Shown in pieces: positions 1-64,000 of a DNA stretch of 64,000 bases. This DNA is from Hysterangium stoloniferum (lineage: Eukaryota; Basidiomycota; Agaricomycetes; Hysterangiales; Hysterangiaceae), in assembly GCA_015178975.1 (NCBI GenBank), contig WHVD01000012.1, forward strand, positions 868,001-932,000. Reading direction: 5' to 3'. How positions within the stretch are numbered: position 1 is the first letter of the stretch; each line of letters begins with the position of its first letter. The position numbers and the translations under genes are program-made. The notes beneath the pieces were generated by a model. It made no database searches. It was given only the letters and a program-made list of their open reading frames with translations, and was not told the DNA's origin.

Positions 1-282
1 CCCTGTGTTCCTAACAAAATCCCGGAACATATTCGACCTCCGTCCCCTCCAGTCATTATTGACGGAGAACCCGAATTTGAAGTTTCCGAAATCTTGGATT
101 CTAAAATTGACAATCACTGACATACTTGTAAATTGCTTTATTTAGTCAAATGGGCAGGTTATGAAGGTACTGACGAGGAAACTTCATGGATATTGGCCAC
201 GGAACTTGGACACGCTATGGAAATTGTCACTGATTTCCACACGGCCTATCCAAGCAAACCTGGACCTTTATCATCACTCTAA
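1..282 (+). pseudogene. Ty3/gypsy Pol C-terminus (chromodomain), relic
   Basis: This is the end of a chromovirus polyprotein. The plus-strand reading contains the linker motif VIIDGEPEFEVSEILDSK followed by the chromodomain core KLLYLVKWAGYEGTDEETSW. In chromoviruses this domain sits after the integrase and steers insertion towards particular chromatin. An in-frame TGA splits the two motifs; a related copy near 6.6 kb has an arginine codon there, so this copy is dead. The element begins before the window. Its 3' LTR lies at 1698-2238. Two further decayed copies of the same region occur on the minus strand at 6418-6741 and 61077-61300. Confidence 0.88.
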
Positions 283-380
283 CTTTCCGTTTTCTTTCTG
301 TTCAGTTTTCTGACACTCCCGTTACTTCTGTTATCACACTCGTTTTGAAATCATACAAGTCAAATTTATTTGTAACTATT

Positions 381-1513
381 TTAGGGTCTCTGGCACACCA
401 AATCCTCCTTCCACTCCTGTATTATCCACAACCTCCGCACTTTCCACCATATCCTGCACCTCTTCATCCTCACTCTCTGATACATCCGCCCCATTTCCTG
501 ACTCCTACCTTTTTTCGACACATCCCACCAACGGATCATTAGACTGTTCCCGTGCCTTATCGGAAAATCTCTTGGAAACCGCGATAACACCGATGCTAAC
601 CATTACCTTCTCCAGGAATTCACTTTGCCCCCGGAAGTTTCGGATCAATGAACGGAAACCCTTTTCCTGGATATCATTATGGCGATCTAGTGTTTCCCAC
701 ATTTTCATAACTTCCATCCCAATAAAAACCAACACGTCAACAGTGTCCTTAAGAAGCTCAATGCCCGTACTATCCGTTTTTGGCACCTCAGTTCCCGTAG
801 CTTTGGCCGCTCCTGAACTTTCCGTGTCATCAGTTTTCTGAGGCTTCTCACCTTTTGGAACCCTTTTTGAGGCGAGAGTGCATGGAAGTTTAAGGACCAC
901 GCAGGGATAGCAAGTTCCACCCCATTTTACCTTCTGTTCCCAACATGTCATACTCCGTATGGAACATCAATAACACGGATTTTCATGGACCACTTCTATC
1001 CATTCCGGAGCCTTGACCTTTGGCTTCTGTTTCGGAAGTTAATCAAATACCGGTCTTTTTGTAGATGTACTTACTTTAGGACTCGAAGGTCCAGCCTCTC
1101 CCTCTACCTCAACCTCCACGGCTTTTCGCTGTACCCAATAGTTATTGGTTGGAACCACGGAAATTATGGATATCACTTACCTTTCCTTCCCTTATTTCCT
1201 CACATTTCTTCGCCGCCTCTGACTCCTGCTGTAACTTTTCCGCCTCTTCCTTCTTTTTCTGAGCCTCCGCCGCTTTCCAGATCCACACTTGTTTTTCCAC
1301 CTTCACCCGCTCCAATTCCCATTTTTCTGCCTCTTCCACATCTTTTAACTCCTGCATCAACACCTTTTCTTCCTCCTCCTGTCGTTGCTTCAACTCCTCC
1401 ATCCTTTGTCGTTTTTGTTGAAGTTCTGTGACCTTCGACATTTTCTGAAGCATGGCAATTTTGGTATCTGAATCTTCCAGGGTAGTAATGAATAGAGGCC
1501 AACGAATCGACAT
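381..1513 (-). pseudogene. Antisense coiled-coil/Cys-pair ORF inside the gypsy element, relic
   Basis: Between the end of pol and the 3' LTR the opposite strand carries broken coding-like sequence. The first part (1513 to about 1142) is a charged, heptad-rich stretch (many K, E and Q, e.g. QQKRQRMEELKQRQEEEEK) typical of coiled coil. The second part (951 to about 505) starts with spaced cysteines (MTCWEQKVKWGGTCYPC) and ends in EKVMVSIGVIAVSKRFSDK. The last motif recurs, again antisense to pol, at 6079-6180 beside the second gypsy copy, so it belongs to the element. I infer an extra antisense ORF of this gypsy family. Function is unknown, and frame breaks show this copy is inactive. Confidence 0.5.
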
Positions 1514-1697
1514 ACAAGTTGTGGATAAAGAAACAAAAACGTTAATTCGAATATTTGAAGGTTTTTATACTCAGAATATCAGCCGAAACTCTCACCTCCA
1601 GAATTGCGTAAATTTCACGACACATAATAATCAGCCATCGCTTCAATCACTCAGTACCTAATCGCCTCTATGGGATTTCGGCCTAACAGGGGGGTAC

Positions 1698-2238
1698 TGT
1701 TATGACCCATTCCTGGATGTTTCAATATCCGACTTCCAATCTCCGACCACGGAACATCATAGTTACCGTATCATCCGCATTCTTCCCTTGTTCCGCATTT
1801 GGTAATTTGTCTGTTGACAAGTATTCACTCGTTTGTTGTTATATTCCCATTTCGGAATATTGACTCCCATATGTCTTATTGTATTTCCGTTTTAAGAACA
1901 CTTCCGTTTCTGTCTTATTATGGTCTTAGTTTGTAGTACAATAACGAGTAGACTTATATTAGTTTCCGCGAATTTGTACTTTACCTTAGATCTGATATCG
2001 ACTTAGTTTCTTATTCCTCCTCCTGTCTTTCTGTATGCTCGATATTTGGAACTCTTTGGAACTCTGAATATCTGTATCTTCCATTGTAAGCCTTACTTCC
2101 GAAATTAAGGACTTTGAGCGTTTGCGTAGAGGTGCAGCACATAAGCTGAAGCCGACGTCCTGACCCTATCCACTAGTTTCCAACTTCCCGGTGACTTTCC
2201 GATAGTTCCGGAATAAGTTCCTGACACGGTACTTAACA
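1698..2238 (+). repeat. 3' LTR of the gypsy element (541 bp)
   Basis: The LTR begins TGTTATGACC and ends CTTAACA, so its termini are the inverted pair TGTTA/TAACA. It is directly preceded by a purine-rich tract with six G (about 1685-1697), a polypurine primer for plus-strand synthesis. The 5' LTR lies outside the window, so target duplication cannot be checked. The motif CATAAGCTGAAGCC near 2140-2155 recurs close to the 3' ends of the LTRs at 8466-9601 and 59421-60158, linking the three. Confidence 0.82.
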
Positions 2239-2400
2239 GTCGTGAGTCGAGGTAGGTGAGAGAGATAGATGCGCCGGAGCCCATGGGCTCCGACTAGCAT
2301 GAGCAGTGTGATTCAAGTAGGAGTTTAGAGTGGAAAATGTATTAGATTACTGGGGGGAATCTAAGCCAATTTTCTGACTGGATTGTATGTACAACATCTG
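2239..2400 (-). repeat. Fragment of a second LTR family, reversed
   Basis: Read on the minus strand this segment matches the middle of the solo LTR at 8466-9601 (its 8828-8980 part), including the palindromic GGAGCCCATGGGCTCC. The gypsy LTR at 1698-2238 abuts it exactly, so the gypsy element probably inserted into an older LTR copy. Confidence 0.65.
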
Positions 2401-2502
2401 CCAGTTTAAATAGACCATGGAGTGAATGACATACCAAATCCAGTAATGATGAAATGAAACTAGCAAAACATAAAACAGGAATAGTAAACACCAAATTTGG
2501 TG

Positions 2503-3260
2503 TTGTGAGGTATCAGCATTATCTCATAATGTTCTCTTAATTTTCTTTGAATTACTCAATATTTTCTCGAATTTTTATTGTATTTTTTCCTATGTTTATT
2601 GTGAAAAATAGGCCTTATTCCTTTTAACTTCGCATAAATAATAGCATATATGGACTCATATTATGCTATTATTACTTAATTAATTTATTATAATTTTTAA
2701 CTAATTATTTATATTTTATCTACTTAGTTATTGCTTTTCAGCACCTTGCTGCAGCTGCATTTTTGAAGTCATGTGACTTATTAGATAAGCCTCCAGTGTC
2801 GGGATGTCACACAGGTCACGGATGTGACTACCCGAGTCATTAATTGATTCCGCCGACTCATCGTTTGCATCCGTCCCGGGACCGCGGCCTTGAACCTTCA
2901 TATTCAAGTAAGAGGTTAGAACCCTTGTCTCAGAGAGGGGAATCATGTGATAAATAAAGGGTAAATAATGAGTAGAATATGAGGTCATTATGATCTAACT
3001 AGTGACCTCATAAACTAAATAATTAGCTAATCATTTATTTATCAAAATGTATATAAGGAGGGCCAAGTTTCCAATAAAATCATCTTATCTCTCACATACT
3101 TTACTGCACAGCTCAGAAGCTTATCTAATCATCCTAAGGACAATAATAGCCTTAGTCTGATACACTAACTGCAAGCACCTACACTTGCAGGATCTTGAAT
3201 CTTTGTCAGCAACTCTTGAACTTAGCTAATCATCTAAGTTCCCCCAGCCTCACAGCTACC
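2503..3260 (+). repeat. AT-rich LTR-like segment with promoter and poly(A) signals
   Basis: The segment starts TGTGAGGTATCAGC. Its first 155 bp recur at 62389-62543, inserted in a gypsy integrase gene, so it is a mobile repeat. It contains a TATA box (TATATAAG near 3050) and AATAAA (3073-3078), the arrangement of an LTR. The right end is not clear, and no gene is visible up to 3754. A solo LTR or truncated retroelement is most likely. Confidence 0.55.
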
Positions 3261-3754
3261 CTTTAGGCTTATTAATTACATAATAAACCTAATAAGTATC
3301 CTTACTGAAATCCCTGCCAATACTAGATTACTCAAGGCCCAGCCCTAAGTTTATTGAATTAATCAAGTACAAGCACTCAGATAATCCAATACAAATTATG
3401 TACTCTATTAATAAATTATTTAACACCTTGTTAAATAACTATTAATAGTTACAAATAAGCATACAAGAATCCGAAGCTTTATATCAAGTCTCTGCTAAGT
3501 TACTGCTCATATATTCAGCTTCTAGCCCCTATTCTCAAGGAATAGTTCTTTTATTTGAAAGAGTCATACACAGTTCTATTGAACCTTTCAATAATCAAAA
3601 TAAGCATTGATTTGAGTTGTTTAAGCTTAATAGCGCAGCTCATTAATCTATCAGTATTTAAATTACTGGACCTTTGCTTGTTTTATTGTTGAAGCTCTGT
3701 GACACTATAGCATATATTGAGCTATCTAAGAGAATCCCCTGAATACATTACAGG
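3261..3754. other. AT-rich sequence, no gene seen
   Basis: No coding region or repeat with defined ends is recognised. The composition resembles the LTR-like segment before it, so it may be the untranslated leader of the same element. Confidence 0.4.
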
Positions 3755-4126
3755 TGTTAGGAATGGGACAAAACAGAGTGGAGTCCGAATAGTGACAAAT
3801 CATAAACCATAACGGGAAACGGAGCAGGAGCGGAGTCCAAATCGTGACAGGTCATTTGACTAAAATGGGAATGGGGCTCTGTTAGAGGGATGATGGGTTT
3901 TCTGAGTGGGGTCCAGTGACTGACACGCAGGATGAGGTTGGACATAGACAGAGATGGAGTCCGGTGGGTTTTCCAGTGACTGAAACAGAACATAACGAAG
4001 TTGAATGTAGACAAGTCTGACATACAGAGTCTGGTGGGAATTCTGGTAAACTGATAATGGGTGCATATAGGGTGTGGGTGCATATAAGTTAGTACCCGGA
4101 GTCCGGCGGGATTTCCAGTCGTAATA
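3755..4126 (-). repeat. LTR copy (372 bp), minus orientation
   Basis: Read on the minus strand it starts TATTACGACTGG (expected TGTTACGAC) and ends CCTAACA. Its body matches the first 370 bp of the solo LTR at 8466-9601, e.g. the shared ACTTATATGCACCCACACCC. It interrupts a gypsy reverse transcriptase reading right after the motif QDGSYETI. Flanking 5-mers (ACAGG, GATAG) do not match, so rearrangement followed insertion. Confidence 0.7.
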
Positions 4127-4620
4127 GATAGTTTCATAGCTGCCATCCTGCAACTCATAGTGTGTTTTGGGTTTTAAGATAGGTATATCATCGAGAAAAG
4201 GGGGGCAATGTCAATTTCATCCTGTAAAATAAAAGTAATGTGGCCTTGAAAGATAGAAACAGAATTGGACCATCCCATTGGCAAATATGTGAGACGATGG
4301 GGTCCAAGGAGGGTTTGGAATGTCGTGAGGTCTCAGGATTGTTCTGCAAGTGGTGCATGATCATATCCTACATACAAGTCACCCAACATGTAAATTGATC
4401 TTCCCGTGCAATGCTCAGTGTACGGTTCAATGTTGGGGGGAACACCGGCATCTTTGACAGTGACTGCATTAAGAGGTTGTAGGTCATGAACAATACAAAA
4501 TTTCCCATTTTTCTTCACACACAAAACCATTGTGATTGGTAAGAAGAGCCCAAAAGTTCATAAACACCGCTGGAGATTTTCTGTTTGATAAACTGTATAA
4601 TTTTGTCTTTGAGCCTGTGA
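4127..4620 (-). pseudogene. Ty3/gypsy reverse transcriptase fragment
   Basis: The minus-strand reading gives FIKQKISSGVYE, then KNGKFCIVHDLQPLNAVTVK, GRSIYMLGDLYVGYDHAPL and DLTTFQTLLGPHRLTYLPMG. This is the N-terminal and palm part of a chromovirus reverse transcriptase. The YVGYDHAPL region lies in the palm; the later catalytic [FY]xDD box region is only partly preserved (APLFSMIYLS where APPFLDDI is usual). Frame breaks and the adjoining LTR show a dead fragment. Confidence 0.8.
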
Positions 4621-4663
4621 GGAGTATGCTTTTACCACAGTTTCATTGTGGTAAAACACTCCT
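4621..4663. repeat. 43-bp imperfect hairpin
   Basis: GGAGTATGCTTTTACCACA is followed after a short loop by TGTGGTAAAACACTCC, giving a long stem. It marks the exact end of the reverse transcriptase fragment and the start of an unrelated AT-rich stretch, so it may be an element terminus or a rearrangement scar. Confidence 0.5.
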
Positions 4664-5260
4664 TTTATTTCATTTATATTTTACATATTCTATTCATATT
4701 TTACTATCTTTCACATTCTTCGAATATCGCATATTTCATTAGTTCGAAGCATTGTGTATACTTGTGGGTGCACTCAGCACCAATTAGAACTCAGACAACT
4801 TTTACCCAGCAGACACCACCTCGTAAATGACCCAGACGTCGAATAGCGAGAGGTGTCAAGGGTAACATCTCAGCTACCTATAAGGGTAGCATTCTCTAGT
4901 CTCCTAACTTACTTTGGACTCGAACCGCGAAGGTCGAGTTCCACTCTAAGGTCTTTGCGCTCGTCGACGCTACAGTCGACTAGCGCTATTATCTCTTTAC
5001 TTCAGATATTCGACTTCTCGTTGATTATCTATTTACATTTAGCTACGAGTTGCACCGTAAAGGTCAACTCTTCATTCTCTCATTTTAGCCGTCAAGAGCA
5101 ACTGTACAGTTGCTCTTGTGACGTGTAGCGAGTCTCCTTGCTAGTACTGTCAGTCTAGCAATCTACGGTATTGTACTGAACGGTCAATACTTTCTAATAG
5201 TAGTTGAATAAACACTATTCTTCGTATATTGAGTGGTAAGAATCTAACGACTCTTCACAG
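4664..5260 (+). repeat. Probable LTR-like segment
   Basis: There is no credible ORF. An ATAAGGGTA box near 4880 and GAATAAACAC near 5207 resemble promoter and poly(A) signals in an LTR. A perfect 22-bp palindrome lies at 5095-5116. Boundaries and family are not established. Confidence 0.3.
5095..5116. repeat. Perfect 22-bp palindrome
   Basis: The sequence AGAGCAACTGT is followed without spacer by its exact reverse complement. It could form a cruciform or bind a dimeric protein. It lies inside an LTR-like region. Confidence 0.8.
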
Positions 5261-5760
5261 AGCCCAAGGGGAATTGGAATGTTTTTGAGGGCCCACAGTT
5301 CATGCTCAAAGGTCGGAATAATTATGGGTGAAAAATAGTCAGTGCAGAACATGCCCCACTGTGATGTATCATTTAGGCTGAGGGTCCTTAGGTACTTAGC
5401 AGTAACTTAAAGACATCAACTTGTTATATATGGAAGGGCTGAGTGTGTCAGTAGACTATTAGTTTAGGCTTCTTGTTTAATAGTAGTTAAAGATAAAATA
5501 TAATATCGGAAAACGAACAAATAGCTTTCATTCAGAGTGTGTAATTAAGATAAGTCATGTTAGTGATAAGAGTGATTCTCGTTAACCTGAGAAAGGTAAT
5601 ATCCTGTAAACCTGGAACAGGTGGAATAAGATGCACAAATGCAAATGTGACAAGGTTGTCTAGTTTAGGGAATTCAAAAAAGTTATATTTTCGTGATTTA
5701 GCTCAGCCATTTAAATACATAGGCATGGTGCTGCGCAACTGCGCATTACTGTGTACAAAC
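5261..5760. other. No gene seen
   Basis: Short ORFs only, with no recognisable protein motif. Probably retroelement debris. Confidence 0.4.
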
Positions 5761-5812
5761 TGCGCATGATCAAAATATAGTGTGGCTGCGCATGATCAAA
5801 ACATAGTGTGGC
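5761..5812. repeat. 26-bp direct repeat, two copies
   Basis: A 26-bp unit starting TGCGCATGATCAAAA and ending TAGTGTGGC occurs twice in tandem (5761-5786, 5787-5812) with a single mismatch. A third partial start (TGCACATG) follows. Confidence 0.85.
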
Positions 5813-5823
5813 TGCACATGCAC

Positions 5824-5978
5824 TGTTATGATTGTCTCAGATTAATTTTAGCTAAACAATGATATGCATTTTGAGTCTTTACTGTCCATTCACAAATAGG
5901 TATCCTAACTACATGTATCAAACATTAATAGCTCAGATACCTGGTAATGTTCGTATATTGAATACGTGCATCATAACA
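5824..5978. repeat. 155-bp element with 9-bp terminal inverted repeats
   Basis: The termini are TGTTATGAT and ATCATAACA, a perfect 9-bp inverted pair that also fits the TGTTA/TAACA ends of the local gypsy LTRs. No target duplication is seen. It may be a deleted LTR belonging to the adjacent minus-strand gypsy copy, or a small non-autonomous element. Confidence 0.4.
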
Positions 5979-6078
5979 ATTGATTCTATCTGATGAGAGA
6001 ATGAAAACCAAATGAATGGACTGTAGCGTGACAATTAGTTAGCAGCTTGAGTGATTTGATATCAAATCTACCTGTTAC

Positions 6079-6300
6079 ATGACAGTCAGCATCGGTATTA
6101 TTGCAGTTTCCAAAAGATATGCCAATAAGGAGAAGGATGAGCTGAATGATCTGTTGGCATTGTCGAGAAAAGATGGGTGTTGGGAGAAAAGTCGGAAAGT
6201 GAAGATGGGGAGGTGCAAGAAATGGTGGAGAGTGTGGAGATTGTGGATGAGATTGGAGTTGAAGTGGAGGGAGGATTTGGAGTGCTGGAAACACTATGTT
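6079..6300 (+). pseudogene. Antisense ORF fragment of the second gypsy copy
   Basis: The reading MTVSIGIIAVSKRYANKEK matches the motif at the end of the antisense ORF at 381-1513. It lies downstream of, and antisense to, the minus-strand pol relic, the same arrangement as in the first copy. It is truncated at its start. Confidence 0.5.
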
Positions 6301-6417
6301 GATTTTGTATTTATTTTTTTAAAACTTGCAAATATTCCTTTTATCATGGCTTTGAAATTGTGTGAAAGTGTTGGATCGGAAGTGTCAGAAAACAGACAGG
6401 GAAGAAAACAGAGGGAA

Positions 6418-8283
6418 TCAGAGTGACAATAAAGGTCCAGGCTTACTAAGATAGGTGGTGTGGAAGTCAGTTACAATTTCCATAGCATGTCCAAGTTCTG
6501 TGGCCAATATCCATGAAGTTTCTTCATCGATACCTTCATAACCTGTCCATTTGACCAAATAAAGCAGTTTACAAGTATGTCTGCAATTGTCAATTTTAGA
6601 ATCCAAAATCTCGGAAACTTTGAATTCAGGTTCTCCATCAATAATGACCAGAGGAGGCAGAGGTTGAATACATTCCAGGATGTTGTTAGGAATGCAGGGT
6701 TCTAACATGGAAACATGGAATATGGCATGAACTGCTTGCATACTTTCAGGAAGTCAGAGAGTCCAGGAAAGTGAGCCAGCTTGTGCTATGATCTCAAAAG
6801 GACCTAAGAATTTCTTGGGAAGTTTTTTTGAGGATCAGGTAGTTTGGAAGAATTGAGCTTTTACAAAAACCTGGTCTCCAATCTTGAAGTTAGGAGGCAG
6901 GATTCTGTTTTTATCCATGGAATGTTGATAATGTTCCTGAGTGGAAGAAATAGCTTTCCGAATTTCTTGATGTAAATCATTGAGGTCACTAATAAATCCT
7001 TGAGCATGAGTGGAAGCCAAATCTTGTTCAGGATGTACTGCGAGATTAGGATTATATCCTTTATTGGCAAAGAAGGGGGAGATGCCAGTAGTGGTATTCA
7101 GAGAGTTATTGTACATAAGTGAATTCCACAAGCAGAAGAAGGGATTTCCAGTTGTCCTGTTGGTAGTTGCAATAAATGCAGAGGTATTGTTCCAGGGTTT
7201 GGTTGACACTTTCTGTTTGTCTGTCACCTTCTGGATAATATCCCGAGGTGAGTGTAATTTCATGTTGAAGCTTTTCTGAGGGCCTGGAAGAAATGGGAAA
7301 TGAACTTGGAGCCTCAATCGGAAGTTATGTGAGACAGAACACCATGTTTGGAAAATATGTGAATAATGAAATGTTCCACTAATTGTAAGGATGTGATTGT
7401 ATCATGAGTGGGTATGAAAATTCCTTGTTTCGAGAATCAGTGTACAACAACTAGGATGGATGTAAAGCCTTTGGAAGTCAGAAGTTGTTCAATAAAATCC
7501 ATGGAAATTGAGTTCCAGGGTTTTTCCAGTATTGGAAGTTGCTTGAGAAGGCCATACAGCTTATGTCTCTGAGATTTAGAGTGTAAGCAAGTGGTGCATG
7601 ACTTACAGAACTGAGTAATGAAATCTCGGAGGTTGGGCCAAGTATATTCTCTTCATATTAAACCAAGAGTATTGTTAATGCCATAGTGTCTGGAGATTGG
7701 ATGATCATGTTTGTACTGAAGTACACAGAGTTGGAGAGTGTTGGAATCTGGGACATAGATATGTCCATTGAGATGGATGAAACCTTGAGAGTCTTGTGAC
7801 CATCAGGGTTGATTGGGGTTATCAGGGACTTCTAGGTGTGGCTTAAGGGCTGGATCAGAGGTGAGTGTGGAAAGGATATCTTGATGTAATTGCTCGATGT
7901 CCATAATCATAATGCTATGCATAATTGGAAGGTAGAGAGAAGTTGCTCAGATAGATGCAGAAAGTTGCTGTGTTGTAAAAACTAGTTTCAAGTTATGTGG
8001 ATTAACAACAGTGTAGTTACTTTCTCCCTCTTTAGGATAGACCATCATCAGGTCATGGCATCTGGTTTTTCACCAAGATGTCCAGGTCAGAAATGGATAA
8101 TCATGTTGAAAGTGGAGAGAAATTCAGACCAGTGGGCTTGCTGGTGGGTCAAAAGTTTAGTAGTGGAAAAATATTCAAGATTTTTGTGATCGGTAACGAT
8201 GTCAATGGGAGTTGTGGAACCTTCGAGGTAGTGCCACCAATGTTTGAAGGCTTCAAAGATTGCCAAAAGTTCTTTGGAGGTTG
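6418..8283 (-). pseudogene. Ty3/gypsy Pol relic: RNase H, integrase, chromodomain
   Basis: Read from 8283 downwards: RNase H with [20 protein letters not shown] and [18 protein letters not shown] (8283-8040); then the integrase zinc-binding region ending in FCKSCTTCLHSKSQRHKLYG (about 7650-7560); the integrase core starting NSISMDFIEQLL with FSKQGIFIPTHDTI; a post-core part with NFKIGDQVFVKAQFF; and the chromodomain KLLYLVKWTGYEGIDEETSW (6741-6418). Several frameshifts and stops interrupt it, many where CGA would become TGA. Reverse transcriptase is missing upstream of 8283. The copy cannot be active. Confidence 0.88.
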
Positions 8284-8465
8284 TCCGTAATCATTATAAT
8301 ATCAAATGTTTACTAATAAAAGCAATATTTCTATAAAACTTCATCTTTAAATAGCAGTATCTATTCTGAGACTATTATATTGTTAACCACCAACCATAAG
8401 AAATAATTGTCCATATTATATCCTAAACAATTCAGAGTCAATTAATAGAACCTATTGTACAGTAT
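8284..8465. other. AT-rich spacer between gypsy relic and solo LTR
   Basis: No gene is seen. Its last five bases (AGTAT) are the left target duplication of the following solo LTR. Confidence 0.5.
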
Positions 8466-9601
8466 TGTTACGACCAGAATTCCCACTGGACTCCGGGCAC
8501 TAACTTATATGCACCCACACCCTATATGCACCAATTGTCAGTTTACCGGAATTCCTGCCAGACTCTGTATGTCAGACTTGTCCATGTTCGACTTCATGTA
8601 TCAGTCACCGGAATTCCTGCCGGACTCCGTACATCAGACTTGTCCACATTCGACTTCGTGTATCAGTCACTGGAATACCCGCCGGACTCCATCCCTGTCT
8701 ATGTCTGACTCTGTCCCACACATCAGTCACCAGACCCCACTCGGGAAAACCCATCATTCCTCTAACTGAGCCCCATTCCCATTATAGTCAAATGACCTGT
8801 CACGATTCAGACTCCGCTCTGTTCCATCTACAATCCAGTCAGAAAATCAGCTTAGATTCTCCCCAGTAATCTTAGTATATTTTCTGCTCTAAACTCCTCT
8901 TTGAATCACACTGCTCTCACTAATTGGAGTCCATGGGCTCCAACGCATCTATCACTCAAACTCCGACTTATCTATCTCGACTCCCCGACCTCTCAACCCA
9001 AGACCTCTCAACCCACAACCTCTCAACCCACAACCTCTCAACCCACAACCTCTCAACCCACAACCTCTCAACCCACAACCTCTCAACCCACAACCTCTCA
9101 ACCCACAACCTCTCAACCCACAACCTCTCAACCCACAACCTCTCAACCCACAACCTCTCAACCCACAACCTCTCAACCCACAACCTCTCAACCCACAACC
9201 TCTCAACCCACAACCTCTCAACCCACAACCTCTCAACCCACAACCTCTCAACCCACAACCTCTCAACCCACAACCTCTCAACCCACAACCTCTCAACCCA
9301 CAACCTCTCAACCCACAACCTCTCAACCCACAACCTCTCAACCCACAACCTCTCAACCCACAACCTCTCAACCCACAACCTCTCAACCCACAACCTCTCA
9401 ACCCACAACCTCTCAACCCACAACCTCTCAACCCATGACCTCTCAACTGATGAACTCCACCCGGACTCCCCAGGATTCCCATCCACCCATTTGAAATTGG
9501 ATAGCATGATCTCATGAGGGCACAGCCAATAAGCTGAAGCCAAGTCCTACTGGATTTCCCATGGGTTTCTCCAGAAACCCTCTGTGTATGCACCCTTAAC
9601 A
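8466..9601 (+). mobile_element. Solo LTR (1136 bp) with target duplication AGTAT
   Basis: It begins TGTTACGACC and ends CCTTAACA. The 5-bp repeat AGTAT occurs directly before (8461-8465) and directly after it (9602-9606), the signature of an LTR-retrotransposon insertion that later lost its interior by LTR-LTR recombination. The first 370 bp match the LTR at 3755-4126. It contains the palindromic GGAGTCCATGGGCTCC and an internal minisatellite (8990-9447) that accounts for much of its length. Confidence 0.85.
8990..9447. repeat. 15-bp minisatellite inside the solo LTR, about 30 copies
   Basis: The unit CCTCTCAACCCACAA is repeated almost without change. Because 15 is a multiple of three, several frames on both strands stay open and give pentapeptide repeats (TSQPT, LSTHN, GLRGC). 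These are by-products, not genes. Related LTRs lack the array, so it grew inside this LTR. Confidence 0.92.
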
Positions 9602-9606
9602 AGTAT

Positions 9607-9875
9607 ATGGTTTTCCAAGTTATGTAAATACTTGCTAATACTTTGGTTGGTACTTTGTCTTTTAAAAGCTAAACTGTAGTTATTTCCCAGCAAAATATGT
9701 GAGATATCATTGGAGATTTTTCATCCTATGGCCTTCTTTATTAAGTGAAACCATCTATATATTCTGGGTATGTTGAATCAAGTAGAAATCTGTTCAGATT
9801 GACAGACCCATTCCGATGTAATACATATGTATTTAGAGATGTCAATGACATACATATGCATGAAATGGACCATTT
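9607..9875. other. No gene seen
   Basis: AT-rich sequence between the solo LTR and the 17-bp array; no motif is recognised. Confidence 0.4.
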
Positions 9876-10803
9876 AAAAGGGTATGCTTTTTAAAAGGGT
9901 ATGCTTTTTAAAAGGGTATGCTTTTTAAAAGGGTATGCTTTTTAAAAGGGTATGCTTTTTAAAAGGGTATGCTTTTTAAAAGGGTATGCTTTTTAAAAGG
10001 GTATGCTTTTTAAAAGGGTATGCTTTTTAAAAGGGTATGCTTTTTAAAAGGGTATGCTTTTTAAAAGGGTATGCTTTTTAAAAGGGTATGCTTTTTAAAA
10101 GGGTATGCTTTTTAAAAGGGTATGCTTTTTAAAAGGGTATGCTTTTAGTATGCTTTTTAAAAGGGTATGCTTTTTAAAAGGGTATGCTTTTTAAAAGGGT
10201 ATGCTTTTTAAAAGGGTATGCTTTTTAAAAGGGTATGCTTTTTAAAAGGGTATGCTTTTTAAAAGGGTATGCTTTTTAAAAGGGTATGCTTTTTAAAAGG
10301 GTATGCTTTTTAAAAGGGTATGCTTTTTAAAAGGGTATGCTTTTTAAAAGGGTATGCTTTTTAAAAGGGTATGCTTTTTAAAAGGGTATGCTTTTTAAAA
10401 GGGTATGCTTTTTAAAAGGGTATGCTTTTTAAAAGGGTATGCTTTTTAAAAGGGTATGCTTTTTAAAAGGGTATGCTTTTTAAAAGGGTATGCTTTTTAA
10501 AAGGGTATGCTTTTTAAAAGGGTATGCTTTTTAAAAGGGTATGCTTTTTAAAAGGGTATGCTTTTTAAAAGGGTATGCTTTTTAAAAGGGTATGCTTTTT
10601 AAAAGGGTATGCTTTTTAAAAGGGTATGCTTTTTAAAAGGGTATGCTTTTTAAAAGGGTATGCTTTTTAAAAGGGTATGCTTTTTAAAAGGGTATGCTTT
10701 TTAAAAGGGTATGCTTTTTAAAAGGGTATGCTTTTTAAAAGGGTATGCTTTTTAAAAGGTATGCTTTTTAAAAGGGTATGCTTTTTAAAAGGGTATGCTT
10801 TTT
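9876..10803. repeat. 17-bp tandem array, about 54 copies
   Basis: The unit AAAAGGGTATGCTTTTT is nearly identical throughout. One shortened unit lies near 10141-10160 and one unit lacking a G near 10754. Such homogeneity implies recent or continuing expansion. No function is evident. Confidence 0.95.
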
Positions 10804-10973
10804 AAAAGTTTTGATGTTTCAAACTACTAAACTCTTTCATATTAATCAGCTCCTGAAAGATGCTTTGTTTCATAATATACAAATAAGTTTTAAACATTTC
10901 AAAAGTTTGGAAGACCAAATTAAGTTTGAATCACATCCCAGATGTTTAAATTACCTTTAGAGTATATTAGAAT

Positions 10974-11345
10974 TTGGTATACTTAATAGTTTTTAGATAT
11001 CCTCCCTTACTCTCCACAGAGCTGGACACATCCCATGCTCTCTCTACAGTTTGGAGTCCCCCACCCAAATCTCCCTGCTCGCCTTGCATTTTATTTGGGA
11101 GCCCCATTCACCAACCCAGTGTTGAATTGATGGACATTGATCCCCCAGCCATGGAAGCCTTCAAGGAGCCTCCCCCATTGAGTGAGAAAGCAAAAGGGAA
11201 ATGGACAGCTGATGTCCAGGATAACAAGCCCCTTGCCATCGACCCCACCCCTGCTGACCCTGTTTGCAGTCCTCCACCACGACAGCCTTCTCCCCTGCTC
11301 TCTCAGGATGTCACTGATTTAGCTCGCTTCTCCCCAACAGGCTGA
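10974..11345 (+). pseudogene. Pro-rich ORF fragment, probable transposon ORF1 relic
   Basis: The reading contains VELMDIDPPAMEAFKEPPP followed by LSEKAKGKWTADV, low-complexity and proline-rich. In my memory the LSEKAKGKR phrase is common in decayed repeated ORFs of mushroom genomes, but I cannot name a family. Downstream, to about 11860, other frames show short coding-like pieces, suggesting a broken longer gene. Confidence 0.3.
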
Positions 11346-13362
11346 AGTCGAGCCTGCTTCCATGCCAACCTTGGTACCAGCGACAGTGTCGAGCCCTTCG
11401 CTCCTTTTCTTTCTTCCTACCCCTGTAATTCCGCCGGTGCTTTGATCCAATTCGCAGCTGCCGTCGGGGTAGCCCCCGTCTTAATTTCCTTTGAGCCGAC
11501 CTAATGGATTCCTGAACCACAGGACGCCGTCGATAAGATATTCGCACATATGAAAGATGGTGGAAACTTCTCCCCTTTGAAATCGTTGCCTTGCTGGCCT
11601 CCCACACCATCGCCAGATCTGACCATATCGACCCATTGCAAGAGCAAGTATCTTTTTGTTACGGCACGCTGTTGATCCCGCTACTATTCAGCTGCAGTCC
11701 TGGGGTAGGGGACTGGACTACGCCCTACACCGAGGAAGTGGCGACCATCGAGGTTGTCCCCTTTGGCTCTACTCCCTTTACCTTTGATACTCAATTTTTC
11801 CTTGAGGTCTTGCTCGCGGGTGTCGGTTTCCCCGATTCCCCCAACAACACCGGTATGTAACAAATCCTGCTCATAGACCGCGAGTTTAACTATTTTTTCA
11901 GGTGAGGTTCTGTCTCCCCTTCCCCGCGGCTCTGGTGTCAATGCTGGAGAGATCTATGCGTCTCCAATCTGATTTCACCGTCACTCATGAACCCCGCACG
12001 TTAGTATTATGAATAAATCCACGAATTCATGGACTAATACTCCCCCCCCCCCCCAATAGTCCCTGCGCATGGCAAGTGTTCATCAACCAACAAGAGACGA
12101 TGTTCATCGCGTTCATTTGTTATGGATAGACTCGCTGTCATACGCCAGGACGTCTCCAAGCTCATCGACTGTTCTGACGCTGTTCCGGTGCCACTACCCG
12201 CATCAGGCACACCCACGACGTATGCTCCTCCTTCGATATCTATTGGTTTTTACTCAAGCTTTAATGTGCCAACAAGAGCAAGGTTGGTGTTGAGCAGGCA
12301 TGCCACAGGCACTACTCGTACTGACCCCCGGTGCCACCGAGACAATCATCCCGTGAGTGTGCATGGTGAAACCTGTGCGAGAGAAGTAAAATTCACCCCT
12401 TTGCTTTGCTACGAGAGTACTTGCGAGTAGAACGGTAATTGCTAAAAGCTAATTTTTGGCACTTATAAAAACTATGTATTGATTTTTCTGAGGCTTAGAT
12501 AGATCTCCGTAATCGTGTGCTCTTCAGTGTTACATGTCGAAGGGAGTCTTATAGATGTCTGTTGTAGTATTTCATTGACAATCATTTATTTCATCAAGAA
12601 AATTCCAATATATGTGTGATAATACAAAATGCTTGAAGATCTTGGAGGACACATGCAATTCATCATGAGTATTTTTGTCCATGTGCAACATTTCTAAAAC
12701 TATTCGTAATATGTATGCGAGTCATAGCTAAGAATTACATAACAAGACCTTGCGTGGGGTCACGTGTTACTGACTTTTTTTTTTTTTTTTTTTTTGATAT
12801 ATTTGTATCCCGCTTCAAGCAACAATGGCTAACTGCGGCTAGGGGGTGAAAAGGCCCCCAGAGAAACTATGCTACGGTGGTACGAAGTTCCGAGTGAGCT
12901 ACGTGTGCGGAAGGGATTTTAGTAAGCAAAGGGGGGGCATGTTGATATATACATGGTATAGAGCTGAGGCCTTGAGGCCTTGGGCCGAAGCCCCAAGAAA
13001 AGCCCGAGATCCTGCTAGCAGGCGTCAACAAGGGCTGCAGGCACACCGAAGTCTTGCATTGCTAGTGCATAGGTGAATGCTGGAGTCGGAGGTGGGTAGG
13101 AAGGGTAGACCGCTGCCAGGCAACAGTCATGGTTGGTAGGTGCCAGTGACGTTCCGCAGACGACACTGGTGCGCGGCTGAAGGCTGCCGACTTTGACAGA
13201 GCAGTGAATTCAGAGGTCACGTGTTACTGACCATGAATAACTGGAATTTTCCCACGGTCTCTGCCCCTCCTCGAAGGCGCATAGAGCACTTCCCTCAAGT
13301 CTAACCCCCTCACAAACACTCCGCACAAGCTCTTCATACCCTAATAATCAAGTTAACCAAAA
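11346..13362. other. No gene recognised
   Basis: The stretch holds short overlapping ORFs without family motifs, a run of ten C at 12045-12054 and a T run near 12776-12795. It is probably repeat debris. Confidence 0.4.
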
Positions 13363-14590
13363 ATGGTACCACCTCATAGCGACCCGGCCGAGAAAAGAGT
13401 GCAGCCACCACCACCAATATACGGGTAGAAGCCACTAGTCACGGCCCTCAAAAGTTCAAACACCTTTCGCAGATGGACACACAAAGTCCCCAATATTTGT
13501 GGGGGATGCGATCCGAGCTATGCCTCTCACGATTGTGTCGGCAAGCACGACGGCTGAGCGTGTGGACGCGCTTCTAGATGGCCAGTACGGAGAAGACTGG
13601 GTGGCAGCCTTTACACCCCGACAGGAGCCCCTCAGCCGCAGGCAACTGAAAAGCGCAAAATGGCGCGCTGCACGCGCAAGGTCCAGGAAACTGCGGAGAG
13701 CGCGGGCTCGCTCGGCAGGAGGATGGATATCGACTCGCGCTCCTAGCCACAGCAGCACGGCAGGGAGGCTTGGAAGGAGCTGGCGCGGGGCTGGCAGGCC
13801 CGAGAGCGGAGGATCTATGCCGCGGCTGTGGTGGGTGGAACGACCGCATGAACGCCCTTCTCTAACATCTCAGCCCAGGGCACAAAAATACTGGTGGACC
13901 AATGCGACTGTAAAAACACCCTGGAAGGCTCAAGTGAGACAGTACCTGTCGGAAAGGCAAGGTTGGCTGTTGTGGCCATGGAGGATGAAAGGTTGAAAGC
14001 AGTCTGCGGGCTGAGGTGGTGGGAGCGAGGAAACTCACACGATTGTGGTACGTGCGGGAAGTAGCATTCGAACCTGGCGACAAGGATCATCTGAAGGGAT
14101 GTCGACTACTGGCCGAAGCCAGACCCAGGCTCGATCATCTCCACCAAATGGATCAAGCCGGAGAATAGGCAAGAATTTGGCCAGAGGGAATGCTCGCCTA
14201 ATTGCAACTTCCCTGCAATCAAAACTGGTTTTATTAACTCATTGGCACGGGAACCTGTACCCTGGAGCTGCGTCAGGGACCAGGGAGGTGTCACAAGGGT
14301 TGGAGTTATGATGGGCACTTAACCGGGCACTCCATGCACACGTGACGAAGACATCTATGGCACCTGTGCTGGGAACATAGGTCAGCGCAGTGCGGGGAAC
14401 AAGACCCGAAAAAGTTCAAATGTGTTCGAACTGCGACAAGGAAGGACATGCAGTGTGGAGTAGAAGCTGCCCCGGGTTCAAAATGGCGTACGACAACTTT
14501 CAACGGCTTCATCTAGGCAATGCATGTAGGTGCTATATCCGAGCCGATGATCCAGTCACGTCGGAGAGGTTGGATGGTACATGAGTTGGG
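13363..14590 (+). pseudogene. Non-LTR retrotransposon ORF1-like relic with zinc knuckle
   Basis: A start at 13363 (MVPPHSDPAEKRVQPPPP) leads into broken coding sequence. At 14390-14550 the motif CSNCDKEGHAVWSRSCPGFK fits a CCHC knuckle followed by a basic segment, as seen at the end of ORF1 of LINE-type elements of basidiomycetes (general pattern known; this family not verified). Stops and frame changes are frequent. It appears to belong with the RNase H remains at 15.96-16.4 kb as one collapsed element. Confidence 0.5.
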
Positions 14591-15950
14591 AAGGAGGCAG
14601 AGGATGTGCTGAGGGAGGGGTGACACAGAGCAAGCACATGCTAGGAACACCCCAACCCTAAGAAAGGAGTCGCCGGCGAACGAGCGACAGTGCTGAAGTG
14701 CAGGGCAGGATGAGTGGCAGGAGGTGCTCAGTCGAAGGGACGAAGCTGAGACAGGGAAGTGGAGGAAGAGAGCGTCTGGTGATCCAGGCTAGCGCGACGA
14801 AGCTCCCGGGGCATGCTAAAATAAAGCACCAGGATGACGAGCGTAACGGACATTCCTTCACGGCGGCGAATTTAGCGACAGCTCAAATGGCACTCCTGGT
14901 GAAGGACATACCCACACTGGAAGCTAAGAATACGCAAAGCTGGACTAGGCCGTACAACATTTTCTCCACATCAGATTTCCCAGTGGGCTGCAGCACCAGT
15001 ATAGAGCCATGGCCGCATCGCCACCGACCAGATACCTATCATTGCGGAGTTGGCGGTTGAGGTGGGGAGGGTGCAATGCAACTTCAAAGGTGTGGGTCGG
15101 AAGGAGATTCACAACGTCCTGGGCAACACGCTGGACGAACTATCACTGCCAGAAGCGATCCGGACTGAAATGCGGCTGGAGCAAGCCCTCGAGCACGTCA
15201 TGTCTGCGATCCGGGAGGGGCATCCGAAAGCTGCAGAGTTGAAGGCAGCCCGTGTGCACGGGGATAGGGACCATCCCGCCTCCCGCTGCATTTTCGGAGC
15301 AAAAGAACCGGTACGAACAAAAGCGGGTGTACGTGAGTTAGAACCCTGGGTCTGCTGGATTGAGGATGCTGATGAGTGGAGTGCATGGAGTGCCAGTATA
15401 CTAGTTACAGGCCGGCTTCGGATAGGGGCAGGGCTGGGGAGAGAGCATGCCATGCACGCAGGCGTGGATGATGCAATTGCAGGCTGGTCAGACCCGGTTC
15501 CGGCACAGCATACAAGGTACATTCGAGGGATCTGCAACATGACCACCATCCCGAGGATGTCTTGTCTTGTGCAGCCGACTTGTGGTTCAGTCCAGTCCGG
15601 AAGAATGCGGGCGGGAAGAGTCTGACAGGGCCAGTGGGCTTCACCTCCAAACTTGCCATGGTCCAGAGGGCGACGGCTGCGATGCAAATCACGGAGCCTA
15701 TGTCGACAACTGCCACAGACAGAGACATGACCACCGCACACACACACCTATCTGCTGCCCGTTCTGGTGGCGGGAAATCAAAATCTGACACCGAGCTGCG
15801 GTAACCTGTCGGGCCACTTCCACCTGGCAAATAGGCGGGAGGCCTCTGCTCGAGACCTACTTGAAGCCTTCGCAAGGGTGTGGAGACCATAGGTCCGCTC
15901 GCAGGCCACCAGCATGTGTGAAGAGCAGCAGCATCGCACTGATAGGCCCA
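14591..15950 (+). pseudogene. Collapsed middle part of the non-LTR element
   Basis: The frames are partly open but shift repeatedly. The motifs expected of an endonuclease and reverse transcriptase (FADD box, fingers) are not visible. The length between knuckle and RNase H is far too short for a full ORF2, so most of the reverse transcriptase was deleted. Confidence 0.35.
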
Positions 15951-16621
15951 GACAGGGACGTCGCAATCGAGATGGTGAAGAGTGGCGGGGCGCGAGTGCA
16001 GGTGTATACGGATGGGCTAGAGATTGAGAGGGGGGATAGGATGCAGCGGCGGTGGCGGAGCTACAGTTCCATCTGGCGAGCAGCGCATCCCGGTGGTAGG
16101 GTACCTGTTGGGCTTGAGGCTGCTCGGAAAATGGGCGCGACAGCCGGCGATGATTGCGGTAGACAACCAAGCGGCGCTGAAACCCACGGGTGCCAGGAAG
16201 ACCGCAGTTGTCAAGGGCTGGTGGTGGACGGCCTGGCCAGGCGGACGACCAGTATAGTACTATTGCGCAGCTGCGCACCGGACACGTACCCCTGTGCAAA
16301 GCTCTCTGGGAATCCGAATCGCGCAGATGCCCTGCTTGCACCCATGAAGGACGAAATGCGGAGGATGAGCCCCACTGCGCAATAATGAAGGACCAGGTTC
16401 TTATTCTATTATTCATGGATCGAGAGGCGATGCGCTACGTCGATTCCACAGGCAAGACTTGGGGATACCTCTGGCGCGCGCGTGACATTGGACAAGGGCG
16501 AGCAGCTACGGGGCACTTGCCACAACCCACATTTACGTTATGCCCACGCGATGGCTCGCTCTCCGAACCCTGCTGCCACTGGCGCGTGCAGGGAATGACA
16601 TGTGCATCGGGACTATATTAG
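15951..16621 (+). pseudogene. RNase H and C-terminal zinc-ribbon relic of a non-LTR retrotransposon
   Basis: Traces of an RNase H fold (ARVQVYTDGLEIE, then VDNQAALKPTGARKTAV) are followed in another frame by STIAQLRTGHVPLCKALW and SRRCPACTHEGRNAEDEPHC. The order RNase H, then QLRTGH, then CPxC...HC is that of the end of ORF2 in Tad/I-like elements of fungi (established family pattern). Multiple frame changes show it is dead. Confidence 0.6.
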
Positions 16622-18660
16622 GCTTGTATCTACCGTAGCGATATGGCTCAGCCCTGATAGACTATGACACTGATTTTTTACAAGGCGGGAGAGGACGAGG
16701 ACGGACTCGAACTGCCTTGCCATGGCATGTGTGGGGAACCTCGTCATTATCATGAGTCGCCGCCGCCTGGCGAATGCTGTTTGCCAACGGCAACGACGCA
16801 TCATTTCTGACACACTAGAACGTCAAAGCGACAGACATGGTGTTCAGATTATAGTTCCTTTACACAGGTGTGCGCTGTGCCACTGCCACCACACATATAC
16901 ATCATAGGGTGCGGGTGCGACTTGAGCTAGTAGAAGGCTTTTTCTTAAAAATATAAAACTGGAAATTTCCAACAAATGTCTCTCATGTGACGCTACAAAT
17001 TCATTTTTGGTGGTGATGTGGGGAGTCACCCTGAGAACGAGAACGTGGCGTGGTCGGTACCGATGATATTTGCCCCGTCCTGTAGTATCGTATTGGGGGG
17101 GATACTCTGCTTAAGTGGGTTTTTTGATGACATAAAGGAAGAGGAGGTTACGATTATGATTTTTGGCTCGAGATGCGGGTATCGTTTTTCATATATATCG
17201 GGGAGGGCGAGTCATGCACGGATTCATCATGCAGTATGTACGTCGTAATGTGACACATGCCGGTACATATTATCAAAGGCTGATGAAATTTCATCATTTA
17301 AGTGGATGATGATTAAATATATTAATAGGTTGAAATTAGAAATTGCGATAGGGGAGTGCGCACGGCATTTATGATTTTTCAAAAAAAAAGAGAAAATGGT
17401 AGTGCATGATATGATATAAGACTTGGGAGGATCGGCTTTGGGACGAGACTGGACATCCCGCGGCGTAAAATGCCAGATGCTATGCAGAGGCACACAGAAC
17501 GCAACACAGACAGGGCGCGAGGGACGGAGCCGAGGTGTAGCTGAGAACCATGGTTGTCTGGCAATTTCAAAGATCCAGGACTGGGTGGCAAGACTCGAAT
17601 TAGTGAGATGTGACAAACAGGGGGGCTGGCTTGATTGGGCGATATCCAAGGGAGAGGGGCCAAGGAGACCGTTATGACTGGTTCCCGTCGACAGATACCA
17701 TCTGACATGCCCACGTCAACAGGCCAAAAATCTCGATTTGAAAAGGCGAGTGAATAGGAGTGCAAGATGAGCTTTCGATGCGCTTAGGGTTCACATTCCC
17801 TAATGGTGGAAATGTCAGGCAGGGATGTACACAGGCATCGAATCACAGACAGTGGACAAGAGGAGGCTGGCAGGAGTGACATGGCTGATGGCAAGAGTGA
17901 GACTATCCTCTCCTAGGTGGCGCTCGAGGCGCCCGTCAAAGCTAATCTATACCACATCTGTTGGCTGTTGGCCCCCTTCATGGTGCGGGGCAGAGTGTGA
18001 AAAGCCGGGGAAAAGAGGTAACGGGTGAATCAGGCAAGATGTGTCGACCGGATATAGATAAAAGGTAACCAGACCAGCTGGCATGCAGCAAGTGCTGTGG
18101 CGCAAAGGCAGGGCAAAAAACGTCCGATGTGTGGTCTTGGCTTCTGGTTCGGGGGCGGAGGACATGAGGCATTCTGGCGGTGGAGATTCTTCAGATGGAT
18201 ACCCAAGACCGTTGACCGAAATACGAGACCGGGGCTAGAACCCGGGTTCACAAAACGTGGCTTGCCATATTGGGGGACGGATCGACACGGATGTTTGTCA
18301 TATTAAAAAGAGGTATCCAGCCGGATAATGGCGGAGGGGAGGTTGTACATAATCGATGGATGATCGCACACAAAGTGAGTGGGTTCTGGGGAAGATGGTA
18401 TCATTATGGATTCTGATGCATGAATATTCCAAAGTATGCTAAGGTTTTATTCTGAAATCATGTGTATATATCGGTCAAGGCGCAGTCATTCTTGATGCGT
18501 TTCGGAGACGCATTCGGTCTTACTAAATCCGCCGCATTTCTAATCCCCGATTACGGATGGCTATGCCAGCGTCTACGTTTACGTTTAGCCATTAGTCAGC
18601 GATAGCAATGAGTCAGTCACCTTTGCCTCCGGTCAACTCCACGCAAATAATGATCCCAAC
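16622..18660. other. No gene recognised
   Basis: About 2 kb with only short ORFs and no recognisable motif on either strand. It may contain further transposon debris. Confidence 0.4.
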
Positions 18661-18675
18661 ACAGCATCACGGATC

Positions 18676-18693
18676 TTCTAGACTTTTCCAGGA
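18676..18693 (+). promoter_or_regulatory. Candidate heat-shock element
   Basis: TTCTAGACTTTTCCAGGA resembles alternating TTC/GAA blocks bound by heat-shock factor (TTCnnGAAnnTTC), with mismatches. It lies about 95 bp before the TATA box of the small heat-shock gene. Suggestive only. Confidence 0.35.
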
Positions 18694-18772
18694 TAAGGGA
18701 ATGGCCCACCCTGATGCTTAATCTATGAAAGACTGCAGTGAGTCGAGAGCATGACTCACATCGCCCCAGGGG

Positions 18773-18780
18773 GGTATATA
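18773..18780 (+). promoter_or_regulatory. TATA box of the Hsp20 gene
   Basis: GTATATAA lies about 55 bp before the proposed start codon at 18832, a normal distance for a TATA-driven stress gene. Confidence 0.6.
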
Positions 18781-18831
18781 AGCCGTCTCTCTTTTCCCAA
18801 CAGCCATCTTGCATCCTCAACCTCACCCCCC

Positions 18832-19549
18832 ATGTCCATTATTCAAAACCAAGGGCCAAACCAAGCCGTCTTCCAGACCGCCATATCACTACCCCATGAA
18901 CAGCTCATAACAATCCAGCAAATTATCAACAGCGCGTTGGTGTTCCAGCACCGACTGGATGCTGCGCGACACTCCCCCGCGCCCCCGCCCCGCCATACCA
19001 CACAAACCAGGAGACGATGCTGTTCAAGCCCAGGTTCGCACTTCCCACGGTGCCATTTTACTCTATACTGACCTTTCCCCCAGAATGGACCTGTTCGAGT
19101 CTCCGTCGCCCGAGGGCGGCGCGCCGCTCGTCACCGCGACGTTCGAGCTCCCCGGGCTGCGCAAGGACGACGTGCACATCGAAGTCGTCGAGCGGCACAT
19201 GATCGTCGCGGGCGAGCGGAACCGGCTCGCCGCCGCGGAACCCGGCGACCGGGACGCCGAGATGAAGGACACGAGCGAGGCGGAGAAGATTGAGGAGGGG
19301 GAGATCGTCCCCGTGGCGCATGGCGGGTATACCGTGCGCGAGATCAAGCGCGGCAAGTTTAAGCGTGTTGTGCCCCTGCCTGCCGGCACCAAGGTGTGTA
19401 TTACGTCCAAGTGGTAAACCCGACGGGGTGTCTCACGCCGCGCTTTCTCCTAGATCGAGGACATCAAGGCGTCGATGCACGATGGCATTCTCACAGTCAC
19501 ATTTCCGGGAAAAACGCGACCGAAGCCCCAGTACGTTCCAGTTGCCTAG
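18832..19549 (+). CDS. Small heat-shock protein (Hsp20 / alpha-crystallin family)
   Basis: Small heat-shock proteins hold unfolding proteins in solution during stress. The core reads MDLFESPSPEGG, LVTATFELPGLRKDDVHIEV, then GYTVREIKRGKFKRVVPLP and, after an intron (19394-19453), IEDIKASMHDGILTVTFPGK, the classic alpha-crystallin strands ending in the G-I-L motif. An acidic insertion (about 35 residues, MKDTSEAEKIEEGE) sits between the strands. The 5' part is uncertain: starting at 18832 (MSIIQNQ) the frame joins through introns of 71 nt (18940-19010) and 50 nt into MLFKPRMDLFE, but both donors are weak; a shorter start at 18959 or 19017 is possible. The TATA box and candidate heat-shock element upstream support stress induction. 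Confidence 0.82.
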
Positions 19550-20330
19550 TTGTGCCACCTGGAAGCGTACACATGGCGAGTCTTTACAGATGATTTCAGT
19601 TTCAGTACATTATCCCTGTCCACGCGGGCTTTTAATGCGTTACACTACTCCTGAGCTTCAACCCCTACTCAATTTCGTTCCGGTCTACACATGCACACTG
19701 TCAGAGAGCAAGGGATTTCCTCTTTTCAGTACAATCTCTATCAGGGTCTAATTTATGCACGGTGCATATGTTGTTAGATGGCATATGTTAGCTCAACCCA
19801 AATATTTTCTCTGCAAGTCATGATTGTATCCACCATTATTCGATTCCATGTTTTTTATTGTCCCTCGCTCATGTATTTCCTGTATGCCGTGATATATTTT
19901 TTTTTGGCAACGTGGACGTTATCCATATGTCAGGCTATGTAACACTGGGGAGACGAATGTCCACGGAACGTGAAATTGGTTTATGTAAGAACGGATTACA
20001 AACGCTTAACATGTGTTATTGCTATTATTATCCCATGACATCATGACAATTCTCGGGCCCCGTCCAAGCATTATTGCTCGAGTATTATTATTCAGAATAA
20101 ACTAAGCGACCCCGTCTTTTGCTGCTTGAGACCAAGTGCATGCATGCGAACAGCCGCACGCCTAATAACGCGGAAGTTTAATAGAGTTGAATGGGCTTCC
20201 TTAAAAATGGCTGTTTCATACCAGCGCGCCTACCCAGAAGAACCGCCTTCACGTCCGCGCCACACCGCCGTCTGACCCCCAACTTCGTTCCGAGGCTGGT
20301 CATCTTCCCATATCGACCAACCACACACTT
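19550..20330. other. Intergenic; no gene seen
   Basis: Sequence between the Hsp20 gene and the start of the tandem duplication; no coding region recognised. Confidence 0.5.
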
Positions 20331-20457
20331 CGTTTTCTGCTGCCCCCACCCCCAAGTGACTTCCATCTGATAACCTTGCAGCACCTTCCTTCCTTTTCCG
20401 TTTTGCATCGCGGTTCCTACGCTCGCCATACATTGTCTGCCCTGCCGTCCCACCACC

Positions 20458-21038
20458 ATGTCTCAGGATTCGAGCATCATCGGATCTCTCTGCGCTTGCT
20501 GCTGTAACTATACACCCCCTTCACGCCGCCGCCAACACAACCCTCTAACAACCACCTTTTTTTTTTTTTTTCCTGACATCAAGCCTTGTTCCTATTTTCC
20601 GCCTTTGGGCCGTGGTGCAACACAAGTGAGTCGCGCCGATCATCGAACCCCCTGCTTTGATACGCGGGGGGGCCATCCGCGAATCCCCCTGCCCAACTGC
20701 CCACTGACACCCCCCGCCTTTCAGAACGCTACGGCTGCGGAAGCTGCAGCTGCTCCGGGCCCAGAGGATGCTGCGACGCGTGCTTTGCCAAGGGGTTTAA
20801 TGAGGACGCGTGGGATAGGGAGGACGCCCAGAGGCGGGCTGCTGAGGGTGAGGGTGAGGGCGAAGGCGGGGCCGGCCACGATATCACCAAGCATGGCGGT
20901 GCAAAACGCGCCGGTGGAGAGCAGCCCGCGCCGGTGGCAGACATGCGTGTTGCGCCTGCTGCGGGGCACGCGGGGGCGGCGGCGGCGGCACCGCCGGATC
21001 ATAGGACGGAGGATGGGGCGGACGGGGCAGGGCAGTGA
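20458..21038 (+). CDS. Small Cys-rich protein of unknown function, copy 1 (intact)
   Basis: The best model has three exons: 20458-20503, 20584-20625 and 20725-21038, giving 133 residues. Phases agree at both introns (GTAACT...AAG and GTGAGT...CAG). The N-terminal third is Cys-rich: SLCACC, then WCNTKRYGCGSCSCSGPRGC and CDACFAKGFNEDAWD. The C-terminus is Glu/Gly/Ala-rich and looks disordered. There is no clear signal peptide. I recall similar short proteins with CC-rich starts followed by an acidic FDED-like motif in mushroom genomes, without known function. An unspliced ORF through the same region is open but loses the cysteines. The copy in unit 2 is frameshifted. Confidence 0.6.
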
Positions 21039-21855
21039 GGATCGTGTCCTGGTGCGGGAATGACGACACGGATGGTCGGTGGGAAGCAGTCCTTGACAAA
21101 GGCGATTGGTTATCTGATTTTTTGTAGTCCCCAGCAGGGGTATGTTTACCCCTCCAATACGGGGATAGTCTGCGGGTCGCCTCGAATTTCATTCATCATC
21201 TGTACACTACGACTGAACGACCGACTCTTATGGATTCCTACTTGCTTCGGTATACGTACTCATACATTCTCGACCAGTCCGTACCCTAATATAAAATACC
21301 AGTTTTTTTTCCCCTTTTTTTTTTTTTTTGAGTCTAGCATGGCCAACAGGCTTGGATTTCCTCTACGCGCATATACTTGGCGACAAACAGCAAGTTGAGG
21401 GTGAAAGCAAACATCCTTTTAGTGCCCTCACTCAAGCTCAAGTGTCTGCATGACATTGATTCGTCAAAGTAAAATGCAAAAAAACACACACACACGCTAT
21501 AAATAATTTAATATGCGGTCACGGTTATCCTTGTGGACAACATAGCAGACGTGTAGTGTAGTTTCCAGGCTTGATCGTAGATCCTGCACAAACTTCAACA
21601 CGCACGTTGCATATAACCGCGTCGCATCAACGGCAACTTCTGCGTCCTCCTCCAGCGGGGCCTAGTATCATAACTGCGGGAGCCAAAAGCGCACCACCCA
21701 CCCACCGCCCCGCCGCGGAACGGGCCCCACTCGTACTAATATATATATATATAGCACACATCTCAGGCTGTCAATAATTCTGCAAACATGACTGCCCCCT
21801 TTGCACTAGCACTCGAACCTCCCGAGTCCAATTTCTCCCACTACCCACGACTACG
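21039..21855. other. Intergenic region and promoter of esterase copy 1
   Basis: No gene is seen. It holds a T run at about 21301-21330 and an ATATATATATATATAG tract at 21738-21755, the likely core promoter of the esterase about 100 bp downstream. Confidence 0.5.
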
Positions 21856-24426
21856 ATGGTCGTCTTGACTGCCGCTGCTGCTGCTGCTGCTATCCTGTTC
21901 TCGCTCGGATTTCCTCGGCTGGCTTCGTCTGCTGCTCCCCATCCCAGCCCACCCACAGTGGATACCGGGTATGCAGTCTACATCGGCCACAACAGTCTCC
22001 CCGATACTGCGGCATTCCTAGGCATTCCCTACGCCGAGCCGCCCGTTGGAGAGCGGAGGTGGCGGGCCCCCACACCACTTGATACGAGGAAATTGGAGGA
22101 GAACAAGGCTGCCGTTGATGCGGCGACGTATCCCGATTTCTGTGTCCAAGGCACGACGGGCGGCGGAGATGCTGGTGAGGTGATGCATTTTGACGGACGC
22201 ACACGTTTAGTGACGTTTTCATGCAGGTGGTGCGGGCTCTGAAGATTGTTTGAAAGTAGGCTGGCCGTTTATGTAAAAAAAACGTTGGCATTTTCAGTCC
22301 ACGATTTTTTTTTGGTTTTAGGTGAATATTTACACTCCAATCAATGCTACGAAGGAGAGCAACCGTACGTCACCCATGAAAACATGCCAGGTAATACAAC
22401 TTTGACTATTACCGTGACCATCGCCGCAGTCCCCGTACTAGTGTACTTCCACGGTGGAGTAAGCCTTCCTGAAACACTAAATAATCCACCAGCTGGCATT
22501 GATCAAAGCGCACTCAGGGCTACATTTACGGCAACCCCGCAAACTGGTACGTCCTCATCCCCTCCACATTCACAATCCAAAATTAGACACCAAAACCGTC
22601 CCCACCGCCACGACGGCTGACCCACTCACTAACGCCACCTCCTCTCCACCGGCAGGCCCTTCGACCACTGGGTCAACCAGTCCCCCACGGTCGTCATCGT
22701 CTCCGTCTACTACCGCCTCAACGTCTTCGGCTTCCTCGCCCACCCCGCCCTCCGCGGCTCGCTCAATGCCGGATTTCTCGACCAGACCGAGGCGCTGCGG
22801 TGGATCCAGTCCCACATACGCGCGTTCGGCGGCGACCCCGCCAGGGTCACGATCAGCGGCCAGAGCGCGGGGGCCAGCTCTGTCGAGCTGCATCTCGTGG
22901 CGCACGCGGCGGGCGGCGGCGGCGACGGTGACGGCGACAAGCGGACCCCCCGCCGCCCTTCAGCGGGGCGATTGCGCAGAGTGTGTACAGGACGCCCGTG
23001 CCTGCGGTTGAGGACCAAATGGTGAATTTTCCCCCATTTTTGTTTTTTTTTGTTTTGTTTTTTTTTCGTTTGGGCTTTGGCGTTCTCGTGGCTGAGATCA
23101 CGCGCGCGTGGTGTGATGGTTGACTGATGGTTTCTCCCCCCCCCCCGCAAGCCCCTCTTCGAGTATCTCCTCCAGAACACCAGCTGTGCCCTCCCGACGG
23201 CTGTAGAGCAGTTTTCCTGCTTGCGCAAGGCAAGTGTCAGTGCCCTCATACGTAGCTCGGACTCGGCCAGTCACTTCTTGTGAGCCAGCTTCGCAATTGA
23301 GCCGCCGTTCCGCATCTCCTATAACGATATACATAATAATATGTAGCCCCGGCGCCTATAAAACATGGGTCCCAGTCGTTGACGGTACTGTCTTCACGGA
23401 TGCACCTACCAAGTCGATCCAGGAGGGTAAGTTTGCCAAAGTTCCGATAATGGCGGGGTAAGTCGGGAGTTGAGATTCATCCACTTGTGCTTACACCCCC
23501 CCTCTCTCTACTAGCTCGACTTCCAACGAGACATTCCTCCAGTCCGAAAATATAACCGCAGATCTCATGACTTTCTACCCCAGGCTTACAGCCTCTGAAA
23601 TTCAGCAGATTTTTACCCTATACCCCGAGAGTGCATTCGCGAATGATCGTCAACGTCGTTTAACCATTACGGGCGATGCGACGTTCCGCTGTGGGGTATG
23701 TCTTCTGCCAATGCGCCTTGCATTGTTGGCTGCGTAGTATCCCTCTTCATTTATATATCCTTTTGTTTTTGGTCTGGACAGCGTGAGCTCCTCGGCGGTG
23801 CTGCAGCAAAGGCAAACCTCCCTGCGTTTGCCTATCGCTATAATCAGCGAAACCCTACGTCTGATGGCGATACCGTTGATCATGCTGCTGAAAACTGGAT
23901 GATGTGAGTCCTCCCATCCGCTCATTCGGGGTACAGTCGTCCATGCAATAATAATTCTAGGTTTTTGGGAACGAATACAGGGTACTTGTCAATCCCTCCT
24001 TCGAGTATTTTCAGTTCTTGAATTTGACATTGGGGGGGGGGGATGATAACAGGACGAATGGCTCGACCGTTTTCACCGGCTTGAACCCTGTCGAAACAGC
24101 ATTCAGCCAAGAACTCATCGCATACTGGGTAAGGAAGCCGCCAATTTCCCCAACCAAAAGTCCCAGCTCGACCTCTGCCATCAATTCATTGCTGAATAAA
24201 GAAACTTCAAATATAGCTGTCTTTCGCCCGCTCCGCGAACCCAAACACCTTCCGCCTGGCACGCTCTCCGGAATGGCCGGCCCTCTCGTCGGGAAAACGC
24301 CAAGTTCTGCAGCAGGACGTTGGAAATTCTACGACGGTTAGTGGTATCGTACCTGAGGCCGAGCCGCAAACCGATGTGCAGCGCTGCCTATTTTATTTTT
24401 CACTGGCGGAGGTGATGCAGGATTGA
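21856..24426 (+). pseudogene. Type-B carboxylesterase/lipase, copy 1, frameshifted
   Basis: The start gives a signal peptide (MVVLTAAAAAAAILFSLGF) and TAAFLGIPYAEPPVGERRWR, the N-terminal motif of type-B carboxylesterases. Spliced exons add GAGSEDCLKVNIYTP, PVLVYFHGGGYIYGNP (oxyanion region), VTISGQSAGASSVELHL (nucleophile elbow GxSxG) and the C-terminal half to TGA at 24424-24426. Compared with copy 2, two extra bases in a C-rich run near 22944-22965 shift the frame inside the nucleophile exon and lead to an early stop near 23025. All other exons and splice sites remain usable, so the lesion is recent or an assembly error in a homopolymer. If real, this copy yields a truncated protein. Confidence 0.75.
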
Positions 24427-25626
24427 GCGTGGATCTTTACATAAATGGGGTGTTAATTCATATTTATGTGATATGTGTATGTATGCATGTAGTGTAAAGG
24501 CGGAGAATTGAATGAACGTGATATGTTGGTTGGACCACTTAATGGTGGTCAAAGGCCTATCCCCGTAGCACTTCTGATCTCTATAGAGGGATTTTTGCTA
24601 CGCAAGTGGTGCAAACATCCTCACAGGTCAAATCGTCTCAGGGATTCGAGGCACACCCGTTTCGGTAGCGACGGAATGCTGTATATGCGTATTTAGGGGG
24701 GGCGATGATTGCGGGAGAACATAAGTGGAAATTGCGACTGCCATGTAGCAACAAGTAGCCAGCACGGAAATTCTCAGAGAGGAATCTGACAGCGAGCAGG
24801 GGAATATACTTCCTTGATAGTGGGTGCTCAGACGGATGATTTTTCCCAGATGAGCTCTAAGATTCGTTATGGGCGAGCGCCACCCAACCACCCTTCCCTT
24901 TTTTCCTTACGTACAGCGCAATCCACGCCACGATCCGATCTCAAGTACCAAATATCCAAAGGCAGGTTGCTCGCTCTAAGGTGTATGAAACTGTAAAGTT
25001 AACTGTTGAACCCAAACAAAAGGATTCATGTCGGCGGATCGGTGACTTGCATTCTGGAGGGATTAAACACAGAATTCACGAGGTTTCACCATTGTTCGTG
25101 AGAGTGTTTATTTTGTGGGCATGACAAACCGGAGAAAAGGCAAGATAAACTCAATGTCCAGGTGGACAGCGTAAGACGCACGCACACCTAGCTCGGCCCC
25201 CTCTTGATTTTTATCATCAACGATATGTTTAGCTTTATTCTTCGTGTTTTTTTTGGCGCATTAAAACCCAGTGAACGTCCTCTTCGTCACTTGCGTCCGT
25301 CCTTGACGAGATGGGTCGGTGGCGCACAGGTTCTTAAAATCAGAACCTCGCAGATAGATGGGGTGATGAAGTCGGCATTCCGCGTGGAAATTTTTCACAT
25401 AGCGCGATTAGGCTTACCCACGATATGCACACATGACTTCCTCCACACCATGATCACCTGTCATCTAATATAGTAAAACAGAACATAAATAGAGATCATT
25501 GGCAACTGTAGCGGCAGACACAGCGATGACAATTCAGAACAGAATGTAGTTGAGCTTACTCCACGGGAAATGTTACACTCAACCCTTAGTCCGACACCAA
25601 TCAGGCTTCAAATTGTCTTGATTTTA
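24427..25626. other. Intergenic part of duplication unit 1
   Basis: No gene is recognised. The same sequence, slightly diverged, is present at 30024-31220. Confidence 0.5.
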
Positions 25627-25950
25627 TTAAGAATACTCCTCTACTTCTGTCGCGCAAAGTGCCTCCAACAATCTTTGTTCTAAACCCTTCGAGAGAGTCG
25701 TAAGTCCATCAGTCGTATATTCGGTATGCCGGCATTGGACTGTAGGTTTCAGGAAGCATCTGGCGCAACTGTTCAGTATCTGTGGTCATGATATCCGGAT
25801 CCTATAAATAATGATGGCGAATGCAAGCCAAAAACGCAAAAACATTGAACGGCAAAAAGAGGGAATATCCAAAGAGAAGGTTGTTGACGGGAGACGTACC
25901 TCGCCCCCTTCAACCCCTACAGAAGCAATAATGTCATCGGGAGAACAAAT
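25627..25950 (-). pseudogene. Truncated 3' end of the conserved mitochondrial-type gene (duplication scar)
   Basis: The minus strand carries the last exon and part of the preceding exon of the gene at 31221-32279 (CSPDDIIASV-like SPDDIIASVGVEGGE, then LRQMLPETYSPMPAYRI). A two-base deletion relative to the full copy brings a stop right after YRIYD. There is no 5' part, so it is a by-product of the tandem duplication. Confidence 0.85.
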
Positions 25951-26074
25951 ATGGCTCGTTTTCTGCTGCCCCCAAGTGACTTCCATCTGATAACCTTGCG
26001 GCACCTTCCTTCCTTCCGTTTTCCATCGCGATTCCTCATGGTCTTCCTCACCATACATTGTCTGCCGTCCCACC

Positions 26075-26654
26075 ATGTCTCAGGATGCAAGCATCATCGG
26101 ATCTATCTGCGCTTGCTGCTGTAACTATACACCCTCCACGCCGCCGCCCACACAACCCTCTAACAACCACCTTTTATTTTTTTTTCTGACATCAAGCCCT
26201 ATTCCTATTTTTCGCCTTTGAGCCTTGGTGCAACACAAGTGAGTCACGCCAATCATCGTGCCTTCGTAGCCCCCCTGCCGTGATACTCGGGGGCCCCATC
26301 CGCGAATCCCCCTGCCCGCTGACCACTGACACCCCCCGCCTTTCAGAATGCTACGGCTGCAGAAGCTGCAGCTGCTCCGGACCCAGAGGATGCTGCGGCT
26401 CGCGCTTTGCCAGGGGGGGGGTTTAATGAGGACTCGTGGGACGCCCAGAGGCGCGCGGCGACGCCCCAGGCGAAGGCGGTGCCGGCCGAGATATCACCAA
26501 GCATGGCGATGCAAAACGCGCCAGTAGAGAACAGCCTGCCCTGGTGGCGGATATGAGTGTTGCGTCTGCTGCGGGGCATGCGGCGGCGGCGGCACCGCCG
26601 GATCAGAAGAGTGACGCTAGGACGGAGGACGGGACGAACGGGGCAGGGCAGTGA
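26075..26654 (+). pseudogene. Small Cys-rich protein, copy 2, frameshifted
   Basis: The start and first two exons match copy 1 (MSQDASIIGSICACC, WCNTKCYGCRSCSCSGPRGC). In exon 3 a run of nine G near 26411-26421 replaces the CAAGGGG of copy 1, shifts the frame and gives a stop immediately after FARGGV. The original frame resumes later with loss of several codons. A homopolymer sequencing error is possible but other indels nearby favour real decay. Confidence 0.65.
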
Positions 26655-27471
26655 GGATCATGTCCAACTGCGGGAATGACGACATGGATGGTCCGTGGGA
26701 AGCAGCCCGTGACAAAAGAGATTGATTATCTGATTTTTATAGTCCTCAGCAGGGGTAAATTTACACCTTCAATACGGGGATAGTCCGCGGGTCGCCCCGA
26801 ATTTCTTTCATCATCTGTACACTACAACTGAACGATCGACTCTTATGGATTCCTACCTGTTCACCTTGCTTTGGTATACTTACTCACCGTACCCTAATAT
26901 AAAATACCACTTTTTTTTTCTTTTTTTTTTTTGAGTCTAGCATGGCCAACAGGCTTGGATTTGCTCTGCGCAGATATTCTCGTATTTGCCGACAAACAGC
27001 AAGTTGAAGGTGAAAGCAAAGATCCTGCTGCTGGTACCCTCAATCCCACCAATGAGCCCTTCACTCAAGCTCAAGTGTCTGTATGACATTGATTCGTCGA
27101 AGTAAAATCCAACACACACACACTCTCTCTATAAATAATCCAATAGGCTGTCACGGTCATCCTTGTGGATAACATAGCAGACGTGTAGTGTAGTGTAGTC
27201 CCCCTGATCGTAGATCCTGCGCAAACTTCAAAACGCACCTTGCATATAACCCCGTCGCATCAACGGCAACTTCTGCGTTCTCCGTCGAGCGGGGCCTAGT
27301 ATTACATCGGCGGGAACCAAAAGCGCACCCACCCACCCCCCCGCCGGGGAACGGGCCCCAATATATATAGCACATCTCAGGCTGTCAATAATTCTGCAAA
27401 CATTTGCTTCCCCCTTTGCAGTAGCACTCGAACCTCCCCGAGTCCAATTTCTCCCATTACCCACGACTACG
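26655..27471. other. Intergenic region and promoter of esterase copy 2
   Basis: No gene is seen. ATATATATAG at 27361-27370 is the likely TATA box, about 100 bp before the start codon, as in unit 1. Confidence 0.5.
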
Positions 27472-30023
27472 ATGGTCGTCTTGACTGCTGCTGCTATCCT
27501 GCTTTCGCTCGGATTTCTTCGGCTGGCTTCATCTGCTGCTCCCAATCCCAGCCCACCCACAGTGGATACCGGGTATGCAGTCTATATCGGCCACAACAGT
27601 CTCCCCAATACTGCGGCATTCCTAGGCATTCCCTACGCCGAGCCTCCCGTTGGAGAGCGGAGGTGGCGGGCCCCCACACCACTTGATACGAGGAAATTGG
27701 AGGAGAACAAGGCTGTCGTTGACGCGGCGACGTATCCCGATTTCTGTGTCCAAGGCACGACGGGCGGCGGAGATGCTGGTGAGATGATGCATTTTGAAGG
27801 ACGCACACGTTTAGTGACGTTTTCATGCAGGTGGTGCGGGCTCTGAAGATTGTTTGAAAGTAGGCTGGCCGTTTATGTAAAAAAACGTTGGCATTTTCAG
27901 TCCACGAATTTGTTTTGGTTGTAGGTCAATATTTATACTCCAATAAATGCTACGAAGGAGAGCAACCGTACGTCACCCATGAAAACATGCCAGGTAATAC
28001 AACTTTGACTATACCGTGACCATCGCCGCAGTCCCCGTACTAGTGTACTTCCACGGTGGAGTAAGCCTTCCTGAAATATTAAATAATCCACCAGCTGGCA
28101 TTGATCAAAGCGCAATCAGGGCTACATTTACGGCAACCCCGCAAACTGGTACGTCCTCATCCCCTCCACATTCACAGTCCAAAATTAGACACCAAAACCG
28201 TCCCCACCGCCACGACGACTGACCCACTCACTAACGCCGCTCTCCTCTCCACCGGCAGGCCCTTCGACCACTGGATCAACCAGTCCCCCACGGTCGTCAT
28301 CGTCTCCGTCTACTACCGCCTCAACGTCTTCGGCTTCCTCGCCCACCCCGCCCTCCGCAGATCGCTCAATGCCGGATTTATCGACCAGACCGAGGCGCTG
28401 CGGTGGGTCCAGTCCCACATACGCGCGTTCGGCGGCGACCCCGCCAGGGTCACGATCAGCGGCCAGAGCGCGGGGGCCAATTCTGTCGAGCTGCATCTTG
28501 TGGCGTACGGGGGCGGTGGCAACAAGCGGAGCCCGCCGCTCTTCAGCGGGGCGATTGCGCAGAGTGTGTCCAGGACGCCCATGCCTGCGGTTGAGGACCA
28601 AATGGTGAATCTTCCCCATTTTGTTTTTTGTTTTGTTTTTCGTTTGGCTTTGGCGTTCTCGTGGCTGAGACCACGCGCGTGGTGTGATGATTGACTGATG
28701 GTTTCTCCCCCGGAAGCCCCTCTTCGAGTATCTCCTCCAGAACACCAGCTGTGCCCTCCCGACGGCTGTAGAGCAGCTTTCCTGCTTGCGCAAGGCGAGT
28801 GTCAGTGCCCTCATACGTAGCTCGGACTCGGCTAGTCACTTCTTGTGAGCCAGCTTCGCAATTGACCGCCAGTCTGCATCTCCTATAACGATATACATAA
28901 TAATATATAGCCCCGGCGCCTATAAAATATGGGTCCCAGTCGTTGACGGTACTGTCTTCACGGATGCACCTACCAAGTCGATCCGGGAGGGTAAGTTTGC
29001 CAAAGTTCCAATAATGGCAGGGTAAGTCGAGAGTCGAGGTTCATCCACTTGTGCTTACACCCCCTATCTCTCTCTTTCTCTCTCTCTCTCTATCTACTAG
29101 CTCGACTTCCAACGAGACAATCCTCCACTCCGGAAATATAACCGCAGATCTCATGACTTTCTACCCCAGGCTTACAGCCTCTGAAATTCAGCAGATTTCT
29201 AACCTATACCCTGAGAGTGCATTCGCGAATGATCGTCAACGTAGTTTAACCATTACGGGCGATGCGACGTTCCACTGTGGGGTATGTCTTCTGCCAATGC
29301 GCCTTGCATTGTTGGCTGCGTAGTATCCCTCTTCATTTATATGTCCTTTTATTTTTGGTCTGGACAGCGTGAGCTCCTCGGCGGTGCTGCAGCAAAGGCA
29401 AACCTCCCTGCGTTTGCCTATCGCTATAATCAGCGAAATCCCACGTCTGATGGTGATATCGTTGATCATTCTGCTGAAAACTGGATGATGTGAGTCCTCC
29501 CATCCGCTCATTCAGGGTACAACCGTCCATACAATAATAATTTTAGGTTTTTGGGAACGAATACAGGGTACTTGTCAATCCCTCCTTCGAGTAGTTTCAA
29601 TTCTTAAATTTGACACGGGGGATGATAACAGGACGAATGGCTCGACCGTTTTCACCGGCTTGAACCCTGTCGAAACAGCATTCAGCCAAGAACTCATCGC
29701 ATACTGGGTAAGGAAGCAGCTAATCTCTCCAACCAAGTCCCAGCTCGATCAATTCATCAAAAAATACCCACCCCTTTTGTGACTTTTGCTGAATAAAGAA
29801 ACTTCAAATATAGCTGTCTTTCGTCCGCTCCGCGAATCCAAGCACCTTCCGCTTGGCACGTTCTCCGGAATGGCCGGCTCTCTCCTCGGGAAAACGCCAA
29901 GTTCTGCAGCAGGACGTTGGAAATTCAACGACGGTTAGTGGTATCGTACCTGAGGCCGAGCCGCAAGCCGATGTGCAGCGCTGCCAATTTTATTTTTCAC
30001 TGGCGGAGGTGATGCAGAATTGA
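27472..30023 (+). CDS. Secreted type-B carboxylesterase/lipase, copy 2 (intact)
   Basis: This is an alpha/beta-hydrolase that would cleave carboxylic esters outside the cell. A signal peptide (residues 1 to about 21) precedes TAAFLGIPYAEPPVGERRWR; then come SEDCLKVNIYTP, YFHGGGYIYGNP (oxyanion hole), PTVVIVSVYYRLNVFGFLAH, the nucleophile elbow VTISGQSAGANSVELHL, GSTSNETILHSGN (position of the acidic triad residue), VDHSAENWMM (probable catalytic His) and LSFARSANPSTF near the end. About 13 exons splice in phase to roughly 540 residues, a normal size. One exon (about 29558-29578) is only about 21 nt. Natural substrate is unknown. The unit 1 copy is frameshifted, so this is probably the only working gene of the pair. 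Confidence 0.88.
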
Positions 30024-31220
30024 GCGTGGAGCTGTACATGAATGGGGTGTTAATTCAGACCCATGTGATATGGGTATGTATGCATGTGGTGTAAAGGCGG
30101 AGAATTGAATGAACGTGATATTTTTGTTGGACCACTTAATGGTGGTCGAAGGCCTATCCCCGTAGCACTTCTGATCTCTATAGAGGAATTTTTGCCACGC
30201 AAGTGATGAAAACATCCTCACAGGTCAAACCGTCTCGGGGATTCGAGGCACACCCGTTTCGGTAGCGACGGGATCCTGTATATGCGTGTTTAGGGGTGGG
30301 CGATGATTGCGGGGAGAACATAAGTGGAAGTTGCGACTGGCATTTTATTGTCATGTAGCAACAAGTGGCCATCACGGGAAATCTGACAGCGAGCAGGGGA
30401 ATATGCTCCCATGATAATGGGATAGTGGGTGCTCAGACGGATGATTTTTCCCAGATGAGCTCTCTAAGACGTTATGGACAAACGCCACCCACCCACCCTT
30501 CCCTTTTTTTCTTACGTACAGCGCAATCCACCCCACGATCCGATCCCAAATACCAAATATCCAAAGGCAGATTGCTCGCTCTAAGGTGTAGGAAACTGTA
30601 AAGTTAACTGTTGAACCCAAACGAAAGGATTCATGTCGGCGGATCGGTGACTTGCATTCTGGAGGGATTTAACACAGAATTCACGAGGTTTAACCATTTT
30701 TCGTGAGAGTGTTTATTTTGTGGACATGACAAACCGGAGAAAAGGTAAGATAAACTCAATGTCCAGGTGGGCAGCGTAAAACGCACACCTAGCTCGGCTA
30801 CCTCTTGATTTTTATCATCAACGATATGTTTAGCTTTATTATTCGTGTTTTTTTCGGCGCGTTAAAACCCAGTGAACTCTTCGCCACTTGCGTCCGTCCT
30901 TGACGAGGTGGGTCGGTGGCGCACAGGTTCTTAAAATCAGAACCTCGCAGATAGATGAGTGATGAAGTCGGCATTCCGCGTGGAAATTTTTCACATAGCG
31001 ATTAGGCTTACCCACGATATGCACACATGACTTCTCCCACACCATGATCACCTGTCATCTAATATAGTAAAACAGAACATAAATAGAGATCATTGGCAAT
31101 TGTAGCGGCAGACACAGCGATGACAATTCAGAACAGAATGTAGTTGAGCTTACTCCACGGGAAATGTTACACTCAACCCTTAGTCCGACACCAATCAGGC
31201 TTCAAATAGTCTTGATTTTA
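30024..31220. other. Intergenic part of duplication unit 2
   Basis: No gene is recognised; counterpart of 24427-25626. Confidence 0.5.
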
Positions 31221-32279
31221 TTAAGAATGCTCCTCTACTTCTGTCGCGCAAAGTGTCTCCAACAATCTTTGTTCTAAACCCTTCGAGAGAGTCGTAAGTC
31301 CATCAGTCGTACATATTCGGTATGCCGGCATCGGACTGTAGGTTTCAGGAAGCATCTGGCGCAACTATTCAGTATCTGTGGTCATTATATCCGGATCCTA
31401 GAACGAATGTAAAACCCAAAACGTAAAAACATCGAACGGAAAAAGGAATATCCAAAAAAAAGGTTGTTGACGGGAGACGTACCTCGCCCGCCTCAACCCT
31501 TACGGAAGCAATAATGTCATCGGGAGAGCAAATACGACCTGCCTCGGGAAGATTCCTATCATCTGGAGAAGTGTGAGCTTGAGGCAATGAGAGTTCAAAT
31601 GCTCTGGAGACATACCGTTGATGTGCATCCACCCCTCCCCGAGCTGAATAGCTTCCGCCTGCAAACGCTCATCGCTTTTCTCACGGATAACTTCGCGCAA
31701 TACTTTATGAAGAATATCAAGAAACGCCTCTGCCAGATATAAGTACGGCGTGTGAGCATGGCCACGCCGGACCGTCCAAAGCCGAATGAAAGCGATGAAA
31801 AGGTCCGGGGTCTTGTGCAGTATTTTGGCTTATTGAATGAGACAAAACTCACCATTTTCGTGAAAATCGCCAATACCGGCTTCTTGTTCTCCGCTTTCAG
31901 AAGCGGCAACTAGCCAGCCCATGATTGCTGGGCTTTTGGGATCATTTGTTGGACGGTCCAGTAAGGAGACGGCGTACGCTGGCACCTCAGCTGACAGTGC
32001 ATTTGGGGCAGGAAGGAAGTGATAAAATAAAGAAGGCCGTGTTGGGTCTTGGAGAGTTCTTGAAGATGTCAATGATGAATATCTCTGCCATCGAGTAGTG
32101 CTTCTTAACGTAGGCGTCCGGTGCTCTGAACTTGAGGAAGGAAACCACGGGGAGGTGCTTGTTGCTGGCTGTGATGATCTAGCATTGCTAACAGTCCTAA
32201 TTGTCTGGGAATATCGAACGATAGAGCGCTGCCGGCATTGACAACTGCGAAGAAACGACCTCAAGGCAAGATTCACCAT
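31221..32279 (-). CDS. Conserved fungal protein, probably mitochondrial, function unknown
   Basis: Four exons splice in phase: 32279-31853, 31729-31616, 31562-31483 and 31364-31221. The N-terminus (MVNLALRSFLRSCQCRQRS) is rich in Arg and Ser and lacks acidic residues, as in mitochondrial presequences. The conserved C-terminal half reads IMGWLVAASESG, EAFLDILHKVLREV, QLGEGWMHIND, RNLPEAGRICSPDDIIASV and YSPMPAYRICTTDGLTTLS. I recognise this GEGWxHIxD...GRIxxPxD pattern from fungal proteins without assigned function. An apparent in-frame TAG at the start of the last exon is better read as the 3' splice site; unit 1 has CAG at the same place. About 234 codons by this model. Confidence 0.7.
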
Positions 32280-32296
32280 AGCTTATTCAAACTTCA

Positions 32297-33165
<869 letters not shown>

Positions 33166-33310
33166 GATTGCTATGATTTAACTGTGAAAGATATTCTGCA
33201 AGTATCACAAGTTGGCCAGTGACTGTGGCGGTATTGATTCTGGCGGGAGAAGGAGCTGTGACGTTTGTGATGGTCACGCGCGGCTTGCTCACTTTACACC
33301 ATTGAGGAGC
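33166..33310. promoter_or_regulatory. Shared divergent promoter of RBX1 and TBCC
   Basis: Only 145 bp separate the two start codons, so both genes must draw on one bidirectional regulatory region. No clear TATA box is seen, in keeping with housekeeping genes. Confidence 0.65.
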
Positions 33311-34637
33311 ATGGATGAATTGGGCCCTCAGATAGGTGTTCATGCAACAGACTTGTCCGCAAAATTCTATAGTCATTTTCAAGATAATAAAAATGGTGCG
33401 AAAAACAAAATTTCCAAAGGAACGTACTTACAAGCACTTCCAGATATATCGTCGCGATTGGAAAGCTTAAGAACTTCAAGCCTCACATATGATGCAACAT
33501 CCCCAGAATTTATTGCCATATCGTCTCGCATTGTCGATCTGCGCAAGGATCTGATCGATGCCACGTATTATCTTCCCCCATATGACCGGGGAAAATGCGA
33601 AGAGGTATCATTTTTGATAATATTTTTGTCAGCTACTGATCTTTAATATTTTTCATGTTAGCAATTAAAGACTCTAGAAGAATCAATATTGCAGCTTAGG
33701 CCGGTTAAGCCGAAATTTTCATTTAAACGTAAACCTGTAGAATCTTCTTCTGGATCATCTATATCAACTCGCACAAATACACAGCCCCCGGTATCTGCCC
33801 CACCCCCGCATCTCCCCGATGCGAACCCTACGAGTAACTTATTTCTTGCAGATCGTACTTCTGAAATTCTTGGAGTGTCTTCTTTGATCGGACCTGGAGA
33901 AAACACCACCTTCCCAGATAGCTCAGACGTTACCCTCACTGACCTTCGTCATTGCTTCGTGAATTTTTTCCCCTCGAAACAAACAGATGACAACCCAACC
34001 ATCTCGAAGATGCGATTCATGATAACCGCCCTGCACGCCAAAGAACTGAACCGCGTCGTATTGGTAATTCCACCTATGGAAGGTAGTGTTCTCCTACACA
34101 ACGTGCACAATTCAGTGATTATCGTGGGTTGTCGCCAGGTATGTAAACATTCTTTCGAGAAAAACATTTTCGCTCCCTCAATTATATTTATCTTTCTCCC
34201 ATGTCGCTTCTTTCCCGAATGAATCCATTTTCCCCGATATGTTGGAATTCGCCATTTCCAGTTCCGCATACACGATGCAACCAACACGAATATTTTTCTC
34301 TACACCCAATCTAGTCCCACCATCGAACGCTGCAACCAGCTAAAATTCGGCCCTTATCCGGAGGTTCTCCGGTTGACATTTCCCAAGAGCTTCATTGAAG
34401 CAAGTGATGCGCCTATATGTCTTAAGTCGTATTTATTAAATTATGAATATTTAGAGAGCATCACATCACACAGCTGTACAAGACTTCGATTGGATCAAAC
34501 CAACGCCTTCACCTAACTGGACGATCATGGAGTCAGCACCTTCATATGTAGAGAAAATATTGCGGGTTATTGATTCTGAGCTGGATCAAAGAGAATTCCA
34601 GATTGAGCAGATTTTGGAGGGGATTATACCGCGATGA
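33311..34637 (+). CDS. Tubulin-folding cofactor C (TBCC domain protein)
   Basis: Cofactor C acts with cofactors D and E as GTPase activator for beta-tubulin in tubulin heterodimer assembly. Exons 33311-33604, 33662-34138, 34262-34403 and 34474-34637 join in phase, giving about 358 residues. The N-terminal half is helical and charged (LSAKFYSHFQ, SSRLESLRTSSLTYD). The TBCC beta-helix follows: LNRVVLVIPPMEGSVLLHNV, NSVIIVGCRQFRIHDATNTN, IFLYTQSSPTIERCNQLKFG. The QFRIHD motif has the Arg expected of the catalytic finger. The C-terminus VQDFDWIKPTPSPNW is typical of the family. An upstream in-frame ATG at 33212 would leave only 46 bp to RBX1 and is less likely. Confidence 0.88.
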
Positions 34638-35760
34638 TATATCTATATCTCTTGTGTGAAATATGTACCTTTAGTACTGTACTGCTCGACTTGGACCATA
34701 GCCAGAAATTTAATTTCACCGACAAATCTCCAGAATCTCGATGATAAATTTGAAAAGATAGTGGACGGGCACTTCTTCGACGTAAATAACTTGGCTGTTC
34801 GAGAGGTGTTTTCTTTCGCCGATCGTTTGTTTCATCTCTCATTGGCCAAATCTAAAACACCCTGTTCACTCAAACTTACTTGACCAATCAGCTTTGGTTG
34901 TCTTCAACTAGTAGGGATCAAATAACCATCCATATATACCATATATACTTATAATTCATGACACGTCCACAACACAAAGTCTTTAATAACGCGTTTATCG
35001 CCTTGATACGACTGAAAAATAAAAATACAATGCTCTAGGTATCGATATCATCCACACGGGTAATCATCTAGAAATCGTACAGCAACCCATATTGAGATTC
35101 TGCAGCTTACAAACCTAAATCCTCAATATCACACAGTAGAAGCTATTGGGACGAGATTTTTTTCTTCTAATACTATAAACATACACAAAGAGAGGTAATC
35201 AAAAAAAGCGGGCCCCCCAAGCCAATGGCTCTCATCCTACCGGTAATAAATACCTTTGTAATAAATATTAAGGTCCCTTTAGATCTGTCCTCATTGCATG
35301 GAGCCGCAGAAGGTGTTCAACTCGCGGAAAATACCTTGAGACCGACTTTCTGCCCTCGGTTTGGTGCCGCAAGACTTTTTCGATTAGCTCTCTTCTGTTA
35401 AATTATGTTTATAATCTTAGAAACTTTTATTATTATTATGACAGATAGATTCTACACGATATAAAGGTAAAAAAAATTGCATGCTCAAGAAAGCGCTACT
35501 TCTCCTGTGAACGGCTATAAATAACCGAAAGTGGTCAGGGTTGCTATTCGATATGCGGACCGAATGCAAAGCGTCACATGCGTTACAACCAACACCTTGT
35601 GGAACATCATCATTAACAACATTTTGTCACACCATCTTGCACCAATATACCTCAAACTTTGGTAATTCTTTAATAAAAAGCTACATGGCTTTGTCTTACA
35701 CCCGTCGCTGATTTTTTTGATTATTAATAATCTTCTACTTTCAGTAATCAACGTGAATCA
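34638..35760. other. Intergenic; no gene seen
   Basis: About 1.1 kb of AT-rich sequence with short ORFs only and no recognisable motif. Confidence 0.5.
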
Positions 35761-37124
35761 ATGATTTTCACGTACGAAGTAAGAAGTTGTTATATGCCCC
35801 GCCATCAGTTTATGCATGTTTCTACCTCAGGTCATTTCTGGTTTCTTTTCTGAAGGTGTGGACAATAACGAAGTGACACTGGAACAGGTAATCTAGCTCT
35901 GATGCCAAGTTGTAAATCTTTCAGCTTACAATACCGATATACTTAGATACCACCCAGATTTGGACTCATCGATTCATCCCCTACTTGTTGGCGCTCGTTC
36001 AAGGCGAAGATTGCAGAGTTGAACCAGTCTTCGCCCAAAGATACCACTTATAGAGTCTTATTTGTGGGCAGGCACGGCCAAGGATATCGTGTGTTTTTTT
36101 TTGCTGTGAAATTGCCAACATCATAAATTTGATTTCTCGAAATTTCAATTACGCCTTGCAGATAATGTAGCGGAAAGCTTATACGGATATGACGTGGGTG
36201 CTTTCCTTCTTTACTTGCCTTTATAGTGGTTGGGAGTTCAGGTATCACATTATCTTCTGTAGGCATGGAACAGGTATGGTAGACCTAATGGAAACCACGT
36301 GAATATTATTAATCGTATTCCATCAAGCCACTGGGCCAAATTAAACGGTGACGGGAAAATAATTTGGGGTCGTGAGTCCTTATTATTACACTGCCGGACC
36401 TGAATAATCGCCGATGTGGCGTTAGCGGATCCTCAGTTAACAGATATGGGACTAAAACAAGCAAAAGCCGTGAACAGGGCTTGGAAAGAGCAGGTTAAAA
36501 ATGGCATGCCCTTGCCAGAAAGCCTGTATTCCAGCCCATTCACCAGAGCAGCACACACGGCGCTTCTCACATTCGATGAAATTTTAATCAACGTTGAAGA
36601 GGCCTTCCAGAAGAGGCCGGTCGTCAAGGAGGTACGTTCGCTAGATTTTATTCTCTCGTTTTACAGATCGGGAAACCATACATGGGCTTCATCCAGAAAT
36701 TGAGAGAAGTGAACGGAGTGCACACATGTGACAAGCGTAGCCCACGCTCTCACATAGTGAAGTTGTTTCCTCAGTTCGACATTGAGCCGGGATTCTCGGA
36801 AGAAGATGAATTATGGGATGCAAACCGCCGAGAAACCGAAGATGAGTTGACCGCGAGGTTAGGACTGGCCCTTCAAGAGATCTTCACAGAAGACTCTAAG
36901 ACATGTAAGTTTTACTTTAGAAAAAATTATTTCATACTTATTTTATGTAAGATATATCCCTCACGATTCACGGTGGAGCTGCCCGAGCGCTCATGAGAGC
37001 TATAGGTGCTCGACCATATCAATTACCTACTGGCGGTACGTTCTCAATATTACCCCGATATCGTTAGCCGTAATGCCACGTTATAGGGGTTGTTTGTCTT
37101 GTTGTCAAAGTTACAAAGGTTTAA
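35761..37124 (+). CDS. Histidine phosphatase / phosphoglycerate-mutase-like protein
   Basis: The enzyme belongs to the branch with an N-terminal RHG motif and a phospho-histidine intermediate; substrate is unknown. Ten exons fit in phase to 278 residues: 35761-35778 (MIFTYE), 35831-35887, 35947-36088, 36162-36193, 36263-36273, 36328-36368, 36426-36631, 36697-36904, 36952-37035, 37087-37124. Motifs: IPPRFGLIDSSP, YRVLFVGRHGQGYHNVAES (catalytic His), AWNSHWAKLNGDGKIIWADP, LPESLYSSPFTRAAHTALLT, GVHTCDKRSPRSHI (second Arg pocket) and SLTIHGGAARALMRAIG (second catalytic His). Exon 5 is only 11 nt but restores the conserved AWN(S)HW segment exactly. Such proteins are common in fungi and usually annotated only as phosphoglycerate mutase-like. 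Confidence 0.85.
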
Positions 37125-37859
37125 TACTGCTTCCTTATCGACTCAGACAACACCAATGAGAAACTATCAATTTTTTGACCATCCAACACTTATCTTTCGG
37201 TATAGGAAATAGACAGAGCTAATACTCGGTTGGCCCATGTTCTTTCGTCATCCAGTACATAATTGGCGCGCTTTTGGCATGAAAGCCTGCATAGTAATTA
37301 TTGGTATATATGATGATAACTTTGTAGTGCTATCTATTGTTTAAGTTGTGAAAAATTTATGGGGGCTAATTGTAAAGGATGTGCTCCTTATTTTAATTAA
37401 ACAGTGAGTAATTATAGAAAACATGTCAGGCAGGGAAAGAAGGCCAGGTGAGGTTGTAAGGTTAGCTTCAAGTGATAGTAAGGTGTAAGACCCAGCTACG
37501 TGGTTGGTCCGAGAGGTTAAAAATAACCAGTCAAAAAAACACACCATAAAGCCCAGAGAAATGTGCGAAGAGAGTCGAGGAAGGGGCAGTTCGTAAAGAT
37601 ATAGTAACAAGAGTAATATTCTGATTACTGGGTGATCGTGGCTACTCCATTCTATCCCAGTAAGCTCCATCAAAGAAAAGAAAAGAAGAGTAATCTTGAT
37701 TACAGCACATGCCCAGTGACCGGATGGCGGACCGTCGGAAGAGTTGTCGGGGAACGGCAACGGTAACAAGCTGGCCCATTTGTAAGCTGGTGGCAAAAAG
37801 GTTACGCATAATGCCCTGTGAAAGCATAAGCACAAAGGACTCCCGTTTCTTCCGCAACT
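37125..37859. other. Intergenic; no gene seen
   Basis: No coding region is recognised between the histidine phosphatase and dehydrogenase genes; it must contain the promoter of the latter. Confidence 0.5.
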
Positions 37860-39767
37860 ATGCCAGGCTCTGGAAAGACTTACCGTATCGCTGTGATCGC
37901 TGGAGATGGCATCGGACTAGAGGGTGAGATTTGAAAACATGTTTGGTCGATATATGTTTTGCCAAGGAGGCCGTTAACGGATGCCTTTCCCATGGTCAGT
38001 TATGCCTGAAGGACTGCGCTGCCTTGAAGCTGCTGCAGAAAAATATGGTTTTAAATGGAATTTTGAGCATTTTGACTTCGCTTCGTGCGATTACTACGAG
38101 AAACACGGAGAGATGCTGCCAAAGAACTGGATCGAGATTCTGAAGCCATTTGATGCGATATATTTTGGAGCAGTGGGCGATCCAAGGAGGTACCCCGTAA
38201 GTTTACCACAGTTTGTATATTGCAAATATATACTTCCTAACAATAGCTTTCAGGATCACATTACGCTTTGGGGAAGTTTATTGCAGGTGAATATTAACAC
38301 GTAAGGGATGGTGACGGACGACCCACCACAGTTCGCATTCAGTTTCGCCGACAATTTGATCAATACGTCAATTTACGCCCTGTTCGCCTTATTTCGGGTG
38401 TCAAGAGCCCTCTTGCGCTGCGAAACCCGGGAAATGACAAAATGTGAACCAGTTTTGAACTCTAAACTACTTTAAGTGATATTGACACCCATCCAACAGT
38501 GACTACTGGGTGGTCCGTGAAAACACCGAAGGCAAGTAAGAATATAGTAAGGCAGTACTGTTATACTTATATCTTATTAGGCGAATATTCTGAGGTTGGC
38601 GGGAGGTGAATGACTCTGGGTTGCTTGAACCTCCTTAGCTGACAATCACATATTTGGACACTAACAGAATGTTTTCGGGAACGGACCGAGAACTCGTGAC
38701 CCAGCAAACGATCATGACACGCACTGGCGTGGACCGTATCTTGGATTATGCATTCAAATTAGCACAAAGCAGACCCAGGAAGCTGCTAACGAGCGCGAGT
38801 ATGTCATTATCCTTATCATCGACTTATATGGGTTGATCAATTTGCTGGCACAGCGAAAAGCAATGGTTTGTTTCTGGCACCGGACTGGGATAACTAACCA
38901 ATTTGGTCTTGTAGGGATCTCTATCACCATGCCTTACTGGGATGAACGAGTAGCGGAAAAGTCCAAGCAATTCCCAGATGTGAAAGTCGAAAAATACCAT
39001 GTCATGATCCGTTTAACCCAATCTATTGTGCAATAACTTAACGCCCTTATAGATCGACATCCTTTGCGCGCACTTCGTGGCGAGGCCTCACACGTATGTC
39101 AATATTCGTTCAGTATGACAGATTCTGTAATTAATTTCCATTCTCTTCAAAGCTTTGATGTGGTAGTGGGGAGGTGAATGCATTTTATTCGTCAATATCA
39201 CTCCCATTGACATCGCTTGACTCATGATATAGTAACCTTTTTGGAGATATTCTTTCGGTCAGTGGTACATGGGCAATACAATTGCATATTATAAGCCATT
39301 GGTTTATTGATGCATTTTCAGGATTTAGGCCCAGCTACAACTGGAACTATAGGAATTGCGCCATCTGGAAACATCAATCCGACGGGAGAATGGCCTTCCC
39401 TATTCGAGCCGGTGCAAATTAAAACAGACTTCTTAGTCACCGTTCACTAATAAGTTGACTACTGACAGGTCCACGGCTCTGCTCCTGACATTTTTGGAAG
39501 GGACATAGCCAACCCCGTCGGAGTCAGTTTTATCGTTTTGGGAAAACCAATGCGGTTTTTACTTACTTATGTCGTCAGATGATTTGGTCTGGTCAGATGA
39601 TGCTTTTGCATCTCGGGGAAACGAAAGCCGCAGAAAGTATCATGAACGCCATTGATCTGGTTCTCGGTCGTGCCAACACATCTGAAATCACGCCTGACCT
39701 CGGAGGTGGAGCAAAGACTCAAGCCTTGGGAGCTGCAATTGAAAAGGCAATCAGGGAGGGAAACTGA
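37860..39767 (+). CDS. Tartrate/isopropylmalate-type beta-decarboxylating dehydrogenase
   Basis: The family oxidises 2-hydroxy acids with NAD and removes a beta-carboxyl group (tartrate, D-malate, 3-isopropylmalate). Fifteen exons join in phase to 366 residues, a normal length. Motifs: TYRIAVIAGDGIGLE (N-terminus), VMPEGLRCLEAAAEKYG, FDAIYFGAVGDPRRYPDHIT followed by LWGSLLQFRRQFDQYVNLRP (substrate loop and Arg cluster of tartrate-dehydrogenase type rather than LEU2 type), DYWVVRENTEGEYS, FDVVVGSNLFGDILSDLGPA (metal-binding Asp) and LFEPVHGSAPDIFGRDIANP (NAD-binding loop). Intron 5 (38532-38580) begins GCAAGT instead of GT, a known minor class that keeps phase here. Exon 8 (38854-38865) is 12 nt. 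Downstream neighbours are the synthase and isomerase of a leucine-type pathway. Confidence 0.88.
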
Positions 39768-41950
39768 TCATTTTAATGTCCGAATAAAGAGACACTGTAA
39801 CGAATACTGCACTGAACAGTACTCCTCTAGACAAAGCCCCGACTCCCGGCTTAGGTTTTCTTTGTAATGATTGACGTCAATTTAGGTGATATCAAATAAG
39901 TTTATAGTGCCACTTTTTTTGTGTGTTTTATCTAAGGGTCTCTAAATTGTGCGGACTCAACTAATTGTCAACAAGCACTTATAATCCAGATATCGGGCAT
40001 CTACAGCTGGCATTTGAAAGCTTTCTCACTAAGAAGATAAGGAGAGAATGGCGATAACCGGTCACAGTTTATTAACGTTAAGAATTGGACAAAATTGTGG
40101 GAAAGTACTAAAGTTGATCCGGTTTCCAGAGGTAAGATAGTAATGAAAAGATTGTGAGGAAAATTTTGGTCAAATAGTGCGGCATACATCCAGCAACAGC
40201 ATCATTTTGCCCCTGATAGTAGTATTCAGATCGAACAGTTTATTTTCGCACCGTTTCCGAAGAGCGAACATAATACCAGACCGTAATTTTCACTTTGACA
40301 GAATTTTGATGATTTTACTTATTTTTTTTAGCATTTTGGGTGCGTGAAAACTCTGATAAAATCTCCAGCATGTTACCAATCTTGCGACAATGGTGAGATA
40401 ATGAGGAAATCTGCATTTTCTCACCATTATCACATTTGCCCTTGCAAAATACTCTGTAACAATTTGCATGCGCCAAAATATTACTCTGTAGGCACCGTGT
40501 TTTCACCTTGGTAAAAATAAGCTGTTTAATGTAAGCCTGGCCACCTTACCACATACGCCACCATTCCCTACCACTCCCTTTGTTCGACTAATCAAGCATT
40601 CCTTGTGTCGCCACTCAATCACCCTTGACCATTGTTCTCCCATCAACCTTTGTTCTCCTTTTCCTGCCACATCTTCCTTGTCTTCAGGCACATTTTGTTA
40701 CCACAATCTTATTGTTCCAAGCAGATATATAAGTATACATTCCACAGTGATAAGAGAACAATCTTTTTGACCATGAAATCCCTTCTCACTATTCCCTGGG
40801 GAACCTCACATTCATCTTGTATCATATTGCTATTAAAATAAAGAAAACTTAGTCCTGTCCGTGTTGACCGAGTCAGGCTGATAACAACAACCTTTCATTT
40901 AATCTGAATAACATCAGGCGCTATTACTTAGACCATTTTATCGAAATTTTCCTCACAATCTTTTCACACTATTTACCTCTGAAGATTTGATAAATTTTAG
41001 CATTTTGTTCGGTATTAAATGGTGAGAAAATATGGTGGATTCTCGCCATTTTCGGAGTGGGGAAACTTAGAAATGCCCTGGCTGTGGTCATTGCGTCGAG
41101 TGATGACTTGGGGCCGCTTCTGTCTCGCTCCGTGGATGAGGCATACTGTAGCACCGATATAGATGAGCCGGCAAAGTTCCAGGGTTGGGGTAGAATTTAT
41201 CAAAACGAAGAGCGGGTAAGAGGTCGAGGATAAGCTGTCGACTCCGCCGGGATGTGACGAGGCTTCCCACAGAAGAACATCAGGAACTACAGTACTTGCG
41301 AGTCAACTCAGTAGCGACCGGTAGAAATCCCTTAATAGCCTACGGCACAAATAACTCACTATAATGGATAGTAAGTGTGGTGCTATTTCGGTACTTAAGA
41401 GGCATCGCTTTTGAATGAGGGAGATCCGGGAAGGGCGGAGGGCGGAAGGCGGAGAGAGACTCTTATGCTGTAGTGCGTAGCATGTGGTCCGCCATGACAT
41501 TCCCTCCGCCGGTGGAGATGCTCAACTTTGGAAATTTCCTTATTTGCTTAAGAGGTGTGGTAGTTTGTCCTTGGTTATCAATGTTAGACAAAGCCCGAGA
41601 CGCTGTTGGATGGGAAGGCTTAGTATAAAACTAATATTAATTTATGTATTGTTGTCAAGCTTCTCATCAACTGTATTCCACAGTACTCAAGAAAAATTAT
41701 ACTTATATTCAGTATAGACTCATAAGCTGTGCACTCTTGCGTCTACATAAAATAAATTCATCAGCAACAAACTCGACGGTGGTGATGTTATATACACTTT
41801 GATTTGAATTAAATGATTTTCCCAAGAGTATTATCATATAACATCGGCTTAATCATCAAGTTTGTGTAAGCCGCCAAAGACTGAGTCGGACTACGCCACG
41901 TTTTAGGTCGCGCAAATGGGGGTGAGGGAACTCACCCCTACGTTTGAGTA
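39768..41950. other. Intergenic with inverted repeats; no gene recognised
   Basis: About 2.2 kb without a recognised gene. Segments near 40118-40165 and 40930-40980 are inverted copies of each other, sharing GAAAAGATTGTGAGGAAAAT, and short hairpins with TTTTCTCACCATT occur near 40390-40437 and 41018-41055. Between them, 40523-40886 has an ATATATAAG box (about 40725) and AAATAAAG (about 40838) as in a solo LTR, with ends TGTT/AACA but no target duplication. Confidence 0.4.
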
Positions 41951-43096
41951 ATGACTTCTGATTCTCCGTTATCTCAATTCCGATCACCACTTCCCGACCT
42001 CCTGGACGTCTCCATTGTGAAGAACCATGCAGAATTATCGGGAAGGTTTTCGGCCATAGCAGAAGCATTACTTTTGGAATACCACTTGCGCATCGAATAC
42101 GAAGGAACAGTCACTGATTTTGAGATATTGGAAATTGAATTTTATCTTTACTTGCCGGATGTTCACGAAGACCCATTTTGCCATGGGCATGATGACCAGA
42201 CAGCATCAGCACAATGGTACAAATTTTTTATTTTATTTTCTATTTCTGTTCATTCCAAACTGGGAGTGCCCAGGTATTTCCACCGCGCTGGAAAAGGCTC
42301 TAATCCTTCAAACAATCCATCAAGCGCAGGTGGCTACCGTGGAGGTACACGCAAGGGCCTTGATATCACATTTGGCTCTCCAATCGTATCATCGTTTTTT
42401 TCCACCTCTCACAGTCCAGCGTCGAGTCGAATTCGAGGAGGAATTCTTTTGCGGTCTATTCGCTCAGCGAATGGGGAAAATACCATTATATCTGGTCCGT
42501 CGCTCGTGGTCGACAAAATTCTGACGATCAATAAGTCCCGAAATATTGCCGAGTTAGTTGGGACGAAATTAGGTGGATGTATCTCTGCCCTGCAACCAGA
42601 TGCGCATGTGGAGTCATCTTCCAGCATTCAGTCAAGGCTCTATTTGACCGCGTGTCTACGAGACCCCAAAGGAAAGCCGACAATTATTTATCGTTCACCG
42701 CGAGTAGGTCTAGATTTGTCACATCCATCAGTTATTCCGCAACGTGATAATCTACGAGTCCAATACGTAGGGAAATTTTATCGATATTTCGTCCGACCGG
42801 AGCTTTTAAAAGTGAATGGACGTTGTCATACATTTGTGGGGCTTCTCGTGGACGGTTTTCTCTTGGAGCAAGGACATATATCGAAGCCAATATCAATGGG
42901 GCGCTTAGTCGATTTAATTGGCCTTAAGCAAGCCATAGTTCAGCGATATACTGACGATTTCATGGACGGCGGAGCGAAACGAAGTCTGGTGGAATTTGTG
43001 GGATCCAATGGAAAGAATGCTTCTTCAAATGCGCGAACTTTTATGCGGATGATGGGAGTTTTACACCGTATGGGATTATTGCATAAGGACTGCTGA
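41951..43096 (+). CDS. Conserved protein of unknown function (EIEFYL / GGYRGGTRKGLD motifs)
   Basis: The ORF contains one intron of 57 nt (42217-42273); removing it joins TAS-AQW to YFHRAGKG and gives 362 residues. Visible motifs: LRIEYEGTVTDFEILEIEFY, LPDVHEDPFCHGHDDQTAS, WYFHRAGKGSNP, GGYRGGTRKGLDITFGSP, RGGILLRSIRSANGENTIIS and a basic, globular C-terminal part. I recall this pattern (an EIE-Y-L strand, HEDPFxHG, W-Y-F-H-R, YRGGTRKGLDxTFG) from uncharacterised fungal proteins. The dense His, Asp and Gly motifs suggest an enzyme or nucleic-acid-modifying fold, but that is speculation. No signal peptide or membrane segment. It sits between the dehydrogenase and synthase of the leucine-like set, all on the plus strand. 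Confidence 0.78.
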   Translation: MTSDSPLSQFRSPLPDLLDVSIVKNHAELSGRFSAIAEALLLEYHLRIEYEGTVTDFEILEIEFYLYLPDVHEDPFCHGHDDQTASAQWYKFFILFSISVHSKLGVPRYFHRAGKGSNPSNNPSSAGGYRGGTRKGLDITFGSPIVSSFFSTSHSPASSRIRGGILLRSIRSANGENTIISGPSLVVDKILTINKSRNIAELVGTKLGGCISALQPDAHVESSSSIQSRLYLTACLRDPKGKPTIIYRSPRVGLDLSHPSVIPQRDNLRVQYVGKFYRYFVRPELLKVNGRCHTFVGLLVDGFLLEQGHISKPISMGRLVDLIGLKQAIVQRYTDDFMDGGAKRSLVEFVGSNGKNASSNARTFMRMMGVLHRMGLLHKDC

Positions 43097-45709
43097 TATC
43101 ATTGTTATTATTATCCGCAAGGTCTGTTCTGGTTGGTACGTGACCGCTACGAGCTACTTTATTGCTCACGTATCCGGGTGTTAGGGTATTCCGAGGGAAT
43201 ATGTACAATCAACGCCCTCGTAGGCGGATGATGTTAGGACGCCCACCGCCCTGCTTCGTATTATGTCACCTTGGCGTGGTGATGGGATGGACTCCCATCA
43301 CTGTACATTCTCTCTTTCATCATCATGATATTCCGAGTCTATTCGTCTCTAGATGCAGACTTTAACACGCCGCTGGCCATCCCCAGACGTCATCCATTCA
43401 TTCATAGCCGAACGGACGCACAACACTGCTTTTCACTCATTCGTATTGGACACAAGAACGGCTAGATATATAGGGCGCAATGGCAACATTGTTACCCCTT
43501 TAAAGGGCTGCTAGGTGTATCGACTGGTTAAAGCCTTGAAATTAGAAGCATCCCTGAATTTGCGGGTCATCCATTGTAAAGCGAAGTATCCATATAAGTC
43601 CCGGATATTGGCCGTTAGTGGAAACAAGCGGTTAATTTGTATGTTAAATGACATGATCCGTTGGGAATAGTGTTGCCGCCGGCTCAACTTTTTTGCATGG
43701 CTACAGTTGAAGAACTTGAGAAATTTCTTTTTATTATTCGGTTTTTAGCCTTTTTTCAGTATTTCTACGCTTTTAAAACTCCTGGGATAAATTGGCTGAA
43801 GCCGTGGGGCCGAGTCGGGATCAGCCGAACTGTGGCATCATTGGGCAGATTCCCACTGCTCAACATCCGCTTCCTGTGAAATATGTTGAAAACGTGAGTA
43901 TAGCAACGTGCGGCCAATAACGGTCAATCTCGGTTCGTGAAGCTTGCACCACAGGCTAGGCCTTGGACGGATAGCGGTGCCTTGGATATTTATAGATTAG
44001 TGACATTTGGTAAAGACTGTGGGCTCAGGAGTGAGGTTTGAGGGTTTCTTCATTCTTACCCCACTTTTTGCTGCTAAATGGCTATCCCACTTCTGTCGGT
44101 CAGGGGAGTTCCGTGGTTAAACCGTTGTGGTTGCATCAAGTGGCAAAATTACGTAAAGTGCTGACCAGACGCCATTGAAGATCCATGAGTTGGAGGAGCA
44201 CAACGATTTTCTGTTTCGACTTGTATGCTGTTCCAGAATAGCAGTGACACGATGTATTGCAGATAAAAACACATCTGGAGGTATCGAAGTACTATGAAGA
44301 TTATTTCAGACCGTACATATACTTGTATCTTTGGATGAAGAACGGAGGGGATTCGGAGTGGGTCGGCCGCATAGTCATTTGACAGTTCTTCGTGATAGTC
44401 AATCACCTGTTTTGGATCTGAATCAATGGCTCCTGGCGCGGCTGATCTATGAACCACCATGTGTTTCGGCAGTTTGCTTAGAGGAAGAAAATTTGACCCA
44501 TAAGTTCTTGAAAGACTGCAAAATTCTGCATATCTATTAGGTGTAGATTGTGTTCCTCCTGGGCGTTGCTTCTGCGGTAAAACTTCCGATAGGCCTCGCT
44601 TAAGAGCTGATGTGTCTGTGTATTAAGGGTTTCTATTATCAGAGAATCTTCAGGAAGACACCTCGGGAACTTAAGTTTTCCTGAGTTCGGGTTTTCTTCG
44701 GAACTGGTTGGAAAAATTATTTATTTTTTAATGCGTGAAAGCCTGTTCGAGTCCTCTCCACAGATGTTCTTTTCGACGCTCATCAAAAAATCTGACCGGA
44801 ATACTCCAAGAAGAATTTTTTTATCAATAATGTTTTTTGAACTCTAACAACCCTGTCTCACGGTTTCACTCACCATCACTTTGTAATAATTCATGAAAAT
44901 ATATAATTGTATTCTTTATACACTTGCACAGTAACCAGTTCCATGGGGCAAAGTATTTAGTTGTCCCAAACAGGGTTTGGGGCCTGAAGATCTGACGGTT
45001 TCAAGGCCTTTGCAACGGTGATCAAAACGGAGGTTTTGTTTTCGGCCCTTGTTCCGTGAAAATCAATTTTAAAACGCACAGCAAACACACTCTAATAAGT
45101 ATTATTTTCCAAGGTAGTGTAGGTTTTCAAGGTGGTCGAAAATTCATTGCTTAAGCGCCGTGGCAGTCTTGCCTTGCAATTGCCCCCTTGTCGTTCCCAC
45201 GGCGACTACTAGAAAAAAATTCCTAACGTACCTTTTAGCATTTTTCTTGGTAGATCTTAGCTGTACAGCTCGTTTCGCTCAGGCGCTAGAACGACTACAC
45301 AAGAGGAATCTATACTTCTGATTACCTGGCTGAAGTAAATCACACGTGGCGTCCGAGCTTATGTATCTTGGACAACCTCCGCTCGCTTGCAAATATTCTT
45401 ACTAATAACAGCGGCCTCGCCATGGGTTCGCCACGAACCTGATCTTTTGCTTGCAAGTCATTGATGTTCCTTTCTTAGGATGTATCTCGACGTATAGATC
45501 TCGGAGCACTCGCGAACTTTTCCAGTAACTCTACTTCTCTGTCAACTCAATATTGAAAAGAAGAATTGATGTTATCTTCGGGAACCCTCACTACCGTCTT
45601 TCCGGCCCATTGGCTACGTGCCTTGGCTCTTGGAGTCTCCCGACGTTCCCATTAATCCTTGGCTATTTAAGATGAGGACCCCTCAAGGAAAACCACCCCC
45701 ATCTTCTCA
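43097..45709. other. Intergenic; no gene recognised
   Basis: About 2.6 kb with short ORFs only. Just before the synthase gene GGCTATTTAAG (about 45661-45671) is a possible TATA-type box about 40 bp from the start codon. Confidence 0.45.
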
Positions 45710-47922
45710 ATGTCTCCCCTTCGCCCTACTGCATGCTTAAAAAAACTTTTTCCTTCCCCCTTTGCTGCTCGTCAGCCATCTCGAATCCTCTCTCCAAAAG
45801 TATCACCGTATAGAGCCCTAGCTACCGTGTCAGATGCCATTATTATGTACGTTGCCTCCCGAAGCTTTGGGATGTGATCTCATTACTCTCTGACAGCCCC
45901 GATCCTTCACAAAAGTACCAACCTTACTCACCAGTAAACCTCCCTGATCGTAAATGGCCATCCGCCGTCCTCCGCTCCGCCCCAATATGGCTCTCCACAG
46001 ACCTCCGCGATGGAAATCAAGCTCTCCCTAATCCCATGACTATCGAACAAAAACTCAAATTTTTCGCCATGCTCGTCCAGATCGGTTTCAAAGAAATTGA
46101 AATCGCCTATCCATCGGCGAGCGAAACAGAGCACAAATTTACTCGGAGTCTAATAGAGGACAACCTAGTCCCAGACGATGTTTGGCTACAGGTATGACCA
46201 ATTAAACTCAAGAGCTTCCCATAATTGACATTTCACTACAGGTTCTGACTCCCTGTCGGCCAGAGCTCATAAAAAAAACCATGGAGAGTGTCGCTGGGGC
46301 CAAAAATGTGATTCTTCACATGTATCTGGGAACTGCCAGAGTGTTCCGAGAGGTCGTATTTCAAAAGTCATGTGCGGAAACTATCGACATGGCAGTTAAA
46401 GGCACAGCACTCGTCCGAGATTTAGTCAACGAGTACGGAGCACGTTACGGGACGAACTTCCGCTTTGCTTATGGAGTAGAAGGCTTCTCCCAGGCTGAGC
46501 CTGACTTTGTGGTCGATCTGTGCGAAGAAGTGAAAAGGACGTGGGGTAAAGCTGGTCCTGGCAATAATCGCATGACGGTTAATTTGGCAGCGTCAGTTGA
46601 GGTTGCACCACCCAATCACTTCGCAGATCAAGTAAGGAACACCACATATTGTTCATTTAAACGATCTAACAAATACTGAAGGTGGAATATTTCTGTCGTC
46701 GCATCAGCGAACGCGAAAAGCTTATTGTCAGCCTACACCCTCACAACGATATGGGTATATACCTACCGTCTAATGCATGCAATATTTCCCTAAATTTGTG
46801 TTTTCCAGGTACTGCGGTGGCGGCAGCTCAGTTGGCATTGCTCGCGGGCGCGGACCGTGTAGAAGGCTGTCTACTTGGCCATGGAGAACGCACCGGAAAT
46901 GTCGACCTCATCACGATGGCATTGAACCAATTTACTCAAGGAATATCCCCACGCTTAGATTTTAGTAATCTACCCCACATAATAAATGTAGTCAAGGAAT
47001 GCACCGGCCTTCCGGTGAACCCGCGTCTTCCTTATTCCGGTCAGCTTGCCTTCACGGCCTTCTCTGGCTCACATCAAGATGCCATCAGGAAAGGATTCCA
47101 GGAGCAGGAAAAGAGACATCAAGAGAATCGTTCGAAGGGAGAACCGCAACGGTGGAGTATTCCATATCTACCGTTCGATCCCGCAGGTTCGTATTTAATT
47201 ATATATAACTCCTCGCCTTTAGTAATGACTCTTTTTCTACTTATTTTTTAATAGATATTGGATGCTCATATGAAGCTATGATCCGCGTGAACAGTCAAAG
47301 CGGCAAAGCAGGCGTCGCAACTGTTCTAGACCAGGCACTCTCTCTCCAGCTACCCCGCGGGATGCAAGCCGAGTTCTATCAATTAATACAAAAAGAAGCT
47401 GAACGAACAGGAACCGAAGTCTCCATTCGAACTATTGTTCGAATATTCCGTGAGACATATCGCATGGGTCTTGAACAGCAACTCTCAGGTTATGTCGTAC
47501 TCCGTTCGTGCCGTGTCTCTCAGCCGAGGGGCACAGCGCTATGCAGCGTTGATGCTGAAATACAGTGCGACGGCGCTTTGCGGGTCATTCAGGGGTCAGG
47601 CCCTAATCCTCAAGCAGCGCTTCTATCGGCTCTGGGTAATCACTTTAATATGCCACTTGCCTTTCTGGAGAATTGCGAACACAAGCGGGAGGCTACTCGA
47701 GAACAAGGGCAAGAAGTGGCGCATTACATCAAAATATCTCTCCCTCGTACCAATGGAGAATACTGGGGAATCGGGACCGGCTTCCAAAGCGAGCAGGCTG
47801 GTATGAATGCCGTTATCAGCGCGGTCAATGCAGTCATGGATAGCTTGGATATCCGCTCCAACTGGACACCCGATTACTCACGACAAAATGGAGTTCACCG
47901 GCAAATAGCTGCCGCGATGTAA
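45710..47922 (+). CDS. LEU4: 2-Isopropylmalate synthase-type acyltransferase (LEU4 family, divergent)
   Basis: The family condenses a 2-oxo acid with acetyl-CoA; in leucine synthesis 2-oxoisovalerate gives 2-isopropylmalate. Six exons (45710-45846, 45897-46191, 46242-46631, 46682-46754, 46809-47186, 47255-47922) join in phase to 646 residues. The N-terminus ([20 protein letters not shown]) looks like a mitochondrial presequence. Motifs: [20 protein letters not shown] (metal-binding Asp), [25 protein letters not shown] (metal-binding His pair), [36 protein letters not shown] (linker) and a LeuA dimer/regulatory domain ending near [20 protein letters not shown]. Family members normally have HPHNDRG and FGNGERTGN; here Arg is Met and Asn is His. 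This hints at an altered substrate. The gene symbol denotes family, not proven role. Confidence 0.9.
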
Positions 47923-49317
47923 CTTGTTCCAAAATGCACTTAATATCAAGACCTTATGGCAATCTTCTCATATATTATTATACGATGTATTACCATTGGA
48001 TTGCATACTACCTAGTAATTATTAATACGCGCAGGACACTATCATTATAGGTAGAGTAGGAGTTCAACACTTACCAATAGAGGGGAAAAGGAGGCGAGTA
48101 ATTCGTAGTTTGTATACGCCTCAGGCTATCGAAGCGACTGGGCAATCGAGCATACTCATCAATAGAAATTAAGCTTGTCAGTCTCTTAATAATAATTAAG
48201 GCTCATACAGAGACTTAAGAAGGCTGCAAACTGGCCCTATACATCGACATACTTTGCCCAAATAAAATAAGGTTTGCTTGCTGGGGCTGGTCATGATGTA
48301 ATGATGATGTCCACAGTTGTCGAATCCATGTTTTCTGACTTCCCAGTGGGAATTCAAAGAGGACTGAAGAGGCTACAATGAGGTTGCTTTCACATACCAA
48401 TAGTCGTCTTTAAGGAGAATTTTTTGATTAGTGCCCGAACATTTATCCCTACAAGTTCGTAAAGCATAATGAGGGTGAATGTATCACGGATGGGGTTCTG
48501 TTACAGAAAAGATTGTGGAAATGGGTGCGCGATGTTGGTGGGCTGGGATTGGGCAAAAGGAACTCCATGCACCAAGGATGACTCAGGTACCGACAGTCCA
48601 GGCTCCGAATATCGGGCATCCCATTGTCAATTGGAGGAACATGCTGCGGCTCAGGTCTATAAGAAATGATGCATCAGTGGGGCACGGTGGGATTGTTAAC
48701 CACCTGATGATATGCCGAAGCATCTGGGGTTAGATGGCTGCAAATCTGGTATATTATAGATAGTAGGAATATGTCTACTATAGCTATTTTCAAGAATGGG
48801 CATTTCATTTTTGGTAAAACAAGCTTTTCGTTTTTGTTCCCCCCCGAATCCCGTCGGATCATCCGTGTAACGTGACAATCACCTTTGGGATCTCTCGTGC
48901 ATTGAGTGCGTGGGTGCCTTGAAAAACACTAAGGAGTTATGTAAGGACCACTACGATGAAAAGATGAAGCTTTCGCCAAGTATACGTGAAGGCGTTCTCA
49001 GCCAACCAATATCGTCATGTCAGGCATGCCACGCAGCCAATGCTTTTAAGTCAGATGATGGCCCGGAAATGGCCAGAATTAAAAATCCTTTTTTTACAAA
49101 GAGAAATCTTTACAATCTTTTTGGCTAGACCCGTTATGGTTCATTCGATGTCGCTGCCATTCATCGGGAGTGGGATTCTGTGGCGCTGGCGCTGCCGCGT
49201 GGAGCTATCTTGTAATTATAAAGTTGGACAACATGGACGTTTCCGAGGTTTATCTTCTACTCACTGACCACCATCTGACCACCATCCTAGCAGAGAAATT
49301 GATCCTCAAAGTACATC
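47923..49317. other. Intergenic; no gene recognised
   Basis: About 1.4 kb between synthase and isomerase genes; only short ORFs without motifs. It must hold the isomerase promoter. Confidence 0.5.
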
Positions 49318-52246
49318 ATGACGACAACGCCTCGGACATTATATGAAAAGATATGGGAGTGAGTCGTCAACATAATTAAGTATGTTTTAGGTAACTCACC
49401 GCGACCTTAAAAACACTCCTTTTTTTATAAAGTCAGCATCTTGTGTAAAAATATTATTACATTCTTGTCAAAACAGGTATAAACTAACCCCATTAAGGCA
49501 CATTCAGGATGACGGAAGGGCATTGCTTTATATCGACCGGTCAAAGAAGCAGACTCTTCGGCAATAGCAAATTCACTGATGTACCCAATTTTTACAGTCA
49601 TATTATACATGAAGCCACGAGTGCTCAAGCCTTTGAAAGCCTGTGGGTGACAGTGTGTATATATATTCAATGATCTTGATAGTCCCAGTCGAGAAACAGG
49701 ACGGATGGTGCGCCGGTCCGATATCACGCTGGCGACGACGGATCATATAGTACCGTAAGTCTACTTCTTCTCAGTTGATTGTGGAATACAAATGAAGGAA
49801 TCAACAGGACTAGCTCACGAAGAGCTATTTCATCTGTGAACCGGTATTATGATGATCCTAAGACCGAGGAACTATGTGTTGCCCTGGAAAGTAACGCCAG
49901 AGAATACGGATTACAGTTTTTTGGGATAACGGACCAGCGCCAAGGTTTGCATTTGAAACTAAACTTCACGATTTCAGGAATTTACATCCTGGTTAAGGGA
50001 TTGTGCACGTTATTGCTCCAGAGCAGGGTTTCATCGTAGGCATGTTTAGTCCCACGAAAATCCAGTGTATGACTTCTTCTCGTTAGCTTCCCGGGATCAC
50101 ATGTGTTTGCGGCGATTCACACACATCTAGTAAGTGCTATACATAAATTGTGTTGTTGTTTTTTTGTTTGTCCTTACACCGAGATACTAGCACATGGTGC
50201 ATTCGGCGCTTTAGCATTCGGAATCGGTACTTCCGAGGTAGAACACGTTCTTGCAACGCAAACTTTGTTACAAAAAAAAAGCAAGAGTATGAGAATTGCT
50301 GTCGAAGGCGAACTGCACGAAGGGGTAACCTCAAAGGATGTCATCATGTATATTATCGGACAAATTGGGACAGCCGGCGGAACAGGTATATCAAGTTCTC
50401 AATTACTGTTGGATTAATACAAATTCAGTCCCAGGTTGTGTTATTGAATATTCTGGCTCTGTATTCAGAAATTTCAGTATGGAAGCTCGCATGAGTGTTT
50501 GGTGAGTGGGGTGAGTGCTACAGGGGGATCTTTCAATAATGGTACTCTAGTAACATGTCGATCGAGGCGGGTGCCCGTGCGGGGATGGTAGCGCCGGATG
50601 AAACTACCTTTGAATATTTGAAGGGCCGTCCTTTCGCCCCTCAACCAGGGGCAGAGTGGGATAATGCAGTGGAATACTGGCGTACTCTACATAGTGACGA
50701 AGGCGCGCACTTCGATGTCGACATCACCATCAATGCAGCGGATATCAGCCCCTGTGTTACATGGGGTACATCTCCCCAAGATGTTGTCCCAGTCACGGGA
50801 AGTGTACCTCATCCAGATTCATTTACCGATGCTCGCAGGCAGAGTAGTGTCCGACGTTCATTGGAATACATGGCGCTTGAGCCAGGGACTCGTATGGAAG
50901 ACATTGAAATTGATAAAGTTTTCATTGGCTCGTGCACAAACAGTCGCATAGAGGATCTACGCTCGGTTGCATCCCTGATTTTGGCGGCCGGTCCTAACGC
51001 ACATGTCACGAAAAATGTATATGCCATGATAGTTCCAGGGTCTGGTATCGTAAAAAACCAGGCAGAAGCAGAAGGCTTGGACGTGATATTCAAACGCGCA
51101 GGGTTTGACTGGCGAGAGGCTGGCTGTTCCATGTGCTGTGGGCTGAATCAGGACAGATTAGACACAGGCCAGGTTGGTTACAACTTTTCAAATAGGTGAA
51201 AATAATTCTCTAATCTAGGGTGATAGAGGTGTGCTTCCACCAGTAACCGAAATTTTGAAGGTCGTCAAGGAAGCGGCGGGAGGACACATCTTCTCAGTCC
51301 AGCTATGGCTGCTGCAGCTGCGTTGAATGGAAAGCTTACGGACGTGCGGAAATACCCTCATTCAAAATCTACTGGCAGCATAAGTCTCGAAATCACCAAT
51401 AGCGCAGACTTCGTGGACAGGGCTGCAAACCCGACCACTCTTCCGGCAACCAGAGACGCTCCCATATCAATATCCGCCAAAACAACATCTCCAGCATCAG
51501 TCAATGTTCCTAAGTTTACCGTACTAAAGGGAATTGCAGCACCGCTTGAGAAAGAAAACATTGACACAGATGTGATCATCTCTGTACAATTTTTGACAGG
51601 CATTAAGCGTACTGGATTCGGAAAACATCTCTTCCACGCTCTGAGATTTTCTCCGCAAACTGGAGAGAAGACTGACTTTGTCTTGAATAATGCCCCATAC
51701 GATAAGTCATCGATCATCGTTTGTACAGGCGCAAATTTCGGATGCGGCAGTAGCAGGGAGGCAGCACCATGGAGCCTGTGAGTAGCTGAGTAGTGAGTTG
51801 GATCTCCTATACTTGTCGCTGATATTTCGATACTCAGGAAAGAATTTGGAATTAAATGCATCATAGCCCCAAGCTTTGCGGAGATCTTTGAGAATAACTG
51901 CTTCAAAAATGGCATGCTTCCTATAACACTTCCTTCAGTAGATTGTGAGTTACTTCACGGAGATGCGATTTCAGCATCACCGCTGGAGGTTGACTTGGAA
52001 AGGTTGGAAATTCGGAGAGGCAATGGACTACCATCCGTTACGTTTCAGGTGGATCCTTTCCGCAGATACTGTCTGCTGGAAGGCTTGGACGATATAGGCT
52101 TGACTTTTCAAAAGGAGAAGTACATTCAAGAATTTGAGGTGAAGCGCAGCCAAAGATGGCCGTGGCTGGACGCAGGTTTGCAGAGGCGTAGTTCGCACCC
52201 CACCAGCGAGGGAAGTGTAAAGGATGTCCGTGGGTTAGCTTGGTAG
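49318..52246 (+). CDS. LEU1: 3-Isopropylmalate dehydratase-type isomerase (LEU1 family, divergent)
   Basis: This aconitase-family Fe-S enzyme moves the hydroxyl group of 2-alkylmalates. Thirteen exons join in phase to 757 residues, the length of the fused fungal enzyme: 49318-49358 ([13 protein letters not shown]), a 12-nt exon 49433-49444, 49498-49539, 49598-49642, 49683-49754, 49808-49944, 49998-50035, 50087-50129, 50191-50385, 50435-50501, 50551-51172, 51227-51777 and 51838-52246. Large-subunit motifs are present: [33 protein letters not shown] and [10 protein letters not shown] (the three cluster cysteines). The small-subunit part has [14 protein letters not shown] and [15 protein letters not shown]. 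The usual forms are DTDAIIPKQFL and GCGSSREHAPWAL, so Pro-Lys and the His of the SREHAPW motif are changed. These lie in the substrate-recognition half. The symbol denotes family. Confidence 0.9.
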
Positions 52247-53080
52247 TTCGAAGTCTGGTAAGTGATTGCTCTAGGGACAACTGAAGCGAAACATTGACGT
52301 AACCTACCCTCAGCCGAGTAGAAAACTCGAGATTGGTTGACAGGGACATTTTCCGCGTTGAACATCTTCGAGAATCAAGTATTTTAGTCTTATAAAACTG
52401 AATCGTTCCAGATCAAATTCACACCATCCGACAATACTGCGTAGAGATGTAAATTAATACCTTTTGGGGGAATGATAACCCTTGGCTTGTGGGCTTGTGG
52501 CGGATTCCTCTTATTGCTGGCCAGTAAAAAAAAATCATAGGTATGTACACCGAAACTAGGCAGAACTATACATCTAGGGTAGGCGTAAGCTAAATAAGCA
52601 GAGTAGGCGGGGTGTGGATTTGAATTCTGTTATTATCTGTTATTAAGATCGCCCTTGAGGGTGACTAGACATCGTTGAAAATACCACCAACCTCTATTTT
52701 GTTATCTTATGGTCTCCACTCATCAGATCTAGTTTTGATTGCCTTGTATTGAATAACATATTTTTTGCCGTCTGCCCATTATTTTCCAATAAAGATGGAT
52801 TACTGAATGGCACATCAGGAAAGTGAGAAGATCAGTAAGTATGCCGTCTAGATTGTCTAGAGCCATCTAGGAGAGTTAGCTACTTTAGCCGCTTTGTTTC
52901 CCTTCAAGAAATAAAAAGATATGGTATGCTACATAAACTCCCTTCAACGGCGGCAGACATAATTAATGAGGCTCGTTGTATGTATCCTTTGTGTACAAGA
53001 ATTGCATTTTGACGAGATCCTTAATATATCGTTGTTAGTGAGTCTGAGACGAGACACTCACATGTTGCAGGTTCCGAAAC
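52247..53080. other. Intergenic; no gene recognised
   Basis: AT-rich spacer between the isomerase gene and the decayed S41 fragments; no motif seen. Confidence 0.5.
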
Positions 53081-53945
53081 ATATGCATGAAAGTCGTCAG
53101 TAAACAACATCAGGATAAAAAAAGGAGGCTTACCGATTGGCTTTGTTTCACCGAAGAAACCATAGGCTGGTGGAAATAATCAAGTTCAACGTCCGTCTAT
53201 AAGTGGAATTGAACAGTTAAACTGACCAGTCCTCCAGTTGACTTTGTGGACGCATCAAGTTTAAGTGACAACGCATCAGGAAAATAAATCCCTAGCACAC
53301 CTTGTTGGAGTCTGCGAGCCATAGAAGCTGCGAGACTCCCGTGTTGTCTCAGATGATTGATTCTGAGATTGAATTAAGTAAATTTGGGTATAGACAGGTC
53401 ATGTAGTTAGCGTTATACAATAGTGTGCTTTGCCCCTATACATTGAGACTCCCAAAATATTTAACACACCTCATGAGTGCGTTGATGATCCTGAGAGGTT
53501 GAAATTGTTATTTAAATACCCTTATCAGAACTTTCGCGCATCACATGCTGTTTTGAACTTACATATCGGGAGGAGCAAGAGAATCCTGTAGGGAGTTGAT
53601 ATGATGAGGCCTTTCTCACCTCATGTTTGCGTTGATGATCCTGAGAGGTTGAAATTGTCATTTAGATACCCTCATCAGAACTTTCGCGTATCACATGCTG
53701 TTTTGAACTTACATATCGGGAGGAGCGGGAGAATCCTGTGGGGAGTTGATATGATAAGACCTTTCTCTTTCCAAATCCTCTTCTGGAAGGCGTATGCTCA
53801 TATTTTTAGCCAGCAGTCTTAAGGTAATTGTGTGCCTCTGTCGATGCGACAATGAATGCAGAATAACAATCACCTCGATTTCGGAATCCAGATCGGCTCA
53901 TTCAAGCACCTGGTTTCCTGCAAACGGCACTAGGTGATTGTGAGG
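53080..53945 (-). pseudogene. Decayed partial copy of the S41 gene's 3' exons
   Basis: Minus-strand pieces correspond in order to the last exons of the neighbouring S41-family gene: GNQVLE-stop-ADLDSEIE (Trp codon TGG changed to TGA), a broken TAGLKN exon, DSPAPPDM (DPLAPPDL in the gene), INANMR (IVDGDMR) and AYGFFGETKPI (AYSFEHADVPI), still flanked by splice signals. Upstream exons are missing. A 150-bp segment holding two of these exons is itself doubled (53471-53620, 53621-53770). Confidence 0.7.
53471..53770. repeat. 150-bp tandem duplication (two units)
   Basis: Units 53471-53620 and 53621-53770 differ at about ten positions. Each contains one DSxAPPDM exon and the following short exon of the S41 relic. 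Confidence 0.85.
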
Positions 53946-54492
53946 TTTGCCCCTTTAAACCCAGTCTCGAGTGCCTATTCCTCTTTACACAGCCGTCAAA
54001 AGAATACCCTTGTATGACGAATATACCGTTCCTGTCTCATACTCCAGAGTTAGGAGAGGTGTAATAGTTGCCACCACAAATGGATTCTGGTTCAATGTGC
54101 AAGGTGATAACTTTTAAAATTCCTTTCATCAAATAAATGTAAGACATTAGCCAAGAGGGGCTTTGAACAGCTGAGCTGAGAGAGATGTCCACCACTTAGT
54201 ATACATATTGCTTGGTCTTCACTACTGAGAAGTGAAAACTATATGTACCCGACAAGGGTAAATACTTAGGTGGTTAAGCATAGAAAACCTTGGTTGCGCT
54301 GTTTCACACACAGTAGCGTGAATAAAGGTTTCAAGAAATGGCTGAATATACGCACACAAACTCCCTATTTATAGTGTCAATACATCAGTAAGTCAAAGTT
54401 GAGCCGTATGATCAAATTCTTACCAAAGCTTTTGGGGATTGTTATAGGTGTCCTTTGTGTAGGGGAATTGGACTATGGAAACCGCCACCATA
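53946..54492. other. Spacer between S41 gene and its relic; no gene seen
   Basis: No coding segment recognised; short direct repeats only. Confidence 0.4.
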
Positions 54493-57388
54493 TCAATATA
54501 TTATTCTGATGGTACACGGCGAATACTCGCCTGATGCAGGTTCCGAAACATATGCTTGACAGAGGTCAGTAGACAATAAGATGCAAACAGGGAGGATGTA
54601 CCTATCGGCACATCCGCATGCTCGAAACTATACGCTGGTGTGGAAACTTTCAACCGCCTTTAATAGGTACAATTAGCAATGGATACCAACCTGTCCGCCA
54701 GTTGACTCTGGGGGCGCATTCTCACATAAATGAAGGTGAACCCTTACAAGGAGATGACTTACCGCATATCGCCGTCGACAATTCTACGGATGCAAGTTGT
54801 CATCTAAGGCATCTCATGCTAACACTCGTTGAACTTACAGATCGGGAGGGGCTAGTGGATCCTGTAAGAAACTATGGTGAGCTCATTTTCTCCGCATCCA
54901 CCGATTTACGTATACTTACATTTTTCAAACCAGCAGTCTAACATAAGTAAATGAGCCTATTTCAACGCAAAAAATGACACGGGAAACGGTAACCTTGATT
55001 TCCGAGTCCAGATCAGCCCATTCGAGTACCTGGTTTCCTGCCATACCCTTGTACTCTATTTGCTGACCAGGCTAATTACTCCCACAGGATAGATCAAATC
55101 ACACAATATAACAGTAGTTGATAGACGCACTTTTCCACCGAATACGACATTTTTTATCTTGAGTTTCTCTTGCATGAGCGTCGTGAACATCGCACATGTC
55201 GACGCGCAATTACCATTACCCACTTCAACGATATTAGTGGCAATAAAATAACGGTGAAAATAACTTATACCGATGACAATTTTTCTATGACAACATATTC
55301 GGACCGAAACTCAATATATACGATGAACACACATACTTTGGATCGAAAGGCGGCTCTACAGGGAAGGGCAGGAAAAACAATATATCACAAATATCCTGGA
55401 AACAAGGTAAGCATTTTGTTTATTTTGTTTATTTTACATTGCCTTCAAACTATTTCATACCAAAAATCTTTGAGACATGGGTTGGCTCTTGCCGTTAATA
55501 TCCAAAGGGATAGCTGGATCATTGTAATTGAAGTTATCCGCGAACGGGACATTTTGCACAGATGCCCAGTTTGCTGGGGAGTAAATGGCCTGTTAAGCGT
55601 TAATAACAGTCAAATATGGTGACATTGACGGGTGTAATACTTGAATGAGAGTAATGTTACGGGCGATATCGGCTTTGACAATCTTCTGTGCTAGAGGATT
55701 GGCGCGAGAACTCGATTGGAAACCCCTATATGCGAAATTTGATGTACATAGACATAGATTTTAGTGTTAATGGCACGACGTACGGATGTTCAATATTGGC
55801 TGAACCGGTGAGGAACTTGTGCAGCCACAGTCCAAGGCACAAAGATCCACCTGCAGGAGTAGAATTGCCGCCTGCTACAGAAACATCCACACAGAGTCTC
55901 TCAACTTACCTGGATTATTTGTTACGTCGATGATGAGCTGAGACACTCCTTTCGATTTGAACGTATTGATAGCTGTCACCGTTTCTTGCTGGAAGTTTAA
56001 ATCATCGGTAAAGCTTCCCACGAACAATACGCCACTCTTTCCGTCTGGCAAAATGTACGACTTCACGCTGCCATCTTGCCCCGAGAGATTGGAAAGCTTT
56101 GGTCGAAATTGGGAAGGCAGCCCGATAGCTCGCTTCAGTGAGCCGTCGATAATGTCTCCACGCCTCTTTTTACTACGCATAATATCCGTAACGTGACCTG
56201 AGGCGCTATCAGAGTGATCAACCCCATTGGTCTGACTCTTTACAGCGCAGTTGTTCGTCCAGCTAAATCAAAGTGATGAACATGATCCGTTGTCTTTTGA
56301 AATAAAGTCGACGAACAATGATGGGCCATCTGTGAAAGGCGCGGAAAGGAAGGTCGCAACATAGGGGATCGTGACAGTCTCGACCCGAGCGCTGTTTGCA
56401 GGAATCAAGGTGAACGTTACACTTTCCGGATCAGGAAAAGGGGGGCCAGCGAGATCTCCGATACGTTGCGAAAAGGCATTGCTCTTGTCGAGCCGGTAGC
56501 TAGAAAAGACACTGTTGACGCGGACACCGTGATCCAAATAATTCCCACTGGTATTCGAAGCAATGCGATCCACATAATCGTAAGCGGGGAGTCCGTTGAT
56601 TTCCAGGACTTTTGCGCCTGCAAGACGTCTCCAGTCGAATTTCAAGGCATCGAAGTATGATGTGAAATCAGGGCCAAGCTGCTCGAGAAGCACCACTGCG
56701 TCCGGCGAGACATATACATTTTGAACGCCATCATCTGCCAGCTATCGGGGTATACTAAGTCACATCTAGGAAGAGTTTTGGAAATACTAATAATTTACTG
56801 TAACAATTGGCGCAGGGAGAATATTCTGCCAGACGGCCCAATAGCAATTTGGGAACCAACCTTGTGATTCTGTCAGTATGCAAACGTACGTTTACAACAA
56901 CTATAAACTTACGCGTATGTCCATCGTTCAGTTTAGCCGTAGAATCATATAGATCTTTGTTAAAATCAAAGTCGGTCTATTGTTTGAGAATTGGTTGTGG
57001 GCAGTTGAGAACAAGCAGTATGCTTGTGAAGTCTTACAGTATACGACGCGTTGCCAATTCTTGCTAGTTCCGCCCTGATATCTATCGTTGATTCTTGGAA
57101 GGGCGGCGGGGAGTTCAGGTAATAGTCTTCGAAAGTGTAGAAGTCAAATACACCAGAGACTATGACAACGATTAGCAAACAAAACTCCGAACTCAACAAA
57201 AACATACCTGTCGCGATCACATTCTGTCTTATCGTCTCATTAAACGGAAAAGACTTGAGACACGCGAGAGCATCTGCCGGGGCTACGAACTCTTTTCCGG
57301 CGACTTTCACACATGGGTCGTGGGCATTTTGAGCGGCGATCAGTGCAGAAAGAACTACAAGAGGGAGAGTCAAAGGTAGCAGTAACAT
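54493..57388 (-). CDS. Secreted S41-peptidase-family protein
   Basis: S41 (tail-specific/CPP-like) proteins are serine peptidases; fungal secreted members are mostly uncharacterised. The start MLLLPLTLPLVVLSALIAAQ is a signal peptide. Then follow DPCVKVAGKEFVAPADALAC, FDFYTFEDYYLNSPPP, a middle domain (SYFDALKFDWRRLAGAKVLE, NGLPAYDYVDRIAS), SGVLFVGSFTDDLNFQQETV, VSQLIIDVTNNPGGSLCLGL, FQSSSRANPLAQKIVKADIA, NGNCASTCAMFTTLMQE (region of the catalytic Ser) and KNVVFGGK. The C-terminal exons give MAGNQVLEWADLDSEIK, an 18-nt exon TAGLKN, DPLAPPDL, IVDGDMR, VNWRTAYSFEHADVPI and AYVSEPASGEYSP before a stop at 54493-54495. More than a dozen short introns are needed. The last codons depart from the family pattern, so the 3' end may be slightly damaged. 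Confidence 0.78.
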
Positions 57389-59247
57389 GTTCTAGTACCG
57401 TAGTACAGGGAGAACTGAGGCTTTAGGTATGCGGCCTTCCACTTGCTTCATTGAAATTTATAGCCTTGTGCGATGATGGGCAGTTCTATCAAAGAACTTA
57501 AACATTCAGCACGATCTACGGATGTTGCGAATTCTGGTTCCTGCATTCTATACGTAGACTTCTTTCCAAGCTGACTTCTGATCCGGAATCGAAATACTGC
57601 TGAAAGCGTACCGAAAACATTAACTTTCCCATAAAATTATATATTTCGGTCCTGTTCTTCGTGGTAGGTATTAAATGTGTCTGGTGTCTTTCAGGAGCCA
57701 TCGGGAACGGGCTTAGAGGCGTTTTCGCGGGGATGTAGGTGTCAGAAATCTGGATGGCAAGTAGGGTCGTACTGTTTCATATAGCCAAGCGGAATGATGT
57801 TTGATGTAGCATTCCATTTTATTATTTGAAGGCCATGTTGCAACACGTGATACTTAGTATGACCGAGAAGCATCCCTGGAAGAAGCATTGAAAACATTGA
57901 ATTTTCCAAAGATCAGCGTAGTGTGTTTCCAGTTCTCGTGTGGCCTGTGAGTTGACCATGGTTGGTCGTGGCTGGCGTGATTGATGAGGGCAGGCAGCCA
58001 CATTCCTACACCATCGAAGATACCGCCGAAAATTGAAATGTGGAAGCCGGATTCAAATTTCACTGCCGCGTAGTGTTGTTCTGTGCACCTTGCGCTGGAA
58101 TTTTTATTAGAACAAGGCCGAACTGACCGTGGTTGCTTAATTAATGGCCATTGCATGAAAGATGGATTTGAGTATGTTTCAGGCAGCCCTCCGTCAAATA
58201 GGGGGCCTCCACGTCATTCGCCACGAACACAGCCAGAAGTTGGAAATTTTTTCAGCCATAAAAAGGCGAAGCGAATGGGATTATCCGCCAGGTTGTTTCA
58301 TCATTTGATTGCGGACAAACTTTGAGAAATTATAGATTTGATCACCCGCAGAACCTTGATTAAATTTGTAATTTTCGCATGATTTAGTCCAAAATGAAAT
58401 GGTGACAGTATTGAGAAAATTACCACACAATTTCTTCACAATTTTACCACCAAAAATGTCGACAACTTTGCAACGGTGCCTAGCGCTGTCGCAGAGTGTA
58501 GTAAGTAGCTGTACAGTGTGGCGGACTCTCTCAAATCTTGCAACCCACCAGTCATTGTGATGCAGCGGAAGCACTAATGCAGCCGCCGATTAGGCCTACG
58601 CCTGCATAATCAGTAGAAATTTCCATGAGTCAGATGGTGGATGAATGTATTTTGAAACTAGAGAGTCATCAACAAATAGCAAGGGCTGTGATTTCTCAAG
58701 CAGCTTGAATATACAACAAGAAAGGAAGCATTCTTGAGGAAATGTCAGCACCAGGTCTTGACCTTGAGTGACCCACTACCATGAGAACTGGGTGGGCCAC
58801 TGCCAGGGTGATTACTGCTATAAACCAAATAATGTGAACTGTGATGTGAAGAAGCCTGATTAAACACACTACCACCAGGACTGGGAGGAGCTGGGAGAGG
58901 CTGAGGCAGACTCACCAGAGTTCATACAGAGTGTTGTTAGCAGGGATCCTACATATTGTCACTCAGTTGTGTAAAGGTTGAGCCTTCTAACAGTTTCTTG
59001 TCTTTCAGTAAGAGGATGTCAATAAACCATTTGGTAAAGGACAGTTTGAAAGCTTGAGTTTGAACATATGTTAAGGTGTCAATAACAAGGGGGAACTAGG
59101 CATAAGATCAGGAAGTCCATATGTACTTAACCAGGGGTCTGGTTCTAAAAGTGAGTGGAGTGTTAGGATTTTTATTTTCAGGCCTCTGCAACTTCTCTTC
59201 ACCCTGACAATCCACCAGCATCCTGACATTGGTACCCCCAACCATGG
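57389..59247. other. Intergenic; no gene recognised
   Basis: About 1.9 kb with short ORFs lacking motifs. The part near 58331-58460 is rich in AATTTTACCACC/GAGAAAATTACC-like repeats resembling the hairpin family at 40-41 kb. From about 58.7 kb the base composition shifts to that of the retroelements. Confidence 0.4.
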
Positions 59248-60609
59248 TGTTACCACCTGCAGCATCCCACCACTTCATTTACTATACATTACCCTTTTGG
59301 TCATTCTTCTCTGCTCCCATTCTGATGCTCTCCCATTATCCCCTCTACATGTATGTATTACTTGCCACCTCAAACCCTTTAGTATGTATTCTTTCCATTA
59401 CCTTGCATTTAGTTCCTTCCTGTTATGACTGTGTCACAACCTGTCGGTCCCTGATGATACTATCATCTGTCTCTGTCTCAAGTTACTGACCAAAGTCATC
59501 ATATTGGAAACTGTTGGTAAACTGACACTGATGTACATATACCCTCATGGCGATCAAACCCCATTTACCCCCCTGTCAAGTTATACTCATACCATCTGGT
59601 TATGCTTTGATACATCCCTTTTATTATGTTTGATCTGTTCTACTCTATGTTTCACATATGCCCATATATACTTGTAGCCCTAATACTATTTCCTCTTCTC
59701 ATAATACTGCTCTCCATTAATCATGGCTTCCGATCATATTGTAACTCTCCAGTTTCTAATCAAGTCTATTTGTTACTAGTTGGACATATCCACTCTTACC
59801 TTAGTTAGTATTTTGAGACACTGATAATTAGTATTTAAGTCCTACTGTAATATAGCTACAAGTCAATCAGAATATTGACTCAGAACACTTGTATACCTCT
59901 CTCATAGCCCCACTCTAAGTACCCCACTCCTGCCTTTGCCTGCACTTGCTCACTCTCAGTCTCTGACCCCACAACCACCTACTATCCTTCAGTTTCCAAT
60001 TGGTGACTTACCAAGAGGATTATTTGATAGGACTTAGTTTTTCCACCTGCCTGAAATTTAAGGACACCCAACAGTGGCGCAGCACATAAGCTGAAGCCAA
60101 GTCCTTCCATTTGGCCTCCATCAGTCTTCTGATATCAGTCAGTTTTCTGTTCTTAACACTTCCAGTCCCTTGTTTCATTTTATTTTTTCCTTTGATCCAT
60201 TCCTCTTCTTACCTCCATGATTGGCCTCCTGATCACCCATCTTATTCTAGTATAAAGACCCCATCTTGTATTCTACTTTTCTTCAGTTTGAAAATTGACT
60301 TAGGTTCCCCTACTCCTACTAAAATTTCAATAAGGAATCCTTCAGCCAGCCAAGACTCATATCCCCTCATCTCTTAGCATTCTGGCATCCCAGTTGATCT
60401 AGTTAAGTGATGATTTCAGTTCCATTGCATACTATTTGCTTATTTCAAAATACTGGAACAATCTAACAGTTTGTGTGAGGGTGCAACACATACATTGAAG
60501 CCAAGCTCCACTTGTATGTATTATAGTACCAGACCCACTGGCTGAGTACACACTCACACTACAGACTCCCAATGTTCCGTCTCCTTTAGTCCTTAGACTT
60601 AGACCTTAA
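59248..60609 (+). repeat. Outer LTR, interrupted by a younger solo LTR
   Basis: A TGTTACCACC start at 59248 and a CCTTAACA end at about 60611 enclose the solo LTR at 59421-60158. CATGG occurs just before the start and overlaps the end, so a target duplication CATGG with a small loss is possible. The motif ACATACATTGAAGCCAAGC (about 60487-60505) corresponds to the CATAAGCTGAAGCC motif of the other LTRs. Confidence 0.5.
59421..60158 (+). mobile_element. Solo LTR (738 bp) with target duplication CTTCC
   Basis: It begins TGTTATGACT and ends TTCTTAACA. CTTCC stands directly before (59416-59420) and after (60159-60163), a perfect 5-bp target duplication. It carries CACATAAGCTGAAGCC near 60084-60099, shared with LTRs at 1698-2238 and 8466-9601. 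The interior of the element was lost. Confidence 0.85.
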
Positions 60610-60621
60610 CATGGAGCTTGG

Positions 60622-60849
60622 CTTCAATGTATATGTTGGGCTTCAATGTATATGTTGGGCTTCAATGTATATGTTGGGCTTCAATGTATATGTTGGGCTT
60701 CAATGTATATGTTGGGCTTCAATGTATATGTTGGGCTTCAATGTATATGTTGGGCTTCAATGTATATGTTGGGCTTCAATGTATATGTTGGGCTTCAATG
60801 TATATGTTGGGCTTCAATGTATATGTTGGGCTTCAATGTATATGTTGGG
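60622..60849. repeat. 19-bp minisatellite, exactly 12 copies
   Basis: CTTCAATGTATATGTTGGG is repeated 12 times without a visible change. The preceding GGAGCTTGGCTTCAATGTAT is the reverse complement of a segment at about 60486-60508 in the outer LTR, so the array grew from an inverted LTR piece. ORFs through it are artefacts. Confidence 0.93.
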
Positions 60850-61076
60850 CCCTTGCACAAACCATCTATGTGCTCTGGCATTTTGGAAACAAGCAAGAAG
60901 TACAACTCAAACAAAGTAAGCAATGCTGATGACTGGAGGGCTGGAGTCTAAGGTTGACAATGATTAGAGTCTCAGACTTGCTAAAGACTAGTGTATGAGA
61001 CACTGAAACAGAAAGGGGGAATACCTAAGTTGATAGTTGAACTGAGGAATAGTAGAATACAAACAGAGACTTTATA
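60850..61076. other. Spacer; no gene seen
   Basis: Probably the 3' untranslated part of the minus-strand gypsy element that follows. Confidence 0.4.
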
Positions 61077-62388
61077 CTAAACTAGAATGGAAGATCCGGG
61101 TTTGAGTGGGTAAGCTGTATGAAAGTCAGTAACGATTTCTGTGGCATTACTGAGTTCCATGGCCAAAATCCATGAGGTTTCTTCATCGGTGCCCTCGTAA
61201 CCCGCCCACTTGACCAAGTAAAGCAGTTTACAAGTGCATCAATGCTTGTCAATTTTCAAATCTAAAATTTGCAAGATTTCAAACTCGGGTTCTCCATCAA
61301 TAATGACCAGAAGGGGGGGAGATTGTATGCAATCCGGGATAGTGTTAGCAGTACAAGGTTCTAACATAGAAACATGAAATACCAGGTGTACTGCACACAT
61401 GCTATCCAGAAGCCGTAGGGTCCAACAAACTGAACCTACTTGTGCGATAATTTCAAACGGACCTAAATATTTTTCAGCAAGCTTTTTTGATGGACAGGTA
61501 GTCCTAAAGAATTGAGCTTTGACAAAAACATGGTCACCAATTTTGAAGTTGGGTGGTGGGATCTGGTGTCTGTCCGCTGAAAGTTGGTATTGCTCTTGGG
61601 CAGACTTAATTGCAGTCCATGGTGAACTCTTGAGCATGAGCAGAGGTGAGATTTCATTCTGGATGTACTGTAATATTTGGATTATATCCTTTATTTGCAA
61701 AGAACAGGGAAACACCAGTAGTGGCCGAGGGTGCATTGTTGTAAGCAAATTCTGCAAGTGGTAACAAAGATTTCCAATTGTCCTGTTGATAATTGCAATA
61801 TATGCGGAGATATTGTTCCAATGTCTGATTGATGCGTTTGGTTTGTCCATCACCTTCCGGGTGATGTCCAGATGTGAAATGTAATTTCATGTCCGAGGAT
61901 TTCCCGAGGGATCTAAAGAAGTGAGACACGAACCCTGATCCTCGATCAGAAGTTACGTGGGACAGAACTCTGTGCTTGGAAAATACATGGATAATGAAAA
62001 GTTCCGCTAACTGCATGGACATAATTGTATCATGTGTAGGGATGAATATACCTTGTTTTGAGAATCTGTCAACAATGACTAGAATGGCGGAAAACCCTTT
62101 GGAATCTGGTAGGTGTTCAATGAAATCCATAGAGATGGAATTCCATGGGTGTTCCGGTACTGGGAGTTGTTTCAAAAGGCCGTATGGCTTGTGTCACTGA
62201 GATTTCAAGCAGGGACAAGTAGTGCAAGATTTACAATAGTGCTTAATGAATCCACGGAGTCTGGGCCAAGTGTATTCTCTTTTTATTAATGATAGAGTTT
62301 TGTTGTACCCAAAATGTCCTGAAAGTGGATGATCATGCTTGTATTGAAGGATCCTGAGGCAGAGGCTGTCGGAGTCTGGTACATAGAT
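61077..62388 (-). pseudogene. Ty3/gypsy integrase and chromodomain, truncated
   Basis: From 62388 downwards: zinc-binding tail, then PEHPWNSISMDFIEHLPDSK (first catalytic Asp), DRFSKQGIFIPTHDTIMSM, LSHVTSDRGSGFVSHFF (second Asp), HHPEGDGQTKRINQTLEQYL (catalytic Glu), the post-core region NFKIGDHVFVKAQFFRTT and YLGPFEIIAQVGS, and the chromodomain KLLYLVKWAGYEGTDEETSW ending at 61077. The D,D-35-E residues are all present. One frameshift near 61650 and a TGA before the chromodomain (same position as in the first copy) inactivate it. It is cut at 62388 by an LTR piece. Confidence 0.88.
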
Positions 62389-62543
62389 TGTGAGGTATCA
62401 GCATTATCTCATAATGTTCTCTTAATTTTCTTTGAATTACTTAATATTTTCTCGAATTTTTATTGTATTTTTACTATGTTTATTGTGAAAAATAGGCCTT
62501 ATTCCTTTTAACTTCCATAAATAATAGCATATATGGACTCATA
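62389..62543 (+). repeat. Fragment of the TGTGAGG LTR-like repeat
   Basis: The sequence starts TGTGAGGTATCAGC and matches 2504-2660 closely. It inserted into the gypsy integrase and was in turn split by the copia element at 62544. Confidence 0.75.
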
Positions 62544-62945
62544 TGTTGGATCAACAAGCATGAAATAGTCCCCGATGACCGTATTCGGCTATACGGCCAC
62601 ACGGTCATACGGTCATGCAAAGGCCGCAATATGGCCTTACGGCGATATAAACATTGGTAACAATAGTCATTTCGTACCCTTGTCTTGATATTATATATTA
62701 TATGGATATTTCTCTTGGCTACTAGACAGTTTAAATACAGGACAATTTAGTTAGTATCACCTCAGCTATTTGGCATACTGCGCGCAAATACTGAGGTGAG
62801 ATAGTTATCACTACTTTTATTTATCTTTCTTACTCATTTATTACCTAGTATTAATTGTTGTATCTAGGTAATCAACTTAGCTATTTGGCATACTGCGCGC
62901 AAATACTGAGTATTAATTGTTGTATCTAGACTCTTAACTCTAATA
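62544..62945 (+). repeat. 5' LTR of a Ty1/copia element (about 402 bp)
   Basis: It starts TGTTGGATCAACAAGC and probably ends CTCTAATA (ancestral TAACA). GGTTATTGGGCCCCGAAC follows, in the position of the primer-binding site. Inside, ATTTGGCATACTGCGCGCAA and TATTAATTGTTGTATCTAG each occur twice (62764-62930), a local duplication. The CGG-rich block at 62580-62645 has short repeats of TATGGCC/CACGGTC type. Confidence 0.65.
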
Positions 62946-62990
62946 GGTTATTGGGCCCCGAACTACACTACGCACAGTTGATATCACAAG

Positions 62991-64000
62991 ATGACCACTA
63001 CTGCTACTTCCTTGTCCGACTCCCTTCCTTCCACTGTTCCCAAGCTTGACAGCAGCGGTGTAAACTGGGCTATATTTGCAGTCCGTTTGGAGGACGCTGT
63101 TGAAGCAAAAGGTTTTTGGGGTCATTTTAATGGCACCACCCTGCGGCCAACTTCTGCAACAGCAACACCTAGTGAAGAAGAATTAGCCGCAATTGCATTG
63201 TGGGACAAAAACGAGAAATCTGCCAAATCCTTGCTCACCCAGAAAATACCCGACTCAACCCTGATGAGGGTGCATTCCAAGAAAACCGTGAAGGAACGAT
63301 GGGACTCAATTGTCTCTGAATACACAGAGAAAGGCACGTATGCTCAAACTGATTTGAGATCCCGATTCCTCGAAATGCGGTGTGCGGAAAAGGCGAATGT
63401 TCGGGAATTCCTTGATACCCTACGGGTCAAAAGAGAAGAGTTAGCATCAGTGGGAGTTGACATAGATGAAAAGGATTACCGATCCACTATCATTTCATCT
63501 CTCCCCATAGCCTTGTCCAACTTCGCGTCAAGTCAATTAGCAGCAGCACGAATGTGGAGCCCCACTGGTACTATCTCACCTGATAAACTCATCATGCTGA
63601 TCTCCGAAGAATACGAGCGCCAGAAGATGCTGCGATCTAGACGTTCCGGAAAGACAAAAGATGATGAACGGGATGAGGCATTGTTTGCTGGTTCATCTGA
63701 CAAAGGGAAGGGCAAAAACCGTGACCGGAAACCTCGTGGAGTGTGCTGGAACTGCAACGAAAAAGGTCATAAACAGGACAGTTGTCCCAAAGCCAAGAAA
63801 GTCGAGAAGAAGAATGACACCTCACCTACGAAACCTAGTGGCTCTGCCAATGCCGCTGTAGACTCCGATTCCGAAAGTGAGGGTGTATTTGTTGTAGATG
63901 AAGAATCTATACCGGAATGTGGATCCATTTCTGACTCCTCTTACCCTATAAACGACCTTGACGACAGCGCATCAGACTGGTTCTCTGTTATTGGCGAAGA
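62991..64000 (+). CDS. Ty1/copia Gag (start of polyprotein), runs off window
   Basis: The frame is open from ATG 62991 to the window end (336 codons so far). The Gag domain shows LDSSGVNWAIFAVRLEDAVE, ALWDKNEKSAKSLLTQKIPD, KTVKERWDSIVSEYTEKGTY, LRSRFLEMRCAEKANVREFL and SSLPIALSNFASSQL, the UBN2-type copia Gag pattern. A CCHC zinc knuckle CWNCNEKGHKQDSC lies at about residues 253-266, followed by an acidic Ser/Asp-rich linker towards the protease. No stops or frameshifts were seen, so this may be a young, possibly active element; its pol and 3' LTR are beyond the window. Confidence 0.88.
   Translation, partial: MTTTATSLSDSLPSTVPKLDSSGVNWAIFAVRLEDAVEAKGFWGHFNGTTLRPTSATATPSEEELAAIALWDKNEKSAKSLLTQKIPDSTLMRVHSKKTVKERWDSIVSEYTEKGTYAQTDLRSRFLEMRCAEKANVREFLDTLRVKREELASVGVDIDEKDYRSTIISSLPIALSNFASSQLAAARMWSPTGTISPDKLIMLISEEYERQKMLRSRRSGKTKDDERDEALFAGSSDKGKGKNRDRKPRGVCWNCNEKGHKQDSCPKAKKVEKKNDTSPTKPSGSANAAVDSDSESEGVFVVDEESIPECGSISDSSYPINDLDDSASDWFSVIGE

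Follow-up and report, generated by a model that had tools for sequence, protein, structure and literature searches.

A divergent LEU4-LEU1 gene pair in Hysterangium stoloniferum as a candidate 2-oxo-acid chain-elongation unit of Phallomycetidae

The genome of the basidiomycete Hysterangium stoloniferum carries two neighbouring genes, LEU4L and LEU1L, that probably (at roughly 55%) form a dedicated two-gene unit of Phallomycetidae, borrowing LEU2 and freed from leucine control, for elongating a 2-oxo acid distinct from the leucine precursor. Within the window, the whole 64,000-nucleotide stretch that was analysed, the four genes that the original prediction placed on one strand in 14.4 kb are all present as intact spliced models with exact positions (Table 1), and the three enzyme families that it named are confirmed with Pfam and NCBIfam. 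Its proposal of a dedicated module holds for LEU4L and LEU1L, which are lineage-specific paralogues with altered substrate-side residues, but not for the accompanying dehydrogenase, which is unspecialised and leaves a three-gene module doubtful.

Table 1. Positions in the window of the genes and features discussed
Feature	Position	Strand	Remark
Hysterangium stoloniferum (Phallomycetidae) locus	37860-52246	+	four intact spliced genes
Tartrate/D-malate dehydrogenase-type gene, 366 aa, 15 exons	37860..39767	+	module membership doubtful
GC-AG intron of dehydrogenase gene	38532-38580	+	
One-exon gene, 381 aa	41951..43096	+	between dehydrogenase and LEU4L
LEU4L, divergent 2-isopropylmalate-synthase-type condensing enzyme, 646 aa, 6 exons	45710..47922	+	spliced model
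LEU4L first exon, probable mitochondrial presequence	45710..45846	+	read from sequence
LEU4L exons	45710-45846, 45897-46191, 46242-46631, 46682-46754, 46809-47186, 47255-47922	+	
LEU4L changed pocket strands	46467..46595	+	Mt E214 position (residue 220) to Mt T254 position (262)
LEU1L, divergent isopropylmalate-isomerase-type, fused large and small domains, 751 aa, 12 exons	49318..52246	+	
LEU1L exons 1-6	49318-49358, 49498-49539, 49598-49642, 49689-49754, 49808-49944, 49998-50035	+	
LEU1L exons 7-12	50087-50129, 50191-50385, 50435-50501, 50551-51172, 51227-51777, 51838-52246	+	
LEU1L small-domain loop after IDTD, residues 548-566	51572..51628	+	M548V, P551S, K552V, T557G, L563F, A566H

The LEU4L model matches H. 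stoloniferum protein P0001 with 100% identity over 100%, and its N-terminus is a probable mitochondrial presequence; residues 1-44 have pLDDT values below 50 in the predicted structure. It contains the Pfam domains HMGL-like (217 bits) and IPMS_D2 (98.9), with LeuA_dimer at 24.0, below the cut-off of 24.9, and LeuA_dimer is precomputed as present in the LEU4L proteins P0002-P0005. Two NCBIfam models were scored on four of the six LEU4L proteins (P0003 and P0006 left out), and all four miss the leuA_yeast equivalog TIGR00970 (658.8, 676.8, 682.6, and 682.7 against a cut-off of 697.4; the ordinary enzyme P0031 scores 911). All four pass the subfamily model PRK03739.1 (670.2, 672.9, 667.1, and 667.5 against a cut-off of 455), which counts against the elongation-unit reading. 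In a fold comparison of the predicted structure, Mt LeuA is the top match (40% identity, TMq 0.55) and BjMAM is ranked 13th. Among the 120 matches listed for LEU4L, six form the LEU4L clade, five of them from species covering all four Phallomycetidae orders, and the clade is fully supported (100/100) on a long stem branch (1.9) in a tree that includes 21 of the 114 ordinary enzymes. A position next to Phallomycetidae LEU4 is absent from the best tree and is not rejected (AU p 0.072). The LEU4L proteins are 591-692 aa long, compared with 778-807 aa for the 114 ordinary enzymes.

Thirty-five columns separate LEU4L (n=6) from the ordinary enzymes (n=114), each being a column in which at least five of the six LEU4L share another letter and at least 95% of the ordinary enzymes have one letter. 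Four of these changes, S216G, P252A, T254S, and R290M, are uniform in the six LEU4L, and the ordinary letters S, P, T, and R are invariant in 114 of 114. The catalytic and metal residues R80, D81, H167, Y169, E218, N250, H285, H287, H379, and Y410 are intact in all six, and L143, H167, N250, and S283 have the same letters as leucine enzymes, which also counts against an elongation unit. As judged from sequence, S216G, P252A, and T254S are predicted to enlarge the pocket rather than shrink it, and the substrate is likely a C5-C6 aliphatic 2-oxo acid. An aromatic substrate of the homotyrosine type is rated low, since N250 and L143, taken as the equivalents of HphA Met186 and Ala73 (PMC12961565), are kept. 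At the leucine site of the regulatory domain, whose residues are named in PMC2704214, G533, L535, Y554, and A567 are altered in all six LEU4L by sequence comparison. The G533 position corresponds, by motif, to yeast G516, at which a G516S change reduces leucine sensitivity (PMC6558412), and the leucine sensor of LEU4L appears to be eroded.

The LEU1L model is likewise identical to an H. stoloniferum protein, P0121 (100% over 100%), with Pfam matches to Aconitase (578.2 bits) and Aconitase_C (127.8), and it passes both leuC (718.6, cut-off 560.25) and leuD (211.4, cut-off 116.25). P0121 has the GSSRE motif and the iron-sulphur cysteines (GSSRE, GSCTN, and GCSMC), and the His that follows GSSRE is replaced by Ala in all three LEU1L proteins. 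There are 38 distinguishing columns in LEU1L, some in a small-domain loop that, by its motif position, probably represents the substrate recognition region; in plants, the small-domain recognition region sets isomerase substrate preference (PMC7308503). Active-site departures had been predicted for all three enzymes, and they are seen in the condensing enzyme and the isomerase but not in the dehydrogenase. Together these features support LEU4L and LEU1L as lineage-specific divergent paralogues of leucine-pathway enzymes.

The leucine pathway is also represented elsewhere in the Hysterangium genome, with an ordinary LEU4 (P0031) on contig C29 and LEU2 on contig C96, and LEU4L is thus not the sole LEU4; had it been the only one, this would have spoken against the original prediction. 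The 120 matches listed for LEU1L include only one LEU1-type protein from Hysterangium (and none from Sphaerobolus), and if Hysterangium has no other LEU1, then LEU1L must serve leucine as well. It is rather unlikely that the pair are simply leucine isozymes, with LEU4L serving a particular compartment or stage as a second 2-isopropylmalate synthase insensitive to leucine, LEU1L the working and perhaps sole isomerase, and the pocket changes a matter of drift or tuning. The single LEU1-type protein is consistent with this, as are the passing scores for PRK03739.1, leuC, and leuD, the retention of N250, H167, and L143, and the paired 2-isopropylmalate synthase isozymes known in a yeast (PMC7418496). 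Against it, residues that 114 of 114 ordinary enzymes have in common are changed uniformly in six of six LEU4L, and both partners have diverged, with the leuA_yeast equivalog cut-off missed by every LEU4L scored.

LEU4L and LEU1L appear to adjoin in relatives from other orders, going by locus tags and equal contig sizes: the Clathrus tags are consecutive (Clacol_008775 and Clacol_008774), and the Ramaria genes are each listed on a contig of 81,234 bases. The Clathrus LEU1L has a very long branch (1.52), and its start is apparently misannotated. The long LEU4L stem and the eroded regulatory domain could also reflect degenerating paralogues lying together by chance, but this is extremely improbable given full-length relatives in four orders with catalytic residues kept and the consecutive Clathrus tags.

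The tartrate/D-malate dehydrogenase model and P0241 share 97% identity; at the site where the GC-AG intron is spliced out of the model, P0241 has 11 additional residues, which are missing from P0242 and P0243. The enzyme passes one NCBIfam tartrate dehydrogenase model, TIGR02089 (528, cut-off 470.4), and fails a second, PRK08194.1 (452.6, cut-off 501). It retains 182 of 183 conserved columns and so gives no sign of new specificity, and it is probably an ordinary tartrate/D-malate-type enzyme outside the module. That it is instead the dedicated third enzyme is quite unlikely: it lies on the same strand 5.9 kb from LEU4L, and among Hysterangium, Ramaria, and Sphaerobolus, for all of which it is listed, the Sphaerobolus copy is on a contig of the same size as that of LEU4L (1,073,753 bases), but the Ramaria copy is on a contig of 162,914 rather than 81,234 bases, none is found for Clathrus among the 120 matches listed for the dehydrogenase, Jaapia, outside Phallomycetidae, also has one, and an unrelated gene intervenes. 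A D-malate/tartrate-type dehydrogenase would suit a small side chain, and its proximity is consistent with a scheme that starts from pyruvate, with citramalate as the LEU4L product and 2-oxobutanoate as the product of the pair plus such a dehydrogenase; this is very unlikely, as the three substitutions S216G, P252A, and T254S widen the pocket and LEU4L scores only 70.3 with the citramalate synthase model TIGR00977 (cut-off 450). A second dehydrogenase copy, on contig C135, was rejected as evidence for another cluster, since it arose by recent duplication and carries an in-frame stop; LEU4L searches of the genome find no LEU4L on that contig.

The intervening one-exon gene shows no sign of module membership. 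Pfam, NCBIfam, and PDB all gave no match for it, and with its fold model (single-sequence, mean pLDDT 31.3) unusable as well, it was rejected as a pathway enzyme. Shared Leu3-type control was also rejected, with 16 window sites for CCGGNNCCGG at no more than one mismatch where 13.1 are expected; the single exact site is at 15494, and the one-mismatch sites at 38874 and 47771 are inside the dehydrogenase gene and LEU4L, respectively, with neither upstream. No tailoring, NRPS, or transaminase gene is recognised near LEU4L and LEU1L in the part of the window run against profile libraries.

For the proposed elongation unit, we infer the substrate, the feedback loss, the use of LEU2, and the product. 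Instead of 2-oxoisovalerate, LEU4L, released from leucine control, would take another 2-oxo acid, most probably an aliphatic one of greater length such as that of leucine, isoleucine, or methionine, and condense it with acetyl-CoA to a 2-alkylmalate, which LEU1L would convert to a 3-alkylmalate. The one-carbon lengthening would be finished by a decarboxylating dehydrogenase, for which the shared LEU2 is the likeliest candidate, and a transaminase may yield a homologated amino acid. Slightly short of an even chance is the broader reading that a duplicated LEU4-LEU1 pair was switched from primary to specialised metabolism across Phallomycetidae, with the homologated aliphatic 2-oxo acid becoming an amino acid, an acyl starter, or a volatile. 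Leucine-pathway relatives that elongate chains have already been described in plants, bacteria, and echinocandin-producing ascomycetes, and the literature searched (one open library) yielded no basidiomycete pathway of 2-oxo-acid elongation by leucine-like enzymes. If correct, this subclass-wide basidiomycete case would add another origin, one that shares some of the pocket changes, and would suggest that stinkhorns, coral fungi, cannonball fungi, and false truffles have an unrecognised metabolite in common; LEU4L and LEU1L are an enzyme pair ready to assay.

Compared with known systems, LEU4L and LEU1L share fold, domain order, and catalytic residues with ordinary fungal LEU4 and LEU1, and LEU4L also passes PRK03739.1; LEU4L is set apart from ordinary LEU4 by its pocket, leucine site, length, and missed leuA_yeast cut-off. 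The dehydrogenase resembles the Pseudomonas putida 3flk-type tartrate dehydrogenase/decarboxylase by TIGR02089 and 182 of 183 positions, but not by PRK08194.1. The ascomycete hty genes for echinocandin homotyrosine code for IPMS-like, aconitase-like, and IPMDH-like enzymes and a transaminase (PMC7778625), and are similarly clustered fungal leucine-pathway-like genes for 2-oxo-acid elongation, a likeness of description, not sequence. However, hty belongs to an NRPS cluster and brings a dehydrogenase and a transaminase of its own, whereas this basidiomycete has two specialised enzymes only; of the hty-type parts, the condensing enzyme and isomerase are present, the nearby dehydrogenase is unspecialised, and no transaminase or NRPS is recognised in the part of the window scanned.

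Plant MAMs with specialised IPMI small subunits share the Gly at S216, in some the Ala at P252, an altered isomerase recognition region, and a lost leucine sensor. Plant MAMs invariably have the Gly, and AtMAM2/3 and BjMAM2 are among those with the Ala (PMC6603273 and PMC8468904); the equivalence with the Gly of the six LEU4L is drawn by way of anchors named in PMC8468904 rather than by alignment. Counting against the elongation-unit reading, larger substrates do not require changes at the E214 and P252 positions, since the long-chain BjMAM1A/B retain Glu and Pro there; single changes at these positions have little effect (PMC8468904), and G259A alone leaves AtMAM1 inactive in Escherichia coli (PMC6603273). 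MAMs lack the regulatory domain outright, whereas that of LEU4L is present but eroded, and LEU4L, a separate fungal lineage, has His where the MAMs tabulated in PMC6603273 carry other residues. A precedent for the proposed division of labour is mycoplanecin biosynthesis, in which a dedicated IPMS-like enzyme and LeuD are joined by the LeuB and LeuC that primary metabolism supplies (PMC10817943). MypK and MypL, which serve homoleucine, homonorleucine, and homoisoleucine, are bacterial and lie in an NRPS cluster, and are likened to LEU4L and LEU1L by description rather than sequence, as a dedicated condensing enzyme and isomerase part with a borrowed dehydrogenase (PMC10817943).

The original prediction placed four genes on one strand: a tartrate dehydrogenase-type gene, an unknown gene, LEU4L (a divergent 2-isopropylmalate-synthase-type condensing enzyme), and LEU1L (a divergent isopropylmalate-isomerase-type enzyme). 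All four are forward-strand genes in the window (C24:868001-932000 of a 111.1-Mb genome) and sit where the prediction put them, with LEU4L and LEU1L 1.4 kb apart. The dehydrogenase contains a GC-AG intron, at which its database model P0241 carries 11 extra residues lacking in P0242 and P0243. The unknown gene has no family match, and by eye may resemble the alkyladenine DNA glycosylase pattern.

Coordinates of features in and related to the window
Feature	Coordinates	Strand	Remarks
Dehydrogenase	37860-39767	+	spliced model
Unknown gene	41951-43096	+	one exon
LEU4L	45710-47922	+	spliced model, identical over full length to P0001 (H. stoloniferum)
LEU1L	49318-52246	+	spliced model, identical over full length to P0121 (H. 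stoloniferum)
Two tandem 150-bp copies	53467-53767		3' of LEU1L; 93% alike
Duplicate of dehydrogenase and flanks	G000:C135:915270-920050 (L041)		matches window 36366-41540, 96-98%
Tandem duplication with carboxylesterase-type gene	20559-25360, 26172-30957		~5.6 kb; 85-98% identity by block; in 12-30 kb stretch, GC mostly higher
Tandem array	8988-9447		15 bp x 30.7, 99%, very regular
Tandem array	9873-10808		17 bp x 55.5, 98%, very regular
Tandem array	60620-60850		19 bp x 12.2, 100%, very regular
Frames resembling retrotransposon integrase pieces	6418-7401, 61239-62193	-	by eye

Among the best 120 of 7,993 scored homologues, a six-member LEU4L set stands apart, comprising the query, proteins of Ramaria rubella, Sphaerobolus stellatus, and Clathrus columnatus (two), and P0003. 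The five relatives are 67 to 69% identical to LEU4L (860 to 995 bits); the other 114 are 50 to 55% identical and score at most 777 bits. The named genera fall in Hysterangiales, Gomphales, Geastrales, and Phallales, the four orders listed under Phallomycetidae. LEU4L groups apart from the ordinary enzymes: a careful tree that includes 21 of the 114 joins the six in one clade (support 100/100; stem, 1.9 changes per column), which a quick tree (38 of the 114 plus Mycobacterium tuberculosis [Mt] LeuA) also recovers. The best tree does not place LEU4L next to the Phallomycetidae LEU4, although such a placement is not rejected (p 0.072). P0003 may be a transcript, since its 2,394-base contig carries an uninterrupted frame of 646 aa, whereas the Hysterangium gene is split by five introns. 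The second Clathrus protein (P0006, Clacol_001961), unlike the other copy, is listed on a 3,719,891-base contig.

The main rival reading is that LEU4L and LEU1L are ordinary isozymes serving leucine. The four LEU4L proteins tested pass the broader NCBIfam 2-isopropylmalate synthase subfamily model (667.1 to 672.9 over 455), and all four miss the leuA_yeast equivalog cut-off of 697.4 (658.8 to 682.7); P0031, an ordinary LEU4, scores 911. P0031 corresponds to a LEU4 on contig C29 of the Hysterangium genome (254,446 bases in both listings), so for LEU4 the refuting condition set for the original prediction does not hold. One Iso_dh locus, on C96, is LEU2 (its two exon pieces score 248.0 and 110.6 bits against leuB, individually below the whole-protein cut-off of 353.2). 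Other HMGL-like matches read as homocitrate synthase (C13) and HMG-CoA lyase (C543), with a single weak match on C486, and the remaining Iso_dh matches read as isocitrate dehydrogenases (NAD- and NADP-dependent) and homoisocitrate dehydrogenases, plus the window dehydrogenase; these copy counts are lower bounds because only the best candidates were scored. The ordinary Agaricomycete LEU4 proteins (114 listed, P0031 included) are 778 to 807 aa long, and leuA_yeast aligns to P0031 in two stretches, which suggests that P0031 holds a second regulatory-domain repeat and LEU4L does not.

Alignments of the six LEU4L and 114 ordinary enzymes, in Mt LeuA numbering, show an altered substrate pocket. All six LEU4L have S216G, P252A, T254S, T223A, R290M, and Gly at 171, with N170 replaced by Leu (five) or Phe (one) and E214 by Asn (five) or Ala (one). 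S216, P252, T254, R290, N170, and Ala171 are each present in 114/114 ordinary enzymes, and T223 and E214 each in 113; R80, D81, L143, H167, Y169, E218, N250, S283, H285, H287, H379, and Y410 are unchanged in all six LEU4L. Leucine control is likely lost in LEU4L, judging from altered leucine-site residues and a yeast mutant. LeuA contacts leucine through L535, A536, V551, Y554, A565, and A567, and yeast mutations at the G531, G533, and A536 sites abolish feedback, according to one report (PMC2704214). The six LEU4L carry, in order, N, S, T, N, D, S at G533 (Gly in 114/114 ordinary enzymes); N, S, S, S, V, C at Y554 (Tyr in 113/114); V, L, I, V, M, F at A567 (Ala in 112/114); and Gln or Glu at L535 (Leu or Ile in all 114). 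G531 is retained, and positions 536, 551, and 565 are uninformative because ordinary enzymes already depart from Mt LeuA there. Yeast G516S, which lowers leucine sensitivity (PMC6558412), was read from its mutagenic primer as the same Gly-Asn-Gly-Pro motif as the G533 site.

The comparison set three LEU1L (Hysterangium, Ramaria P0122, and Clathrus P0129) against 116 other sequences, leaving the divergent Ramaria P0123 out of both groups. Of 427 columns conserved in at least 95% of the 116, two or more of the three LEU1L keep 375, and 38 differ in all three. Changes include N63I (DHNVP to DHIVP); L421C and P425Q, adjoining the cluster cysteines; M548V, P551S, K552V, and T557G, within the loop that follows IDTD; and, past GSSRE, H611A. 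Bacterial small subunits keep Pro551 and His611 in 5/5 alignments shown, three of them with identical aligned letters. In a tree of 27 of the 120 rows, LEU1L forms its own clade (100/99), with a very long Clathrus branch (1.52), and joins P0123 with 100/100. P0123 is a further divergent LEU1-type protein whose motif positions are altered in their own way, and Ramaria may have several isomerases.

The dehydrogenase passes one tartrate dehydrogenase model (TIGR02089, 528 over 470.4) and misses another (PRK08194.1, 452.6 versus 501). Measured against 115 other sequences, with P0245 and P0246 removed beforehand, it and three relatives retain 182/183 conserved columns, versus 200/308 for LEU4L and 375/427 for LEU1L, ratios that are a rough guide because backgrounds and thresholds differ. 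The predicted active-site departures hold for the condensing enzyme and isomerase, which appear specialized, and were not seen in the dehydrogenase, which we treat as an ordinary neighbor; a three-enzyme module is doubtful. Named Agaricomycetes with this dehydrogenase among the 120 listed are Hysterangium (two), Gautieria, Sphaerobolus, Ramaria, and Jaapia. Window segments 36366-40530 and 40898-41540 are copied on C135 (98.0% and 95.6% identity), and the copied exons have 12 changed codons (one an in-frame stop), four silent changes, and an insertion. Neighborhoods in relatives were taken from locus tags and listed contig sizes. Clathrus LEU4L and LEU1L have consecutive tags (Clacol_008775 and Clacol_008774) and equal listed contig sizes (2,758,758 bases), the Ramaria pair are each assigned to an 81,234-base contig, and Sphaerobolus LEU4L and dehydrogenase each to a 1,073,753-base contig; no Sphaerobolus LEU1 is among the 120 matches listed.

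Under the best-supported reading, LEU4L and LEU1L would be dedicated to the condensation and isomerization steps, and the dehydrogenase would be borrowed. Literature searches of limited coverage found no basidiomycete pathway of this 2-oxo-acid elongation kind. Plant methylthioalkylmalate synthases (MAMs) were matched to Mt LeuA only through published anchors (D90, E227, T257, H288, H290, and H388) and AtMAM2/BjMAM2 letter agreement, equating BjMAM2 residues 182/223/253/255 (Leu/Gln/Asn/Ala; PMC8468904) with H167/E214/N250/P252 and AtMAM1 Gly229, invariant among that study's MAMs (PMC6603273), with S216. Gly at S216 is thus common to MAMs and LEU4L, and Ala at P252 to LEU4L and some MAMs, the isopropylmalate synthase (IPMS) Pro being replaced by Gly or Ala at AtMAM1 position 259 (PMC6603273). 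However, at E214 and P252 the longer-chain users BjMAM1A/B retain Glu and Pro, individual substitutions at these sites have little effect and only four combined switch preference (PMC8468904), and AtMAM1 G259A alone gives no product in Escherichia coli (PMC6603273), all of which argues against a simple pocket reading. In HphA, the IPMS Glu and Ser two apart, taken as E214 and S216, become Asp157 and Ala159 (Asn157 in hHphA), and Leu and Asn positions also depart from IPMS (PMC12961565); the latter two are seemingly unchanged in LEU4L. These comparisons softly favor an aliphatic LEU4L substrate somewhat larger than 2-oxoisovalerate. For the isomerase, five residues that form the substrate recognition region, within a loop of the Arabidopsis small subunit, set leucine versus methionine-elongation preference (PMC7308503), and the matching LEU1L loop, placed by motif position, is altered. 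Mycoplanecin homo-amino acids provide a precedent for the whole arrangement, with a dedicated condensing enzyme and isomerase and a borrowed dehydrogenase demonstrated in vitro (PMC10817943).
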